From assembly GCF_003316695.1 (NCBI RefSeq), contig NZ_PDKB01000001.1, positions 62,001-126,000 on the forward strand: 64,000 bases of DNA. Direction: 5' to 3'. The notes under the pieces are model-generated. The model had not been told where the DNA came from. It saw only the letters and a list, made by a program, of their open reading frames with translations, and made no database searches. Position 1 is the stretch's first letter. Every line of letters starts with the position of its first letter. This document shows, in pieces, positions 1-64,000 of the stretch. A program made the translations under genes and the position numbers. Source of the stretch: Aliarcobacter vitoriensis. GTDB lineage: Bacteria > Campylobacterota > Campylobacteria > Campylobacterales > Arcobacteraceae.

Positions 1-201
1 AACTTTCGCAGCAGCAAGTATTACATATTCAGGTTTCTCTTTTTCAAAAAACTTTTCTACATCTTTTTGATCTATTAAATCTAACTCTTGATGGGTTCTT
101 GTGATTAAATTTTTATAACCTTTTGATTGAAGATTTTTTACTATTGCACTTCCAACAAGTCCTATATGTCCTGCTACATATATTTTGCTATTTTTATTCA
201 T
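1..201 (-). CDS. fcl: GDP-L-fucose synthase, N-terminal part (runs off the window)
   Basis: Only the first 67 codons are inside the window. They begin MNKNSKIYVAGHIGLVGSA, with the Rossmann glycine motif near residue 10, and run to ILAAAKV. This is the typical start of GDP-4-keto-6-deoxy-mannose 3,5-epimerase-4-reductase (GDP-L-fucose synthase, also called WcaG). The family converts the product of GDP-mannose 4,6-dehydratase to GDP-L-fucose in the cytoplasm. The gene follows gmd by 7 bp in the same direction, which fits a two-step pathway read from one transcript. The YxxxK catalytic motif lies beyond the window edge, so intactness cannot be judged. Confidence 0.85.
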   Translation of the reverse strand, partial: MNKNSKIYVAGHIGLVGSAIVKNLQSKGYKNLITRTHQELDLIDQKDVEKFFEKEKPEYVILAAAKV

Positions 202-208
202 CTATTTT

Positions 209-1354
209 TTACTCAAAATAACTCATAATTTTATATCCACCATCTTTTAAGTAAACATCTTTTGTCATAAGTTTTAAATCATTTTTCATCATATCATTTA
301 CTAAGTCTTGTAAATTAAATTCTCTATTCCATCCTAGTTTTTTTTCTGCTTTACTTGGATCTCCTAAAAGTAAATCAACTTCTGTTGGTCTAAAGTATTT
401 TGGATCTACACAAACAAGAGTTTGATTTAAGTTTAAATGAGAAATATCAATATTCGACTCTTTTGCTTTTTCTAAATCTAAAGAATCTATAATTCCAACT
501 TCATCTACACCTACACCATCAAATCTAAGATTTATTCCAGCATATGCAAATGAGAACTTTACAAAATCTCTAACTGTTGTTGTTTGCCCAGTTGCTATTA
601 CCCAATCTTCTGGTTCATCTGCTTGAAGAATCATCCACATCATTCTTACATAATCTTTTGCATGACCCCAATCTCTTTTTGCATCAAGATTTCCAAGATA
701 TAATTTATCTTGAAGCCCAAGTGCTATCTTACTTGCAGCTCTTGTTATTTTTCTAGTTACAAATGTTTCACCTCGAACTGGTGATTCATGATTAAAAAGT
801 ATTCCATTACAAGCAAACATCCCATAAGCTTCTCTATAATTTACCGTTATCCAATAAGCATACATTTTAGCAACAGCATAAGGGCTTCTTGGATAAAAAG
901 GTGTTGTTTCTTTTTGAGGAGTTTCTTGTACTTTTCCATAAAGTTCAGAAGTTGAAGCTTGATAAATTTTTGTTTTGTTAGTCAATCCTAAAAGCTTTAT
1001 GGCTTCAAGTATTCTTAAAGTTCCAGTTCCATCAGCATTTGCTACATATTCAGGTGTTTCAAAAGATACATGAACATGGCTCATAGCCGCAAGATTATAT
1101 ATCTCATCAGGTTGAGTCTCTTGAATAATTCTAGTTAAATTCATACTATCTGTCATATCACCATAATGAAGATGCAACTTTACATCTTTTTCATGAATAT
1201 CTTGATATAAATGGTCTATTCTATCTGTATTAAACAAAGAGCTTCTTCTTTTTATCCCATGAACTAAATATCCTTTTTTTAAAAGAAATTCTGCAAGATA
1301 ACTTCCATCTTGACCCGTTATTCCTGTTATTAGTGCTACTTTTTTATTTTTCAT
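209..1354 (-). CDS. gmd: GDP-mannose 4,6-dehydratase
   Basis: This 381-residue protein is a full-length short-chain dehydrogenase of the GDP-mannose 4,6-dehydratase family. It makes GDP-4-keto-6-deoxy-D-mannose, the branch point for GDP-L-fucose, GDP-rhamnose and GDP-perosamine. The nucleotide-binding motif [10 protein letters not shown] is at residues 11-20, the STSELYG segment at 134-140, and the catalytic YxxxK pair is Y159/K163. The start abuts the stop of manC, which supplies GDP-mannose, and the next gene is fcl. In this locus both Fcl and the PLP aminotransferase at 4911-6032 could draw on its product. Confidence 0.97.
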
Positions 1355-2728
1355 CTATTCTCTTTTAAAATCATCTTCATATCGTATAATATCATCTTCA
1401 CCAGTATAACTTCCTACTTGAATTTCTATTATAACTAAAGGTTTATTAGTGTTATTAGAGAGTCTGTGAATTTGTCCGGCTTTTATATAGGTACTTTCAT
1501 TTTCATTTAATAAAAACTTTTTATTATCCACTTCAACTGTTGCAACTCCACTTATAACAACCCAATGTTCATTTCTAAATTTGTGTTTTTGTAAAGATAA
1601 TCGTTTTTTTGGTTTTACTTCAATTCTTTTTATTTTATATCCATTTGATTCTTCTAAAACTGTGTATGTTCCCCAAGGACGATTACCTGTTAAATGAATA
1701 TTATGAAGTTGTGAATTTGTTTCTTTGAGTTTTTCAACCACCTTTTTTACTTTTTGTGAACTTCCTTTTTTAGAAATCAATAAAGCATCACCACTATCGA
1801 CAACTATTAAATTTTCTATATCAATAGTTGCTATTTTTCTATCTTTACCATAAATTAGATTATTTTTTGAATCTATTGAAATATGATTAAAATTTACAGT
1901 ATTAAAATTTTCATCTTTTTCTAGTTCTTCAAAAAGTGAATCAAAACTTCCAACATCGCTCCAAGCAATATTTGAAGGGATTACTTTTACTATATTTGAT
2001 TTTTCCATAACAGCATAATCTATACTATTCTCTGGAATACTTGCCATATCTTCATATTTTATTCTAATAATCTCACTTTTAGAAGCATTATTAAAAGCTT
2101 CAATTGATTGATTATAAATCTCAGGTGAATATTTTTTTAATTCACTCAAAAATACTCCTGCTTTAAAGCAAAACATTCCACTATTCCAATAATAGTTTTC
2201 AGCTTTTAAATATGAAGTGGCTGTTTGTAAGTTTGGTTTTTCATGAAAGGCTTTTACATCAAAATTATTTACAGATTCTATGTATCCAAATCCTGTTTCG
2301 GCAAAGGTTGGAGTTATCCCAAAAGTTACAAGTTTATCTTCATATGCAAATTCTTTTGCCTTTTCAATAACTTTTTTATATTCATCTTCATTTTTTATTA
2401 AATGATCACTTGGTGTTACTAAAACTATTTCATTTTCATCAAGTGATAAACATGCAAGTGCTATTGCTGGAGCAGTATTTTTAGCTATTGACTCAAGAAG
2501 ATATTTATTGTTTTTTTTATTTAATTCTTCAAGTTGATCTAAAGCTAAGAAATATTGTTCAGCATTTGAAACTACAAGCTGAGAGTTACAAAGTTTAGAG
2601 TTTCTTTCAACTGTTAATTGGAAAAGTGATTTCTTTGAAAAAAGTTTTACAAACTGTTTCGGCATAAGTGTACGACTTATTGGCCATAATCTTGTTCCAT
2701 TTCCTCCACACAATATGATATTTGTCAT
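1355..2728 (-). CDS. manC: mannose-1-phosphate guanylyltransferase / mannose-6-phosphate isomerase
   Basis: This 457-residue bifunctional enzyme belongs to the ManC/CpsB/AlgA type. The N-terminal nucleotidyltransferase domain opens with the motif GGNGTRLWP followed by MPKQF (residues 8-26) and transfers GMP to mannose-1-phosphate. The C-terminal part, from about residue 345, is a cupin (RPWGTY, then LQKHKFRNEHW), the type II phosphomannose isomerase domain. Length and domain order are those of complete family members. It lies directly upstream of gmd in transcription, with no intergenic bases, so GDP-mannose synthesis and its dehydration are coupled. Confidence 0.95.
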   Translation of the reverse strand: MTNIILCGGNGTRLWPISRTLMPKQFVKLFSKKSLFQLTVERNSKLCNSQLVVSNAEQYFLALDQLEELNKKNNKYLLESIAKNTAPAIALACLSLDENEIVLVTPSDHLIKNEDEYKKVIEKAKEFAYEDKLVTFGITPTFAETGFGYIESVNNFDVKAFHEKPNLQTATSYLKAENYYWNSGMFCFKAGVFLSELKKYSPEIYNQSIEAFNNASKSEIIRIKYEDMASIPENSIDYAVMEKSNIVKVIPSNIAWSDVGSFDSLFEELEKDENFNTVNFNHISIDSKNNLIYGKDRKIATIDIENLIVVDSGDALLISKKGSSQKVKKVVEKLKETNSQLHNIHLTGNRPWGTYTVLEESNGYKIKRIEVKPKKRLSLQKHKFRNEHWVVISGVATVEVDNKKFLLNENESTYIKAGQIHRLSNNTNKPLVIIEIQVGSYTGEDDIIRYEDDFKRE

Positions 2729-2731
2729 TTA

Positions 2732-4174
2732 TTATATATCCAAAGTAATGATTTTATCTTTTTTAATACCTAAATCTTCAGTCAAATATTTTATAATAGC
2801 TTCTTCTCTACCTAAAACGCTAATTATAATTTTATCGTATTGCATATTTACAAGATTTTTAGGATGATTCTTTTGATCAGACATATCTACAAAACCTACT
2901 ATTTTATCTGGTATTAAAACTTGTATAGTTTTACCAATAGTTCCATTACCATATATAATATATTTATTATTTGAGTTAAGAAATTCAACAATATTATTTA
3001 TTAGTGAGATAAAATCTTTTGGAATATCATTAAAAGTTTTAGATTTTGGGATTTCAATACTATCCCAACATTGTCTTATAATTTTAAAATCATCAAAAAT
3101 CTTTTCTAATCTATTTTTAAAATCATTAGATGTCCATTTTTGTAGTATCTTTTGTCCAGCTTTAATTTTATTTTCAACTTTATTTGGATTATTTAAAATA
3201 TTTAGTAAAGATTTTACTAATGAATTTGGATTTTTCAAATCCAATAAAAAAGCTGCATTTTTAACTTGCTTTCTAAGTCCTTTTAAATCAGAATAACAAA
3301 CAGGAATTCTATAATTAAAAGCTTCAAGAGGAGGTATATTTGTAGGACCAAAATATGTAGGCATTACTAAGGCTAAGGATTGTTTATATAGATTTGGTAT
3401 TTCATTATCTTCTACAAATCCTAAATATTTTATTTGCTTATCAATATTCATATTTTTAGCTTGTTCTAAAATATATGATAAATTTCCATAATCTGCACCA
3501 CTAAATAATGCAAAAATTTCTATATTAAATTTTTCTTTTAATATAGTTAAAGCTTTTAAAATATAAATATGGTTTTTATGAGACCAAAATTGTGCAGGAT
3601 AATATATATATGGTTTATCAAGATTATACTTTTTATTTATATCTATATATACATATTTTGTATCTACTCTTGGTAAAAATTTTAAAACATGTACTCTATT
3701 TTTATCTACACTATATCTTTTAGTGATATTCTTTTTACCATATTTTGAATCTGAAATAATAGCAATGGCTTTTTTTACTCCTACCCCACTATAAAAAAGT
3801 TCTCTCTTATCAAATTCATAGTTATTTCTTACTTCTGGAAATTCATTAAAATCTCTATGACACAAATCCCAAATAGTTAGAATATAGTGTAAATTTATAA
3901 AAGAAAAATGAGCTGGATATAAAAAATATGCTAAGTCTATTTTATAATTATGAATCAAAACATATTCTAAACTTTTTTCAGATAACAATTTTACATTTAC
4001 GTTATTTTTATTAAAATCATCTATAACACTATTATTTAATGTAAAAAAAATAAAATTATATTTATTTTTCATTTCTTGTAGTAATTGGCAAATTCTTAAT
4101 TCATACTGAAAACCACCACCAACTCTTTGTGCAGAATTCACAAAAATTCCTATATTTAATTTTTTATTATCCAT
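2732..4174 (-). CDS. GT4-type glycosyltransferase with extra C-terminal Rossmann-like domain
   Basis: About 480 residues. The body is a GT-B glycosyltransferase of the group 1/GT4 kind: YYPAQFWSHKNH is the start of the second Rossmann half, and MPTYFGPTNIPPLEAF is the usual donor-binding E-rich segment. After about residue 390 comes an added domain with IIYGNGTIGK and KIIISVLGREEAI, which resembles small NAD-binding-like domains found fused to sugar-cluster proteins. An ATG four codons upstream (4186) is possible, but a GGA lies about 7 bases before the chosen ATG. It overlaps the end of the upstream methyltransferase gene. Donor and acceptor cannot be told from the sequence; a GDP-sugar donor is plausible from the context. 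Confidence 0.85.
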   Translation of the reverse strand: MDNKKLNIGIFVNSAQRVGGGFQYELRICQLLQEMKNKYNFIFFTLNNSVIDDFNKNNVNVKLLSEKSLEYVLIHNYKIDLAYFLYPAHFSFINLHYILTIWDLCHRDFNEFPEVRNNYEFDKRELFYSGVGVKKAIAIISDSKYGKKNITKRYSVDKNRVHVLKFLPRVDTKYVYIDINKKYNLDKPYIYYPAQFWSHKNHIYILKALTILKEKFNIEIFALFSGADYGNLSYILEQAKNMNIDKQIKYLGFVEDNEIPNLYKQSLALVMPTYFGPTNIPPLEAFNYRIPVCYSDLKGLRKQVKNAAFLLDLKNPNSLVKSLLNILNNPNKVENKIKAGQKILQKWTSNDFKNRLEKIFDDFKIIRQCWDSIEIPKSKTFNDIPKDFISLINNIVEFLNSNNKYIIYGNGTIGKTIQVLIPDKIVGFVDMSDQKNHPKNLVNMQYDKIIISVLGREEAIIKYLTEDLGIKKDKIITLDI

Positions 4175-4914
4175 ACTACATTCCAACTACTAAAATCAGG
4201 TTTTTTATAACTTAGCCATTCATATTTATTTAAAATCTTAAATCCAATACTTTCACAAATAAACTCTAACTCTGTATCAAAAAAATATCTCATTTTATGT
4301 AACTCTTTTTTTTCAATAACTTCTTTTGTTTCTTTATTTTCTATAAAAATATCATAATTTACATCTACTATGTTTTTTTGAGCATTCAAAATTGGTTCAG
4401 CCAGTCGTGTAACTTTTATATTACCATTTTCTAATCTTTTTATCTTATTTGTTGGTAAATCTGTAAGGACAGCTGGTCCATACCAAAAATCAAATATAAA
4501 AATTCCACCATCTTTTAAATGTTTTTTAGCTACTTCAAAAGCTTTAAATAATTCATTATTTGAGTTTTGGTAACTCATTACATGAAACAGTGAAACAACA
4601 GCATCAAATTTTTTATCAAGATTCAATATTTGAATATTTGAATGAGAAAAACTCAATTTATTCTCTTTTCCAATTCTTCTATTTTCTGCAATTTTAAGCA
4701 TATCTTCACTTAAATCTATTCCATGAACAATATAACCTTTATTACAAAATAATTCAGCATGTTTTCCAGTACCACAACCCATATCAAGCAATGTGTTTAC
4801 ATTTTTATCATTAGCCTGTATCAAACTATTTATATAATCAACTTCTGCACTATAATCTTTATCGCTATAAAATAAATCATAATATTGTGAGTATAAATTT
4901 CCAAATTGGTTCAT
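4156..4914 (-). CDS. class I SAM-dependent methyltransferase
   Basis: This 252-residue protein carries the SAM-binding motif I LLDMGCGTGKH at residues 42-52. Post-motifs follow: GIDLSEDML (acidic end of beta 2), FDAVVSLFHVMSYQ (motif II) and LKDGGIFIFDFW (motif III). This is the standard small-molecule methyltransferase fold. Within a polysaccharide cluster, O- or N-methylation of a sugar is the likely role, but the substrate is not readable. Its start overlaps the stop of the aminotransferase gene by 4 bp (translational coupling), so it may act on the amino sugar made by that enzyme. Confidence 0.88.
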   Translation of the reverse strand: MNQFGNLYSQYYDLFYSDKDYSAEVDYINSLIQANDKNVNTLLDMGCGTGKHAELFCNKGYIVHGIDLSEDMLKIAENRRIGKENKLSFSHSNIQILNLDKKFDAVVSLFHVMSYQNSNNELFKAFEVAKKHLKDGGIFIFDFWYGPAVLTDLPTNKIKRLENGNIKVTRLAEPILNAQKNIVDVNYDIFIENKETKEVIEKKELHKMRYFFDTELEFICESIGFKILNKYEWLSYKKPDFSSWNVVWIIKN

Positions 4915-6032
4915 TGTAAAACCTCTCTTAAAGTTTTAGCTACTTCTTCTATTTGTTCTTTTGTAAGAGCTAAGCCACTAGGAATATAAAAACCTATTTC
5001 ATATAATTTTTCACTATTTGGTAAATGTTCATTTACAAACAATCCCATATTATTAAAAACTGGTTGTTTATGCATAGGATAAAAAAATGGTCTAGTTCCA
5101 ATTCCCTTTTTACTCAATTCTTGCATAATTTCTTTTACTGATTTTTTTACACTATCTTTTAGGGTAATTGCATATACCCAATATATATTTTCACAATATT
5201 GTGTTTGTGATATAGGAAGATTTATACTATCTATATCTTTGAGTAGTTTATTATACAAGTTTCCAATATATCTTTTTTTCTCTATTATTTCATCTATTTT
5301 TTCAAGTTGGGCTACACCTAAAGCTGCTTGTAAGTTTGTCATACGATAGTTCCAGCCTATTGATTCATGAATGAACCTTTTATTTGGATCTAGTGAAAAA
5401 CATAAATTTCTTAAAGATTTTGATTTTTCATATATGATTTTATCATCCATAAGTACCATTCCACCCTCTCCAGTAGTAATTTGCTTATTAGGATAAAAAC
5501 TAAAAATACTTACATCTCCAAAACTACCACATTTTTTACCTTTATACTCTTGTCCATGCATTTGAGCTGAATCTTCTATGATTTTTAAGTTATATTTCTT
5601 TGCAATCTCAATTACTATATCCATATCAACCGTTAGCCCATATAGATGTACAACCATAATTGCTTTCGTTTTTGGTGTAATTTTGGCTTCTATATCACTT
5701 GGATTTATGTTAAAAGTTGAAAAATCGCAATCAAGTAAAATAGGTGTCAAATCATTTGTAACCAAAGATTGAACACTTGATATAATAGTAAAAGAGGGAG
5801 CTATAACTTCATCACCTTTTTGTAAATTCAAGGCTCTTATGGCAATATCTAAAGCTGCACTTCCATTTGTACAAGCAACTCCATATTTTCGCCCAACATA
5901 ATTTGCCATTTCTTCTTCAAATTTTTTTATAAAAGGTCCTTCGCTACTTATCCAACCAGTATCTATACACTCATTAAGATATTTTTTTTCATTTCCATCA
6001 AGCAATGGTTCATTTACTGGTATAAAGCTCAT
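4911..6032 (-). CDS. DegT/DnrJ/EryC1 aminotransferase, GDP-perosamine synthase-like (Per/RfbE)
   Basis: This 373-residue protein is a PLP-dependent sugar aminotransferase. The cofactor lysine is K183 in FSFYPNKQITTGEGG and the pyridine-binding aspartate is D154 in IIEDSAQ. Several stretches recall the GDP-perosamine synthases Per/RfbE: IPVNEPLLDGNEKKYLNECI, then TGWISS at the start, and GTRPFFYPMH near residue 315. That enzyme aminates GDP-4-keto-6-deoxymannose at C4, the product of gmd in this same operon, so the assignment is chemically coherent. The exact sugar is inferred from resemblance and context; another 4-amino sugar is possible. Its stop lies 4 bp inside the following methyltransferase gene. 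Confidence 0.88.
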   Translation of the reverse strand: MSFIPVNEPLLDGNEKKYLNECIDTGWISSEGPFIKKFEEEMANYVGRKYGVACTNGSAALDIAIRALNLQKGDEVIAPSFTIISSVQSLVTNDLTPILLDCDFSTFNINPSDIEAKITPKTKAIMVVHLYGLTVDMDIVIEIAKKYNLKIIEDSAQMHGQEYKGKKCGSFGDVSIFSFYPNKQITTGEGGMVLMDDKIIYEKSKSLRNLCFSLDPNKRFIHESIGWNYRMTNLQAALGVAQLEKIDEIIEKKRYIGNLYNKLLKDIDSINLPISQTQYCENIYWVYAITLKDSVKKSVKEIMQELSKKGIGTRPFFYPMHKQPVFNNMGLFVNEHLPNSEKLYEIGFYIPSGLALTKEQIEEVAKTLREVLQ

Positions 6033-6460
6033 TATTTAATCTCCAATTTTTCTTTATTTATTGGTTCAAATCGGACTTTATCCATTTCTCCAGCATAAGG
6101 TCCTTGTTTTACTTCTATCATTTCACTCTCTTCTATCATTTCAAATCCATGTCCACCATAAGCAAGTAATATTACATCACCTTTTTCTAAAAGTGTACTT
6201 TGAAGATAGTTTCTATCATCATCATAAAAATCTACTCGTACTTTACCACTTTTTATATATAGGACTTCTTGAGTAAAATGAACTTCTCTTTGTACTGCAT
6301 TATGTATATGAGGTGGAATAATATAATTTTTTGGTCGTTTCATATATGCTAGTTGTTGTGAAAAATCATCTGGAGTAAAAAACTCTATACCATCTTTTTC
6401 ATAGTTTGCTCTTATGATTACTGATAATAGCTTTTCATTGTGGGTTATATTTTGTATCAT
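6032..6460 (-). CDS. cupin-domain protein of the sugar cluster
   Basis: This 142-residue protein looks like a single small cupin. PPHIHNAVQREVHFTQEVLYI (about residues 49-69) carries the histidines and the glutamate of cupin motif 1, and GDVILLAYGGHGFEM is motif 2. Cupins in sugar loci are often epimerases, isomerases or binding proteins. This one is not clearly RmlC or FdtA, so no reaction is proposed. It overlaps the start of the aminotransferase by one base (stop/start overlap), implying a role with that amino sugar. Confidence 0.7.
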   Translation of the reverse strand: MIQNITHNEKLLSVIIRANYEKDGIEFFTPDDFSQQLAYMKRPKNYIIPPHIHNAVQREVHFTQEVLYIKSGKVRVDFYDDDRNYLQSTLLEKGDVILLAYGGHGFEMIEESEMIEVKQGPYAGEMDKVRFEPINKEKLEIK

Positions 6461-6461
6461 C

Positions 6462-7307
6462 TTAAAGCTTTTCTATTTTCTTTGTATCTGTATTATAAAC
6501 AGTAAATCCTTTTATCTCTTCATAGGCTTGTGATTTATTCAAGAAATTTAAATTACCATTCATATCTCTTGATTCTCTAAATTTTGATAAAATATATCCA
6601 TCTTTTAATGATACTTCTTTAATTTTTGAATTCATTTTATCTTTTCTTATAAAATATGCATTATTCCCAGCTTTATTACAACCTATAAAAATAAATCCTT
6701 TTTTATATGCTAAAGAGTGCAAAGATTTAAGAGAAGCCCCAAAATATAAATTACTGTAATGAGCTTTTGTTCTATTAAAATCTTCTCTATAAGGTACTGA
6801 AATCTCTTTATCAATACCAAATAAGCTATTGTATTCTAAAATAAGTATATTTGGATTTAGACAATTAATTTCATCAAAAATATAGTAGTCATTTCCATCT
6901 AAATCGATATGAAGCAATCCAATATTGGGGTTTATATTTTGTTCTAATAATAAAGAATTTATATTGTCTTTTGTTATAAACACATCTTTTGCGTTTAGAT
7001 TATATTTCCAAAAATAATCTTGTTTTTTAAGATTTTTTATATTATCACTTGAACCATCCATAACAAAACCACTCCAGTTATTATTAAACATAAGAAATTT
7101 TGTATTTGCTTCTTTATAATTTTCCACTCCAAATTCAACAAAAAATTCATTATCTATTTCTATATTATTTATAAGCCATTGTATTATCCCATCATCTCCA
7201 AATTGTGAAAATATTTTAAATTCAACATCTTTTAATGAAGATAACCCTTTACTTAATATTTGATTTACCAAAATTTTACCAAATAATACTTTTTCATCAT
7301 TTGTCAT
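6462..7307 (-). CDS. FkbM-like (putative methyltransferase) protein
   Basis: A 281-residue protein of uncertain function. FFVEFGVENY near residue 55, NWSGFVMDGS near 80 and GLLHIDLDGNDYYIF near 130 follow the pattern of FkbM-related proteins found in glycan loci. In these the first motif takes the place of the usual SAM-binding loop and the DLDGND acidic patch is conserved. A strong ribosome-binding site (aaggag) precedes the chosen ATG. I cannot name the substrate, and a non-methyltransferase role is possible. Confidence 0.6.
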   Translation of the reverse strand: MTNDEKVLFGKILVNQILSKGLSSLKDVEFKIFSQFGDDGIIQWLINNIEIDNEFFVEFGVENYKEANTKFLMFNNNWSGFVMDGSSDNIKNLKKQDYFWKYNLNAKDVFITKDNINSLLLEQNINPNIGLLHIDLDGNDYYIFDEINCLNPNILILEYNSLFGIDKEISVPYREDFNRTKAHYSNLYFGASLKSLHSLAYKKGFIFIGCNKAGNNAYFIRKDKMNSKIKEVSLKDGYILSKFRESRDMNGNLNFLNKSQAYEEIKGFTVYNTDTKKIEKL

Positions 7308-7331
7308 AATTTTTCTCCTTAAAAGCTTGTA

Positions 7332-8153
7332 TTATAACATTTTTAAAATATTTTCCGCTTCTTTAAATAGTGAAAATGAAGTGGCTCTTTTTGCTAATAA
7401 ATTTATGTGTTTTTCATAAAGATTATATTTTTGTAAATCATTTTTAAATTTATTTATAATATATAAATACCCTTCAATATCTCTTTTATGATTTTTTGAT
7501 ATAGTTTCTCCTTGATGAAGTACATAAGTAAATAAAGGTTTTTCTATATGTATAAATTTACACTTCTTAGCAAGACTTATAGAAGTATCCCACTCTTGAT
7601 AAGATGGAACATTTTCATCTAATAATCCAATTTCTAGTAAAGCTTCTTTTGATATAAGAAGTGTTGGAAATAGAGGAGCAGGTCTTTCTAAAAGTAATCT
7701 ATAGCAGCTATCATTTGTTATAGGTACTTTCCACTCCCAAGTTTTATTATTAATTAAATCTAAACATATACAATTTGAATGTACAACAGTATTTTTATCA
7801 AAATTAATTCTTTCTAGCTCTTTAATTTGTATTTCTAGTTTATCTTTTTCCCAAATATCATCAGAATCATTAAAAGCTATCCAATTTCCTTTCGCTTCAA
7901 TAATTCCTCTATTTCGTGCTATTTGTGCACCACTATTTTTTTCTAGTTTTATGAGTTTTATTCGATTATCTTGATAGGAAGATACTAAATCTACAGAATT
8001 ATCAGTTGAAAAATCATCTACAACTATAATTTCAATATTTTTAAAAGTTTGTGTACAAACTGAATCTAAACAATATATAATAGTTTTTGATCTATTATAC
8101 ATTGGGATAACGATACTAATAAATAAATCATTCAAATTCTGCTCCTTAGTCAT
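7332..8153 (-). CDS. family 2 (GT-A) glycosyltransferase
   Basis: This 273-residue protein has a classical GT2 N-terminus: FISIVIPMYNRSKTI at about 11-25, the nucleotide-binding acidic pair in IIVVDDFSTDNS (D46/D47), and AFNDSDDIWEKDK near residue 95 as the DxD motif. There is no membrane segment, so it should act on a lipid-linked glycan at the inner face of the membrane. It is the first intact gene downstream of the 355-bp decayed stretch, and may therefore need its own promoter or read-through from upstream. Confidence 0.9.
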   Translation of the reverse strand: MTKEQNLNDLFISIVIPMYNRSKTIIYCLDSVCTQTFKNIEIIVVDDFSTDNSVDLVSSYQDNRIKLIKLEKNSGAQIARNRGIIEAKGNWIAFNDSDDIWEKDKLEIQIKELERINFDKNTVVHSNCICLDLINNKTWEWKVPITNDSCYRLLLERPAPLFPTLLISKEALLEIGLLDENVPSYQEWDTSISLAKKCKFIHIEKPLFTYVLHQGETISKNHKRDIEGYLYIINKFKNDLQKYNLYEKHINLLAKRATSFSLFKEAENILKML

Positions 8154-8178
8154 CTAAAATATTTAATGATATTAATCT

Positions 8179-8405
8179 TTAATACTCTATTCCAATAGAA
8201 ATTAATTCATCAAAAATGGTTTCATTTAAAACTGAAATAATAATTCTTAAATTACTATTAAAAAGATTTTTTAAAATTCCTGCATAAGTAAGTAAATCTA
8301 AATTTACAAGACTATAGTTTTCATATTATTTTTACTAAACATTGTCTTCTTTCACTAAATCATAAAGATACTGTCCCGCTCTCCTGCTAATATTATGCCT
8401 TTCAT
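8179..8405 (-). pseudogene. decayed rmlA / rmlB (dTDP-sugar) gene fragments
   Basis: No intact gene lies between 8154 and 8508. Read on the minus strand, an ATG at 8405 gives MKGIILAG and then, one base out of frame, SGT: the N-terminal signature of glucose-1-phosphate thymidylyltransferase RmlA. From 8322 a second frame reads ENYSLVNLDLLTYAGILKNL, the beta-2 region of dTDP-glucose 4,6-dehydratase RmlB. It then continues into IIISVLNETIFDELISIGI and stops at 8179; that tail resembles the last domain of the glycosyltransferase at 2732-4174. Stops and frameshifts separate the pieces. I take this as the scar of lost dTDP-sugar genes; about 100 bp upstream (8406-8508) shows nothing recognisable. 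Confidence 0.65.
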
Positions 8406-8508
8406 TTATAACTACTTCTCAGATTCTTTATATTCCCATTTAATTGCTACCATAAAGAACTAGCTTTCATTTGAAAACAACATCGTAAATCTTTCATTAT
8501 TTTTTGTC

Positions 8509-9081
8509 TTATTGTGTGGTATCTGAAAAATCCCAATAATAAATATTACCCCAATCTTTTGTTTCAATAATTTTATTTGGCTTAACTCCCTCATTCCATT
8601 CGATTAGTTGACTTAATTTTATACCAATTGGCTTCGTAAAAGATATTTTATCATTTGATTCAATAGGAATACAAAGAATTATATGTTTAGCAATTCTTTT
8701 TGCTTCCAAGAATGCTTCTTTTTGTTTTGGTTGAAGATGTTGAAAAACTCTAAGTGCGATAAAAACATCATATCTTTTATCTTCAATTGGCCATGGAATT
8801 ATCTTGGCATTATGATTATAAGTAGGATTTTTGCCTGTAAAGTTCCACCCTTCACTAAAATCAATTGTGTGACTATTTTTAACCAATTGCATACCGACAG
8901 TTCCCATTTCAAGTATATCTTCTGGATGGTAAATATCTAAAGATTTTAATACCTCTATTGCTTGATGATGATAATACCATCTACCATTAAGATGTTGCCA
9001 GTGCTTTCCACCTATTTCTTTAGCAGTTTGAAAAAACTGTTCTTTTGTTAAAAACTGAATTTTATTATTTTGTTGTATCAT
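8509..9081 (-). CDS. small methyltransferase-like protein
   Basis: A 190-residue protein with a partial SAM-methyltransferase pattern: EDILEMGTVGMQLV (about 54-67) in place of the usual glycine loop, YDVFIALRVFQHL (about 104-116) as motif II, and KHIILCIPIE as the following strand. The N-terminal sequence GGKHWQHLNGRWYYHHQAIE is unusual. It overlaps the end of the upstream kinase-like gene by 17 bp, which suggests the two are co-translated and work together. The degenerate motif I (GTVG) leaves methyltransferase activity open. Confidence 0.65.
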   Translation of the reverse strand: MIQQNNKIQFLTKEQFFQTAKEIGGKHWQHLNGRWYYHHQAIEVLKSLDIYHPEDILEMGTVGMQLVKNSHTIDFSEGWNFTGKNPTYNHNAKIIPWPIEDKRYDVFIALRVFQHLQPKQKEAFLEAKRIAKHIILCIPIESNDKISFTKPIGIKLSQLIEWNEGVKPNKIIETKDWGNIYYWDFSDTTQ

Positions 9082-9760
9082 TTTTTTCCTTTAAATTTTT
9101 ACATATTTCATAAATTCTTTTAAAAACGATTTCTCTTTCTTCAGAATATGGATTTTTAATCACAATGGTAGGTAAATATTTATTTAAGATATGAAATTTG
9201 CTTCTTACATGCCATCTTTGCCGTTCTATATCTAAAGGTAATTCATCGTCTGAAATTAATTGATCTTTACTTGTCATATATCCTGAGTTTCTCCTCTCTC
9301 TTCTGTATCTTAAATTATCTTCTTGAGATACATCAAAATAAATTAATAATTTAAACTTTAGGTTTTTAAAATAATCATTAAGATTTTGACTAAAAACCAT
9401 ATTGTGCGGTAAATTTTCAGGGTGTCCATTGTGAATTATCCCCTCATCCCATATTACAATATAGTCATCTATATTTTTTGTAATAACAGCATGTTCCAGT
9501 GTAAGTCTATCATACCAAGATATATTTCCAATGGCTCTTTTTGTTTCAAGTGTATTGTTTTGTAAGAAATCACCCCAATAAGCTATTTTCTCTCTAATTA
9601 GTGGATAATAATATTCAAGATTTGTCATGGAGGAGTTTCTTTCTTTTGCTAATTCCCATGCATCATTTTGTGTCAAAAATAAATGTGGAAATTTTTGAGC
9701 TAAATCTTTTGCAAATGTTGTTTTTCCTGCTGCTTCTGGTCCGATTAATTCAATATGCAT
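9065..9760 (-). CDS. P-loop kinase-like protein
   Basis: This 231-residue protein begins MHIELIGPEAAGKTTFAK, a Walker A motif (GPEAAGKTT) at residues 7-15. DYIVIWDEGII near residue 103 could be a Walker B-like strand, and an arginine-rich lid (RYRRERRNSGYM) follows near 155. The layout resembles small nucleoside- or sugar-kinase-type P-loop proteins (thymidylate kinase/AAA_33-like). It starts directly after the stop side of wecE and overlaps the small methyltransferase by 17 bp. The substrate is unknown; phosphorylation of a sugar or glycan end is one idea. Confidence 0.7.
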   Translation of the reverse strand: MHIELIGPEAAGKTTFAKDLAQKFPHLFLTQNDAWELAKERNSSMTNLEYYYPLIREKIAYWGDFLQNNTLETKRAIGNISWYDRLTLEHAVITKNIDDYIVIWDEGIIHNGHPENLPHNMVFSQNLNDYFKNLKFKLLIYFDVSQEDNLRYRRERRNSGYMTSKDQLISDDELPLDIERQRWHVRSKFHILNKYLPTIVIKNPYSEEREIVFKRIYEICKNLKEKNDTTK

Positions 9761-10897
9761 TCAAGCTCCAAAAAATTTATAAATAACATCGACTATATGT
9801 TTTATATCTTTATTTTCTAATCCATAATACATAGGCAATCTAATCAATCTTTCACTCTCCTTAGTTGTATAAATATCTTTTCCACTAAATCTACTAAATT
9901 TTAATCCAGCTTCAGCACTATGAAGTGGTACATAATGAAATACTGCATAAATATCATTTCCTTTCAAATATTCTAATAAAACTGACCTCTCTTCCAAATC
10001 TTTTACTTTTATGTAAAACATATGGGCATTTTGTACACATCCATCTGGGATTTTTGGAAGTTCTATAAAACCTCTATTTTCAAGCTCTTTTAGCCCATCA
10101 TAATACTTTTGCCAACTATTTAATCTATTTTGATTTATCTCATTGGCTTTTTCTAAATTTCCCCAAAGATATGCTGCACTTACATCATTCATAAGATAGC
10201 TACTACCCAAATCTACCCAAGAGTATTTATCGACCATTCCCCTAAAAAATTGGCTTCTATTTGTCCCTTTTTCTCTTATGATTTCAGCTCTTTGTATAAA
10301 ATTTTTGTCATTTATTATTAAAAGTCCACCCTCTCCTGCACTTGTATAATTTTTTGTTTCATGAAAACTAAAAGCCCCAAGATGTCCAATAGTACCTAAA
10401 GCTTTTCCTTTATAGCTACTCATCATACCTTGAGCTGCATCTTCAACTACAAAAAGATTATATTTTTTTGCTATATCCATAATAGTATCCATCGCACAAG
10501 CAACTCCTGCATAATGAACTGGAACTATAACTTTTGTTTTAGAAGTAATTGCTTCTTCTATTTTTGCCTCATCTATATTCATAGTATCAGGTCTTATATC
10601 TACAAAAACTATTTTTGCACCTCTTAGTACAAAAGCATTTGCAGTAGATACAAAAGTATATGAAGGTATAATTACTTCATCACCTTCTTTTATATCTAGT
10701 AAGATTGCAGCCATCTCAAGTGCATGTGTACAAGATGGAGTAAGAAAAGCTTTTTTACATTGTAGTTTTTCTTCAAACCATTTGTGACATTTTAAAGTAA
10801 ATTCTCCCTCTCCTGAGATTTTACTACTTTTTATAGACTCTAAAATATATTTTTCTTCGTTACCTGTAAATGGTGGTTTATTAAATGATATTAACAA
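9761..10897 (-). CDS. wecE: dTDP-4-amino-4,6-dideoxygalactose transaminase
   Basis: This DegT-family aminotransferase closely follows E. coli WecE (RffA). Shared segments include LTPSCTHALEMAAILLDI, IPSYTFVSTANAFVLRGAKI, KGTNRSQFFRG and DGCVQNAHMFYIK. The PLP lysine lies in FSFHETKNYT (about residue 182). WecE aminates dTDP-4-keto-6-deoxyglucose to dTDP-Fuc4N. I chose the TTG at 10897 because it gives MLISFNKPPF, which aligns with the start of WecE, and has AAAGGA about 6 bases before it. An in-frame ATG at 10927 would add ten residues inside the upstream gene. Its substrate genes rmlA/rmlB survive here only as fragments at 8179-8405, so they must be elsewhere if the enzyme works. Confidence 0.93.
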   Translation of the reverse strand: MLISFNKPPFTGNEEKYILESIKSSKISGEGEFTLKCHKWFEEKLQCKKAFLTPSCTHALEMAAILLDIKEGDEVIIPSYTFVSTANAFVLRGAKIVFVDIRPDTMNIDEAKIEEAITSKTKVIVPVHYAGVACAMDTIMDIAKKYNLFVVEDAAQGMMSSYKGKALGTIGHLGAFSFHETKNYTSAGEGGLLIINDKNFIQRAEIIREKGTNRSQFFRGMVDKYSWVDLGSSYLMNDVSAAYLWGNLEKANEINQNRLNSWQKYYDGLKELENRGFIELPKIPDGCVQNAHMFYIKVKDLEERSVLLEYLKGNDIYAVFHYVPLHSAEAGLKFSRFSGKDIYTTKESERLIRLPMYYGLENKDIKHIVDVIYKFFGA

Positions 10898-10899
10898 AG

Positions 10900-11541
10900 T
10901 TATTCCTTTAAATATTTTTTTAAACAAACTGTTTCAAAAGTAGAATATTTTTTTCTGTCTATACATTCAAACCAAATGTCTTCTTGTTCTTCAATATATT
11001 TAATTTTTTCTAAAAATTCTTTATTATGAAACTCTTTTGGTATTACTACAACTCCTGTATCATCACAAACAGCAATGGCATTATCATAAAAGTTTTTTCT
11101 TAATTGTATTTGCTTTAGTTGGTACTTGTTTTTTTGTATATTTTCATTTGAATAACCCACGGGACAGAAACCTTTACACCATATTTTCCAGTTTTCTTTG
11201 ATGAGTCGAGGAGCATCTCTTAATAAGCCATTTGTTACTATTGCACCAGCTTGCTTATATAATAATAAATATTTTGAAACTAAATCTCCAAAAACTGCTT
11301 TATCTTCATTATCAATTATATCTATAAAGACAATATCATTATCTTGTATATTTTGTATTTGTTCATGAACATCCCAATTTGTACCATTACAAGCATGCAC
11401 ATAGAAAAGATTACCTACTGCAAAATGTCCTTTATTAACTGAATTTGTATTTAATATAGCACCAGATTTTTCTAAACAATCTGAAATTTCAGTAGTAGAA
11501 ACTCTATTTCTTTTAATGAAATCTATAATATTTCTTTTCAT
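10900..11541 (-). CDS. RraA-like / class II aldolase-type family protein
   Basis: About 213 residues from the ATG at 11541; an in-frame ATG at 11613 would add 24 residues but lies deep in the preceding gene. The motifs NGLLRDAPRL and CDDTGVVVIPKEF match the RraA / 4-hydroxy-4-methyl-2-oxoglutarate aldolase-like family (GxxRD and DxxGVVVVP). Members are metal-dependent aldolases/decarboxylases of 2-oxoacids or the RNase E inhibitor RraA. Here it sits between a methyltransferase and wecE, so a carbon-chemistry role in making a sugar or sugar substituent is more likely than RNase control. The reaction is not known. Confidence 0.75.
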   Translation of the reverse strand: MKRNIIDFIKRNRVSTTEISDCLEKSGAILNTNSVNKGHFAVGNLFYVHACNGTNWDVHEQIQNIQDNDIVFIDIIDNEDKAVFGDLVSKYLLLYKQAGAIVTNGLLRDAPRLIKENWKIWCKGFCPVGYSNENIQKNKYQLKQIQLRKNFYDNAIAVCDDTGVVVIPKEFHNKEFLEKIKYIEEQEDIWFECIDRKKYSTFETVCLKKYLKE

Positions 11542-12205
11542 TCTTAAACCTTGTAAAAATAGTATCTTCTTTTTCAAAACTTTGGTCTTTGAAAATAAAA
11601 ACAGAAAACTCAAATGGCATATAATTATTTTTTAGTATAACATTTTTACTTAACTTATATGCCATATCCAAAATTCTTAATGGGTCACTATGAAATGTGT
11701 GTTCATATTGAAAATCTACTTTATTTGATAAAAAATCAAAAGCAATTCCATCTTTTGAAAGTTCAAAGGCTTTCTTCATAAAAGCTTCAATAAATTGGTA
11801 GTTGTTATAATCTAAAAGTTTAAAATTAAAAACACCAGATGCAACGATAATATCAAATGGTTTATTCAGTGATACTTTTAAAAAATCATCTAAAATGAAA
11901 TTTATATTATTTTCATTTTTGTAAATTTTTTTAGCCTCATTTATTAAATCTTCTACAATATCTATTCCTAAATATTTATAATCCTTTGTTTTTTGGCTAA
12001 TTAATTTATTTGCATCTCCAAAACCACATCCAATATCCAAAATTGATTTATTCTCTAAATTAAACTCTTCAAATAGAATATGGTATCTTAAGTCTTGTTT
12101 CCCTTTATCCCAACCTAAAGCTTTTGGTGAATATCCAAATTCTTTATATCTTTTAGAATATCTATCTACTACAATTTTTTTGTCAGTTTCTGGCATATTT
12201 AACAT
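11513..12205 (-). CDS. class I SAM-dependent methyltransferase
   Basis: A 230-residue protein with motif I SILDIGCGFGDANKL near residues 54-68, YLGIDIVEDLI as the beta-2 acidic end and FDIIVASGVFNFK as motif II. The first residues could start at the ATG at 12205 or at an in-frame ATG three codons later. It abuts the amidohydrolase gene and overlaps the RraA-like gene by 29 bp (from the chosen start), so it is part of a tightly packed sub-operon (10900-15842). The substrate is unknown. Confidence 0.85.
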   Translation of the reverse strand: MLNMPETDKKIVVDRYSKRYKEFGYSPKALGWDKGKQDLRYHILFEEFNLENKSILDIGCGFGDANKLISQKTKDYKYLGIDIVEDLINEAKKIYKNENNINFILDDFLKVSLNKPFDIIVASGVFNFKLLDYNNYQFIEAFMKKAFELSKDGIAFDFLSNKVDFQYEHTFHSDPLRILDMAYKLSKNVILKNNYMPFEFSVFIFKDQSFEKEDTIFTRFKNEKKYYRFH

Positions 12206-12949
12206 TTATTTAATCTCCAAAAACTTTTTATAATTTAATTTTTGAATTAATTCAGAATCATTTTTATTTAATGCTTTTTTTATAACTTCATCATAGCAAG
12301 ATTTCATATATTTAATTCTAAATTCTGGGTAATCAGAACCAAACAAAATTCTATTTTCATTAAATTTAAAAAATTTAATGAAATCAACCCAAATAGAGGA
12401 GTCTTTTAAATATGCTAAAGAAAAAGAAAAATCATAATAAATATTCTTTAAATCTCTTGTATAAAGCATATATTCTAATACTTTATGTCCTCCACCATGA
12501 GCTAATAATACTTTTATATTACTAAACTTTTTTGCAATATATATTGATAACTCTAAATTAATATGATTTACTAAATTTGAACCATAATAAAAACAATCAA
12601 TTATAATAAATGAAAATTTTAAACTTTGCATCTTATTGTATATATTTTTAAAATTATTAACTGTAATATTTGACAATCTTGGATGAAGCTTAATACCTAA
12701 TTTTATATTTTTTGAAACCAGTAAATCAGTAATTTCAGAATCAAATAATTTATAATTTAAAGCAATGGCAGACAATGGATAATTTTCACTAAAATCATTC
12801 AAAAAAAATTTTAAAAATAACTGTTTTTCTTTATTTGTATTTAAAATAAGTATAAATCCCTCTAACTTACTAACTACTTCTTTAAAATCATTTATAATAT
12901 CACTTACTTTCATATTAAAATGGATATGTGAATCAAAAATTTTACTCAT
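12206..12949 (-). CDS. amidohydrolase-superfamily (TIM-barrel) metal hydrolase
   Basis: The 247-residue protein has the markers of the amidohydrolase-2 group. DSHIHF at residues 7-12 is the first metal-binding HxH. GIKLHPR lies near residue 85, VLLAHGGGHKVLEY near 150 carries a histidine ligand, and ILFGSDYPEFR near 208 carries the conserved aspartate. Such enzymes hydrolyse or decarboxylate small substrates. The gene abuts the methyltransferase and overlaps the ATP-grasp gene by 8 bp. Its role in a glycan locus is not established; removing or installing an amide-linked substituent is conceivable. Confidence 0.8.
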   Translation of the reverse strand: MSKIFDSHIHFNMKVSDIINDFKEVVSKLEGFILILNTNKEKQLFLKFFLNDFSENYPLSAIALNYKLFDSEITDLLVSKNIKLGIKLHPRLSNITVNNFKNIYNKMQSLKFSFIIIDCFYYGSNLVNHINLELSIYIAKKFSNIKVLLAHGGGHKVLEYMLYTRDLKNIYYDFSFSLAYLKDSSIWVDFIKFFKFNENRILFGSDYPEFRIKYMKSCYDEVIKKALNKNDSELIQKLNYKKFLEIK

Positions 12950-14123
12950 ATTCTAAATATACCTTTTCATCAACTTCTTTTATTAATTTTTGTAAATCTT
13001 TTTCTTTTTTATGATAGGCTATAAAGTACCCAATACGGCTTCTATCATCATTTGGAGAGTTTATTATATCTCCAACTTGAAATTCAAAATCAAAATCTAT
13101 AATATTAGGATTATCTTTTAAAAAATCTATTCCATTAATTTTTTTTACTTTACCAATTTCAAAATCAAAAAACCTAAGAACAGCACAATTTTTATTTTTA
13201 TTTAAATCAACACTTAAATTAGTCTCACCTAAAGCTGATTTAATAAGTAATTCATTAACATCAACGCCTGAAACAGTTGGGATGATATGTGAAGATATTT
13301 TAGTTCCACCACCTCTAATTGCAGCCTCTATCAGATAAAACTTATTATTCCAATATTTATATTCAACATGTGTAATTCCAAAAGCTAACTTTTCAAATAA
13401 TTTATTATTAATTTTTTCAATTTCTTTTTGATTAAATTCTTCAAACTTAGTTTGATAAATTAATGACTTTGCAACATTAGGAAGATTTTTATAATGTTCT
13501 TTTTTTGAAATAGCTAATGTATAATGTTTTTTATTTGTTTTAAAACCTTCAACGGTAAGTTCAAATCCACCGATAAATTCTTCCACTAGTATAGTATTAT
13601 CTACAGAATATTCCATTGTATAATTAAATCTTTCTTTTAATTCATTGATAGAAGTTATTTTATAAACACCTCGACTCGACTGATTTGATAATGGCTTAAT
13701 AATAGCATCTGAGTCTAATGTTACAAAAAAACTTATAGCTTCATCAATTGTTTTACATTTTTTATATTTTGGATGAAAAAGATTTGCAATAATTAATTCT
13801 TTTCTCATTCTAGATTTATTTGTATAAAGATTAGCTACATCCATTCCTACACCATTTAAATCAAGTTTTTCTGATATATAAGCCACTGTATTAACAGCTA
13901 TATCACTTTGATCAGTAATTACAGCATCAATTTTTTCATCTATTGCTATTTGCAAATTTTTTTCTCTATCTAATACATTTTCAACATATGATTTATCAGC
14001 ATATTCAAAACCAATAGAATCTTTATAAAGATTTGAACAAATCGAATAATGTCCTAAATATTTTGTTTTTTGAATTACAGGGACTTGCCATTTACCTCCA
14101 CCTATAATTAAGATCTTTTTCAT
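12942..14123 (-). CDS. ATP-grasp ligase
   Basis: About 393 residues. It begins MKKILIIGGGKWQVPVIQK (pre-ATP-grasp Rossmann) and contains YTNKSRMRKEL, IIKPLSNQSSRGV (ATP lysine and the flexible loop) and VEEFIGGFELTVEGF. The metal/ATP site is FYLIEAAIRGGGTKISSHI. This is the CarB/PurK-like ATP-grasp fold used to join a carboxylate to an amine. I chose the ATG at 14123 because AGG precedes it by about 8 bases; an ATG at 14144 would overlap the PhyH gene. In this context it may couple an acid to an amino sugar such as Fuc4N or perosamine, which is inference. Confidence 0.85.
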   Translation of the reverse strand: MKKILIIGGGKWQVPVIQKTKYLGHYSICSNLYKDSIGFEYADKSYVENVLDREKNLQIAIDEKIDAVITDQSDIAVNTVAYISEKLDLNGVGMDVANLYTNKSRMRKELIIANLFHPKYKKCKTIDEAISFFVTLDSDAIIKPLSNQSSRGVYKITSINELKERFNYTMEYSVDNTILVEEFIGGFELTVEGFKTNKKHYTLAISKKEHYKNLPNVAKSLIYQTKFEEFNQKEIEKINNKLFEKLAFGITHVEYKYWNNKFYLIEAAIRGGGTKISSHIIPTVSGVDVNELLIKSALGETNLSVDLNKNKNCAVLRFFDFEIGKVKKINGIDFLKDNPNIIDFDFEFQVGDIINSPNDDRSRIGYFIAYHKKEKDLQKLIKEVDEKVYLEYE

Positions 14124-14127
14124 TAAT

Positions 14128-14925
14128 TTACCTAATATAAACATTTGTCATATCATACTGCCCACTTTTAAATTTTCTTATATTCCCAGGCTCTCTAAAT
14201 TCTAAATAATTTTGACAAATTCTTACATCCCAACCTAATCGTTGCTTAACTAATTCTGAAGCCATATTTAACATGTCTCCTGAACTATTTATAAAATCTA
14301 TTTGTTGCTTAAATGGTGCTAATGTGTACTTTATAACAATCATGGGTCTTGAAATATTAGTTTTATTTATACCAGCTCTATGCCATAATGATGCATCCAC
14401 AACAAATGCTTCACCAGCTTTTCCATAAGTTGATACATAATGAGCTTGCATAAACTCTTCAGATGGCATTTTCTCAAATAAATGTGTAGAAGGCACATAT
14501 TCTGTAGATCCATTTATATTTGAATAATCAACTAATGGTATCATTACTATTACACTTGTTCTTGTATCTTTAAAAAATGGTTGATCTCTATGAAACTGAT
14601 ATCCTATCATATCAGAATGAATTTCATGATTTATAATAGCATTATATGAATGAACTACTGCCTTATCATTCAATATAGAATTTATATAAGTGTTTAAAAC
14701 TTTATTTTCTAATAATTCATAATATTTACCACCAAATCTTCCCAAATCTCTAATAACTTCATAATCAAATTTTAATAAATGTTCTTTGCCAAATTTTTCT
14801 ATATCTTCCTGTTTTTTTCTCTCTAAATCACTTTTGTATTTAGATATTTCATCATCTGTTAAAAATTTGCCAAGTAATGTAACACCATAAATATTCATTT
14901 CTTCTATGGCTTTTTTGATATTCAT
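14128..14925 (-). CDS. phytanoyl-CoA dioxygenase (PhyH)-family oxygenase
   Basis: A 265-residue protein of the PhyH type of non-heme Fe(II)/2-oxoglutarate dioxygenases. The HxD iron ligands are in YQFHRDQPFF near residue 115. The distal histidine is probably in SLWHRAGIN near residue 182, followed by the basic residue of the SRPMIVIKY strand (2-oxoglutarate binding). The segment NGSTEYVPSTHLF is typical of the family. It would hydroxylate a small acid or a sugar-bound group. It is two bases from the propeller protein and four from the ATP-grasp gene, so it belongs to the same functional set. Confidence 0.85.
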   Translation of the reverse strand: MNIKKAIEEMNIYGVTLLGKFLTDDEISKYKSDLERKKQEDIEKFGKEHLLKFDYEVIRDLGRFGGKYYELLENKVLNTYINSILNDKAVVHSYNAIINHEIHSDMIGYQFHRDQPFFKDTRTSVIVMIPLVDYSNINGSTEYVPSTHLFEKMPSEEFMQAHYVSTYGKAGEAFVVDASLWHRAGINKTNISRPMIVIKYTLAPFKQQIDFINSSGDMLNMASELVKQRLGWDVRICQNYLEFREPGNIRKFKSGQYDMTNVYIR

Positions 14926-14927
14926 AT

Positions 14928-15842
14928 TTATTCCTCAACTTTATTCGTCATTACTGCTAAACCTATTCCACTTTTTCCGAAACCATTGCCGTTATACATC
15001 ATATATCGTTTATTATCATAATCAAATACGTACCCATATTCTATCATTTCACTATCCCAGCCTTTACTAGATACATTAATTCCTACTTTTTTATCCATTC
15101 TAGACCATTCTAGACCATCATATGATTCTGCATAACCAATTTTATAATATTTTCCTCTATATGAATACCACATTTTATAAATACCATTTTCATAAATGAC
15201 CATTGGCTTTGCAATAGTATATTCTTTTTCATCATTAAAATCGATAGCAATAATCCCTTCTCTCTTCCAATTTATTCCATCTAGGGATGTAGCATACTTA
15301 ATATGGTAATAGTGTAAAGGTTTGTCATTTTCTTCCCATCTATCAAAAGAGGTATACCACATTTTCCAAAGTTTACCTTCTTTTATTACACAACAAGATC
15401 CACTACAAATTGGTTCAGTGTTTATTCTATCGATTATAGGTACATTTAATAATCTTTCAAATTTTTTTATTTCAATATTATATTTAGCTAATCCAATATG
15501 AGTCCAGAAACCACCTATACCACCTTGAGTCCATCCGACATAGTATAGTAATAGCTCATTTCCATTTCTTACAATCCAAGGATATGAAACTCCGTTTTCA
15601 TCAAAATATCCTATTTTTCCAATATCAAATACTGGATCCTTTGAAATATGTAACACTTTTCTTAAATCTGATTTATCTAAAATGGCATATCCTATTCTAG
15701 AAATACCATTTTTATCTCTACCAACAAAATATAATTTAATTTCATCATTATAAATATCAACAAAAGTAGGTCCTCCATAGTGAGATAACCACCAAATACT
15801 TTCATCTGGTTTAATAATTAATCCTAGCTTTTCCCAATTCAT
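14928..15842 (-). CDS. five-bladed beta-propeller glycosidase-like protein
   Basis: A 304-residue protein with repeated propeller-blade signatures: KLYFVGRDKNG, LLLYYVGWTQG, WKMWYTSFDRW, YKMWYSYRGKY and RYMMYNGNG. SLDGINWKR and SYDGLEWSR are SxDGxxW turns. This is the pattern of GH43/GH32/GH130-like proteins. No signal peptide is visible, so it would act in the cytoplasm, which is unusual for a hydrolase. A phosphorylase, a sugar-binding or a non-catalytic role is possible. It is the most promoter-proximal member of the 10900-15842 cassette. Confidence 0.7.
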   Translation of the reverse strand: MNWEKLGLIIKPDESIWWLSHYGGPTFVDIYNDEIKLYFVGRDKNGISRIGYAILDKSDLRKVLHISKDPVFDIGKIGYFDENGVSYPWIVRNGNELLLYYVGWTQGGIGGFWTHIGLAKYNIEIKKFERLLNVPIIDRINTEPICSGSCCVIKEGKLWKMWYTSFDRWEENDKPLHYYHIKYATSLDGINWKREGIIAIDFNDEKEYTIAKPMVIYENGIYKMWYSYRGKYYKIGYAESYDGLEWSRMDKKVGINVSSKGWDSEMIEYGYVFDYDNKRYMMYNGNGFGKSGIGLAVMTNKVEE

Positions 15843-15884
15843 GTAAGTTTCCTTTTTTCTTTGGATTTTATATTAAAATAATTT

Positions 15885-16898
15885 TTAAATTTTAAAAATT
15901 ATTTCAAGTTGTGCTTTTAAATTAGATTCTGAATAATATTCCTTAATTTTTTGTATATTATTGTATATTACTTGTTCATCTAAAATTTCAAGGTTAATAC
16001 TTGCTATATCAAAAACTTGTACATTAATATTTTTGAAATGTTCCCAAGATGTAATATCATTTTTTATATAAACTTTCTTACCTAAACCTAAAAGAGTAAT
16101 TATATTTCCTATTGCTTGTTGCCTATTGTGGGCAAATATAGCTATATCTATGCTGTTTAAAAACTTATGATATTCTTCAATTAACATAAATTCTGTAAGA
16201 GGAATAAATTTATCTTTAAAAAGATTTTGACCTTTCATTATTATTTGATTAGCATATTTTTTATCCCCATAGGATAGTGGAGCAAATATCTTTATGTTTT
16301 CATTTTTAAATGGTAGAAGTTTCTTTAATACTTCATAATGATTATTTGTAGGATCTGCTGAATTCCCTAATTGTATATTTATAGTATTATGTTTTTTTAT
16401 TTCTATATTGTAATTTTTATATAAATTACTCGGATAAGCATAACAATGTATATTATAACCTTTAGCTTTGTAATATTTTTTTATATAAAGGCTATCTCCC
16501 ACAACACCAGTAATATAATTTCCTATATTTTTTATAATTTGATGCTGTATTTTACTTTTTGTTTCAGGAAAGTAAAAATCCCCTCCCCATGTAATCCAGT
16601 AACATTTTTTTAATAATTCTTGATTAAAATATAAAAGTACATTAACTTTATCTCTCCAAAGACCATGAAGAATTATCTTTTTTGCCATTTTCATATATTC
16701 TAACAAAGTTATAAATATATCATCATCTGTATGTAAAAATTCGACTTTATGCTCAGGAGTTAATCTGTAATCATATTTTTCACTTGTAATAAACACATAG
16801 TGGTGATTCTCTCTTCCAAAATGCTCATCTACAAAATCTATAAATGGAGCTAAAAATTTATCAAGAATCATCACATGTAGTATTTTGTGTTCACTCAT
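15885..16898 (-). CDS. wecF: 4-acetamido-4,6-dideoxygalactose (Fuc4NAc) transferase-like, GT56
   Basis: The 337-residue protein resembles enterobacterial WecF (GT56), which adds Fuc4NAc from its dTDP form to a lipid-linked glycan. Matching features are the HGLWRDKVNVLL segment, YWITWGGDFYFP near residue 120, INIQLGNSADPTNNHYEVL near 191 and the C-terminal FAHNRQQAIGNIITLLGLG. Its presence with wecE in one operon supports a Fuc4N-type residue in the glycan. No separate wecD N-acetyltransferase was seen in the window. The start ATG overlaps the stop of the upstream unknown gene by 4 bp. Confidence 0.82.
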   Translation of the reverse strand: MSEHKILHVMILDKFLAPFIDFVDEHFGRENHHYVFITSEKYDYRLTPEHKVEFLHTDDDIFITLLEYMKMAKKIILHGLWRDKVNVLLYFNQELLKKCYWITWGGDFYFPETKSKIQHQIIKNIGNYITGVVGDSLYIKKYYKAKGYNIHCYAYPSNLYKNYNIEIKKHNTINIQLGNSADPTNNHYEVLKKLLPFKNENIKIFAPLSYGDKKYANQIIMKGQNLFKDKFIPLTEFMLIEEYHKFLNSIDIAIFAHNRQQAIGNIITLLGLGKKVYIKNDITSWEHFKNINVQVFDIASINLEILDEQVIYNNIQKIKEYYSESNLKAQLEIIFKI

Positions 16899-17920
16899 TT
16901 TTGTACTTCTATAGATTTTTTTACTCTATTTATAACTTCTTTAAAATAATTATGATTTTTATGACCTAATTTTAAATGATAATAAATATAAGCTATTCTA
17001 GTAGATTCATCTAAATTAAAATCTATATCTATACTATATTTTTGACTAGCTGATTTAAAACTTATTGCATTAAAACTATTTCCATATTTATTTATATCAT
17101 CTTTATTGAAACCAAGATATTCAAGATTATCTATTAGTTTTTGAAAGTATGTTTTGTTTTGGTTTTCAAATTCTCGCAAAGTAAGATTTTCATCTCTACT
17201 AAGCCCTAAAGTTAATATTAAAATATCATTTGATTTATATCTTAAAAGATTCATAATAGGCATTTCAAATATATCTTTAAATGTTTTTTCATAATTACTT
17301 AAATACACTTCTAAATTCTCAAAAATATCTTTTATATCTTTTAACTCAAGTAATTCTAAATTACTATTTTTAAACTTCTCTTTTATCTCTTTAATTGAAT
17401 TTTTATCAAAATATAAAGCTTTAAAATCATACTCAGGAAAATCATTCATAATTTGATTTATGTATTCTACAAACTCCTCATCTTCCAAATTCTCCTTTGT
17501 TGCTAAAAATCCTATACTATTTGGCTTGTACATACTTTTTAGCTCTTCACTTATTGTCTCATTTAAACTATGCATAAATTTTGCTTCATTAAATTTTTCA
17601 TGATTTTTATCTATCAAAGTATAAGGAGAGTTTAAAAGTTCATCTTGTGTATCATGATTTTTAAAAGATATTGTAGATTTTTGACCTATATATTTTGATG
17701 GTAAATTGTAATTAAAAGCTTGATTTTCTACATCATACATATCATCTATTTTTTCTATAGACTCATTTGCTATAATTGTATCTATTGGTTTATCATCTAA
17801 ATAAACATCTATTTTTTGTGTTTCACTATTTCCTATTTTTTTTGCAAAACCAAAAAATGAAAAATAATCTTTATTATGAACTACACCATAAGTTTTACCA
17901 ATTTGTATAGGGCTAGCCAT
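16895..17920 (-). CDS. unknown protein coupled to Maf
   Basis: A 341-residue protein I do not recognise. The first 100 residues (IGKTYGVVHNKDYFSFFGFA, then DVYLDDKPIDT) read like a beta-rich domain. The remainder is mixed alpha/beta with many lysines and acidic residues, no membrane segment and no known catalytic motif. It shares one base with the stop/start of the maf gene upstream and overlaps wecF by 4 bp, so it is translationally coupled to two glycosyltransferases. An accessory or substrate-binding role in glycosylation is a guess from position. Confidence 0.75.
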   Translation of the reverse strand: MASPIQIGKTYGVVHNKDYFSFFGFAKKIGNSETQKIDVYLDDKPIDTIIANESIEKIDDMYDVENQAFNYNLPSKYIGQKSTISFKNHDTQDELLNSPYTLIDKNHEKFNEAKFMHSLNETISEELKSMYKPNSIGFLATKENLEDEEFVEYINQIMNDFPEYDFKALYFDKNSIKEIKEKFKNSNLELLELKDIKDIFENLEVYLSNYEKTFKDIFEMPIMNLLRYKSNDILILTLGLSRDENLTLREFENQNKTYFQKLIDNLEYLGFNKDDINKYGNSFNAISFKSASQKYSIDIDFNLDESTRIAYIYYHLKLGHKNHNYFKEVINRVKKSIEVQK

Positions 17921-19797
17921 TATTTTCCTTCTATAAACTTAGTATCCATTTTATCGAAAATCCAATTAAAAGCATTCAAAACTTCATAAATCTGTTTTTG
18001 TAAAATTTTATTTGCAATGTCTTGATTTTTTAAAATATTTTCATATGGTAAAATAAGTTTAAAAAATCTATCTAAAATATTACAAATCATAGAATTTGGA
18101 TATTTCTCAAAAACTATTTTAAACTCTTGATGAAAGTTTCCTATTTTTATACTATTTAGTCTTTTTAGTATATTCTTTTCTTTTATTATCTCTTTTGTAT
18201 CAATCTCTTCTAAAATTTTTTTACTTGATTTTTCAATATCTTGTAAAAATTTTCTTTTAAAATTTTCTTTATCTATCTTTTCTAAGTTAACTTTTAGTTC
18301 TTCTACTTTTAAAGGAATGCAGCCTTTAAAATATGCTCCAGAACCTAGATTATAAACCTTTAAATACTCTTTATGTCTAAATATAATATCTTCAGCACTC
18401 TCTATCATCTCTAAATATTCTCTAAAAGTAGGTACTATTTCTTCAAGATTTCCTTTTACATAAACTATATCGTCTCTAAAATCTCCACTATCTTTTTCAT
18501 TTAGATTTAGTTTTTTACTTGATTTATGAGTTCCAATATGAGTTTTTCCATTTTTACTATCAACAGCTGCATCAATTCCCAAAAGATAAATCTCTTTTAC
18601 TCCAAGTCTAGCTAATATATCAATTCCGATATCTCCAACTGTCACACCACTTAAAAATCCATAGTTTGAAAATAGCTCTAAAGCATTTTGCATAAAAAAT
18701 ATTTTTGTATCTTTTAATTTTTCAAAAAGTTTATAATCTAACTTTATTGAAGCTAAAACTATAGAGTTTTTATACATTTCCTCATCTACATTAAATTGCT
18801 CAATCATTGGCTCTTTTTGACCATCAACAGCTAGAATAATATCTGGAATAATCTCTAAAATTCTAAGGTGTTTTAAAACAGCACTTGAAGCTACTATTAC
18901 AAATTTCTCTTGATTTAGATAGACCCACTCTAGATTTTTTGCCAAAGATACTCCAGCCCCTAAAAAAAGAACTCTTTTATTTTCAAATAAATTTTGATTT
19001 TGTGATAGATTTATAATACTTTTTTTCTTTTCAAAAAAGTAGTTATATCCTCTTTTTAGGCTAATTATGAAATCACTAAAAGGATAACGCATTTGAGAAC
19101 TATGAATAAAAATATTTTGTAACTCTTTTACTAAGAAAGAGTAATTTTCACCTGATAATTCAAAATGAATTAGATGATTTAATTCATATTTATCTTCTAA
19201 GAACTTTTTTGTGATATTTTCTAAACTGAAACTATCTTCGCTTATAGCAAAAAAAAGTTTTGAATTTTTACTTAAAGATTCATAATCACACAAAAATAAC
19301 GATAATCTAAAAATTTCAATATTTGGCTCGATTATTAAATAACTTTTTGCATTTAAACTATTATGAAAATCATTTAGATGGACTCCAAGTAAAGTTCCTA
19401 TAAATATAAATTTATTGATTTTTATCTCTATATTTTCAAACTTTTTTATATATTCATTTAAATATATATAACTATTTATCTCACCTTCATAATGATTTTT
19501 CTTTTTTAATTCTTCCATTTTTATAAGAGTAAAAGCATTTGAAAGTGAAAAGTTATTTACTCTATCTAAAGAGTCGCTAAAAGGCTCTTTTTTATATAAA
19601 TTTTGTTTTGTTTTTAAAACTAATAGTTTAAACTCATCATTTATAAACTCTAAAGAGTAATTTTGGATATTTTGTTTCTCAAAAAAAACTATTTTTTCAT
19701 AAATATTTATATGATACTTCTTTAAAAAATCTATATTTTTAAGATATATTTGACTTAAAGTCTGTTTTAACCCTTCTAGCTGTTTTTGTTTATCCAT
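17920..19797 (-). CDS. maf: Maf-family motility-associated glycosyltransferase
   Basis: This 625-residue protein belongs to the Maf (motility accessory factor, formerly DUF115) family, which transfers nonulosonic acids such as legionaminic or pseudaminic acid to flagellin. The central MptE-like domain shows KRVLFLGAGVSLAKNLEWV near residue 268, PDIILAVDGQKEP near 312 and EIYLLGIDAAVDSKNGKTH near 401. There is no signal or membrane segment, as expected for cytoplasmic flagellin glycosylation. It is the first gene of the long minus-strand cluster and diverges from legB, so the glycosyltransferase and the sugar pathway share a regulatory region. Confidence 0.92.
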   Translation of the reverse strand: MDKQKQLEGLKQTLSQIYLKNIDFLKKYHINIYEKIVFFEKQNIQNYSLEFINDEFKLLVLKTKQNLYKKEPFSDSLDRVNNFSLSNAFTLIKMEELKKKNHYEGEINSYIYLNEYIKKFENIEIKINKFIFIGTLLGVHLNDFHNSLNAKSYLIIEPNIEIFRLSLFLCDYESLSKNSKLFFAISEDSFSLENITKKFLEDKYELNHLIHFELSGENYSFLVKELQNIFIHSSQMRYPFSDFIISLKRGYNYFFEKKKSIINLSQNQNLFENKRVLFLGAGVSLAKNLEWVYLNQEKFVIVASSAVLKHLRILEIIPDIILAVDGQKEPMIEQFNVDEEMYKNSIVLASIKLDYKLFEKLKDTKIFFMQNALELFSNYGFLSGVTVGDIGIDILARLGVKEIYLLGIDAAVDSKNGKTHIGTHKSSKKLNLNEKDSGDFRDDIVYVKGNLEEIVPTFREYLEMIESAEDIIFRHKEYLKVYNLGSGAYFKGCIPLKVEELKVNLEKIDKENFKRKFLQDIEKSSKKILEEIDTKEIIKEKNILKRLNSIKIGNFHQEFKIVFEKYPNSMICNILDRFFKLILPYENILKNQDIANKILQKQIYEVLNAFNWIFDKMDTKFIEGK

Positions 19798-19844
19798 TTT
19801 TTTCTTTCAAGTTTTTGTGTAAGATTTTAGCAATATTTGTATAT

Positions 19845-19874
19845 ATTATAAATAAAGTATGTGTTACAATACAA
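19845..19874 (-). promoter_or_regulatory. candidate sigma-70 promoter for the minus-strand glycan cluster
   Basis: On the minus strand TTGTAT (19874-19869) and TATAAT (19850-19845) are separated by 18 bases, about 50 bases upstream of the maf start at 19797. It is the only good -35/-10 pair I found ahead of the 20-kb minus-strand run. The intergenic region is only 113 bp and is shared with legB. Confidence 0.5.
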
Positions 19875-19910
19875 TATAAAAAATGATTAATCTATTGTAG
19901 GAGAGTATAT

Positions 19911-21107
19911 TTGCAAATACTTAATATATTGAAACTAATCGGCAGAACAAAAGAACTTTTCTATGAAGATATAAACAATCATGAAAAAGAACTCTCAAAA
20001 ATAGTATCAAATTCAACTTTTTTAGTTATTGGAGGAGCTGGTTCAATAGGACAAGCCGTAACTAAAGAGATATTTAAAAGAAACCCTAAAAAACTTCATG
20101 TAGTAGATATTAGTGAAAATAATATGGTAGAGCTAGTTAGAGATATTAGAAGTAGTTTTGGATATATAGATGGGGATTTTCAAACTTTTGCACTTGATAT
20201 AGGAAGTAGCGAATATGATGCTTTTATAAAAGCTGATGGAAAGTATGATTATGTTTTAAATCTATCTGCACTTAAACATGTAAGGAGTGAAAAGGATCCA
20301 TTTACTCTTATGAGAATGATTGAAACAAATATTTTTAATACTGATAAAACTCTTCAACAATCAATAGAAAATGGGGTTAAAAAATATTTTTGTGTAAGTA
20401 CAGATAAAGCTGCAAACCCAGTGAATATGATGGGGGCAAGTAAAAGAATCATGGAAATGTTTGTGAACAGACATTCAAAACAAATAGATGTTTCTATGGC
20501 AAGATTTGCAAATGTTGCTTTTTCTGATGGTTCACTTCTTCATGGATTTGATCAAAGAATAAAAAAATCTCAACCAATAGTTGCTCCAAATGATATAAAA
20601 AGATATTTTGTAACTCCACAAGAAAGTGGTGAACTTTGTCTTATGTCTTGTATATTTGGTGAAAATAGAGATATTTTTTTCCCAAAACTAAGTGAAAATT
20701 TACATCTTATAACATTTTGCGAAATAGCTGTAAGATATTTAAAAAATCTTGGATATGAGCCATATTTATGTAAAGATGAAGATGAAGCTAGAGAATTAGC
20801 AAAAACTTTACCACAAGAAGGAAAATATCCTTGCTTATTTACATCAAGTGATACAACAGGCGAAAAAGATTTTGAAGAATTTTTTACCCATAAAGAAGTT
20901 TTAGATATGGAAAAATTTGAAAATCTAGGTATTATTAAAAATGAAGCCATTTATGATGAAAAGCTTTTAAATGAGTTTGAAAATATAATCAAAACTTATA
21001 AACAAAATTTACAATGGAGCAAAGATGATATTGTAAAAGAGTTTTTTAAACTAATACCAGATTTTGGACATAAAGAGACTGGAAAATATTTAGATTCAAA
21101 GATGTAA
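19911..21107 (+). CDS. legB: nucleotide-GlcNAc 4,6-dehydratase of the legionaminic acid pathway
   Basis: This 398-residue CapD/FlaA1-type dehydratase carries out the first committed step to legionaminic acid; in Campylobacter the substrate is GDP-GlcNAc. The Rossmann motif VIGGAGSIGQAV is near residue 39, ALKHVRSEKDP near 125, and the active-site segment STDKAANPVNMMGASKR has methionine where classical SDRs have tyrosine, as in PglF/FlaA1. The start is TTG at 19911 with AGGAGAG about 8 bases upstream. Upstream neighbour maf is divergent; legC follows after one base. Confidence 0.92.
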   Translation: MQILNILKLIGRTKELFYEDINNHEKELSKIVSNSTFLVIGGAGSIGQAVTKEIFKRNPKKLHVVDISENNMVELVRDIRSSFGYIDGDFQTFALDIGSSEYDAFIKADGKYDYVLNLSALKHVRSEKDPFTLMRMIETNIFNTDKTLQQSIENGVKKYFCVSTDKAANPVNMMGASKRIMEMFVNRHSKQIDVSMARFANVAFSDGSLLHGFDQRIKKSQPIVAPNDIKRYFVTPQESGELCLMSCIFGENRDIFFPKLSENLHLITFCEIAVRYLKNLGYEPYLCKDEDEARELAKTLPQEGKYPCLFTSSDTTGEKDFEEFFTHKEVLDMEKFENLGIIKNEAIYDEKLLNEFENIIKTYKQNLQWSKDDIVKEFFKLIPDFGHKETGKYLDSKM

Positions 21108-21108
21108 T

Positions 21109-22245
21109 ATGAAAAATATAATAGATTTTATAAAACAAACTTTTAAAACTGAAGAGTTTATACCTCTTCATGAACCACGATTTATTGGAAATGAGAAAAA
21201 ATATTTAAATGAGTGCATAGATAGTACATTTGTATCAAGTGTAGGAAAATATGTAGATAGATTTGAAAAAGATTTTGCATCATATGTTGGAGCTAAATAT
21301 GCAATAGCAACTGTAAATGGTACAGCAGCACTTCATATATCTTTGATATTGTCAAATGTTCAAAGAGATGATGAAGTTATCACTCAACCTCTTACTTTTA
21401 TCGCAACTTGCAATGCTATAAGCTATATTGGTGCAAAACCTGTATTTGTTGATGTGGATTTAGATACTTTAGGACTTAGTCCAAAATCACTAAAAAACTT
21501 TTTAGAAACAAATTGTGAGATAATAGAGAATATTTGTATAAATAAAATTACAAAAAGACAAATAAAAGCTTGTGTTCCTATGCATACTTTTGGACATCCG
21601 TGCAAAATAGATGAGATAAAAAATATTTGTGATAGGTGGAAAATTACTTTAGTTGAAGATGCAGCTGAAAGTTTAGGCTCGTTTTATAAAGATAAACATA
21701 CTGGAACTTTTGGAAAAATTGGGGCATTTAGTTTTAATGGAAATAAGATAATCACAAGTGGTGGTGGTGGAGTTATCGTAACTGATGATGAAGGTTTGGC
21801 TAAAAGAGCAAAGCATATCACAACAACAGCAAAAATTCCTCATCCATATGAGTATGTACACGACGAAACAGCATATAACTATCGGCTTCCAAACTTAAAT
21901 GCTGCACTTTTGGTAGCTCAAATGGAAAATTTAGATAAATTTTTAGCAAATAAAAGAGAGTTAGCAACTATTTATAAAGATTTTTTTGAAACTAAAAATG
22001 TAAAATTTGTAGAAGAACCTCAAAATTCAAACTCAAACTATTGGTTACAAGCTATAATTTTTGATGATGTTAAGCAAAGAGATGAATTTTTAGAGTTTTC
22101 AAATAAAAATAAAGTTATGACAAGACCTATTTGGAAACTTATGAATGAACTTGAAATGTACAAAAATTGCCAAAAAGATGATTTGAAAAATGCGAAATAT
22201 CTTGAAGAAAGAGTTGTAAATATTCCTAGTTCGGTGATTTTGTAA
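21109..22245 (+). CDS. legC: legionaminic acid pathway aminotransferase
   Basis: The 378-residue PLP aminotransferase has K213 in FSFNGNKIITSGGGG and D184 in LVEDAAE, and it belongs to the DegT family. In the leg pathway it aminates the 4-keto sugar made by LegB. The start HEPRFIGNEKKYLNECID and the VSSVGKYVDRFE segment are typical of LegC/PglE-like proteins. The stop overlaps the legH start by one base, and it follows legB by one base, so the first three steps are translated together. Confidence 0.93.
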   Translation: MKNIIDFIKQTFKTEEFIPLHEPRFIGNEKKYLNECIDSTFVSSVGKYVDRFEKDFASYVGAKYAIATVNGTAALHISLILSNVQRDDEVITQPLTFIATCNAISYIGAKPVFVDVDLDTLGLSPKSLKNFLETNCEIIENICINKITKRQIKACVPMHTFGHPCKIDEIKNICDRWKITLVEDAAESLGSFYKDKHTGTFGKIGAFSFNGNKIITSGGGGVIVTDDEGLAKRAKHITTTAKIPHPYEYVHDETAYNYRLPNLNAALLVAQMENLDKFLANKRELATIYKDFFETKNVKFVEEPQNSNSNYWLQAIIFDDVKQRDEFLEFSNKNKVMTRPIWKLMNELEMYKNCQKDDLKNAKYLEERVVNIPSSVIL

Positions 22246-22820
22246 TGAAAGAAAAAATTGTTCTTGTTGGTGGTGGTGGGCATTGTCATAGTGTTATTGA
22301 TGTTATTGAACAAGAGAACAAATACGAAATTATAGGAATAGTTGATATAAAAGAGAATATTGGAAAAAAAGTATTAGATTATGAAATAATTGCTTGTGAT
22401 GATGATTTGGAAAAGCTTTTTAAAAATTGTGAAAATGCTATTATTACAATAGGACATATAAAATCGAATAGTTTAAGAGTAAAACTTTTTGAAAAGCTTA
22501 AAAATATAGGTTTTAATTTACCAACCATTATTTCTCCACTTGCTTATGTCTCAAAATATTCTAAAATAGATGAAGGAACAGTTATTATGCATAATGTACT
22601 TGTAAATGCAAATTCAAAAATAGGTAAAAACTGTATAATAAACACAAAAGCTTTAATAGAACATGATTGTATAGTAGAAGATAATTGTCATATTTCAACT
22701 GCAAGTGTAATAAATGGTGGAGTTATTGTAAAAGAGAATACATTTTTTGGAAGTAATGCTACATCAAAACAAGAAGCTATAATATATAGCTTTATAAAAG
22801 CAGGGAGTTTAGTAAAATGA
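22245..22820 (+). CDS. legH: sugar O/N-acyltransferase of the leg pathway (PglD/NeuD-like)
   Basis: A 191-residue two-domain acyltransferase. The N-terminal nucleotide-sugar-binding Rossmann part starts VLVGGGGHCHSVIDVI, and the C-terminal left-handed beta-helix has hexapeptide turns with the base histidine in LIEHDCIVEDNCHIST. It is the expected acetyltransferase that N-acetylates the C4 amino group made by LegC. The C-terminus (AGSLVK) is slightly short compared with PglD. It overlaps legI by 4 bp. Confidence 0.9.
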   Translation: MKEKIVLVGGGGHCHSVIDVIEQENKYEIIGIVDIKENIGKKVLDYEIIACDDDLEKLFKNCENAIITIGHIKSNSLRVKLFEKLKNIGFNLPTIISPLAYVSKYSKIDEGTVIMHNVLVNANSKIGKNCIINTKALIEHDCIVEDNCHISTASVINGGVIVKENTFFGSNATSKQEAIIYSFIKAGSLVK

Positions 22821-23815
22821 AAAAAGTATTTATAATAGCAGAAGCTGGAGTAAATCATAATGGTTCAATTGAACTTGCTAAAAAATTAATAGATGTTGCA
22901 GTTGATAGTGGTGTAGATGCAGTAAAGTTTCAAACTTTTAAGTCTGAAAATCTTGTATCTAAAAATGCACAAAAAGCTGACTATCAAAAACAAACAACGG
23001 ATAAAGAAGAATCACAATTTGAGATGATAAAGAAGCTTGAACTTGATGTAAATACTCATAAAGAACTTATATCTTACTGCAAAAATAAAAATATTATGTT
23101 TTTGTCAACTCCATTTGATCATGATAGCATAGACCTTTTGAGTGATTTAGGACTTGAAATATTTAAGATACCAAGTGGTGAGATAACAAATCTACCATAT
23201 TTAAGACATCTTGGAAAGCTAAATAAAAAAGTTATACTTTCAACTGGTATGGCAGATATTGGAGAAATAGAAGATGCTATGGATATTTTGATAAATTCAG
23301 GAACAAAAAAAGAAAACATCATAGTTTTACATGCAAATACAGAATATCCGACACCTATGGAAGATGTAAATCTAAAAGCTATGTTTACTATTGGAAATAC
23401 TTTTGATGTTCCTTTTGGATATAGTGACCATACTTTAGGAATAGAAGTTCCAACAGCAGCTGTTGCTTTGGGAGCAACTGTTATTGAAAAACATTTTACT
23501 TTAGATAAAACTATGGAAGGACCAGACCATAAAGCTTCTTTAGAACCAGATGAACTAAAAGCCATGGTAAAAGCTATACGAAATATAGAAAAGGCTTTAG
23601 GAAATAGTGTAAAAAAACCAAGTGCAAGTGAAACAAAAAACAAACCAATAGCTAGAAAATCAATAGTTGCAAAAACAGATATAAAAAAAGGTGAAATTTT
23701 AAGTGAAAATAATCTTGCAATAAAAAGACCAGGGAATGGCATAAATCCTATGCGATGGGATGAAATATTAGGAACGGTTGCAACTAAAGATTATAAAGAA
23801 GATGAATTGATATGA
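22817..23815 (+). CDS. legI: N,N'-diacetyllegionaminate synthase (NeuB family)
   Basis: The 332-residue protein is a sialic acid synthase homologue that condenses the 6-deoxy-hexosamine with phosphoenolpyruvate. FIIAEAGVNHNGSIELAK is at the start, DAVKFQTF near residue 35, STGMADIGEIEDAM near 141, and GYSDHTLGIEVP near 199. KHFTLDKTMEGPDH near 225 is the barrel region. A short C-terminal SAF-type (antifreeze-like) domain follows from about 275. It overlaps its neighbours on both sides by 4 bp, as expected for a tightly coupled operon. Confidence 0.94.
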   Translation: MKKVFIIAEAGVNHNGSIELAKKLIDVAVDSGVDAVKFQTFKSENLVSKNAQKADYQKQTTDKEESQFEMIKKLELDVNTHKELISYCKNKNIMFLSTPFDHDSIDLLSDLGLEIFKIPSGEITNLPYLRHLGKLNKKVILSTGMADIGEIEDAMDILINSGTKKENIIVLHANTEYPTPMEDVNLKAMFTIGNTFDVPFGYSDHTLGIEVPTAAVALGATVIEKHFTLDKTMEGPDHKASLEPDELKAMVKAIRNIEKALGNSVKKPSASETKNKPIARKSIVAKTDIKKGEILSENNLAIKRPGNGINPMRWDEILGTVATKDYKEDELI

Positions 23816-24966
23816 AAATTTGTGTAGTAACAGGAACAAGAGCTGAATATGGATTACTTTATTGGCTAGTGAAAGAAATTGAAGCCGATAAAGATTTAGA
23901 ACTTCAACTTATAGTTACAGGTATGCATTTAAGCCCAGAGTTTGGATTAACTTATAAAGAAATAGAAAAAGAATTCAAAATAGATAAAAAAATAGAGATG
24001 CTTTTATCTTCTGATACTTCAGTTGGTGTTTCAAAATCTATGGGTTTAGCTCAAATATCTTTTGCAGAGGCTTATGATGAACTAAAGCCAGATATTGTAG
24101 TGGTTTTAGGCGATAGATATGAGATATTTAGTGCAACAAGTGCTGCTATGATTTCAAGAATACCAATAGCTCATTTACATGGTGGAGAGACAACAGAAGG
24201 TGCTTTTGATGAGTCTATAAGACATAGTATAACAAAGATGAGCCACTTGCACTTTGTAGCAACACAAGAGTATAAAAATAGAGTTATTCAACTTGGAGAA
24301 AATCCTTCTAGAGTTTTTAATGTAGGTGGAATGGGGATAGAAAATATAAAAAGATTAGAACTCTTGTGTAAAGATGAATTTGAGAAATCTATTGATTTTC
24401 AATTAAATAAAAAAAATATCTTAGTTACCTTTCATCCTGTAACTTTAGAAAATAGTACAGCAAAAGAACAATTTTCTGAATTATTAAATGCAATTGATGA
24501 ATTAGAAGATACAAATATAATTTTTACAAAAGCAAATAGTGATACAGATGGAAGAATAATAAACCAAATGATTGATAAATATGTATCTAACAACTCTCAT
24601 AAATCAGTTTGTTTTACTTCTTTGGGACAATTAAGATATTTAAGTGCTTTACAATATGTAGATGCTGTGCTTGGAAATAGTTCTAGTGGATTAGCAGAAG
24701 CACCAAGTTTTAAAATAGGTACAATAAATATTGGAGATAGACAAAAAGGAAGGATAAAAGCTTCTAGCATTGTTGATTGTGAACCAAATAAAAACTCTAT
24801 TTTAGAAGCAGTTAAAAAACTTTATTCAAAAGAGTTTCAGGAAGGACTAAAAGATACAATAAATCCATATGGTGATGGATGTTCAAGTAAAAAGATAATA
24901 GAAGTGATTAAAAATGTAAATTTGAATCATATACTAAAAAAATCTTTTTATGATTTAAGAGATTAA
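23812..24966 (+). CDS. legG: hydrolysing 2-epimerase of the leg pathway (NeuC family)
   Basis: A 384-residue UDP-GlcNAc 2-epimerase-type protein that releases the nucleotide and inverts C2, giving the free sugar for LegI. Motifs are VTGTRAEYGLLYWL (3-18), DIVVVLGDRYEIFSA near 95, HLHGGETTEGAFDESIRHS near 119 and GNSSSGLAEAP near 288. These include the conserved active-site acidic and histidine residues of NeuC. The product assignment rests on the operon around it. One base separates it from ptmE. Confidence 0.94.
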   Translation: MKICVVTGTRAEYGLLYWLVKEIEADKDLELQLIVTGMHLSPEFGLTYKEIEKEFKIDKKIEMLLSSDTSVGVSKSMGLAQISFAEAYDELKPDIVVVLGDRYEIFSATSAAMISRIPIAHLHGGETTEGAFDESIRHSITKMSHLHFVATQEYKNRVIQLGENPSRVFNVGGMGIENIKRLELLCKDEFEKSIDFQLNKKNILVTFHPVTLENSTAKEQFSELLNAIDELEDTNIIFTKANSDTDGRIINQMIDKYVSNNSHKSVCFTSLGQLRYLSALQYVDAVLGNSSSGLAEAPSFKIGTINIGDRQKGRIKASSIVDCEPNKNSILEAVKKLYSKEFQEGLKDTINPYGDGCSSKKIIEVIKNVNLNHILKKSFYDLRD

Positions 24967-24967
24967 T

Positions 24968-26020
24968 ATGAAAAATATAGAAAACATAAAATTAAGAGAA
25001 AATTCAACAATAAAAGAAGCTTTAGAAATAATTGATAAAGGTTCTATGCAAATAGCTTTGGTTGTAGATAAAGATGATAAATTAATAGGAACTTTAACTG
25101 ATGGAGATATAAGAAGAGGTCTTTTAAAAGGTTTTGATTTAAATAGTTCTATTGAAGATATTATTTTTAAAAAACCTACTATTGCAACAATAAGTGATAC
25201 AAAAGAAGATATTTTAAAACTTGCTTTGAGTAAAAAACTTCATCAAATTCCAATCATAGATGAAAATAATAGATTGGTAGGCATTAAAGAAATAGATGAA
25301 CTTATAAAACCAAAAAATAAGACTAATAAAGTAGTTTTAATGGTAGGAGGACTTGGAACAAGACTTCGACCTCTTACAGAAACCACTCCAAAACCTATGT
25401 TAAAAGTAGGAAATAAACCAATACTTCAAACTATTGTAGAAAAATTTGCAGAGTATGGATATACAAATATTATAATGTGTGTAAACTATAAATCTCATAT
25501 TATTCAAGATTATTTTGGAGATGGAAGTGATTTTGGAGTAAAAATAGAGTATGTTTTAGAAGATCAAAGAATGGGAACTGCAGGAGCTTTGAGTTTACTA
25601 ACGCAGAAACCAATAGAGCCTTTTTTTGTTATGAATGGAGATCTACTTACAAATGTAAATTTTGAACATTTACATAACTATCATATTGCAACAAATTCTA
25701 TTGGAACAATGTGTGTTCGAGAATATGATTTTCAAGTACCTTATGGAGTTGTAAATATAAAAGATAGCAAAATAGTATCTATTGAAGAAAAACCTATTCA
25801 TAAGTTTTTTGTGAGTGCAGGTATATATATACTTTCACCTAAAGTTTTGGATTATATACCACAAAATCAGTTTTATGATATGCCAACATTGTTTGAGACA
25901 ATTATACGTTTGAATGAAAATACGTTATCATTTCCACTCAGGGAATACTGGCTTGATATTGGAAGAATTGAAGAATATGAAAAAGCTAATAAAGAATATA
26001 GTGAAATCTTTGAACTTTAA
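24968..26020 (+). CDS. ptmE: glucosamine-1-phosphate guanylyltransferase with CBS domains
   Basis: The 350-residue protein has two CBS motifs (about 7-115) followed by a nucleotidyltransferase domain with MVGGLGTRLRPLTETTPKPM from about residue 122 and FVMNGDLLTNVNFEHL near 220. This domain order is that of Campylobacter PtmE, which makes a GDP-sugar for legionaminic acid synthesis, so it provides the GDP-linked start of the pathway. Regulation through the CBS domains by an adenosine nucleotide is possible. It is followed by a 26-bp gap with a good ribosome-binding site for the next gene. Confidence 0.85.
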   Translation: MKNIENIKLRENSTIKEALEIIDKGSMQIALVVDKDDKLIGTLTDGDIRRGLLKGFDLNSSIEDIIFKKPTIATISDTKEDILKLALSKKLHQIPIIDENNRLVGIKEIDELIKPKNKTNKVVLMVGGLGTRLRPLTETTPKPMLKVGNKPILQTIVEKFAEYGYTNIIMCVNYKSHIIQDYFGDGSDFGVKIEYVLEDQRMGTAGALSLLTQKPIEPFFVMNGDLLTNVNFEHLHNYHIATNSIGTMCVREYDFQVPYGVVNIKDSKIVSIEEKPIHKFFVSAGIYILSPKVLDYIPQNQFYDMPTLFETIIRLNENTLSFPLREYWLDIGRIEEYEKANKEYSEIFEL

Positions 26021-26046
26021 TTAATATATAACAAGGAGAATTAAAT

Positions 26047-27150
26047 ATGAGATATTGTACTAGATGTGTTATGCCTGATACAAGACCAGGTATTACTTTT
26101 GATGAAAATGGTATTTGTGCCGCTTGTCAATCATATGAAAATAGAAAAAATGTAGATTATGAAAAAAGGTGGCAGGAATTAGAAATACTTTGTAATAAAT
26201 ATAGAGGTATGAATGGACCAAATGGTTATGATTGTATGATAGCTGTATCAGGAGGTAAAGATAGTCATTTCCAAGTATATATTATGAAAGAAAAAATGGG
26301 TATGAATCCACTTCTTGTTTCAGTTGAAGATAATTTTTCTATGACAAATGCAGGAGTACATAATTTAAAAAATATATCTGAAGCTTTTGGTTGTGATCTA
26401 ATATCTATGAAACCAAATATTCAAGCTCAAAAAAAGATTGGAAAATATACATTTGAGAAATATGGTAAACCTACATATTTTGTAGATAGATATATTTATA
26501 CTTATCCTTTACATATGGCTATTAAATTTAATACACCACTTTTAGTTTATGGTGAAAATGTAGCTTATGAGTATGGTGGAGTGGGTGCTATTGAAACATA
26601 TTCCTCAAAAGATCAAATAAATAATGGTGTAGGAAGTGGAATACCTACAAAAGAACTTTTAGATATTGGTATTGAAGAAAAAAATTTAAACTTCTTTGAG
26701 CCACCACATCAAAATGATATAGATAAACTAGATCCAATTTATCTTAGTTATTTCTTAGAATGGAGTAGTTTTGATAACTATGAAATCGCAAAAAAATATG
26801 GATTCCATGATTTAACTCATGAATGGACTAGAACACACCATGTAGAACAATTTGACCAAGTAGATACTCCTGCATATTTAGTTCACTCTTGGATGAAATA
26901 CCCAAAATTTGGACATGCTTCAGCAACAGATTATAGTGCAAGAATGGTAAGATATGGAATGCTAACTAGAGATGAAGCTATAAAACTTGTAAAAAAACAT
27001 GACCATGATTTAGATCCAAGAAGTGTAAGAGAATTTTGTCAATTCTTTGGATATAGTGAAAAAGAATTTTGGAAAATTATAGATAATCAATATAATCCAG
27101 AACTTTTTACTAAAAAAAGTAATGGTACTTGGGTTTTAAGAAATAGTTAA
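26047..27150 (+). CDS. N-acetyl sugar amidotransferase (PseA/PtmG/WbpG type)
   Basis: This 367-residue protein begins RYCTRCVMPDTRPGITFD (zinc-like cysteines) and contains AVSGGKDSHFQVYIM near residue 65, the PP-loop ATP pyrophosphatase signature of the WbpG/PseA family. Such enzymes turn an N-acetyl group of a nonulosonic acid into an acetamidino group. In Campylobacter jejuni PtmG does this on legionaminic acid. No HisH/HisF-like partner is encoded next to it, so ammonia would come from another source. Its presence in the leg operon predicts an acetamidino form of the sugar. Confidence 0.88.
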   Translation: MRYCTRCVMPDTRPGITFDENGICAACQSYENRKNVDYEKRWQELEILCNKYRGMNGPNGYDCMIAVSGGKDSHFQVYIMKEKMGMNPLLVSVEDNFSMTNAGVHNLKNISEAFGCDLISMKPNIQAQKKIGKYTFEKYGKPTYFVDRYIYTYPLHMAIKFNTPLLVYGENVAYEYGGVGAIETYSSKDQINNGVGSGIPTKELLDIGIEEKNLNFFEPPHQNDIDKLDPIYLSYFLEWSSFDNYEIAKKYGFHDLTHEWTRTHHVEQFDQVDTPAYLVHSWMKYPKFGHASATDYSARMVRYGMLTRDEAIKLVKKHDHDLDPRSVREFCQFFGYSEKEFWKIIDNQYNPELFTKKSNGTWVLRNS

Positions 27151-27171
27151 TTTTAAAGTGAGTCTAAATAA

Positions 27172-28077
27172 TTGAAAGTTTTACTTATAGGTTTTGGTTC
27201 TATTGGAAAAAGGCATTATGAAGTTTTATCTAAATTTTCTCAAATTCAGCAAATAGATTTAGTTACTAAACAAAATATTGAATACATTTGCTATGAGAAT
27301 TTAGAAATTATAAAAAATATAAATCAATATGACTATTTTGTGATAGCATCCGAAACGAATAAACATTTTGAACAGTTAGAATTTTTAGAAAAAAATGTAA
27401 AAGACAAATTGATTTTTTGTGAAAAGCCTTTATTTGAATCAAAACAAGGTTTGGAAATAAAAAATAATAAAGTATTTATTGGATATGTTCTTAGATTTCA
27501 TCCCTTAATAGAAAAATTAATAGAATCTATAAAAAATGAAAATATTATTTTAGTAAATGCTAAATGTGGACAATATCTACCATCGTGGAGACCAAATTCA
27601 GACTATAGAGATTGTTATAGTGCAAAAAAAGAGCAAGGCGGTGGAGTATTATTAGATTTAAGTCATGAGATTGATTATGTACAGTGGATTTGTGGAAATA
27701 TAAATGAAATAAAAAGTTATCAAGTGAAAATTTCAGATTTAGAGATAGATTCTGATGATTTAACTATGCTAATAGGAAAAACTGATAAAAATATTTTTGT
27801 TAATATCTCAATAGACTATATAAGTAAAATTACTCATAGAAAATTATTAGTTGAGACTTTTGAGAATAGTTATGAATTAGATTTTATATCAAATAAACTA
27901 ATTAAAAAAAATAAGGCTGGAATTGAAGAAATATATAGTTATTCAAATTTAGAAAGAAATTATATGTTTGAAAAGATGCATTTAGATATTTTTAATCAAC
28001 AAAAAAGCGTATGTACTTTTAAAGAAGCATTAGAAGTTATGTATACTATATCAACTATACAGGAGCAAAACAGATGA
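27172..28077 (+). CDS. ptmF: Gfo/Idh/MocA-family oxidoreductase of the leg/ptm locus
   Basis: A 301-residue NAD(P)-binding oxidoreductase. KVLLIGFGSIGKRHYEVL is the Rossmann start, IFCEKPLF the lysine-bearing EKP motif, GYVLRFHP follows near 103, and GGGVLLDLSHEIDYVQWI lies near 160 with the catalytic histidine region. Position and type match PtmF of Campylobacter. Its exact step in legionaminic acid precursor supply is not certain. Start is TTG at 27172; the ribosome-binding site is weak. Confidence 0.78.
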   Translation: MKVLLIGFGSIGKRHYEVLSKFSQIQQIDLVTKQNIEYICYENLEIIKNINQYDYFVIASETNKHFEQLEFLEKNVKDKLIFCEKPLFESKQGLEIKNNKVFIGYVLRFHPLIEKLIESIKNENIILVNAKCGQYLPSWRPNSDYRDCYSAKKEQGGGVLLDLSHEIDYVQWICGNINEIKSYQVKISDLEIDSDDLTMLIGKTDKNIFVNISIDYISKITHRKLLVETFENSYELDFISNKLIKKNKAGIEEIYSYSNLERNYMFEKMHLDIFNQQKSVCTFKEALEVMYTISTIQEQNR

Positions 28078-28784
28078 GTAATGTCTTATGTACAATTTGT
28101 GCAAGAGGTGGTTCCAAAGGTGTTAAAAATAAAAACATCAAAGAGTTAAATGGTAAACCACTGATTGCTTATACAATTGAACAAGCAAAAGGTTCAGGCC
28201 TTTTTGAACATATAGTTATAAGTACAGATAGTGATGATATAGCAAATACAGCAAAAGAATATGGAGCAGAGGTATTTTTCAAAAGAAATGATGAAATGGC
28301 AAGTGATACAGCAGGTAAACTTGATGTTATAAAAGATGCTTTTAAAAGGAGTGAAGAGTATTATAATAAAGCTTTTGATTATTTGATAGATTTAGATGCA
28401 ACTGCACCTCTTAGACTAACGCAAGATATAATAGACGCTTTTAATCAATTTATAGACGATAACAATGATAATCTAATAACAGCAATGCCAAGTAGAAGAA
28501 GCCCATATTTTAATCTAGTTGAACAAGATAAAGATGGTAAAGTTTATCTATCAAAAAAACTTGATAATGCAGTTATAAGAAGACAAGATGCCCCAAAATC
28601 TTATGATATGAATGCTTCAATATATATATGGAAAAGAGATATTATATTAAATGAAAATTCTATTTTCTTAGAAAAAACAGGGTTATATGTGATGCCAGAA
28701 GAAAGATCTATAGATATAGACAATGAACTTGACTTTAAATTTGTCGAGTTTTTGATGAAGGAAATAAATAATGCTCAAAGATAA
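28074..28784 (+). CDS. legF: CMP-legionaminic acid synthetase (NeuA family)
   Basis: The 236-residue protein is a CMP-nonulosonate cytidylyltransferase (also called PtmB): CTICARGGSKGVKNKNIKEL at the start holds the CTP-binding loop, SGLFEHIVISTDSDDIA and DLDATAPLR follow, and VMPEERSIDIDNELDF is the C-terminal metal-binding motif. It activates legionaminic acid for transfer by Maf. It overlaps ptmF by 4 bp at the start and ptmA by 14 bp at the end. Confidence 0.93.
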   Translation: MSNVLCTICARGGSKGVKNKNIKELNGKPLIAYTIEQAKGSGLFEHIVISTDSDDIANTAKEYGAEVFFKRNDEMASDTAGKLDVIKDAFKRSEEYYNKAFDYLIDLDATAPLRLTQDIIDAFNQFIDDNNDNLITAMPSRRSPYFNLVEQDKDGKVYLSKKLDNAVIRRQDAPKSYDMNASIYIWKRDIILNENSIFLEKTGLYVMPEERSIDIDNELDFKFVEFLMKEINNAQR

Positions 28785-29541
28785 AATTGTAGTAATAACT
28801 GGTGGAGCAGGTCTTATAGGAAAAGAGTTTGTAAAAGCTGTTGTTGATAATGCTGGAATAGCAGTAATAGCTGATATAAATGAAGAATTAGGTAAAAAAG
28901 TAAAAAAAAACTTATCAGAAGAGTTAAATACCCAAAATATAGATTTTATAAAACTTGATATTACTTCAAAAAATTCTTTAACTGAATGTATAGGATATTT
29001 GGATAATAAATATAAAAGAATAGATGCTTTAGTAAATAATGCTTATCCAAGAAATAAAAACTATGGAAGACATTTTTTTGAAGTTGAATATGAAGATTTT
29101 ATTCAAAATTTAGGTTTAAATCTTGGTGGATATTTTACCACTTCTCAACAATTTGCTGAGTATTTTAAAAAACAAAAATATGGCAATATTATAAATATTA
29201 GTTCTATTTATGGTGTAGTTGCTCCAAAGTTTGAAGTATATGATAACACTGCTATGACAATGCCAGTTGAATATGCAGCTATAAAATCAGGACTTATTCA
29301 TCTTACAAAATATATGGCAAAATATTTTAAAGGTATGAATATAAAAGTTAATGCTTTAAGCCCTGGTGGTATCTTTGATCATCAACCAGAAGCTTTTTTA
29401 GAAAAATATAAAGAAAAATGTTTAAATAAAGGAATGCTTAATAATAGTGATTTAAAAGGAACATTGGTTTATCTACTTAGTGATATGAGTAAATATGTAA
29501 ATGGACAAAATATTTTAGTTGATGATGGGTTTAGTTTATAA
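28771..29541 (+). CDS. ptmA: short-chain dehydrogenase of the leg/ptm locus
   Basis: A 256-residue SDR. VITGGAGLIGKEF is the nucleotide-binding motif, LVNNAYPR near residue 89 the NNA motif, and YAAIKSGLIHLTKYMA near 170 the YxxxK pair. It ends with the usual NVDGGFSL-like tail (NILVDDGFSL). PtmA of Campylobacter is the matching family member, needed for a late or precursor step of legionaminic acid synthesis. It is translationally coupled to legF by a 14-bp overlap. Confidence 0.85.
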   Translation: MLKDKIVVITGGAGLIGKEFVKAVVDNAGIAVIADINEELGKKVKKNLSEELNTQNIDFIKLDITSKNSLTECIGYLDNKYKRIDALVNNAYPRNKNYGRHFFEVEYEDFIQNLGLNLGGYFTTSQQFAEYFKKQKYGNIINISSIYGVVAPKFEVYDNTAMTMPVEYAAIKSGLIHLTKYMAKYFKGMNIKVNALSPGGIFDHQPEAFLEKYKEKCLNKGMLNNSDLKGTLVYLLSDMSKYVNGQNILVDDGFSL

Positions 29542-29575
29542 ACATTAATAATTATTTATACAAAAAAGGATAAAA

Positions 29576-31612
29576 ATGGAAGAAGCACAAATAGAATTAC
29601 AAAATGCACTTACAACTACATTTTTAGCAAATTTAGTATTCTTGAGTGAGTACGATAATGAGCTTTATCATAGAGTAGATGAACTATCGAGAATGATTGA
29701 AAATGGTAATTATAAAGAGAGATATGCATTAGAATTTAATATGCAAGATGGAGATTTTGATATTTACGATATTATAAATGATAAATATTTATATAATAAT
29801 TCTCCAAAAAGATATAATAATGAACTAGTTAGAAAAATAGATTTTGATGAAAAAAGTTCTATTTTAAATGTTTCAAAGCATTTTTTATATGAGTTTCAAG
29901 AAGAAGTTGACAGAAAAGATAGATTTGAGTTTGAAAATTCAGAGCTGATATCCGCTATGACTTTTAATGATACTTGGGAATATTCAAAGATTACAAAGGA
30001 TTTCTTAACAAATAGAAAAAGAAGGTTTAAAGATATAAAAAAGTTTATATTCATGGGAACACTTTTAGGAAGGCATATCCCTAGGATTGCACAAAAAATA
30101 GATGCAAAAATATATTTAGTATTAGAAAGAAATTTAGAAATATTTAGACTCTCTCTTTTTACCGTAGATTATACAATATTAGCACAAAATGATGGTGTTA
30201 TTTTTTCAATTATGGATGATGTTGAGAAATTGGAACAAAAAATACTAAAATTTTTAAATATAGGAAACCTTGAAAACTATATATTAAAATTTTCAACAAC
30301 AAATATAAATGTAGCTGAGTATATAGATACTATTTTAAGAACTCTCGCTACACTAGATCCTACAACTTATGATTATAATAGAAGGATGTATGTTCATTTG
30401 AATAGAGCTACTAAATATTTAAAAGGTGGTTATAAAAATTTACTTTTTAATAATATAAAGAATGATTTTAATACTTTTGAAAATATTCCAATATTATATT
30501 TGGCAGCAGGTCCGTCTTTGGATGAAAATATAGAGTGGATTAAAGAAAATCAAAATAAATTTTTTATAGTAACTATTGGTGCGGCATATAAAAAAATATT
30601 GTTAAATAATATTCGTATAGATATGATTACATCTTTGGATGAATCACATTTTTTAGCTACTATGCAGTTTGATGATGAAAGTGTTTCTAAGATAAACGAA
30701 AATACTATTATTTTATCTGGAAATATGACTCATGAAAATGTATTAAAGAAATTTAATCAAGAAGTTTTATTTTTATTTGAGTTATATAAATCTATTAATA
30801 AAGATAATATATATTTTAGTGGATACAGTATAGGAGAAGTTACCTTAGACATACTTCTTCATCTTAATGCTAAAAATATTTATCTTATAGGATTAGATTT
30901 AGCATTAAACCAAGAAACAGGAGAGAGTCATTCAAAAGGATCTGATTCGGTTACTTCTAGTTTAAATTTAGACGAAGAGCAAAGCAGGGATACTTTTAGC
31001 CAAGTAGATAGTTTAATACAAACAAAAGGAAATCATAGTGACTTTGTATTTACAACTCCATTATTCTTTTCATCAATACAAGCTACAAATGATAAATTAT
31101 TTAAAAAAGAAAAAGATGTAAATGTGTATAATCTATCATATCATGGTGCATATTTTGAAAATACAATTCCAATAAAAAAAGAGAAAATAAATACTCAAGA
31201 TTTTAAAGATATAAATTTTAATGACATTAACATTTTATCTCTTCTAAAAAAATACTCTATCAAAGAGTTATCAGAAGAATCAAAACAAGAAATAAAAGAT
31301 GAGATAAATTTTTTAGAAGATAAAATTTTAAAACAATTAAAAGAGATTACAAAAAGAGATTATAAAAATTTTTCTTTTCTTTTTAAAGATATAATAGAGC
31401 TTACTTTAATAATTGATAATAGCTCATATAAAAGTTTTTTCCAAATAATAGTTGGCAAATTTCAGATAGTAATTCCATATTTATTCTATCATTTTAATGA
31501 TATTAAAGTAAAAAATGAAGAAAAGAAAGTAAAAAAAATAAGAGATATTTTTGTTAAACAAATAAAAAACTTAGTAAATGATTATGTATTTTGCTTAAAG
31601 AGAATTTTATAA
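29576..31612 (+). CDS. maf: second Maf-family glycosyltransferase
   Basis: This 678-residue Maf paralogue ends the leg operon. Its core shows KKFIFMGTLLGRHIPRIAQK near residue 155, PILYLAAGPSLDENIEWI near 307 and NIYLIGLDLALNQETGESH near 435. The last motif has the same role as EIYLLGIDAAVDSKNGKTH in the Maf at 17920-19797, but the two proteins are otherwise diverged. A good ribosome-binding site (AAAGGA) precedes the ATG. It faces the flagellin genes, which are probable substrates. Confidence 0.93.
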   Translation: MEEAQIELQNALTTTFLANLVFLSEYDNELYHRVDELSRMIENGNYKERYALEFNMQDGDFDIYDIINDKYLYNNSPKRYNNELVRKIDFDEKSSILNVSKHFLYEFQEEVDRKDRFEFENSELISAMTFNDTWEYSKITKDFLTNRKRRFKDIKKFIFMGTLLGRHIPRIAQKIDAKIYLVLERNLEIFRLSLFTVDYTILAQNDGVIFSIMDDVEKLEQKILKFLNIGNLENYILKFSTTNINVAEYIDTILRTLATLDPTTYDYNRRMYVHLNRATKYLKGGYKNLLFNNIKNDFNTFENIPILYLAAGPSLDENIEWIKENQNKFFIVTIGAAYKKILLNNIRIDMITSLDESHFLATMQFDDESVSKINENTIILSGNMTHENVLKKFNQEVLFLFELYKSINKDNIYFSGYSIGEVTLDILLHLNAKNIYLIGLDLALNQETGESHSKGSDSVTSSLNLDEEQSRDTFSQVDSLIQTKGNHSDFVFTTPLFFSSIQATNDKLFKKEKDVNVYNLSYHGAYFENTIPIKKEKINTQDFKDINFNDINILSLLKKYSIKELSEESKQEIKDEINFLEDKILKQLKEITKRDYKNFSFLFKDIIELTLIIDNSSYKSFFQIIVGKFQIVIPYLFYHFNDIKVKNEEKKVKKIRDIFVKQIKNLVNDYVFCLKRIL

Positions 31613-31616
31613 CGAT

Positions 31617-31645
31617 AATAAAACTGGAAATAACCCAGTTTTATT
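31617..31645. terminator. bidirectional terminator between maf and flagellin
   Basis: An 11-bp perfect inverted repeat, AATAAAACTGG (31617-31627) against CCAGTTTTATT (31635-31645), with a 7-base loop. A- and T-rich flanks let it serve both the plus-strand leg operon and the minus-strand flagellin gene. The stem includes the flagellin stop codon. Confidence 0.8.
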
Positions 31646-32546
31646 GTAAAAGCCTTAATACATTTTGAGATACTGCATTTGATTGGCTAATAGCATACGA
31701 TCCAGCTTGAGAGATGATATTCAATTTATTGAAGTTTGCACTCTCTTCAGCATAATCAACATCTCTAATAATTGATTCAGCATTTTTTATATTTGTAGCT
31801 TGAGTCATAAGGTTTCTAACCGCACTTTCAACTTGATTTTGAGTAGAACCAATATCTCCTCTATAACTATTCAATCTTGTAATAGCACTATCCACATTAC
31901 TCATATAAGCACTAGCCATTGTTCTTGTAAATCCATTAGTAGTTACTGTTTTACCATCACTAGAAATTGTAGCATTAGCACCAGCAGATGCATCTGTTTT
32001 TAAACTATTTAATGAATATCCATCAATATTTGCCTGAATAGATTTTGTAGAAATTATATCTGTATTACTTTCCCCAACTTGGAATGTTAAACCAGCAGAG
32101 CTCGCAATATCAGCTGATGCACTTCCCATACCAGCTTGTAGAAGGGCAGTACCATTATAGTTAGTTTGTTTTGCAATATTATTTAATTGATCAAGTAGTT
32201 TATTAACATCTTTTGCAATAGCAACTCTACCAATAGAAGAAGTAGTATCAGTATTAGCTTGAATTAGTTTTGCTTTTACTGTATCAAGAATTTTAGATTG
32301 TTCAGCCATAGATTTATCAGCAATTTGAAGTAAAGCAACAGCAGAGTTACCATTTGCAATACCTTGATTTAAAGATGTAACTTGAGTTCTAAGTTTATCA
32401 GCAATAGCAAGACCAGAGGCATCATCGCTAGCTTTGTTGATTTTTAAACCAGTAGAAAGTTTTTCTAAAGAACTAGATATACTTCTATTTGTATTTGTAG
32501 ACGCTTCCTGTGCTGTTAATGAAGATACATTTGTGTTTATTTTCAT
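31641..32546 (-). CDS. fla: flagellin (downstream copy)
   Basis: A short 301-residue flagellin. The conserved N-terminal D0/D1 part (MKINTNVSSL, then SSSLEKLSTGLKINKASDDA) and C-terminal helix (YAISQSNAVSQNVLRLLQ) are intact. The middle lacks large D2/D3 domains and has a Ser/Thr-rich stretch (residues about 145-215) that can carry O-linked sugars. AAGGAAAT precedes the ATG. It differs from the copy at 32707 mostly at residues 1-30 and 175-235. Confidence 0.96.
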   Translation of the reverse strand: MKINTNVSSLTAQEASTNTNRSISSSLEKLSTGLKINKASDDASGLAIADKLRTQVTSLNQGIANGNSAVALLQIADKSMAEQSKILDTVKAKLIQANTDTTSSIGRVAIAKDVNKLLDQLNNIAKQTNYNGTALLQAGMGSASADIASSAGLTFQVGESNTDIISTKSIQANIDGYSLNSLKTDASAGANATISSDGKTVTTNGFTRTMASAYMSNVDSAITRLNSYRGDIGSTQNQVESAVRNLMTQATNIKNAESIIRDVDYAEESANFNKLNIISQAGSYAISQSNAVSQNVLRLLQ

Positions 32547-32652
32547 AAATATTTCCTTAGTTTGGATTTAATCACTATGTGAATAAAACTTAAATTAGGT
32601 AATTATTACAAACTAATTCATAAAATTAGATTAAATGAAGATGAAAATAAAT

Positions 32653-32678
32653 AAAAGTGGAGAAAATCCCCCACTTTT
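32653..32678 (-). terminator. terminator of the upstream flagellin gene
   Basis: On the minus strand the sequence folds into an 8-bp stem (AAAAGTGG with CCACTTTT) extended by a G-T and a G-C pair, followed by T-rich sequence. It lies about 30 bp after the stop of the flagellin at 32707-33612, so the two flagellin genes are probably separate transcripts. Confidence 0.75.
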
Positions 32679-32706
32679 TAATAAAAGAGAAATGAAAATT
32701 ACTTAA

Positions 32707-33612
32707 CTATTGAAGTAGTCTAAGAACGTTTTGTTGAGTAGCATTTGACTGGCTGATCGCATACGATCCAGCTTGAGAGATGATATTCAATTTATTGAAG
32801 TTTGCACTCTCTTCAGCATAATCAACATCTCTGATAATAGACTCAGCTGCTTTGATATTTGTAGATTGAGTCATAAGGTTTCTAACCGCACTTTCAACTT
32901 GATTTTGAGTAGAACCGATATCTCCTCTATAGCTATTTAATTTTGTAATAGCATTATCTACAGCAGATTGAGCAGCAGATGCCATTGTTCTTGTAAATCC
33001 ACCAGTAGTTACTGTTTTACCATCACTAGAAATTGTAGCATTAGCACCAGCAGATGCATCTGTTTTTAAACTAGTTAATGCATATCCAGAAACATTTGCT
33101 TGAATAGATTTTGTACTAATTATATCTGTATTACTTTCTCCAATTTGGAATGTTAAACCAGCAGAACTAGCAGTATCAGCTGATGCACTTCCCATACCAG
33201 CTTGTAAAAGGGCAGTACCATTATAGTTAGTTTGTTTTGCAATGTTATTTAATTGATCAAGTAGTTTATTAACATCTTTTGCAATAGCAACTCTACCAAC
33301 AGATGAAGTAGTATCAGTATTAGCTTGAATTAATTTAGATTTAATAGTATCTAAAATTTTAGATTGTTCAGCCATAGATTTATCAGCAATTTGAAGTAAA
33401 GCAACAGCAGAGTTACCATTTGAGATACCTTGATTAATTGAAGTTACTTGAGTTCTAAGTTTATCTGCAATAGCAAGACCAGAAGCATCATCAGAAGCTT
33501 TATTGATTTTTAAACCAGTAGAAAGTTTTTCTAAAGAATTTTTGATATTGTTATTTGTATTTTGTGAAGCCTCTTGTGCTCCTAGAGAAGATATGTTTGT
33601 ATTAATTCTCAT
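32707..33612 (-). CDS. fla: flagellin (upstream copy)
   Basis: A second 301-residue flagellin in tandem, nearly identical to its neighbour over residues 30-170 and at the C-terminus. It starts MRINTNISSLGAQEASQNTN. As with the other copy, it lacks a D2/D3 insert and is likely glycosylated by the adjacent Maf enzymes. Ribosome-binding site AAAGGA lies before the ATG. I could not identify a convincing sigma-54 or sigma-28 site in the 187 bp upstream. Confidence 0.96.
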   Translation of the reverse strand: MRINTNISSLGAQEASQNTNNNIKNSLEKLSTGLKINKASDDASGLAIADKLRTQVTSINQGISNGNSAVALLQIADKSMAEQSKILDTIKSKLIQANTDTTSSVGRVAIAKDVNKLLDQLNNIAKQTNYNGTALLQAGMGSASADTASSAGLTFQIGESNTDIISTKSIQANVSGYALTSLKTDASAGANATISSDGKTVTTGGFTRTMASAAQSAVDNAITKLNSYRGDIGSTQNQVESAVRNLMTQSTNIKAAESIIRDVDYAEESANFNKLNIISQAGSYAISQSNATQQNVLRLLQ

Positions 33613-33799
33613 TGTGTGTCCTTTTGAGTTTATAAAATAGTTTGCGAATATTTAAAATATCCTCAGCCTAAAACCTTCTTGTCTCTTAAAAAAGATCCAA
33701 GCATAGAGTTTGAAATTTCTTTCCACTCTTCGGATTAAATTCAACCCTAAAATTTATAAAAGAATTATTATATAACTTTTCTTAAATTTAGATTAAATA

Positions 33800-34924
33800 T
33801 TATAACTTTTTCAAAAGAACTCCACTTTCTATATGCTCTGTAAATGCAAATTGGTCAAATAGGGCGAATTTCACTATTTTGTGTGTTTTTGTTAATTCTT
33901 CTAAATCTCTATGTAAAGTTTCTGGGTTACACGAAATATATATGATATTTTCAAAGTTTTTAGCTAAATTTCTAGTTGTATCATCTAATCCACTTCTTGG
34001 AGGATCCATAAAAATAGTTTCAAAATTATAACTATTTAAATCTATATTTTTAAGTCGATTAAAATCTCTAACTTTATTTAAAGCTTGTACAAAATCTTCT
34101 GCACTCATTCTTATAAATTCTATATTTGTTATATCATTTAAATTGCAGTTTCTGAGGGCTGATTTTATAGAAGTTTTTGATATTTCAGTTGCTAAAACTT
34201 TTCTAAATTTTGTTGAAAGGGGAATAGTAAAATTTCCACCACCACAATATAGTTCACATAAATCTTTTTGTGAAGTTGAAGTATTTTGTAAAACCCACTC
34301 AATCATCTGCACATTTACAGCTGTATTTGGTTGAGTGAAGCCATTTTCTTCATAGGCAAAGAAAAAATCTTTATTTTCTATATTTAAAGTTTCATTTATA
34401 AAATCATCACTTAAAACTATTTTTTGTTTTCTACTTCTTCCGATTATTTTTATATTTAGTTTTGTTTCGATTTTTTTTGCCAAATCAGCCCAATCTTGCT
34501 CCAATTTTTTGTGATAAATCAAAGATACAAGAATATCGTTTGTAGAACTACTCAAAAACTCGATAGCAAAAAGTCTAAAAGATAAAATCATATCACTTTG
34601 AAGTTCATTTAAAATCTTTGGCATAAGATTTGAAATAGTAGAACTTACCATTTGACATTCATCTACTTGTAAGATTTCTTTATTAAAATCATTCATAGCA
34701 TAAAATAAAATATCTTTATCGTTTTTTTCATCTTTTTCCCACCAAATTCTAAATTCGGCACGATTTCTAAAGTTTTTCTCACTACTTTTGATTATGTCAA
34801 ACTCTATATTTGTAAAGTTTTCAAATCGTGTTTTTTCTCTTTGAATTTTATAATTTAGTTGTTCATCATAAGTTTTGTCATACAGTGTACAGGAAGCACA
34901 AGTACTAAAATAGTTGCAATTCAT
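33800..34924 (-). CDS. trmA: tRNA (uracil-5-)-methyltransferase
   Basis: About 374 residues from the ATG at 34924. The longer reading frame to 35122 adds 66 hydrophobic residues that are not part of the family and would overlap the divergent helicase gene. MNCNYFSTCASCTLYD is a start rich in cysteines. FCELYCGGGNFTIPL-like motif I (LYCGGGNFTIPL), FMDPPRSG and IYISCNPETL (catalytic cysteine) identify the TrmA type. It methylates U54 of tRNA. Confidence 0.9.
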   Translation of the reverse strand: MNCNYFSTCASCTLYDKTYDEQLNYKIQREKTRFENFTNIEFDIIKSSEKNFRNRAEFRIWWEKDEKNDKDILFYAMNDFNKEILQVDECQMVSSTISNLMPKILNELQSDMILSFRLFAIEFLSSSTNDILVSLIYHKKLEQDWADLAKKIETKLNIKIIGRSRKQKIVLSDDFINETLNIENKDFFFAYEENGFTQPNTAVNVQMIEWVLQNTSTSQKDLCELYCGGGNFTIPLSTKFRKVLATEISKTSIKSALRNCNLNDITNIEFIRMSAEDFVQALNKVRDFNRLKNIDLNSYNFETIFMDPPRSGLDDTTRNLAKNFENIIYISCNPETLHRDLEELTKTHKIVKFALFDQFAFTEHIESGVLLKKL

Positions 34925-35010
34925 AAAATCTAATCCTTTATTAAAAGTTGCATTATAAGAAAATATTGGTAAAAGTAGATATAATCTTTCAATTTTTAAA
35001 AAGATGAGAT

Positions 35011-36591
35011 ATGAAAGATAATTGGCAAGAACAACTACAAAATTTATTAAATTGTGATTTAAAAACACTTTATCCTCTAGCACGAAGTTTAAATAGAAAA
35101 CTAGAATTTTATGTAGGACCAACTAATAGTGGAAAAACATACAATGCTATGCAAGATTTAAAAAAAGCAAATAGTGGATTATATCTAGCACCTTTACGGC
35201 TTTTGGCACTAGAAGGATATGAAGATTTAAAAGAGTCAAATATTGATGCTTCTTTGGTTACAGGAGAAGAGCAAATTTTAAATGAAGATGCTTCTCATAT
35301 TTGTTCTACGATTGAAATGATAGATTTTGATTTAGATATTGATATTGCAGTTATTGATGAAGTTCAAATGCTTGAAGATAACGATAGAGGTTGGGCTTGG
35401 GTAAATGCAATCATAGGAGTTCCAGCAAAAAAAGTGATTATGACTGGAAGTGTAAATGCTCTTGAAGCTGTAAAAAAAATAGCTTCATATTTGAGTGAAG
35501 ATTTACAAGTTATAAGACATAAAAGAAAAACTCCTTTAGTAGTATTGGATAAATTTACGAGTTTAGATAAGCTTGAAGATGGAACAGCTTTGATAGCTTT
35601 TTCAAGAAGTGATGTTTTAAAACTCAAACAAAAACTTCAAAAAAAATACTCTGTTTCAGTTATATATGGGAATTTGTCTCCAGAAGTAAGGCGAGATGAA
35701 GCAAGAAGATTTAGAGAGAAAAAAAGCCAAATTTTAATAGCAACAGATGCTATAAGTATGGGATTAAATCTTCCAATTAAAACAATTTTATTTACAACTG
35801 ATACAAAATTTGACGGAGTTAGTAAAAGAAAAATAAGTGTAAATGAGATAGTGCAAATAGCAGGTCGTGCTGGAAGATTTGGGCTTTTTGAAGCTGGATA
35901 TTTAGGAGCAACTAGAAGAGATGTTTTGAGTTATATTTCAAAAGAGTTTGAAAGTCCAATCAAAACTATAAAACCACCTTTTAAAGTAAAAATAAACAAC
36001 AATCAATTAGAAGCTTTGTCAAGCCATATAGAAACAAAATCTTTGACAAAAATATTGAAATTTTTTGCTGAAAATATGGTCTTTCAAGGTCCTTTTATAG
36101 CTTCAAATATCTCTTCAATGCTAGAAGCTTCAAAAATAATTGATACAAAGATAAACCTTAGTTTAGAAGAAAAATATCTTTTAGCTCAAGCTCCTATTAC
36201 TACAAAATCTACTATTATTTTACAAGCATTTGATAGTTATATTGCAACAATCATCAAAAAAAAGGTTAATCATTATAAACCTTCTATTACGCTACCTAAA
36301 AAAGCTATAACTCAAAAAGATTTACTTTTAGTGGAAGATGAAGTTAAAAAAATATCTCTTTATCTTTGGCTTTCATATAAATTTCCAGAACTTTTCCCAG
36401 ACAATGAAAAAGCATATATTCTAAGGAACTATTTTAATAGCTTTATTGAAAAGTCATTAAAAGGTGTTTTAATAGATGAAAAAAGATTTGAAGATAAACC
36501 AAAGTTCAAAACTGAAAGAACAAAAAAACAAGATAGAACATCAGAGAAAATAAGAGATAGAAATCAAAAAAGTAATAAAAAAAGGTTTTAA
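35011..36591 (+). CDS. Suv3-like ATP-dependent RNA helicase
   Basis: This 526-residue protein follows the mitochondrial Suv3 helicase plan. Walker A GPTNSGKT is at residues 36-43, APLRLLA at about 58, the DEVQ box VIDEVQMLED near 115, and GWAWVNAIIG just after. SYEKQNARY-type motif VI equivalents (QIAGRAGRFG near 288) close the core. A basic tail (KKQDRTSEKIRDRNQKSNKK) follows. It should unwind RNA, and in mitochondria such enzymes act with an RNA-degrading nuclease. It diverges from trmA with an 86-bp spacer. Confidence 0.88.
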   Translation: MKDNWQEQLQNLLNCDLKTLYPLARSLNRKLEFYVGPTNSGKTYNAMQDLKKANSGLYLAPLRLLALEGYEDLKESNIDASLVTGEEQILNEDASHICSTIEMIDFDLDIDIAVIDEVQMLEDNDRGWAWVNAIIGVPAKKVIMTGSVNALEAVKKIASYLSEDLQVIRHKRKTPLVVLDKFTSLDKLEDGTALIAFSRSDVLKLKQKLQKKYSVSVIYGNLSPEVRRDEARRFREKKSQILIATDAISMGLNLPIKTILFTTDTKFDGVSKRKISVNEIVQIAGRAGRFGLFEAGYLGATRRDVLSYISKEFESPIKTIKPPFKVKINNNQLEALSSHIETKSLTKILKFFAENMVFQGPFIASNISSMLEASKIIDTKINLSLEEKYLLAQAPITTKSTIILQAFDSYIATIIKKKVNHYKPSITLPKKAITQKDLLLVEDEVKKISLYLWLSYKFPELFPDNEKAYILRNYFNSFIEKSLKGVLIDEKRFEDKPKFKTERTKKQDRTSEKIRDRNQKSNKKRF

Positions 36592-36650
36592 TAGTTTTTT
36601 AGTTAGAATAAAAGACTTTTAAGTATGTGAAAATATAATAAGGAAATTTA

Positions 36651-38588
36651 GTGTTAAGTTTTTTCAAAGCTGATGAAGATAGCTTTTTTAAAGAGTTGAT
36701 GTCAAGTAAAATTGATGTAAATAAGCTTAAAAAATATATCGATAAGGGTGTAGATATAAATTTTACTGATGAGAAAGGAAGGACTGTTCTTTTTGAATTA
36801 GCTAACAAAAAAAAATTTGATGCAATAAAAATTCTATTAGCTTTGGGTATAGATATCTATAAAGAGGATACTTTAGGCAAAACTGTCTTAAGTGAAGCTT
36901 GTGAAAAATATGATTTTATGATGGTTAGATTTTTGCTTGAAAATGGTTTTGATATAAATAGAAAGAATTCTAAAGGAAGGACTATTTTACAAGATAATGT
37001 TCTTTTAGGAAATATAAAAGTCTTTCAAATACTTTTGAACTACAATGTAGATTTTGATATAAAAAGTGATGATGAAGAAACTGTTCTTTTTGATGCGGTT
37101 GAAAATGGTAATATTGATATTTTAAAAAAAGTTATAGATAGTATTAAAAATATAAATGTTGTTGATAAAAATGGACAAACTGCACTTTTTATAGCAATCT
37201 TAAAAGATGATTTAAGAATTGCTTTAACTTTAATCCAAAATGGAATAGATGTTAATATAGTAGACAAATATGGACAAAATGTTCTTTTTAATACTATCTT
37301 ACAGGGTGAAAAAAATCAAATAGTTTTAAAGCATCTAATTCAGCGTAGAATAGATTTGAATATTGTGGACAAAAGAGATAAAACAATTGTTGATGAGATA
37401 TTTTATATTATTACTTTACAAAAATATGATAAAGATTTGGAAGATAAAAGATATAGCTTGATTTCTCAAAAAGATGATTATTTATCTTTAGCTTTGCAGA
37501 TTATCGATGGTGGATTTAAAGTTGATACTCCAGATAAATTTGGAAAAACAGTATTACAAAAAGAGATAGAAAAAAGAAATTTTATAACAGCAGAATTTTT
37601 AATAAATTGTGGTGCAAATATAAATATATTAGATGAATATGGAAGAAATTTAGTCCATACAGAGATTTTAAAAGGTTATTCTAACAATAAAATTATAGAT
37701 TTTCTTATTTCAAAAGGAGCAAATTTAAATCAAAGAGATAATTTTTTTAAAAGTATAGTTGAAAATTTGATTGATTTAATTTTGATTTCAAAGGGTGAAA
37801 AACCAAGTAATTCAACTTTAAGTGAGTTTGTAAAAGAAGATGCAGGGTTTGATATATTACTAAAAAAAGTTTTATCTCAAGGTGCTAATTTGAATCATAA
37901 ACAAGTAGATGGTAGAAATCTAGTATTTGATTTGATAAATTATGATAGCTTTGATATTTTAGATATTTTAGTTGAGTATGGAATAGAATTAAATTGTATA
38001 GATTATGATGGAAATACACCTTTGATGTGTATGATTGATGATGGATTGAAAGTTGAAGATAGAACACTTAAAGCTTATTTTGTAAAAAGATTACAAAATT
38101 TTTTAAAATATAGAGTAAATCTTAATATTCAAGATAAAGATGGAAAGACAGTAATTCACAAAGCTGTAATTGCTGATGATTTAGTTGTTGTTGAAAAATT
38201 AATGGTAAAAAAAGCAAATTTAAATCTACAAGATAATCATGGTAGAACAGCACTCCATCATACTCAATGGAAAGGAAATTATCAAATTGCAAGATGGTTG
38301 ATTTCTGCTGGTGCTGATATGAATTTACCTGATAATAGTGGATTTAATATTTTAAATTATGCAGCTATTTTAGGACATACTAGACTTGTGATTACACTAA
38401 TATCATCTGGTATTTTGATGTATAATAACAATGTTAAAAATAAAAAAGTTGCTCAATTTTTTAAAACAAAAGAAAAAGTTTTAGATAAGTTTTTAGTGGC
38501 TGAGAATATTTCTGACCCTAAAATGCAAAATGCTTTAGCAGAAGTTGTTACAAATTTTAAAAAAGAGATAAATGAAGCTTTAGCTTAA
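36651..38588 (+). CDS. ankyrin-repeat protein, 645 residues
   Basis: A soluble protein built almost wholly of ankyrin repeats. Repeats such as KGRTVLFELANKKKFDAIKI, GKTVLSEACEKYDFMMVRF, GQTALFIAILKDDLRIALT and HGRTALHHTQWKGNYQIARW recur about every 33 residues. A less regular segment lies at about residues 250-300 and 360-420. There is no signal peptide. It starts with GTG at 36651 after AAGGAAA. Such proteins bind other proteins, and the partner is unknown. It lies 13 bp before glmU, possibly in one operon. Confidence 0.9.
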   Translation: MLSFFKADEDSFFKELMSSKIDVNKLKKYIDKGVDINFTDEKGRTVLFELANKKKFDAIKILLALGIDIYKEDTLGKTVLSEACEKYDFMMVRFLLENGFDINRKNSKGRTILQDNVLLGNIKVFQILLNYNVDFDIKSDDEETVLFDAVENGNIDILKKVIDSIKNINVVDKNGQTALFIAILKDDLRIALTLIQNGIDVNIVDKYGQNVLFNTILQGEKNQIVLKHLIQRRIDLNIVDKRDKTIVDEIFYIITLQKYDKDLEDKRYSLISQKDDYLSLALQIIDGGFKVDTPDKFGKTVLQKEIEKRNFITAEFLINCGANINILDEYGRNLVHTEILKGYSNNKIIDFLISKGANLNQRDNFFKSIVENLIDLILISKGEKPSNSTLSEFVKEDAGFDILLKKVLSQGANLNHKQVDGRNLVFDLINYDSFDILDILVEYGIELNCIDYDGNTPLMCMIDDGLKVEDRTLKAYFVKRLQNFLKYRVNLNIQDKDGKTVIHKAVIADDLVVVEKLMVKKANLNLQDNHGRTALHHTQWKGNYQIARWLISAGADMNLPDNSGFNILNYAAILGHTRLVITLISSGILMYNNNVKNKKVAQFFKTKEKVLDKFLVAENISDPKMQNALAEVVTNFKKEINEALA

Positions 38589-38601
38589 AAAAGGTTAAAA
38601 A

Positions 38602-39909
38602 ATGAATAAAAAATCAATAATTATATTAGCTGCTGGTGCTGGGACAAGAATGAAATCTGAAACTCCAAAAGTTTTACACAAAATTTCTGGAAAACCAATG
38701 CTTTACTACTCTATAAAAGAGGCTTTAAAACTTAGTGATGATATTACAGTTGTTTTATATCATCAATTTGAAAAAGTAAAAACTGAAATAGAAAAATATT
38801 TTAAAAATATAAATTTTGTAATACAAGACCATAAAAACTTCCCTGGAACTGGTGGAGCAGTTATGGGAATAACTCCAAAATATGAAAAAGTTTTGGTTCT
38901 AAATGGAGATATGCCTTTAATTCAAGCAAGTGAACTTGAAAAGTTTGATATTTCTGCAACTATCGTTATGTCAGTTTTAAAGCTTGAAAGTGCTGATGGA
39001 TATGGAAGAGTAATTATTGAAAATGGAAATGTTAAAAAAATCGTTGAACAAAAAGATGCTTCTAGTGAAGAGTTAAGTATAACAACTGCAAATGCAGGAA
39101 TTTATCAGTTTTGTTCAAAATTTCTACTTGAAAATTTAGCAAAATTAGATAATAACAATGCCCAAAAAGAGTATTACATCACAGATTTAGTTGAAATGGC
39201 AATAAGCCAAGGAAAAGTATTAAAACCACTTATTGTAAATGAAGAAAATTTCAAAGGAGTTAATTCTAAAGTTGAATTAGCTGATGCTGAGGTTATTCAC
39301 CAAAATAGAATAAAAAAAGAGTTTATGAAAGCTGGAGTAATTTTTAGATTGCCAGATACTATTTATATAGAAGAAGGTGTTGAAATAAAAGGTGAAAGTA
39401 TCATTGAAAATGGTGTAAGTATTTTAGGAAATTCAAAAATAATAAACTCTCATATTAAAACAAATAGTGTTGTTGAGAACTCTATTGTTGAAAATAGTGA
39501 TGTTGGACCAATGGCTAGAATTAGACCAGAAAGCAAGATAATTTCTACTCATATTGGAAATTTTGTAGAGACAAAAAAAGCTATTTTAACAGGAGTTAAA
39601 GCAGGGCATTTAAGTTATTTGGGTGATTGTGTTATTGATGAAGGAACAAATATTGGTTGTGGGACAATAACTTGTAATTATGATGGAGTAAATAAACATC
39701 AAACAATCATCGGGAAAAATGTTTTTGTGGGAAGTGATACACAGTTTGTTGCTCCTGTAACTATTGAAGATGATGTAATAATAGGTGCTGGAACAACTGT
39801 TACTGGAAATGTTAAAAAAGGTGATTTATATTTAACACGAGCAAAAACAAAAACTATTGATGGATATTTTTATAAACATTTTGCCAAAAAAACTAATGAG
39901 AAAAAGTAA
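38602..39909 (+). CDS. glmU: bifunctional UDP-GlcNAc pyrophosphorylase / GlcN-1-P N-acetyltransferase
   Basis: The 435-residue protein makes UDP-GlcNAc for peptidoglycan and lipopolysaccharide. N-terminal LAAGAGTRMKSETPKVLHKI is the nucleotidyltransferase loop, and VLNGDMPLI near residue 98 binds metal. The C-terminal half is a left-handed beta-helix with NFVETKKAILTGVKAGHLSY and DCVIDEGTNIGCGTITCNYD, the acetyltransferase site. Length is normal. Its stop overlaps the coaBC start by one base. Confidence 0.97.
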   Translation: MNKKSIIILAAGAGTRMKSETPKVLHKISGKPMLYYSIKEALKLSDDITVVLYHQFEKVKTEIEKYFKNINFVIQDHKNFPGTGGAVMGITPKYEKVLVLNGDMPLIQASELEKFDISATIVMSVLKLESADGYGRVIIENGNVKKIVEQKDASSEELSITTANAGIYQFCSKFLLENLAKLDNNNAQKEYYITDLVEMAISQGKVLKPLIVNEENFKGVNSKVELADAEVIHQNRIKKEFMKAGVIFRLPDTIYIEEGVEIKGESIIENGVSILGNSKIINSHIKTNSVVENSIVENSDVGPMARIRPESKIISTHIGNFVETKKAILTGVKAGHLSYLGDCVIDEGTNIGCGTITCNYDGVNKHQTIIGKNVFVGSDTQFVAPVTIEDDVIIGAGTTVTGNVKKGDLYLTRAKTKTIDGYFYKHFAKKTNEKK

Positions 39910-41123
39910 TGCTTTTAAAAGATAAAAAAATCTTGGTAGGTGTTACTGGTTCTATTGCAATTTATAAAGCTTTAGAGTTAATAAGACTTTATATAAAAGC
40001 TGGAGCAGTTGTAAGAGTAATTATGACTGAAAGTGCCAAAAAATTTATAAATCCTATTACTTTTGAAGCAATTTCTCAAAACAAAGTTTTAGATGAAATA
40101 AGTGAAAATTGGGATAAAAGTCAAGACTATAACCACATAGATATTGGAAAATGGGCTGATATTTTTGTAATAGCTCCTACTAGTGCAAATACAATAAATA
40201 AACTTGCTTGTGGCTTTGCAGATAATTTACTACTTCAAACAGCTTTAGCCTATACTAAAACCAAACTTATTTCACCAGCAGCAAATACAAATATGATAAA
40301 TAATCCTATTACAAAAGAAAATCTTGGAAAGTTAAAAAATTATAATTATAAAATAATCTCTTCTTTGGTTAAAGAACTTGTTTGCAAAGATGTTGGTGAT
40401 GGAGCTATGGCTGAACCAAAAGATATTTTTGATATTACTTGTAGAGAGCTACTTAAAAATCGATATTGGGAAAATAGAAAAGTAGTTTTAAGTGGTGGTG
40501 GTACATTAGAAAAAATAGATGATGTTAGATATATTTCAAATTTTTCAAGTGGAAAAATGGCTACAAGTTTGGCAACAGCCTTGTATTATTTTGGTGCTGA
40601 TGTTAGTTTAGTAACTACTAGAGGATATGAAAATTTACCAAAAAACATAGATTTAAAAGTTGTTGATAGTTCGCAAAGTATGTTTTTAAATCTTGGTGAA
40701 ATATTAGTACAAAAAACTCAAAAAAAATCATTTTTATTTATGGTTGCAGCTGTTAGTGATTATGTTCCAGAAAAAAGTTTTGAAGGAAAACTAAAAAAGG
40801 ATAGTTTAGGAGAAGTATTTAATCTAAATTTAGTTCAAAATATTGATATTTTAAATAGTTTGAATAAAACAGATATTATTTCTATTGGATTTAAAGCTGA
40901 AATGGATAAAGAGAATGCCAAAACAAATGCACAAAATATGTTAAAAAATAAAAATCTTGATGCAGTTTGTTTGAATATTTTAGATGAAAATAATAGTTTT
41001 GGAAGCAATGATAATAAAATAGAACTCATTTTAAAAGATAAAAGCATATATTTTAAAGGAGAAAAGTTAGAAATTTCTTTTGATATTTTAGCTGATTTAG
41101 AAAAAGAGTTTAAAGAATGTTAG
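39909..41123 (+). CDS. coaBC: phosphopantothenoylcysteine decarboxylase / phosphopantothenate-cysteine ligase
   Basis: A 404-residue fused CoaBC (Dfp). The N-terminal flavoprotein part has LVGVTGSIAIYKALELIRL, NHIDIGKWADIFVIAPTSAN and AANTNMINNP with the active-site histidine region. The C-terminal ligase part has VLSGGGTLEKIDDVRYISNF and FMVAAVSDYVPE. It catalyses two steps of coenzyme A synthesis. It overlaps glmU by 1 bp and uppS by 7 bp. Confidence 0.96.
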   Translation: MLLKDKKILVGVTGSIAIYKALELIRLYIKAGAVVRVIMTESAKKFINPITFEAISQNKVLDEISENWDKSQDYNHIDIGKWADIFVIAPTSANTINKLACGFADNLLLQTALAYTKTKLISPAANTNMINNPITKENLGKLKNYNYKIISSLVKELVCKDVGDGAMAEPKDIFDITCRELLKNRYWENRKVVLSGGGTLEKIDDVRYISNFSSGKMATSLATALYYFGADVSLVTTRGYENLPKNIDLKVVDSSQSMFLNLGEILVQKTQKKSFLFMVAAVSDYVPEKSFEGKLKKDSLGEVFNLNLVQNIDILNSLNKTDIISIGFKAEMDKENAKTNAQNMLKNKNLDAVCLNILDENNSFGSNDNKIELILKDKSIYFKGEKLEISFDILADLEKEFKEC

Positions 41124-41803
41124 AACAGCAAAACCCACAACACATTGCTATTATTATGGATGGGAATGGAAGATGGGCAAATGAGCGTGGACTGAAAAGA
41201 ACGGCTGGACACGAAGAGGGTGCCAAAGTTGTAAGAGAGATCACAACTTATTGTGCAAAAATAGGTATAAAATATCTTACTTTGTATGCATTTTCAACTG
41301 AGAACTGGAAAAGACCAAAACTTGAAGTTGAATATCTTATGAAACTTTTGGAGAAATATTTAAAAAATGAATTAGAAGTTTTTTTAGAGAATAATATTCG
41401 ATTTAAAGCCATTGGGGATTTGAGTAAATTTTCAAATTCTTTGCAAAATACTATAAAAACAATTGAAGAAAAAACATCTATTTGTAGTGGACTTACTCAA
41501 ATACTTGCATTAAATTATGGTTCTAAAGATGAAATATTAAGAGCAATAAAAAAACTAAATGAACAAAATTTGGAAATAAATGAACAAAATTTTGAATCTT
41601 GTCTTGATACAGCTGGATTTAGTAGTGTAGATTTACTTATTCGTACAAGTGGAGAATTAAGACTTTCAAACTATTTATTATGGCAAAATGCCTATGCCGA
41701 GCTGTTTTTTACTTCTACTTTATGGCCAGATTTTAATAGTTGTGAACTTGAAGATATAATAGAAGATTTTAAAAAAAGGCAAAGAAGATTTGGAGCATTA
41801 TAG
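41117..41803 (+). CDS. uppS: undecaprenyl pyrophosphate synthase
   Basis: The 228-residue cis-prenyltransferase has the signature IAIIMDGNGRWANERGL at residues 10-26 with the catalytic aspartate, YLTLYAFSTENWKRP near 55 and LLIRTSGELRLSNYLLWQNA near 175. It supplies the lipid carrier for peptidoglycan and O-antigen. It overlaps both neighbours. Confidence 0.97.
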   Translation: MLEQQNPQHIAIIMDGNGRWANERGLKRTAGHEEGAKVVREITTYCAKIGIKYLTLYAFSTENWKRPKLEVEYLMKLLEKYLKNELEVFLENNIRFKAIGDLSKFSNSLQNTIKTIEEKTSICSGLTQILALNYGSKDEILRAIKKLNEQNLEINEQNFESCLDTAGFSSVDLLIRTSGELRLSNYLLWQNAYAELFFTSTLWPDFNSCELEDIIEDFKKRQRRFGAL

Positions 41804-42362
41804 AAGTTTAAAAGTATTAATTTTAAGTCTTGCACTTTCAATATTACTATTTATTAAATTTGGTTTTGGTTTATTGTTTTTACAATATTCATTGTTTTTT
41901 TATATTTTAGTAGTGCTTTGTTCTTATGATTTAAAGTATAAAGCAGTTCCTGATTATCTACTTTTATTTGTATTTATAACATCATTTTTTCTAACATCAT
42001 TTGAATTTTTTGAGAGTTTGCAAAATGCTTTATTTTTAAGTGGAGCAGTTTTTTTACTAAATTTTTTAGTTACATTTTATATACAAAATATAAAATCAAG
42101 AATTTTAAAAGATGAAAGCTTGAAAACAAAGACAGCTTTAGGTGAAGGTGATATTCCTTTGATCGCTTCTATTGGAGTGGTTTTAGGTTTACAAGAAGCC
42201 ATTTTTACTATATTCTTAAGTGCAATTCTTGGTATAATACATACAATTTATGTAAAAGCAATAAAAAAAGAGAGCGAAATTCCATTTATTCCTTCTTTAG
42301 TTATTGCCTTTTTTTTGGAATTCTTTTTCCATATTTCTAACCACTTGAAGGATTTTTATTGA
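41790..42362 (+). CDS. type IV prepilin peptidase-like protease, lacking the methylase domain
   Basis: A 190-residue integral membrane protein with about six membrane segments. The two aspartates of the A24 aspartic protease family are visible in SYDLKYKAVPDYLL near residue 45 and TALGEGDIPLIASIG near 117 (the GxGD motif). The N-terminal cysteine-rich methyltransferase region of PilD is absent. It starts with TTG at 41790, 14 bp inside uppS. It would cleave prepilin-like leader peptides. Confidence 0.8.
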   Translation: MEHYRSLKVLILSLALSILLFIKFGFGLLFLQYSLFFYILVVLCSYDLKYKAVPDYLLLFVFITSFFLTSFEFFESLQNALFLSGAVFLLNFLVTFYIQNIKSRILKDESLKTKTALGEGDIPLIASIGVVLGLQEAIFTIFLSAILGIIHTIYVKAIKKESEIPFIPSLVIAFFLEFFFHISNHLKDFY

Positions 42363-43378
42363 GATTAAATAACTATTTATATTCACAATTATCACTTACA
42401 TTTTTTCCTATATTTTTGGGACTATTTTTTATAACGTCAGTTGTTTTTTTAGTAAGAATAGCATCTTTAACTTCTGTAATTACTATGGATTTTTTTGAAT
42501 TATTCCAGCTTTATAGTTACACTATGCCCCAAATTATATTTTATACTATGCCAATTTGTTTTTTTATATCTTTGGCTATAACTTTATCAAAATTGTCAGG
42601 TGAATATGAGCTTACTGTTATTACATCTTTTGGATTAAATCCACTAAAAATTTTAAAAATATTTTTGCCTATTACGATTATCGTATCGCTTATACTATTA
42701 GTTATTTCTATTGGACTTATTCCAAAAACTAAGTATCTTACAAAACAGTTTACGGAAGTTAAGAAAAAAGAGGCAAATTTTAATATAAAAGAGAGTGAAT
42801 TTGGGCAAAAATTTGGTGATTGGCTTATATATATTAGCTCTAAAAAAGATAAAAACTATCAAGAAGTTAAACTTTTTAAAACAGAAAAAGAGCAAGAGCA
42901 TTTTATTATAAGTAAAGAGGCTATTTTAGACAATGATGAAGGAAATCTAAGTTTTAAATTAATAGATGGAAAAGTTTTTGTTATAAATGAAAAAGAAAAA
43001 GAGTTTAATCAAGTAAATTATAAGAATATGTACATAAATGATGCTATTGCAAGTGGTTCTATTGATGATTTTACAAATAGCTATAATTACTGGTTAGAAA
43101 ATTTTAAAGATAAAAAAGATATTGATGATTTTATATTTTTTGTTTTAACTTCATTTTTCCCTTTAATATCTTTATTTTTAGTTATAACTTTTGGTTATTT
43201 TAATCCAAGATATGAAAAAAACAGAACTGTTGCTTACTCTATTGTTACAGTTGTTCTATATTTTATACTTGTAAAATATATTGGAGATAAATCTTTGCAC
43301 TCTATTTATTTGATACCTATTTTTTGGTTAATTGCAAGTTATATTTTATATAGTAAAACTATAAAAACAGAGTATTAG
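42359..43378 (+). CDS. LptF/LptG family lipopolysaccharide export permease
   Basis: The 339-residue protein has three N-terminal membrane segments, a soluble beta-rich middle (about 140-245) and three C-terminal segments, as in YjgP/YjgQ (LptF/LptG). The opening MRLNNYLYSQLSLTFFPIFL and PQIIFYTMPICFFISLAITL are typical. It moves lipopolysaccharide from the inner membrane with LptB. TTG start at 42359 with GAAGGA before it; overlap of 4 bp with the peptidase gene. Which of the two paralogues it is cannot be said. Confidence 0.88.
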   Translation: MRLNNYLYSQLSLTFFPIFLGLFFITSVVFLVRIASLTSVITMDFFELFQLYSYTMPQIIFYTMPICFFISLAITLSKLSGEYELTVITSFGLNPLKILKIFLPITIIVSLILLVISIGLIPKTKYLTKQFTEVKKKEANFNIKESEFGQKFGDWLIYISSKKDKNYQEVKLFKTEKEQEHFIISKEAILDNDEGNLSFKLIDGKVFVINEKEKEFNQVNYKNMYINDAIASGSIDDFTNSYNYWLENFKDKKDIDDFIFFVLTSFFPLISLFLVITFGYFNPRYEKNRTVAYSIVTVVLYFILVKYIGDKSLHSIYLIPIFWLIASYILYSKTIKTEY

Positions 43379-43379
43379 T

Positions 43380-44102
43380 TTGAATTTAAAGTTTATTTGT
43401 TCTTATGATGGAAGTGTATATTTTGGAAGTCAAAAACAACCAAATCAAAATACAGTTGAAGATGAACTTTTAAGAGTTTTTAAAACTTTTGGTATTGATA
43501 CAAAAATTATTTTTAGTGGTAGAACAGATAAAGATGTTCATGCTACTAAGCAAGTTTTTAATTGTCAAATCCCAGAGCATTTTAATGATTTTTTTAAGTT
43601 AAAAGATATTTTAAATAGACGACTTCCTATTTCAATAAAAATACTAAAAATATCAAAAGTAAATGATGATTTTCACTCAAGATTTGGTGCAAAAAGAAGA
43701 GTTTATAGATATTTGATAACTACAAAACCAACAAACCCTTTTAATTCAAAATATATAACTTATGTAAAATATATAGATGAAGAGCTTTTAAAAGATGCTA
43801 TAAAAGAGTTTATAGGAGTTTATGATTTTAAATATTTTCATAAAACTGGAAGCGAAAAAGAGAATACAAAAAGAGAGATTTTTGATACAAATTTTTATAA
43901 ATATAAAGATATTTATGTTTTTAAATTTACTGCAAATTCATATTTAAGAAGTCAAATAAGACTTATGGTAGGATTTTTACTTGCAATTAATGGTAAAAAA
44001 TTAACTATACAAGATTTAAAAGAGCAGTTAAATTTAAAAAAACATATATTTAAAACCCCAGCAATTGCAAATGGTTTATATCTTGCTCAAATAAAATATT
44101 AA
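43380..44102 (+). CDS. truA: tRNA pseudouridine(38-40) synthase
   Basis: A 240-residue enzyme starting FICSYDGSVYFGSQKQ. The catalytic aspartate is in SGRTDKDVHATKQVF near residue 55. RRVYRYLITTKPTNPF and FTANSYLRSQIRLMVGFLLA complete the TruA pattern. It modifies the anticodon stem-loop of tRNAs. TTG start at 43380, one base after the LptF/G stop. Confidence 0.95.
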   Translation: MNLKFICSYDGSVYFGSQKQPNQNTVEDELLRVFKTFGIDTKIIFSGRTDKDVHATKQVFNCQIPEHFNDFFKLKDILNRRLPISIKILKISKVNDDFHSRFGAKRRVYRYLITTKPTNPFNSKYITYVKYIDEELLKDAIKEFIGVYDFKYFHKTGSEKENTKREIFDTNFYKYKDIYVFKFTANSYLRSQIRLMVGFLLAINGKKLTIQDLKEQLNLKKHIFKTPAIANGLYLAQIKY

Positions 44103-44111
44103 GGATAGAAT

Positions 44112-44978
44112 ATGAAAAGTTTAGTAAAAGTGGTATTTATCATAATTTTTTTAAATATATTTTTATTTGCAAATTCAGAAATTAGCATACAAAAAGATAT
44201 TTCTCTTGTTGGTGGTGAACAAAATCATGAATTTACAATATCTTCAAAATTTCACAAACAAGAGTATGTAATACAAGTTTATCAACCAAAATCACAAGCG
44301 TTAGAAAATGGTTATCCAGTGGTATATATTTTAGATGGAAATGCTACTTTTCCTTATGCTTCGGTTATGGCACAAGCTATCGATAATATGTCTTACCGTA
44401 CAAAAAAAGTTCCACCTTTGATAGTTTCTATTGGATATGCTTCAAAAGAACTTTTTGATATAGAAGCAAGAAGTTTTGATTATACTCCTCCATATGATGG
44501 TGAACTAAAAACTCCACAAAATCGTGGAAGTTCACAATTTACTCAAGGTGGAGCAGAAGAATTTTATAGTTTTATACAAAAGCAATTAAAACCAATTATT
44601 GAAAAAAATTATAAGATAGATAAACATAAACAGACTTTGTTTGGCCACTCTTATGGTGGACTTTTTACTCTTTATGCTTTTTTAAATCATCCAAATGATT
44701 TTCAGAATTTTATAGCTGCAAGTCCATCTATTTGGTGGAATGATTCTTTGATATTAAAAAATTTGAAAGATAATAATATAGAGTTTAAAAATCCTACAAA
44801 TTTAATTTTGAGTGTAGGAGAAATTGAAAATAAAGGCAAAAATCCAACAGATATTGATATATTTGCTTCATATTTTAAAAATAGTGTAAATTTACAAACA
44901 AAGGTTTTAAATATACAAAATGCTTCTCATCTTGAAGCACTATTTCCAGCACTAAATCAAATTTTTAAAATAGAATAA
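44112..44978 (+). CDS. exported alpha/beta-hydrolase, esterase D / IroE-like
   Basis: The 288-residue protein has a signal peptide (KVVFIIIFLNIFLFANS). It carries the nucleophile motif FGHSYGGLFTLYAF near residue 180, VVYILDGNATFPYA near 72 and the closing histidine in NASHLEALFPAL. This is the pattern of the putative esterase family (PF00756), including IroE and Fes, which cut siderophore esters. A periplasmic siderophore hydrolase is possible, but no siderophore locus is beside it. RBS AAGGAT. Confidence 0.8.
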   Translation: MKSLVKVVFIIIFLNIFLFANSEISIQKDISLVGGEQNHEFTISSKFHKQEYVIQVYQPKSQALENGYPVVYILDGNATFPYASVMAQAIDNMSYRTKKVPPLIVSIGYASKELFDIEARSFDYTPPYDGELKTPQNRGSSQFTQGGAEEFYSFIQKQLKPIIEKNYKIDKHKQTLFGHSYGGLFTLYAFLNHPNDFQNFIAASPSIWWNDSLILKNLKDNNIEFKNPTNLILSVGEIENKGKNPTDIDIFASYFKNSVNLQTKVLNIQNASHLEALFPALNQIFKIE

Positions 44979-44982
44979 TAAA

Positions 44983-45624
44983 ATGTTTTTAAGATTTCTA
45001 ATCATTTTATTTTGTTGCCTAAATCTTTTTTCTTATGAGTTTAAATTAAACCCAAAAGATACAAATTTGATTAATAATTCAAAGCAGAAAACAGCAATTT
45101 TAAAAAGATTGGAAAAGTATAAAGAGTTTAAAATAAAAGCTAAAAGTCTTGATATAGATAAAAAGTTGGCACAAACAAATTTTTTTATAAATAGAACTTT
45201 ACCAGAATATGATAGTCAAAGTGTAGGAATAGATGATTATTGGATGACACCAAAAGAGTTCTTTTTTAAAGGTTTTGGTGATTGTGAGGATTATGCTATA
45301 TCTAAATATTTTACTCTTTTAGAATTAGGAATAAAGAAAGAACATTTGTATTTGGCTATTGTAAGTGTTAAAGGAAGTGCTGGAACGCATATGGTTTTAC
45401 TTTATATAAAAGATAAAAACTCATCGCCTTTAGTGCTTGATAATCTTAGTTTTAAAGTTCTTCCTTTTACAAAAAGGGTAGATTTAACTCCTATTGTTGC
45501 TTTTAATGAGATAGATTCGTATCAATTTACAAAAGATAAATTTACACAAAAAGTAGTTATTGACTGGCAAAATGACAATAAATGGGAAAGAATCTTAAAT
45601 AGAGTCTATAAATTGGGCGAATAA
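44983..45624 (+). CDS. transglutaminase-like cysteine protease (BTLCP / LapG-like)
   Basis: A 213-residue exported protein. After a signal peptide (FLRFLIILFCCLNLFSYEF) the catalytic triad is visible: cysteine in GDCEDYAISKYF near residue 95, histidine in GTHMVLLYIKD near 132, and aspartate in LVLDNLS near 149. LapG, of the same family, releases large adhesins in response to c-di-GMP. No LapD gene is next to it. Follows the esterase by 4 bp and is likely co-transcribed. Confidence 0.82.
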   Translation: MFLRFLIILFCCLNLFSYEFKLNPKDTNLINNSKQKTAILKRLEKYKEFKIKAKSLDIDKKLAQTNFFINRTLPEYDSQSVGIDDYWMTPKEFFFKGFGDCEDYAISKYFTLLELGIKKEHLYLAIVSVKGSAGTHMVLLYIKDKNSSPLVLDNLSFKVLPFTKRVDLTPIVAFNEIDSYQFTKDKFTQKVVIDWQNDNKWERILNRVYKLGE

Positions 45625-45643
45625 ATAAAATTTTTATGTACTC

Positions 45644-45673
45644 TTGACAAACATTGACTCAATAAGCTATAAT
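45644..45673 (+). promoter_or_regulatory. sigma-70 promoter of the hrcA-grpE-dnaK operon
   Basis: TTGACA (45644-45649) and TATAAT (45668-45673) are exact consensus hexamers with an 18-base spacer. This is the best promoter match I found in the window. The predicted start site falls just before or inside the CIRCE element. Confidence 0.85.
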
Positions 45674-45676
45674 TCT

Positions 45677-45703
45677 TTAGCAGTTTATATATTAGAGTGC
45701 TAA
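45677..45703 (+). promoter_or_regulatory. CIRCE operator (HrcA-binding site)
   Basis: The right half GAGTGCTAA (45695-45703) is perfect. The left half TTAGCAGTT (45677-45685) matches six of nine positions of TTAGCACTC, with a nine-base spacer TATATATTA. Location just after the -10 box fits repression of hrcA-grpE-dnaK by HrcA. Confidence 0.85.
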
Positions 45704-45713
45704 ATTTATAAAA

Positions 45714-46517
45714 GTGGTTATGTTTATGATAGATAAAAAAGAGTTTTTACTACAATCTATTATCAAAGCTTATATAGAGCATTTAGAACCAATAGGTTCA
45801 ACACAACTAAAATCTATGTATGATTTATCATACTCTCCTGCAACTATTAGAGGTTATTTTAAGAAGCTTGGAGATGAAGGTTATTTAGTTCAAGAACATA
45901 TAAGTAGTGGAAGAACTCCTACTAATGAAGCTTTGAAACAGTATTGGAGTGGAAGATTAGACTTTGATTTAAATGGTATAAATATAAAAGCTTTAGAGTA
46001 TTTTAGTTCAAAAATTGGTTTAACAGTATTTCTGAAAAAAGAGAAAAAAGATATTTTAAAAAATATCATAAATGTTGAAAACAGATATATGATTTTGGAG
46101 TTTTCAACTTTTGCAGTTAGTATAAAATATAGTGATGCTTTGAGTAGATTTTTAAAAGATTTTATAAATTTTGATTTAAAAGATATTTTAAAAATTTCAA
46201 AAGATGTAGGAGCATATGAGTTATATAATAGTATAAATCAAAGTTTACAAAGCAATGATTTTGAGATTTTCAACTATAAAGAGTTTTTCTCTTTAGCACT
46301 GAATTTTGATTTTGATGAGTTTACAATAGATAGGTTTTTAAAAGGTTATATTATCGATGAGCTAAAAGATGGCTTGTATTTTGATAATTTTTTACCACAA
46401 AACTATATTGGTATTTGTAAATTCTGCAAAATCAATAATGAAGATGTAAAAATGTTGGTTATTGGTGAATTATCAAAAGATTATGGATATTTTTTTGAAC
46501 AAATTAAACAATTTTAG
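45714..46517 (+). CDS. hrcA: heat-inducible transcription repressor
   Basis: A 267-residue HrcA-like repressor. The N-terminal winged helix (residues about 5-75) has DLSYSPATIRGYFKKLGDEG, then HISSGRTPTNEALKQYW. The C-terminal half is shorter and more divergent than the usual protein of about 340 residues. The start could be GTG at 45714, ATG at 45720 or ATG at 45726; none has a strong ribosome-binding site. It would repress its own operon through the CIRCE box, releasing on heat shock. Confidence 0.9.
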   Translation: MVMFMIDKKEFLLQSIIKAYIEHLEPIGSTQLKSMYDLSYSPATIRGYFKKLGDEGYLVQEHISSGRTPTNEALKQYWSGRLDFDLNGINIKALEYFSSKIGLTVFLKKEKKDILKNIINVENRYMILEFSTFAVSIKYSDALSRFLKDFINFDLKDILKISKDVGAYELYNSINQSLQSNDFEIFNYKEFFSLALNFDFDEFTIDRFLKGYIIDELKDGLYFDNFLPQNYIGICKFCKINNEDVKMLVIGELSKDYGYFFEQIKQF

Positions 46518-46526
46518 GAGAATATA

Positions 46527-47111
46527 ATGAGTGAAGAGACAAAAGAAGAAATTTTAAGCGAAGAGCAGACTAACAAAGAAGAGTGTTGTCAAGATAGTCA
46601 ATGCTGTGAAAAACAAGAATCTGAAAATGCTGAAGTAAAAGAAGAGAGTTTAGAAGAAAAAGTAGCTAGGCTTGAAAATGAATTAAAAGAGAGTGAAGAT
46701 AAATTTTTAAGGGTTCATGCTGATTTTGAAAATATCAAAAAAAGGCTTGAAAAAGAGAAATACCAAGCAATAGACTATGCAAGTGAAAAATTTGCAAAAG
46801 ATTTATTAACTCCACTTGATACTTTGGAAATGGCATTGGCTTCTTCAAAAGCTGGAATTGATTCAAGTGAACTTTTACCAAAATTAAAAGAGGGGATAGA
46901 ACTTACAATAAAAAGCTTTTTATCGACTTTTGAAAAACACAACATTATAAAAGTTGATACAGATGGAGAGTTTGATCCAAATGTACATAATGCAGTTATG
47001 CAAGTAGATAGTGCAAATCATGAAACTGGACAAATAGTTGCTGAGTTACAAAAAGGTTATTTGTTAAAAGATAGGTTACTTAGACCTTCTATGGTCTCTA
47101 TTTCAAATTAA
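46527..47111 (+). CDS. grpE: nucleotide exchange factor for DnaK
   Basis: A 194-residue GrpE: a charged, disordered N-terminus, coiled coil from about residue 45 (KVARLENELKESEDKFLR), core ADFENIKKRLEKEK, and the beta-rich end DGEFDPNVHNAVMQV. The N-terminus has an odd cluster of four cysteines (CCQDSQCC) not usual for the family. It speeds ADP release from DnaK. Good RBS AGGAGAA. Confidence 0.96.
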   Translation: MSEETKEEILSEEQTNKEECCQDSQCCEKQESENAEVKEESLEEKVARLENELKESEDKFLRVHADFENIKKRLEKEKYQAIDYASEKFAKDLLTPLDTLEMALASSKAGIDSSELLPKLKEGIELTIKSFLSTFEKHNIIKVDTDGEFDPNVHNAVMQVDSANHETGQIVAELQKGYLLKDRLLRPSMVSISN

Positions 47112-47190
47112 TTTTTGAAAATAATGACCGCGATGTCAATAAACTATAAATAGAATTTAAAATTTAAAAATCTTAATAAAAGGAAAAAAA

Positions 47191-49071
47191 ATGAGTAAAG
47201 TAATTGGAATAGATTTAGGAACAACAAACTCTTGTGTTGCTGTTTATGAAAATGGTGAAGCAAAAATTATCCCAAATAAAGAAGGGAAAAATACAACTCC
47301 ATCAATTGTGGCTTATACAGATAAAGGTGAAGTTTTAGTAGGTGATCCAGCAAAAAGACAAGCTATTACAAATCCAGAAAAAACTATATATTCAATCAAA
47401 AGAATTATGGGTCTTATGATGAATGAGCCAAATGCAAAAGAAGCTCAATCAAAAGTTGGATATAAAATAGTTGATAGAAATGGAGCAGCAGCAGTTGAAA
47501 TCGCTGGAAAAGTTTACACTCCACAAGAAATCAGTGCAAAAATTTTAGGAAAACTAAAAGCTGATGCTGAAGAGTATTTAGGAGCAAAAGTTACAGATGC
47601 AGTTATCACTGTACCTGCATATTTTAATGATGCACAAAGAAAAGCTACTCAAGAAGCTGGAACAATTGCAGGGCTTAATGTACTTAGAATTATCAATGAG
47701 CCAACAGCAGCATCTTTAGCTTATGGTTTGGATAAAAAAGGTGAAGAAAAAGTTTTAGTTTACGATTTAGGTGGAGGAACTTTTGACGTTACAGTTTTAG
47801 AAATTGGAGATGGAACATTTGAAGTACTTTCAACTGATGGAAATGCTTTCTTAGGTGGAGATGACTTTGATAATGCAATTATTGATTGGTTAGCAAAAGA
47901 GTTTAAAGATGAAAATGGCTTTGACATTAAAAATGACAAAATGGCATTACAAAGACTTAAAGATGCAGCTGAAAATGCTAAAAAAGAGTTAAGTAGTGCA
48001 GAATCAACAGAAATCAACTTACCATTTATTTCTATGGGAAATGCAGGACCAATTCACTTAGTTAAATCTTTAACTAGAGCAAAATTTGAGTCAATGACTG
48101 AAAATTTAATAAATGAAACACTATCTCATATCAAAACAGCATTAAAAGATGCTAGTTTGGATAAAGGTGAAATTGACGAGATTATTATGGTTGGAGGAAG
48201 TACAAGACTTCCTAAAGCAAATCAAGTTGTAAGAGAATTTTTTGGAAAAGACTTAAATAAAGGAGTAAATCCTGATGAGGTTGTAGCTGCTGGTGCAGCA
48301 GTTCAAGCTGGAGTTTTAAGAGGTGATGTTAAAGATGTTCTTTTACTTGATGTTACGCCATTAAGTTTAGGAATCGAAACTTTAGGTGGAGTTATGACAA
48401 AACTTATTGAAAAAGGAACTACAATTCCAGTTAAAAAATCACAAGTTTTCTCAACAGCTGATGATAATCAACCAGCAGTTTCAATTCATGTTTCTCAAGG
48501 TGAGAGAGAATTTGCAAGAGATAACAAATCTTTAGGTATGTTTGAACTTTCAGATATTCCAGCAGCTCCAAGAGGTGTTCCTCAAATTGAAGTAACATTT
48601 GATATTGATGCAAATGGTGTTTTAAATGTATCTGCAAAAGATAAAGGAACAGGAAAAGAAAATAAAATCACTATTTCTGGAAGTTCTGGATTAAGTGATG
48701 CTGAAATTGAAAAAATGGTAGCAGAAGCAGAAGCAAATAAAGAAACAGATGCTAAGAAAAAAGCAGTAATTGAAGTAAGAAATCAAGCAGATGCATTATT
48801 ACACTCTACAAGAAAAACTTTAGAAGAAAATGAAAGTGCAATAAGTGAAGAAGAGAAAAAAGCTATTGTTGATGCAGCAGCTGAACTTGAAGAAGTTTTA
48901 AAAGATGAAAATGCTACAAAAGAGCAAATTGAAGAAAAATTAAAAAATTTAACTGAAAAATCTCATAAATTAGCAGAAGCTATGTATAAAAAAGATGGTG
49001 AGCAAAATGCTCAACCAAACCAAAAAGCAAAAAAAGATGACGATGATGTTATCGATGCGGAAGTAGAGTAA
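47191..49071 (+). CDS. dnaK: chaperone DnaK (Hsp70)
   Basis: The full-length 626-residue chaperone begins [19 protein letters not shown]. The ATPase domain runs to about 380 with [20 protein letters not shown] and [16 protein letters not shown]. The linker [18 protein letters not shown] is followed by the substrate-binding domain and an acidic tail ([11 protein letters not shown]). It is third in the hrcA operon, 79 bp after grpE. Confidence 0.98.
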
Positions 49072-49081
49072 TCTCTACTTC

Positions 49082-50188
49082 ATGCAAAAAAATATAATAT
49101 TACTAATCCTTACTACAATTTTATTTACTTCTTGTGCAACTAAAAAAAATGATATAAAGCCTTTAGAAGTTGTAGAAAAAGTAACTCAAAAAGAGCGAAT
49201 GGAAAAAGTATCTTTTGCCCAAATTAAAGGCTTTTTTGAAGATGATTTAAACTATGCTTTGGAAGTTTTTAAAAAAGATTGTCAAAAATCTAAAAGATTT
49301 GAAGAGTTAAAAACTGTTTGTGAAAAAGCTCAATATACAACTGATGGAGCTATGTTTTTTGTATCAAACTTTATTCCTTATAAACTTTATGATAATAATT
49401 CAAATGATGAAGGTACGATAACTGGATATTATGAACCTTTATTGTATGGAAGTTTGAAAAAAACTTCAAGATATAAATATCCAGTTTATAAAATACCAAA
49501 GAATTTAATCACATCTGATAATGCAAGTTTAAAAGGATATAAATCTACTGGTAAGCTTGTAGGTAAAAATATAGTTCCTTATGATACAAGAAAAGATATA
49601 GAATTAAATCCAAACAATAAAAATTTTGAATCCATAGCTTATGTTGATGATAAAATAGATCTTTTTTTCTTACAAGTTCAAGGAAGTGGAAAAATCAAAC
49701 TTGATACTGGTGAAATAATAAATGTAGGATATTCAGGACAGAATGGACGACCATATACAAGTATAGGAAGATATTTTATAGATAATGAAATAATCAAAAG
49801 AGAAGATATTTCAGTTCAAACTATAAAAGAGGCTTTACTTAAAAATCCTTCAAAAATAGATGATATTTTAAATTTAAATGAGAGTTATGTATTTTTTCAA
49901 GTTTCAAATCAAGGAGCAACAGGGGCTTTAAATACTGTTTTAACTCCAAAAAGAAATATTGCAGTGGATAGAAGTTATATACAACTTGGGACACCAGTAT
50001 TTTTAAGTACTCAAAATCCTATAACAAAAGAGCCTATAAATCAAGTGATGGTTGCTGCTGATGTTGGTGGAGCAATAAAAGGCGAAATACGAGCTGATTT
50101 TTTCTGGGGATTTGGAGATGAAGCATATAATTATGCTGGAAGAATGAAAGAAAAAGGTAAAATGTATATTCTAAAACCTAAATATTGA
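49082..50188 (+). CDS. mltA: membrane-bound lytic murein transglycosylase A (MltA)
   Basis: The 368-residue lipoprotein has a lipobox (TTILFTSCATKK) near residue 18. GTITGYYEPLLYGS near residue 117 and the 3D domain MVAADVGGAIKGEIRADFF, then GFGDEA near 326, identify MltA. It cleaves peptidoglycan strands and is anchored in the outer membrane. It follows dnaK by 10 bp, so it may be heat co-regulated by read-through. Confidence 0.92.
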   Translation: MQKNIILLILTTILFTSCATKKNDIKPLEVVEKVTQKERMEKVSFAQIKGFFEDDLNYALEVFKKDCQKSKRFEELKTVCEKAQYTTDGAMFFVSNFIPYKLYDNNSNDEGTITGYYEPLLYGSLKKTSRYKYPVYKIPKNLITSDNASLKGYKSTGKLVGKNIVPYDTRKDIELNPNNKNFESIAYVDDKIDLFFLQVQGSGKIKLDTGEIINVGYSGQNGRPYTSIGRYFIDNEIIKREDISVQTIKEALLKNPSKIDDILNLNESYVFFQVSNQGATGALNTVLTPKRNIAVDRSYIQLGTPVFLSTQNPITKEPINQVMVAADVGGAIKGEIRADFFWGFGDEAYNYAGRMKEKGKMYILKPKY

Positions 50189-50193
50189 TAGAG

Positions 50194-50219
50194 ATGAATT
50201 AAATTTATTTTTAATTCAT
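50194..50219 (+). terminator. possible weak terminator after mltA
   Basis: A 10-bp inverted repeat ATGAATTAAA / TTTAATTCAT with a 6-base loop, followed by T-rich sequence, lies 6 bp after the mltA stop. The stem is AT-rich, so strength is doubtful. Confidence 0.4.
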
Positions 50220-50367
50220 TTTATTACTTAAATACTCTTTTTGTTACCAAAAGTAACTCAAGCTTACAAATTTGAAAATTCTTTCTGTAAATTTGTCCAT
50301 TTTTTTCATTTAAATCGTCTTACTATATAGAGAAACAAATTCTCAAAATTAATACAAAGGATTTAAG

Positions 50368-52711
50368 ATGAAAAGAAAGATTTTCATTTCAGTTTTAGCA
50401 TCAATGATGTTAAGTGGAACAATGTTAAATGCAAAAGAGATAAGTTTGCAAGAAGCAGTAGAGAATATAGTAAAGAAATATAATATAACATATATTTCAA
50501 AATCAAAAGATTTAAAGAATAAGATAGTTGATTCAGAAAAGTTAGGTTTCGGGGGGGGGTACGGTATTAGATAGTTTAAATAGTATATTAAATCCAAATG
50601 ATTTAAAAGCTATTCAAGAAGATGGTGTAATATATATAATAGAAAAACCAAAATATCAAAACTTTGGTAATACTACTGTTTTAGATGAAATATCTGTAAA
50701 TAGTGGAAATTATCTAGGAAGTACAACAGAAAACTCAAATTCATACACAACTGGAAGTATGAGAACAGCTACAAAACTTGATTTATCTATCCGTGAAACT
50801 CCCCAATCAGTTAAAGTTTTAACACAAGAATACTTACAAGATGCAAATATCACTTCATTTCAAGAAATGCTTAGTAATGTTACAGGTGTATCTACAAATA
50901 GATCTGATGAGAGAATATCTCCAACAGCAAGAGGATTTAGTGTAAACTATTTTATGTATGATGGAGTTCCTAGTTTATATTGGTATCTTGATGCTAGTGA
51001 TTCAGATTTAGTCATTTATGATAGAGTAGAAATTGTAAAAGGTGCAAATGGACTTATGACTGGAGCAGGAAATCCATCTATTGGTATTAATATGATAAGA
51101 AAACATGCAAATAGTAAAGTATTTAATGGAGATATAAATTTAAGTGCTGGTTCTTGGGATGATTATAGTGCTACTCTTGATGTCCAAACTCCATTAAATA
51201 ATGATGGAAGTATCAGAGCAAGAATTGTAGCAAAACATCAAGATAGTAAATCATTTAAAGATTATTATAGAAAACAACAAGACAATTTTTATGGTGTAGT
51301 GGATATGGATTTAACAGATACTACACAACTATCTTTAGGTGCAAGTTATGATAAACTTGATAGAGATGGTGCGAGTTGGGGAGGAATGCCTCCATTTTAC
51401 ACAGATGGAACTAGAGTTAATTTTGATAGAAAAAAAACACTTACAAATGATTGGGTTCATTGGAATACTGAATTAAAAACAATCTATGCAAATGCTACTC
51501 AATATTTCTATGATGATGTATCTTTAAATGTAAATATTAAGCAGAAGAAATTTGATACTGATTCAGCTTTATATTATTTTTCTGGAACTGTTGATAAGGA
51601 TACAGGAACAGGAGTAGGTTCAATATATGATAATGCATATAATGCAAAAATCAAAGATAATAATTTTGATGTATATGTTAATGCACCATTTTCTTTAGGT
51701 GGATTAGAACATGAAGTTGTTACAGGTTATATGTATACTAAAATGGAAATAAAATCTAATTCTAAGACGAATATTTATAATTCTTCATTATCAAACCCGT
51801 TGATAAACTTTTATGAAATAAATGTTCCAAATGCATATTTACAAGCAGATATTAGAGATAATCCAACTAATACAACTCAAACAGGTATATATCTTGCTGG
51901 TAAATTTTCTTTAATGGAAGATTTAAAACTTATTACTGGACTTAGAGTTTCAAACTGGAAATATGATAGTGGAGATGGTGTTGGAAATAGAGAGTTTAAA
52001 AATGAAATTACACCTTATGCGGGATTGGTTTATGATATAGATGAACATCATTCTGTTTATGCAAGTTATACTGATATCTTCCAACCACAAAGTAGTAAAG
52101 ATAAAAATGACAAGTACTTAGACCCAATAGTTGGTAAAAATTATGAAACTGGTATCAAAGGTGAATATTTTGATAAAAGATTAAATACTTCACTATCTAT
52201 CTTTAGAGTAGAGCAAGATGGAGTTGCTACAAAGGATGAAAGTGGATTAAATATTATTACTGGAGGTACTGCTTATAAATCAGCAAAAGGAGTAGTAAGT
52301 AAGGGTACTGAGTTTGAAATTGATGGAGAAATCACTGATAACTGGAATATTAGTTTTGGTATAGCAAACTTTGAAGCAAAAAATGCTAAGAATGAGAAAT
52401 TTAATACAACTTCATCAAGAACAACAGCAAACTTATTTACAAAATATAAAATCAACAAAGATTTTGCTATTGGTGGTGGATTAAACTATAAAAGTAAAAT
52501 ATATACAGGAAGTGGAACTTCTAAAATGACACAAGATGCTTATATTTTAGCAAATGTTATGGCTTCATATAATGTAACAAAAGATTTAAAATTTCAATTA
52601 AATATTAATAACTTATTCGATAAAAAATATTATGAAGGAATTGGTAATTTCAATAATGTAAATTATGGAGAACCAAGAAGTTTCGCTGTAAATATGAGAT
52701 ATTCATTTTAA
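50368..52711 (+). CDS. TonB-dependent siderophore receptor, frameshifted at a G9 tract (probably phase-variable, OFF)
   Basis: The start at 50368 encodes a signal peptide (FISVLASMMLSGTMLNA) and the first part of an STN domain, ending ten codons later at a stop after GGGYGIR. One base out of frame, the protein continues GGTVLDSLNSILN to the usual plug (IRETPQSVKVLTQEYL) and beta-barrel, ending NMRYSF at 52711. The break is exactly at nine G (50551-50559). Eight or eleven G would restore one frame of about 780 residues. The receptor would import a siderophore or related ligand across the outer membrane. The open part from the internal ATG at 50759 lacks a signal peptide. Confidence 0.85.
50551..50559 (+). 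repeat. homopolymeric G9 tract (slippage site)
   Basis: The only long G/C homopolymer I saw in the 64 kb. It lies in codons 62-64 of the TonB-dependent receptor and coincides with the frame switch. Such tracts change length during replication and act as ON/OFF switches in Campylobacterota. Confidence 0.9.
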
Positions 52712-52715
52712 GATT

Positions 52716-52743
52716 TATAAAGAGAGTTTTTGCTCTCTTTATA
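52716..52743 (+). terminator. terminator of the TonB receptor gene
   Basis: An 11-bp perfect stem (TATAAAGAGAG / CTCTCTTTATA) with a 6-base loop starts 4 bp after the receptor stop and is followed by T-rich sequence. Confidence 0.8.
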
Positions 52744-52798
52744 TTTATTTAAGGTTAAATTATTATAATTGCAATCTACTTTTTTAGAAAAGTAAAAT

Positions 52799-52875
52799 GC
52801 GGGAGTAGCTCAGTTGGCTAGAGCTTCTGCCTTCCAAGCAGACTGTCGCGAGTTCGAGTCTCGTCTCCCGCTCCA
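52799..52875 (+). tRNA. trnG: tRNA-Gly (anticodon TCC)
   Basis: A 77-nt cloverleaf with encoded CCA. Acceptor GCGGGAG pairs with CTCCCGC, the anticodon loop is CTTCCAA (TCC) on the stem TCTGC/GCAGA, and the T loop is TTCGAGT. A TATAAT at 52764-52769 could be its -10 box. Confidence 0.96.
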
Positions 52876-52877
52876 CT

Positions 52878-52918
52878 AAGCCTTATGTAAAAAGTAAATA
52901 ACTCTTTACATAAGGCTT
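52878..52918 (+). terminator. strong hairpin between the two tRNA genes
   Basis: A 14-bp perfect stem (AAGCCTTATGTAAA / TTTACATAAGGCTT) followed by a T run directly after tRNA-Gly. It looks like a factor-independent terminator, but only 15 bp separate it from tRNA-Arg. Confidence 0.8.
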
Positions 52919-52933
52919 TTTTATTTCTTTTGT

Positions 52934-53010
<77 letters not shown>

Positions 53011-53028
53011 CTTTAAATATTTAAAATA

Positions 53029-53151
53029 CTAGAAAACTTTTCCACCCACACCTACACCAACATGACCACTACTGTTTACATGAGCAGAAACACAGCCACT
53101 TAAAGTAAATATTGTAAATAGAACTAATAGTATATTTCTTAATTTTTTCAT
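53029..53151 (-). CDS. small lipoprotein, 40 residues
   Basis: A short gene. The translation MKKLRNILLVLFTIFTLSGC is a textbook lipoprotein signal with lipobox LSGC at residues 17-20. It leaves a mature peptide of 21 residues that is Gly/Val-rich (GHVGVGVGGKVF). AAAGAGAC lies about 5 bases before the ATG. It lies beyond the terminator of oadA, so it should have its own promoter in 53152-53210. Function unknown; entericidin-like small lipoproteins are a loose comparison only. Confidence 0.7.
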   Translation of the reverse strand: MKKLRNILLVLFTIFTLSGCVSAHVNSSGHVGVGVGGKVF

Positions 53152-53210
53152 ATTGTCTCTTTTTGATTTATTTTAAATAATAGTTTAGTGAAGATTTGAT
53201 TTGAAAGAAA

Positions 53211-53235
53211 TTAGATAGAGAAAATCTCTATCTAA
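53211..53235 (-). terminator. terminator of oadA
   Basis: A 10-bp perfect stem (TTAGATAGAG / CTCTATCTAA) with a 5-base loop begins about 10 bp after the oadA stop on the minus strand and is followed by TTTCTTT. Confidence 0.8.
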
Positions 53236-53244
53236 AAAAGTGAA

Positions 53245-53634
53245 TTAAGCAATAACTGCTAGAGTTTGCCCTTCTTCAACAGATTTTGAAGGTTCAACTA
53301 AAATTTTTGAGATTGTTCCAGCAACTGGTGCAGTTATATCTATCTCCATTTTCATAGCTTCTAAGATCATTATTTGTTGATCTTTTTCTACTTTATCACC
53401 TTCTTTTACAAGTATTTTCCATACATTTCCATTTACTGCTGCTGGTACTTCTGTACCATTGTAAACTGGTTTTGCTGGTGCTTGTTGAACAGGTGCTGCT
53501 TGAACTGGAACTTGTTGTACAACTTGAGGTTGAACTACTGGTTGTGATACTTGAATATTATCTACTATCCCATCTGCTACTGTTACATTAAATCTTTGTC
53601 CGTCTACTATTACTGTGTAATTTCCATTTGCCAT
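53245..53634 (-). other. possible internally initiated biotin carboxyl carrier protein inside oadA
   Basis: Within oadA, AAAGGAG lies 8 bases before an in-frame ATG at 53634 (MANGNYTVIVDGQRF). Starting there would give a 129-residue protein made of the biotinyl domain and linker only, with the biotin motif EAMKM intact. The sequence shows a start signal as good as that of most genes here; whether it is used is not known. Confidence 0.4.
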
Positions 53635-55077
53635 TTTCTTTTCTCCTTTGTTATTAGTACAATTTTTTGTTTCATTTTTTCTTACATTTAAAGGTGCTTC
53701 ACCTTTTAAAAATGCAATACCTTTCTCATCACAAGCAGCAGCTATGAAGATATTCTCTTCAGTTGCTTCTATTCCTTCAATTTCTAATCTTTGTTTCCAA
53801 ACATCAATTCTTTTCTTCGGATCAGCATCTGCTAAATCCAAAGGATTTTTTGTTGTTGGTTCAAGTTTTAGTTTTTCACTTGCTAATGCGATAATATCTT
53901 TATCAGCAGGAACTGGTGTTTTACCAAAATAACCTAAAACCATTCTACCATAACCTGGAGCTATTTGCTTCCATGGTCCAAACATAACATTCGCATAAGC
54001 TTGTTGCCAATAAAATTGAGAAACAGGTGTAACAGATGTTCCAAATCCACCTTTTACAACTACTTCTTGCATAGCTTTTATAACTTGAGGGAATTTGTCT
54101 AAAGTTCCATTGTCTCTCATCATTTGAGTATTTGCAGTTAAAGCACCACCAGGCATTGGAGAGAATGGTATAAGTGGTGATACTTGAGTAGCTTCTGGTG
54201 GAAGGAAGTAATCTTTCAAGCAATCAGCTAAAACTTCTTCATATTGAAGTATTTTATCTATTTGTAAACCACCTAAATCATAGTTCATACCTTTTGTAGC
54301 ATGAAGCATAGTTAAAATATCTGGTTGAGAAGTTCCTCCACTAACAGGAGATGCAGCTAAATCTATACCATCCGCACCAGCATCTAAAGCTGCAAGATAA
54401 CAAGCAACTGAAACACCAGCTGTTTCGTGAGTATGTAATCTAATATGAGTAGAGTCACCTAAAAGTTTTCTAGCCATTTTTATAGTTTCATAAACTTTAT
54501 TTGGACTACTTGTACCACTAGCATCTTTAAAACAAATAGAATCAAATGGTAAGCCACTATCTAGAATACTTCTTAAAGTTTTTTCATAAAATGGTACATC
54601 ATGAGCACCTGAACAATTTGGTGGTAAATCCATCAAAGTTACAACAGCTTCGTGTTTTAAGCCATGGTTTTTTATACATTGAGCTGAATATTCTAAATTT
54701 TGAACATCATTTAAAGCATCAAAATTTCTAATAGTTGTTGTTCCATGTTTTGCAAAAAGTTTTGCGTGAAGGTCAATTAGTTCTCTTGAACCAGTATCCA
54801 ACATCACAGTATTTATACCTCTTGCTAATGTTTGTAAGTTAGCATCAGGACCTACAATAGATCTAAATTTATCCATCATATCAAAAGCATTTTCTTGTAA
54901 ATAGAAGAATAAAGATTGAAATCTTGCTCCTCCACCAAATTCAAAGTGATTTATTCCTGCCTCTTTTGCAGCTTCAACAGCTGGAAAAAAGTCATTCATC
55001 AATACTCTTCCTCCAAAAACAGATTGAAATCCATCTCTAAAAGTTGTATCCATAATATCTATATATTTTTTAGCCAT
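53245..55077 (-). CDS. oadA: oxaloacetate decarboxylase alpha subunit / pyruvate carboxylase subunit B type
   Basis: A 610-residue protein. The carboxyltransferase TIM barrel begins IDIMDTTFRDGFQSVFGGR, has FDSICFKDASGTSSP and RLHTHETAGVSVACYLAAL with metal histidines, and VSPLIPFSPMPGGALTANT. The biotinyl domain at the end carries the biotin lysine in ILEAMKMEID. A Pro/Gln/Val-rich linker joins them. A charged stretch around residue 475 (NETKNCTNNKGEKK) is followed by an internal ATG with a strong ribosome-binding site. It moves carboxyl groups between oxaloacetate/pyruvate and biotin. No oadB or pycA is beside it. Confidence 0.9.
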   Translation of the reverse strand: MAKKYIDIMDTTFRDGFQSVFGGRVLMNDFFPAVEAAKEAGINHFEFGGGARFQSLFFYLQENAFDMMDKFRSIVGPDANLQTLARGINTVMLDTGSRELIDLHAKLFAKHGTTTIRNFDALNDVQNLEYSAQCIKNHGLKHEAVVTLMDLPPNCSGAHDVPFYEKTLRSILDSGLPFDSICFKDASGTSSPNKVYETIKMARKLLGDSTHIRLHTHETAGVSVACYLAALDAGADGIDLAASPVSGGTSQPDILTMLHATKGMNYDLGGLQIDKILQYEEVLADCLKDYFLPPEATQVSPLIPFSPMPGGALTANTQMMRDNGTLDKFPQVIKAMQEVVVKGGFGTSVTPVSQFYWQQAYANVMFGPWKQIAPGYGRMVLGYFGKTPVPADKDIIALASEKLKLEPTTKNPLDLADADPKKRIDVWKQRLEIEGIEATEENIFIAAACDEKGIAFLKGEAPLNVRKNETKNCTNNKGEKKMANGNYTVIVDGQRFNVTVADGIVDNIQVSQPVVQPQVVQQVPVQAAPVQQAPAKPVYNGTEVPAAVNGNVWKILVKEGDKVEKDQQIMILEAMKMEIDITAPVAGTISKILVEPSKSVEEGQTLAVIA

Positions 55078-55081
55078 ACTT

Positions 55082-55354
55082 CTATCCTTGAACTTTGTTG
55101 TGATGCTCTATTGCTGCCATTATAGCAGCTACTTTTCTTGCATCTACTGAACTATTTACAACACTTGGATTTGTAATAGTGTTATATATTATATTAGGAG
55201 CTGGTACTTCTAATTTTTCTTTTGTAGGAAAAAACTCAACAAAATTTACACCTTTTGCTTTGAGTAAAAACCCGACAATTAGCAAAATTGTAGAGACTAG
55301 ACCCATTACTATAAAAAAGCTAGTAATAGCTTGAATTAAACCTTCCACTTCCAT
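55082..55354 (-). CDS. oadG: oxaloacetate decarboxylase gamma-chain-like protein
   Basis: About 90 residues. There is one membrane segment (ITSFFIVMGLVSTILLIVGFLL is the hydrophobic part) followed by a soluble tail ending VAAIMAAIEHHNKVQG, as in OadG. The ATG at 55354 overlaps the AAAGG; GTG two codons later (55348) has better spacing. A longer frame reaches 55405 but lacks a ribosome-binding site. It precedes oadA by 4 bp and is expected to anchor and stabilise the decarboxylase complex. Confidence 0.75.
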   Translation of the reverse strand: MEVEGLIQAITSFFIVMGLVSTILLIVGFLLKAKGVNFVEFFPTKEKLEVPAPNIIYNTITNPSVVNSSVDARKVAAIMAAIEHHNKVQG

Positions 55355-55489
55355 CCTTTTGTTTGTTAAGACGTAACAATTTATTAAAAGACTTATTCTA
55401 TGCAAATTTTATAAATTCTTCTTCTTTTTAAGTGCTTTATAAATTGTTAGATATTGCTAATTTTAGTTAAGATTTGTTAAAATGATTTT

Positions 55490-56365
55490 ATGAAAAAAGA
55501 GACTTTAGAAAAACGAACAAAAATTGCAAATGATATAATGTATTATATTTACACTCATATTGATACAAACATTGATATAGAAGAACTTAGTATAGATTTA
55601 AATGTTAGTAAATTTCATATGCACAGAATATTTAAAGAGATTTTTGGAAGAAATATATATGAAAGTATCAAATCAATAAGGCTTCAAAAAGCTTCAAATT
55701 TACTTCTAACAAATAAATACTCGACAATTTCAAATATTGTAAATTCTTGTGGTTATTCTTCTCAATCTTCATTTATTAAAATATTTAAAGAAAGATTTGG
55801 AATGAGTCCAAAAGAGTGGAAAAATGGTGGATATAAAGATTATTCAAATAGTATTATTAATACATCACGATTTGCAATGCAGTCAAAAGCGAATTTCAAT
55901 AATATTATACCAACTATTGTTAAAATGGCATCTATTGAGAGTTATTATATAAGAAATCAAGGATATAATAGAAATATTGAAGCAACATGGCAAAAGCTTC
56001 AAACTTGGGTTTTGACAAATAATATAACTTCATATAAAAGGGCTGCACTTTTTCATGATAATCCAACTATTACTCCACTTAGTGATTGTCAATATATCGC
56101 TTGTATTATTGTAGATGATGATGAAAATGTACAAAGTGATAGATTACCAAAATTTAAAATAGCAGAAGGTGTTTATGCAAAATTTGATTTAAAAGGTAAA
56201 TCAGAGGATTTATTGCCTTTTATACAGTGGGTTTATCACGAATGGCTACCACAAAGTGAATATGAAACAACTACAAAACCATCATATGCTATTTATGATA
56301 AACTCGATTTTAGTGATGGACATAATGAATTTGAGTTTAGTTTTTATGTATCAATAAATTTTTAA
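55490..56365 (+). CDS. AraC-family regulator with GyrI-like effector domain
   Basis: The 291-residue protein has two helix-turn-helix motifs of AraC type (DIEELSIDLNVSKFHMHRIF near 25 and VNSCGYSSQSSFIKIFKERF near 83, then GMSPKEW). From about 135 it has a GyrI-like small-molecule-binding domain (VKMASIESYYIRNQGYN, then the FKIAEGVYAKFDLKG part). Similar proteins (Rob, SoxS-like) control efflux and stress genes. It diverges from oadG and ends 4 bp inside the convergent Aat-like gene. Confidence 0.9.
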   Translation: MKKETLEKRTKIANDIMYYIYTHIDTNIDIEELSIDLNVSKFHMHRIFKEIFGRNIYESIKSIRLQKASNLLLTNKYSTISNIVNSCGYSSQSSFIKIFKERFGMSPKEWKNGGYKDYSNSIINTSRFAMQSKANFNNIIPTIVKMASIESYYIRNQGYNRNIEATWQKLQTWVLTNNITSYKRAALFHDNPTITPLSDCQYIACIIVDDDENVQSDRLPKFKIAEGVYAKFDLKGKSEDLLPFIQWVYHEWLPQSEYETTTKPSYAIYDKLDFSDGHNEFEFSFYVSINF

Positions 56366-57060
56366 AGAATAGCTTTTAACCATTTATTTAAAAACTCTTC
56401 TCTTGAGTATAATTTTGCTCCTAAATCGAACTTATATTGCATATAAGGGTGTCCTAAATTCCAAAATTCAAAATTTTCATTTTGTAAATGTGTGTTTAAT
56501 AAAACCATTTGCAATTTCCCCCAATCTTTGTATGCTTTATCTTTTGATGAAAATCCAGTAAGAGAAGTATATGTTTTTTTTATCTTATATCCTATTTCTC
56601 CAGCGATTAAATTGTTGTTTATATTATAAAGTTCTGCACAGAAAAGTTCAAAATCTTCACTTTTTTCATCTTTCAAATTTAAAAGTAATTTTTCATAATT
56701 TTCTTCAAGCCACGAATCATTATGATACTCTTTAATTTTTTTTAATACAGCTAGAAAATCATTGTTTATATAAAATTTGAATTCATTTTTATTTAATAGT
56801 TTTTTTACTTTTTTACTAATATGAATATCACAGAAGTCTAAAACTGCATATTCAAATTGAATTTCAGGAAGTAAATATATCTTATCTTGAATATTTATTG
56901 AAGTTGAAATAAATCCAAAAGTGCAAAGTTTGGTGTAAAAATCTTTTGAAAAATCATCACTTATATAGTAATTTGTAGTTGTATTTGGGTATATAATTTC
57001 AAAAAGATTTTGTGATGTTAAGTCATCTTTATTTATTAGATATAAAAATTCTTGGCTCAT
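56362..57060 (-). CDS. aat: leucyl/phenylalanyl-tRNA-protein transferase-like (Aat family)
   Basis: The 232-residue protein follows the Aat pattern: HISKKVKKLLNKNEFKFYIN near residue 80, DSWLEENYEKLLLNL near 114, NLIAGEIGYKIKKTYTSLTG near 149, and QYKFDLGAKLYSREEFL near the end. The family adds Leu or Phe to N-terminal Arg/Lys of proteins to mark them for ClpS/ClpP degradation. The motifs are recognisable but diverged (GEIGYKIKKTY in place of GGxYG), so substrate choice may differ. It is next to the chemoreceptor gene but without sign of functional linkage. Confidence 0.65.
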   Translation of the reverse strand: MSQEFLYLINKDDLTSQNLFEIIYPNTTTNYYISDDFSKDFYTKLCTFGFISTSINIQDKIYLLPEIQFEYAVLDFCDIHISKKVKKLLNKNEFKFYINNDFLAVLKKIKEYHNDSWLEENYEKLLLNLKDEKSEDFELFCAELYNINNNLIAGEIGYKIKKTYTSLTGFSSKDKAYKDWGKLQMVLLNTHLQNENFEFWNLGHPYMQYKFDLGAKLYSREEFLNKWLKAIL

Positions 57061-57088
57061 AGTTTTTTAAAATAGGAAATATCCTATT

Positions 57089-59116
57089 TTAAAATTTCTC
57101 CCATTCATCATCTTGATTTGTTGAAGGTTCTATATTTTTTTGTTTTGAAACTATTTTTTTATTCTCTACTTTTTTAGTTTCTATATTTTGTATTCTTGAA
57201 GATTTTTTATATGTATTTTCAACTTCTTCTTTTCCAATGAAATCTTGAGAAGATGATTCTTCAACAATTTTTTTAGCTATTTCGTCAGCTTTTATTGCTA
57301 TATCTTTTGTATCTGCTGCAATACTTGCATTTTTTTGTGTTTGTTGATCAAGTCCTGTTACAGCATCATTAATTTGTGTAATTCCAGCTTCTTGTTCTTT
57401 TGAAGCTGTTGCTATTTCATTGATAGTTTGAGATTGTTTTTCTATATTTTCTAAAAGTTCAGTATATCCTTTAATCATTTCAAAACTTATCTCTTTACCT
57501 TCATTTGCTTTTAAAGTAGCACTTTCAACTATATCTTTGATTTGTTTAGCTGCTTCTGCACTTCTTGAAGCTAGATTTCTTACCTCTTGAGCAACGACTG
57601 CAAAGCCTTTACCTGCTTCACCTGCTGTTGCAGCTTCTACTGCTGCATTTAGTGATAAAATGTTTGTTTGGAAAGCAATATTATCAATAACTGAAATAGC
57701 TTCATTGATTAGGTTTACTTGGTTATTTATTTCATCCATTGCAGTTGTAGTTTCGTTTGCTAAGTTTTGCCCTTTTTTAGCAGAGTTACTAACTTCACTA
57801 GAGTATTTTGCCATAACAGATACATTATTTGCATTACTTACAACTGTTGAGGTAATTTCTTCTAAAGCAGCAGCAGTTTCTTCTAAACTAGCAGCTGCTG
57901 CATTTGAACTTTGATTTAAAGTATTTACATTTTCTAGTAGTTCATTTGAACTATTTTGAAGCATTAATCCTGTGCTATAAGATTGTTTTAAAAGTTCAGA
58001 AATAATATCTCCTAATTCATTCATAGCAATAGATACTTTAGCATAAGGATTTGGAAATCTATCCGTAAAGTCATGTTGTTTAAAACTATCAATAACTCTT
58101 AAAAGTACATTTATATCTCTTGCGATTGTATTTTCTAAATAATTTTGAAGATTTTGTAATAACTCTTTTAATGTTTTTAAATTAGCAGTATCTGGTTCTT
58201 TTTCAATTTTTGCTAACATATTACCGTTTGATAGTTCTCTTACAAATTTATCTACATTTGCTATAAAGTCATCATCTTTGATAATAGATATTTCAGTTCT
58301 TTTTATATTTTCATTTACTACTTTTGCTATCTCTCCAAATTCATCATTGCTATCTAGCTTAATTAAAGATGTAGATTTACTCTCTTCATTAATAAATGCA
58401 AAAAATTCAAGAACACCATCTTTTACTTTTTTCAAAGAGCCACTTATTAAATTTATAGTTAATAAAGTAAAGATAATACCTATTGTAGAAATAATGAGAA
58501 ATATAACTGCAATTTCAATAACTGAAGATTGTGCTTTTTTAACTGTATTTTGAACCATATTCAAAGAAAAATTAAAAGTTCTATTTTTTTGTTCAGTCAT
58601 AAGTTTCCCAAATTCATTTGATATAGGGATCATTACATTAACATTTTTTTCATACTCTTTGAATATTTCACTTTGATTATCTAAATTTGTATTTGATATA
58701 AGATTTGATATTAATCCATCAAGAGTTACATAAATTTTTCTCCAATCTTCGTAAGCCTTTTGGAGTGAAGCTGCAGCTTTTTTACCTGCTTCTGTATTTC
58801 TTGGAATATCTTGAAAAATTTTCCAATTTTTATCAATAATTTCCCAACTATTTTTTCTTTGTGATGCTATTTGTAATAGTCTATCTTTATTATTTTCAGA
58901 ACTATTTAGTGTTAAAACATCAAGTGTTTGAGCTCTTATTGACATTCTTTCTGCATTTAAATCAGATAAACTAAGTAAAGCAGGAATTCTTTCATTCCCT
59001 ATATTTTCTAAATCATTTGATACATTTTTTGCACTATTAAATGAAACTAACCCTATTACTATTAAACCGAAAATAAATACTAACGAGAGTATTTGTAATC
59101 TTCTTTTTACAGACAT
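57089..59116 (-). CDS. methyl-accepting chemotaxis protein with CheR/CheB-type pentapeptide
   Basis: A 675-residue transducer. Membrane segment 1 is at about 8-28, a four-helix-bundle-like periplasmic domain follows to about 195, and membrane segment 2 is at about 203-225. A HAMP-like region comes next, then the signalling domain with the conserved hairpin [20 protein letters not shown] and [15 protein letters not shown] (about residues 480-520). The extreme C-terminus DEWEKF fits the xWxxF pentapeptide that tethers CheR or CheB. The ligand is unknown; 4HB-type sensors often read small acids or amino acids. Confidence 0.93.
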
Positions 59117-59178
59117 TTTTTTTCCTTTGTAGATAATTTTCAGTATTGTATCTAAAAAGTATTATAAGAAAAATTAAT

Positions 59179-60873
59179 TTATGAAATATTTAAAGGGATA
59201 GTTATTTCACATTTTGCACCTTTTAATAATTTATCATTAAAAGATGTTTCAGTATTTGAAACTACAATATTCCCTTGTAAATGTTTCGTTACTATTTCTA
59301 AAGACATATATAGTCCAATTCCTGTTCCCTGACTTTTATGTTTTGTTGTAAAATAAGGTTCAAAAATTCTATCTAAAAATTCATCTTTTATTCCGCTACC
59401 ATTATCATTTATTGTAATAATTAAATTATTATTTGAAACATAAGTAGTGATTTTAATAAATCTATTATTGATATCTTCTTCTTGTAAACTATCAATTGAA
59501 TTTGAGATAATATTTAGAATAACTTGAATAAGTTCATTTTCATAGTTTAATACTTTTATATCTTCTATCTCTTTTATTATGGTTATGTTGTATTTATCTA
59601 AATTGATTTTTAAAAGGTTAATAGCTTTTTTAATAGTATTTGAGATAAAAAATTCATCTACTTCTTTTTCTTTTGAGAAAAAATTTCTAAAATCATCTAT
59701 CGTTGCTGAAAGATGTTGAGAAGAGTTATTTATACTCTCTATAGACTCAAAAAAATCTTTGTCTTCTAAGATGTTCATATCTTTTTTTAGTTTCAATGAT
59801 GTCGCTACTGTAGAAATAATAGATAGTGGTTGTCGCCACTGATGTGCGATATTTTCAAGCATTTCTCCCATAGCAGCCATTTTTGATTGATGATTTAAAA
59901 GATTTTCTTTTTGAATAATTTCTTTAGATTTTTTTTCAACCAAATCTTCAAGGTTAAGATTTATTTGATTAAGAGATTTTGTTTTTTCTTCCACCAAAAG
60001 TTTAAGAGATTTATTAATCTTTTTTAATTCATAATTTCTATATAAAAATCCAATAATTATTAATAAAATAGGAATAAAAATATAAGTGATAGTTTCATAA
60101 TCGAACTTTGTTTCAAATTGAACATTTCCCCATCGACTTGTAATATTTGTAATTTCCTCAGTTGATATTGAATTTATAGCTTTATTTAAAATAGGAATTA
60201 ATTGTATATAATCATCTCGTATCATAAATTTTAATTCAAAATTTATACCACTGTTCCCAGAGATTTTTAGGTCATTAAACCCATATTTGGCTATTGAGTA
60301 GCTAAGTGTTGGTTTTATATCTATAAAAGCGAATGCTTTATTCTTCGATACTAGTTCTAAACCATCTTTTATGCTATCTACTAAAATTAAATCTAAATTT
60401 GGATAGTTTTGTTTTAAAAGATTATGAGCTGTGAAGTTATTTCCAACAGCAATTTTTTTATTTATAATTTGTTCAATATTTTCAATAAAATTTTCATCTT
60501 TTTGTGTAACTATTGATATAGGAAAACTCAAATATTTATTTGAAAAAACTGCATATTCTTTTCTTGAAATAGTTTCTCCTACACTAAAAATAATATCACT
60601 TTCTTTATTTTTTAAACTCTCTAATTGCTTGTTAAAATTATTAAAAAAAATATTTTGTGTTTTTAAATCTAGTTTCTCAACTATTAGTTTCCAATATTCA
60701 TAAGAGATACCTAGTGGTTGCTCTTTTTCTGTAAAACTAAATGGCTGCCAGTTTGTTGTGATTGATACTCTTAAATTAGTATTATTTATAAAGTTTTGTT
60801 CTTCTTTGGTTAATTCAATATTTTGTGAAAATAAATTTGTAAAAAGAAAAATAGTTATTATAAATTTTTTCAT
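59179..60873 (-). CDS. sensor histidine kinase with periplasmic solute-binding domain
   Basis: The 564-residue protein has a signal peptide (IITIFLFTNLFSQ) and a periplasmic SBP_bac_3 domain at about 20-255 (VSITTNWQPFSF, then GISYEYWKLIVEKL). One membrane segment lies at about 261-278 and a coiled coil at 280-325. HisKA has the phosphorylated histidine H344 in ENIAHQWRQPL, and HATPase_c has NISNSIDSLQ-like N box (IISNSIDSL), NDNGSGI and GTGIGLYM. It senses an amino acid-like ligand outside the inner membrane. No response regulator is beside it, so its partner must be elsewhere. Confidence 0.92.
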   Translation of the reverse strand: MKKFIITIFLFTNLFSQNIELTKEEQNFINNTNLRVSITTNWQPFSFTEKEQPLGISYEYWKLIVEKLDLKTQNIFFNNFNKQLESLKNKESDIIFSVGETISRKEYAVFSNKYLSFPISIVTQKDENFIENIEQIINKKIAVGNNFTAHNLLKQNYPNLDLILVDSIKDGLELVSKNKAFAFIDIKPTLSYSIAKYGFNDLKISGNSGINFELKFMIRDDYIQLIPILNKAINSISTEEITNITSRWGNVQFETKFDYETITYIFIPILLIIIGFLYRNYELKKINKSLKLLVEEKTKSLNQINLNLEDLVEKKSKEIIQKENLLNHQSKMAAMGEMLENIAHQWRQPLSIISTVATSLKLKKDMNILEDKDFFESIESINNSSQHLSATIDDFRNFFSKEKEVDEFFISNTIKKAINLLKINLDKYNITIIKEIEDIKVLNYENELIQVILNIISNSIDSLQEEDINNRFIKITTYVSNNNLIITINDNGSGIKDEFLDRIFEPYFTTKHKSQGTGIGLYMSLEIVTKHLQGNIVVSNTETSFNDKLLKGAKCEITIPLNIS

Positions 60874-60928
60874 ATTTTTCTCCTTATATTTAGAGGTAAT
60901 CTGTATTATAACAAAAAGTCAATCTTTT

Positions 60929-62134
60929 TTATACTTTTACCAATTTTTTCTCTTTTATAGGTATATTTATTATCCCTGCAAATATTGCTAAAATAATATC
61001 TAAGTACCACATAAAAGTGAAATCACCATAATTATTTACAAATAAACCACCCAAATATGCACCGAAGAATCCACCAATTTGATGAGATAATAAAGTTAGA
61101 CCAAATAAAGTTGCTAAATATTTTGTTCCAAAAAGTTTTCCTACAATTCCTGCTGTTGGAGGAACAGTTGCTAACCATGTAAAACCAATTGCAATAGAAA
61201 AAATATAAAAAGTTAGTTCTGTTTTAGGAGATAATAGGTAAATAATAATCATCAAAGCTCTACTCATATATATCCAAACTAAAATATATTTCATACGATA
61301 TTTTGTACCTAAATAACCAGCATATAAACTTCCAAATATATTAAATAACCCAATTAAAGCTAAAGAGTAAGCTGATACATTTGCACTATGACCACAAAGA
61401 GCAACTTCATAAGGTAAATGAGTAACCAAAAAAGCCACATGAAAACCACAAGTAAAAAATCCTAAATGCAAATATATATAACTTTTATCTTTTAAAGCTA
61501 TTATTAGCTGATTTTTGAGTTTTATATCATCTTCTTGTACTGTTTTTACTTGTTCTTTTTTCTCTTGGTTTGTTAAAATTCTTGCTAAAGGAATTGTTAA
61601 AAGTGTAGAAAAAGCAAGAGCCAACATAGAATAAATCCAACCAAAACCATTTATAATAGCTTGTGCAAGTGGAGCAAAAACAAACTGTCCAAAAGAACCT
61701 CCTGCATTTATAAATCCACCTGCAAAAGAACGTTTTTCATTTGGAAGATTTTTAGCTGTTGCTCCTATAAGTATAGAAAAACTTCCAGCACCAGCACCAG
61801 CAGCAACTAAAAGACCTAAAGTAAGAATTAGTGAAAATTCTGAAGATATAAAAGGAGTTAAAACTAAACCAAAAAACATTAGTAATGCACCAAAAACTAA
61901 AACTCCAAAAGAGCCTTTTTTATCTGCAACTGCTCCAAAAATTGGTTGAACAGCTCCCCAAATAAGTTGCCCAATAGCTAAAGCTAAACTAATTGATACA
62001 ATATCAATAGTTGTTGAAGAGTTTATTGGAGCTACAAAAAGTCCTAAACTTTGTCGTACACCCATAGTAATTGCTAAAATAAGAGAAGAAGTGATGATTA
62101 AAAGCCATACTGTTTTATTTTGTTGATCAGTCAT
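60929..62134 (-). CDS. MFS transporter
   Basis: A 401-residue membrane protein with about twelve segments and a loop near residue 200 in the middle. ADKKGSFGVLVFGALLM near residue 70 is the loop 2-3 motif of the major facilitator family, and GGFINAGGSFGQFVFAPL near 142 follows. It resembles the monocarboxylate/oxalate-like group of MFS proteins; substrate unknown. Divergent to tkt. Confidence 0.88.
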   Translation of the reverse strand: MTDQQNKTVWLLIITSSLILAITMGVRQSLGLFVAPINSSTTIDIVSISLALAIGQLIWGAVQPIFGAVADKKGSFGVLVFGALLMFFGLVLTPFISSEFSLILTLGLLVAAGAGAGSFSILIGATAKNLPNEKRSFAGGFINAGGSFGQFVFAPLAQAIINGFGWIYSMLALAFSTLLTIPLARILTNQEKKEQVKTVQEDDIKLKNQLIIALKDKSYIYLHLGFFTCGFHVAFLVTHLPYEVALCGHSANVSAYSLALIGLFNIFGSLYAGYLGTKYRMKYILVWIYMSRALMIIIYLLSPKTELTFYIFSIAIGFTWLATVPPTAGIVGKLFGTKYLATLFGLTLLSHQIGGFFGAYLGGLFVNNYGDFTFMWYLDIILAIFAGIINIPIKEKKLVKV

Positions 62135-62206
62135 TGTAATTCTTTTTTTGGAATTATAAAATTAATATTCTTTTTTTAAACTAAAAAGTATTAAACATAG
62201 TTTAGA

Positions 62207-62212
62207 TATAAT
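62207..62212 (+). promoter_or_regulatory. -10 box of transketolase
   Basis: TATAAT at 62207-62212 lies 42 bp before the tkt ATG. No good -35 hexamer is seen 17-18 bases upstream. Confidence 0.5.
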
Positions 62213-62254
62213 CGCTTTAAAATTTCAAAAAAACACTCACTAATTAGGATAATC

Positions 62255-64000
62255 ATGTCAAAACAACTATTACAAAAACAAGCAGATACAATAAGATTTT
62301 TAGCTGCTGATATGGTACAAAGAGCAAACTCTGGACACCCAGGTGCTCCAATGGGATTAGCAGATATTGCAACAGTCTTAAGTAAACATTTAAATATAAA
62401 TCCAGCTGATGAAAAATGGCTAAATAGAGATAGACTGGTTTTTTCAGGTGGTCATGCAACAGGATTAGTTTACTCTTTACTTCATTTATGGGGCTTTGAT
62501 GTATCTGTAAATGATATGAAAAACTTTAGACAAACTCATTCAAAAACTCCAGGACATCCAGAATATGGACATACTCACGGAATAGAAATCACAACTGGAC
62601 CATTGGGACAAGGTATAGCAAATGCCGTTGGTTTTGCAGCAGCTGGAAAATATGCACAAAATTTACTTGGAAATGATGTAATAAATCATAAAGTTTATTG
62701 TCTTTGTGGAGATGGAGATTTACAAGAAGGGATTTCTTATGAATCAACTGCAACAGCAGGACATTTAAAACTTGATAATCTTGTAATTATTTATGATAGT
62801 AACTCAATTACAATTGAAGGAGATACAAGTATTGCTTGGAGCGAAAATGTTAAAAAAAGATTCCAAGCTATTGATTTTGAAGTAATAGAAATAGATGGAC
62901 ACAATTTTGAACAAATTGATAAAGCTTTAGTTCAAGCAAAAAATTCAACACAACCAGTTTTAATAATAGCAAAAACGGTTATTGCAAAAGGTGCAGTTAC
63001 TCTTGAAGGAAGTCACCATTCACATGGAGCTCCACTAGGAGTTGATGAGATAAAACAAGCAAAAATAAAAGCTGGATTTGATCCAGAAGTTGATTTTTTT
63101 GTAAGTGCTGATGTAAAAGGTGCTTTTGATAAATTGATAGTTGGTTCAACTTTACAAAATGCTTGGAATGAAAGTTTGAGTTTGGAAACTAAAGAGAAAA
63201 TAAAAGAGCTACAAAATCCAAATTTTGACTCTATTGTTTATCCAACTTTTGAAGCAGGAACTAGTGTTGCTACAAGAGATTCAAACCATAAAATATTAAA
63301 TGCAATAGCTTCTTTCGTTCCAAGTTTTTTAGGTGGAAGTGCTGATTTAGCTCCATCAAACAAAACTGAATTAAAAGGTATGGGAGATTTCCCAAATGGT
63401 AGAAATATCCATTTTGGTATAAAAGAACACGCAATGGCTGCGATTACAAATGCTATGAATTTATATGGATTATTTAGAGTTTATAGTGCAACTTTTTTTG
63501 TATTTAGTGATTATTTAAAACCAAGTGCAAGAATAGCAGCACTTGCAGGTATTCCTCAACACTTTATTTGGACTCACGATAGTATTGGAGTTGGAGAAGA
63601 TGGACCAACTCATCAACCAATTGAGCATTTAAGTCAATTTAGAGCATTACCAAATTTTTATACATTTAGACCAGCTGATGCTACTGAAAATGTGGATTCT
63701 TGGAAGATTGCACTTAAAATGTCTGCACCTACTGCTTTTGTTTGTTCAAGACAAGGTTTAAAAGTTTTAAAAGATGAAAAAGCTTTTGGAAGTGTTGCAA
63801 ATGGTGGATATTTATTAAAACAAAGAGAGAATGCAACTATAACAATTATGGCAAGTGGAAGTGAAGTAAATTTGGCACTTCAAACAGCTTGTGACTTAGA
63901 AAAAGATGGAATATTTGCAAATATTGTTTCTGTTCCTTGTTTTGATTTACTTTTAGAGCAGGATGAAACTTATATAAATAAAATTATTGATAAAAATACA
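62255..64000 (+). CDS. tkt: transketolase, N-terminal 582 codons (runs off the window)
   Basis: The reading frame from ATG at 62255 is open to the window edge. It shows NSGHPGAPMGLADIA near residue 25 (thiamine diphosphate site), GHTHGIEITTGPLGQG near 106, CLCGDGDLQEGISYEST near 150 (metal-binding GDG) and KEHAMAAITNAMNLYG near 390 (pyrimidine domain). It moves two-carbon units between pentose and hexose phosphates. AGGAT precedes the ATG. The last part of the C-terminal domain is missing only because of the window edge. Confidence 0.96.
   Translation, partial: MSKQLLQKQADTIRFLAADMVQRANSGHPGAPMGLADIATVLSKHLNINPADEKWLNRDRLVFSGGHATGLVYSLLHLWGFDVSVNDMKNFRQTHSKTPGHPEYGHTHGIEITTGPLGQGIANAVGFAAAGKYAQNLLGNDVINHKVYCLCGDGDLQEGISYESTATAGHLKLDNLVIIYDSNSITIEGDTSIAWSENVKKRFQAIDFEVIEIDGHNFEQIDKALVQAKNSTQPVLIIAKTVIAKGAVTLEGSHHSHGAPLGVDEIKQAKIKAGFDPEVDFFVSADVKGAFDKLIVGSTLQNAWNESLSLETKEKIKELQNPNFDSIVYPTFEAGTSVATRDSNHKILNAIASFVPSFLGGSADLAPSNKTELKGMGDFPNGRNIHFGIKEHAMAAITNAMNLYGLFRVYSATFFVFSDYLKPSARIAALAGIPQHFIWTHDSIGVGEDGPTHQPIEHLSQFRALPNFYTFRPADATENVDSWKIALKMSAPTAFVCSRQGLKVLKDEKAFGSVANGGYLLKQRENATITIMASGSEVNLALQTACDLEKDGIFANIVSVPCFDLLLEQDETYINKIIDKNT

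Follow-up and report, generated by a model that had tools for sequence, protein, structure and literature searches.

Within a 64,000-nucleotide stretch of the Aliarcobacter vitoriensis genome (hereafter the window), the genes lodged between wecE and wecF probably encode an exchangeable N-acyl cassette, by which an acid formed from pyruvate in an aldol reaction would be methylated and ligated to the 4-amino group of dTDP-Fuc4N. The cassette consists of a four-gene core (ATP-grasp, amidohydrolase, methyltransferase and RraA-like) and two accessory genes (PhyH and propeller), and is situated within a flagellar glycosylation island, with a second Maf gene and two flagellin genes at a distance of 14-18 kb. 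The features concerned are:

4911-6032, perosamine-type DegT gene in the same island
9761..10927, minus strand, WecE-type dTDP-4-amino-4,6-dideoxygalactose transaminase (TIGR02379, 677 bits, cut-off 434.85)
10900..11541, minus strand, RraA-like class II pyruvate aldolase candidate (PF03737, 64.8 bits, cut-off 24.5)
11513..12205, minus strand, SAM-dependent methyltransferase, class I (PF13649/PF13847, 46.2/45.8 bits)
12206..12949, minus strand, amidohydrolase-superfamily metal hydrolase/cyclase candidate (Amidohydro_2 PF04909, 33.0 bits)
12942..14123, minus strand, ATP-grasp carboxylate-amine ligase with L-amino acid ligase C-terminal domain, putative (ATP-grasp_4 PF13535, 45.2 bits; LAL_C2 PF18603, 42.6 bits; both above cut-off)
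14128..14925, minus strand, PhyH-type Fe(II)/2-oxoglutarate oxygenase, accessory (PF05721, 58.9 bits)
14928..15842, minus strand, propeller-like protein, accessory, resembling beta-1,2-mannoside phosphorylases (NF052550, 47.8 bits, below the cut-off of 450; PDB chains 9fj8, 7fip)
15885..16898, minus strand, WecF-like Fuc4N transferase (PF07429, 77.5 bits, above cut-off; NF002756, 380 bits, below the cut-off of 457)
16895..17920, minus strand, conserved protein without Pfam family, with wecF on one side and maf on the other
17920..19797, minus strand, Maf flagellin glycosyltransferase (PF20157 and PF01973)
19911-29541, nonulosonic acid operon in the same island

All six open reading frames that the preliminary description had placed, tightly packed, between wecE and wecF are present at 10900-15842 on the minus strand. 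From propeller to wecE, the gaps with corrected starts are 2, 4, -8, 0, -29 and -28 bases, and 42 bases separate propeller from wecF. The coordinates hold, but two of the starts were revised: relatives of the RraA-like gene begin at 11541, which makes this its most likely start rather than 11613, and for the ATP-grasp gene 14123 is more likely than 14144. Scanning for promoters and terminators was uninformative, with 102 promoter-like sites against 94.7 in shuffled sequences and one terminator-like site against 2.0. Copies of the conserved protein between wecF and maf, 51-80% identical, are found at the corresponding place in L109, L114 and L020. Legionaminic-type and perosamine-type genes likewise lie in the island.

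A scan by RraA alone gave 50 loci in many phyla, with the identical RraA proteins of L066 and L067 (two genomes) both counted. ATP-grasp family members lie within 3 kb of RraA in 48 of these, and the amidohydrolase is found in 26 and the methyltransferase in 19, so that the product must vary between loci. PhyH is present in three and the propeller in one, which rules out the six genes as the conserved unit; this unit is RraA plus ATP-grasp, often with amidohydrolase and methyltransferase. The order WecF-ATP-grasp-amidohydrolase-methyltransferase-RraA-WecE is repeated in Sulfurimonas (L028), methyltransferase and ATP-grasp are fused in one ORF in L020 and L043, and in L036 RraA stands with no other window gene in 15 kb. 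Counts out of 50 refer to the RraA scan; the 55-row tables additionally hold L018, L019 and L020 (from the ATP-grasp search), L130 (from the wecE search) and the window locus. Neighbour families (PseI, PIG-L etc.) are clusters named from one or two representatives.

Of 298 genomes from the order, five, the source genome among them, carry the RraA subfamily. The pairing goes beyond chance: the window's ATP-grasp subfamily (at least 52% identity) lies beside RraA in four of them (source genome, G003, G112, G135), and the fifth, G356, has a 36% identical ATP-grasp relative at a contig end. The ATP-grasp profile scored 288-542 bits in the RraA loci, apart from the truncated L069 (the contig of L027 from G356) with 165, and matched 4 of 25 wecE loci without RraA at 31-208 bits. 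RraA and ATP-grasp distances are correlated (r 0.73; the largest value in 1000 permutations was 0.21), which fits functional coupling, joint descent or transfer alike and does not separate them; the corresponding value for the amidohydrolase, from a 12-residue stretch of it, is 0.22. The RraA tree (built without L077, which a contig end truncates) did not bear out a grouping by context over phylum, as phylum clusters too.

The core genes are found in each other's company and, for the most part, near amino-sugar genes. DegT sugar aminotransferases were found in 37 of the 50 RraA loci, in many phyla, as a raw count, background included, over the stretch read; the other 13 show none in the stretch read, and many contigs are short. 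The proposal made in the preliminary description thus survived a check for homologues scattered and never accompanied by amino-sugar genes. Constant company of wecE and wecF, for which it had proposed to look, was not found: WecE-type DegT (at least 49% identity to WecE) occurs in 10 of the 50 loci, WecF in 4 and a NeuB/PseI-family gene in 13, and loci without WecE-type or NeuB/PseI genes hold other sugar aminotransferases, or none that were seen.

With the Fuc4N pathway of ECA (WecE-WecD-WecF) the window shares WecE, over cut-off, and a WecF-like transferase, and RmlA and RmlB, likewise over cut-off, are encoded elsewhere in the genome. It differs in its flagellar island with Maf and in the acetylation step, which is apparently replaced: WecD had no match in the source genome (E 0.01), whereas the same search gave matches in ten of the 14 control genomes, one of them above cut-off. 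In L109 and L114, from the same genus, the same flanking genes (Maf/HYP/WecF and WecE) enclose WbqC and two radical-SAM genes, and other wecE genes are adjoined by formyl-, GNAT or hexapeptide transferases. For comparison of this slot, 30 wecE places were located in 28 of 200 genomes, and 26 of these places were fetched (L108-L133). A WbqC, formyl, hexapeptide or GNAT enzyme lies at most five genes from wecE in 21 of the 25 loci without RraA, a count that is circular for the seven of these loci from which the queries were drawn (14/18 minus these seven), and that includes near relatives (L121, L124-L126; three loci from one genome, G072). In L117 and L128 a divergent ATP-grasp takes this place, and in L129 and L132 nothing was recognised. 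Of 14 RraA loci that also have a WecE-type gene (L130 and 13 others, excluding L051, where WecE is 7 kb from RraA), one has such an enzyme within five genes (L018, hexapeptide, 42 and 36 bits). The queries come from this order and may miss distant homologues; for Campylobacterota only, the count is 1 of 6. The window has a hexapeptide gene as well, at a distance of 12 genes. These enzymes, which likely N-acylate, occupy the same slot beside WecE as the cassette, but belong to other families and comprise one to three genes, presumably for a different acyl group.

In the pathway that we propose, RmlA, RmlB and WecE would produce dTDP-Fuc4N bearing a free 4-amino group, and the RraA-like aldolase would build a small acid from pyruvate. 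The methyltransferase would place a methyl group on the carbon beside the keto group, or on O or N, and the amidohydrolase may form or open a lactone or lactam ring. Next, the ATP-grasp enzyme would convert a carboxylate of the product to the acyl phosphate and form the amide with the 4-amino group instead of WecD, with PhyH hydroxylating the acyl group in this strain, and WecF would last transfer the decorated Fuc4N. An acid built and joined to a 4-amino sugar, as envisaged in the preliminary description, is the best reading because the core genes co-travel, the aldolase residues are kept, WecD has no match and the slot is refilled elsewhere; the chemistry and the sugar attached, down to every reaction, the reaction order, substrate, product and attachment point, are what we infer. 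The cassette would probably give the flagellum a chemically unusual coat.

Since legionaminic- and perosamine-type genes are in the island, the same acyl group could go to another of its amines, on a perosamine-type sugar or a nonulosonic acid. The 13 loci with a NeuB/PseI-family gene, where the module lies among pseudaminic-acid genes, are in line with this, as are PIG-L deacetylase family members in 8 of the 50 loci, which could free an amine. We nevertheless regard it as rather unlikely, as wecF and wecE flank the cassette in the window, L019, L020, L028 and L130, L114 has the same perosamine-type genes with different slot content, and L109 shares the Maf-HYP-WecF-WecE frame.

The assignment of the RraA-like protein as a putative aldolase, and with it the preferred synthetic reading, draws on its residues. 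LigI, LigJ and LigK form a catabolic set around the HMG/CHA aldolase. Like HMG/CHA aldolase 3noj, of the LigK kind, the RraA-like protein has N71, R123, D124 and G144 in the alignment, with Lys replacing R40; Arg-Asp (R123, D124) is found in 54 of the 54 rows reaching that column and N71 in 55 of 55, and at these residues the earlier call of an aldolase is supported. A D/E-X21-R-D spacing is seen in 50 of 55 RraA rows, where enzymes of the HMG/CHA aldolase type are said, by Mazurkewich in 2014, to have D-X20-R-D. In contrast to the known aldolase, the window enzyme belongs to a glycan locus, has an ATP-grasp ligase as its partner, frequently with a methyltransferase as well, and is under the cut-offs of the curated aldolase equivalogs (NF006731, 43.9/179 bits; TIGR02798, 37.5/304.5 bits); the RraA-like, ATP-grasp, amidohydrolase and methyltransferase proteins reach none of the curated NCBIfam models, whatever their function. 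According to extracts of PMC5065237, R123 of HMG/CHA aldolase is essential and cleavage is the described direction, so that the synthetic direction requires a pull.

As the same extracts (PMC5065237) have HMG/CHA aldolases decarboxylate oxaloacetate too, the RraA-like protein might be a decarboxylase or retro-aldolase, with the ATP-grasp enzyme adding an ordinary amino acid or short peptide. Its L-amino acid ligase C-terminal domain would suit this, class I PLP aminotransferase family members in 13 of the 50 loci could convert a keto acid to an amino acid, and flagellin sugars bearing amino acids are known (PMC5207245, in part). The near-obligate pairing of RraA and ATP-grasp (48/50) is hard to explain with a common amino acid, and we consider this reading improbable. 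That the genes make a small molecule or act outside the glycan, and are in the island by chance, is very unlikely, and direct evidence for it was not found: propeller and PhyH are without assigned role and 13 loci show no DegT, but DegT genes accompany RraA in the other 37, and the slot is exchanged for other likely N-acylating enzymes. RraA proper, the RNase E regulator, shares the Pfam family, but this identity was rejected as scarcely credible, with NF006875 at 21.1 bits against a cut-off of 136 and the aldolase R and D in 54/54.

For the proposed synthetic route, the ATP-grasp protein (PDB matches 4dim, BacD, BL00235) is by its sequence a candidate carboxylate-amine ligase, similar to L-amino acid ligases. 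The amidohydrolase model (pLDDT 94.4) has its best fold matches in two uncharacterised proteins (Z 19.0 and 18.4). It gave VIA Z 17.5 (rmsd 3.2, 226 aligned) to 2-pyrone-4,6-dicarboxylate hydrolase 4di8, 17.6 to TatD-type 6l25 and 16.2 to dihydroorotase 6l0a; lactonase, COG3618, TatD and dihydroorotase rows all fall within Z 15.6-17.8, so the protein resembles LigI-type lactonases in fold, but TatD and dihydroorotase equally. Among 29 whole ORFs, H10 is found in 90% and H151 and D206 in all, which we take to be metal-ligand His/Asp; these residues and the modelled fold place the protein in the amidohydrolase superfamily. For the methyltransferase, fold matches to O-, N- and C-methyltransferases differ by no more than about Z 2.5, and the target atom is therefore not distinguishable by fold.

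N-acyl groups set many bacterial amino sugars apart as antigens, and to our knowledge the genes for the elaborate ones are mostly unassigned. For these, the cassette offers a testable gene set and a predicted chemistry with masses, and natural swap pairs exist in one genus, with the same flanking genes and a different cassette. Vio, the sugar of Vibrio anguillarum V-123, is the C4 epimer of Fuc4N. It carries 2,4-dihydroxy-3,3,4-trimethylpyroglutamoyl (table in PMC10609480), a substituent on a 4-amino-4,6-dideoxyhexose whose acyl skeleton, by our own derivation, equals the cyclised 5-amide of 3,3-dimethyl-HMG. The skeleton predicted for the product of the cassette would fit this published substituent; a text search of the V. 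anguillarum O-antigen paper PMC10059132 gave no matching terms. The type B flagellin of C. difficile similarly has a flagellar amino sugar with an unusual acyl cap in amide linkage, a Fuc3N glycan with a peptidylamido taurine-Ala-Gly cap, and among the genes named for its locus is a putative D-alanine ligase; the cap differs in being on Fuc3N, and extracts of the source mention no RraA-like aldolase (PMC5207245).

A general route to pyruvate-derived acyl groups is a bolder extension, which we rate as less likely than not. An aldolase of the HMG/CHA kind would be borrowed from catabolism and run synthetically, the full form (aldolase, methyltransferase, amidohydrolase, ATP-grasp) would furnish 4-amino sugars with 2,4-dihydroxy-3,3,4-trimethylpyroglutamoyl or a closely related group, and the set would move between phyla as an exchangeable decoration of Fuc4N- or pseudaminic-type sugars. 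Already on the main reading, an aldolase family of aromatic catabolism would be at work in glycan decoration, and part of the glycan chemistry in several phyla could be read from genomes.

A phage or plasmid origin was rejected: neither the 50,697 phage records nor the 72,556 plasmid records contain a match to RraA, one viral_contigs scan yielded no relative of it, and PhyH had no phage match. ATP-grasp was matched by 114 plasmid records, all below 60% identity and 36 over 80% of its length, and alone is therefore not specific. The propeller gene had no Pfam match over cut-off; a relative of it (44%) lies alongside PhyH, RraA and ATP-grasp in L058, and relatives of PhyH, 56-58% identical, are found in the Bacteroidota RraA/ATP-grasp loci L056 and L059.

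The window (contig 11 of genome G000, positions 62001-126000) contains a flagellar glycosylation island with the following parts, the perosamine- and legionaminic-acid-type names being readings of family order:

209-6032, perosamine-type set
17920-19797, minus strand, Maf glycosyltransferase 1
19911-29541, legionaminic-acid-type operon
29576-31612, plus strand, Maf glycosyltransferase 2
31641-32546, flagellin 1
32707-33612, flagellin 2

The six-gene cassette between wecE and wecF was confirmed, with two start codons corrected. On the minus strand the order is Maf, HYP, WecF, propeller, PhyH, ATP-grasp, amidohydrolase, methyltransferase, RraA-like and WecE; starting at propeller and ending at WecE, the intergenic distances are 2, 4, -8, 0, -29 and -28 bases. 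HYP (16895-17920; 341 residues, without a Pfam family) is an unassigned conserved component of the island, found between wecF and maf also in loci L109, L114 and L020 (51-80% identity).

Two loci of the same genus carry the flanks of the cassette with different content between WecF and WecE. Compared with the window, Maf, HYP, WecF and WecE are 82%, 80%, 56% and 85% identical in L109 (genome G016), and 56%, 73%, 54% and 79% in L114 (G029), which also shares the genes that come next in the window (GT2 through GMD). The slot holds WbqC and two radical-SAM genes in both (L109, 9291-11796; L114, 5571-8085), a second, unexplained candidate acyl cassette. WecD gave no match in the own genome at E 0.01; RmlB and RmlA were above cut-off on contig 64. 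Taken together, the exchanged slot, the missing WecD match and the presence of RmlA and RmlB say that the cassette occupies the place where an N-acylating enzyme is expected.

A single genome_contigs scan with five RraA sequences as queries yielded 50 loci, from Campylobacterota, Bacillota, Bacteroidota, Planctomycetota, Pseudomonadota, Myxococcota, Nitrospirota, Hydrogenedentota and Melainabacteria, as well as an ANME-2 archaeon and one entry titled Deltaproteobacteria; as the scan rests on two short peptide patterns, these loci understate the real spread. In profile searches of all ORFs, 48 of the 50 loci had an ATP-grasp family member no more than 3 kb from RraA (on the opposite strand in L065 and L068), 26 had the amidohydrolase, 19 the methyltransferase, three PhyH and one the propeller. 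The interpretation given in the preliminary description is supported in outline, with amendments to its unit, context and chemistry. The ATP-grasp family was absent from L055, a 3.7-kb contig, and from L036, whose 15.3 kb carry RraA but none of the window's other genes. As a control, the ATP-grasp profile was run on 25 wecE loci lacking RraA and matched four of them, with 208, 186, 183 and 31 bits; scores in the RraA loci range from 288 to 542 bits, apart from 165 in L069 of G356, which is truncated. RraA and ATP-grasp distances correlated with r 0.73 over 51 loci, the highest of 1000 permutations reaching 0.21; such a correlation would also be expected from shared descent or joint transfer. 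Sulfurimonas L028 reads WecF, ATP-grasp, amidohydrolase, methyltransferase, RraA, WecE, with neither PhyH nor propeller. The PhyH proteins of L056 and L059 are 56-58% identical to that of the window, and L058 carries PhyH (28%) and propeller (44%) beside RraA and ATP-grasp. A radical-SAM/SPASM family gene lies near RraA in four loci (L035, L039, L044, L047).

Within the order, which belongs to Campylobacterota, the RraA subfamily occurs in 5 of 298 genomes, own counted, and among 150 relatives the genomes with the window's ATP-grasp at no less than 52% identity are the own one, G112, G135 and G003. The gene orders are:

G135: WecF, one other gene, ATP-grasp, amidohydrolase, RraA, WecE
G003: WecF, four other genes, ATP-grasp and methyltransferase as a single 626-residue ORF, RraA, WecE
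G112: ATP-grasp, amidohydrolase, RraA, three other genes, WecE
G367 (L130): ATP-grasp, methyltransferase, RraA, WecE

In G112, a GmrSD-like gene, an AAA-ATPase gene and one unassigned ORF separate RraA from wecE (L018, 11627-14768). In G003, an HpcH/HpaI-type gene (L020, 6529-7302; 27.6 bits, cut-off 25) between wecF and the ATP-grasp/methyltransferase ORF represents a second aldolase family inside the same slot.

Whether the cassette always occurs with wecE/wecF-type genes had been raised as a check. A DegT aminotransferase (WecE-profile score >200 bits) is present in 37 of the 50 RraA loci, within the stretch read; 10 have one with at least 49% identity to WecE. A NeuB/PseI-family gene is found in 13, and representatives of neighbour families scored above cut-off as PseB, PseI and PseG. 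One locus (L031) belongs to both groups and about half to neither. With both contexts seen, the RraA/ATP-grasp module therefore serves sugar loci of at least two kinds, WecE-type and NeuB/PseI-type. PIG-L deacetylases occur in eight loci and GNAT families in several; in NeuB/PseI-type loci, the deacetylase could free an amine. Seven pseudaminic-type clusters (L035, L039, L043, L062, L063, L069, L076; some Pse genes missing from the stretch read in L069 and L076) combine RraA, ATP-grasp, methyltransferase and amidohydrolase with genes of the PIG-L deacetylase and GNAT families; they may make a nonulosonic acid that is re-acylated.

In an RraA tree of 54 rows, built by a quick method and with 19 of 50 inner branches weak, rows cluster by context, with 11 changes for three labels against a shuffled mean of 22.9, and also by phylum, with 14 changes for ten phyla (minimum possible nine). 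Campylobacterota are divided between separate clades: the window's six rows (99% SH-aLRT) share an 11-row clade (95%) with Paenibacillus, Cohnella, Thermincola and two rows of Melainabacteria, and L062 (Sulfuricurvum), L069 and L076 (Sulfurimonas) fall into a pseudaminic clade (98%) that also includes one planctomycete and one flavobacterial row. The simple explanation would be transfer between phyla.

Aligned to 3noj and counted by hand, the RraA-like protein keeps N71, R123, D124 and G144, with Lys replacing R40. R and D are kept in all 54 RraA rows reaching that column, and both residues of the NW motif are kept in 55 of 55. In HMG/CHA aldolase, R123 is essential and R40, N71 and G144 are among the measured variants, according to PMC5065237. 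The amidohydrolase model (pLDDT 94.4) best matches the uncharacterised proteins 3cjp (Z 19.0) and 3irs (18.4), followed by COG3618 proteins, LigI-type lactonases and TatD nucleases (Z about 17.5) and dihydroorotases (about 16). LigI and HMG/CHA aldolase belong to the same catabolic route, a link that is no more than suggestive. The window's PhyH sequence contains an H-x-D ... H motif.

Vio is 4-amino-4,6-dideoxyglucose. According to a table in PMC10609480, the Vio of V. anguillarum V-123 carries 2,4-dihydroxy-3,3,4-trimethylpyroglutamoyl. Opening the ring of this acyl group gives the 5-amide of 4-hydroxy-3,3,4-trimethyl-2-oxoglutarate, and its skeleton is HMG, from two pyruvates, with two methyls adjoining the ketone. 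An aldolase, a methyltransferase, a ring-closing amidohydrolase and an amide ligase would be the gene set expected for such a group; we infer this fit by structure, it does not account for the ring nitrogen, and the same cassette could yield other acids. By hand calculation, the amide would raise the mass of the amino sugar by 158.02 for HMG, 172.04 for HMG with one C-methyl, 186.05 with two, and 185.07 for trimethyl-dihydroxypyroglutamoyl, with 15.99 more from PhyH; acetyl would give 42.01 and formyl 27.99. Literature searches confined to open-access papers, PMC3210612, PMC2824669 and PMC13317340 among them, showed no description of such a cassette; according to the last, there had been no report of Fuc4N from flagellar glycans, and it predicts this sugar in two C. 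butyricum strains. Because a class I aminotransferase family occurs in 13 of the 50 RraA loci, the data suggest that in some species the keto acid is turned into an amino acid. A divergent ATP-grasp (28% identity) directly precedes a 75% identical WecE, with no RraA, in L117 (9718-10896); it has the equivalent position in L021 and is perhaps a simpler amino-acid ligase variant.
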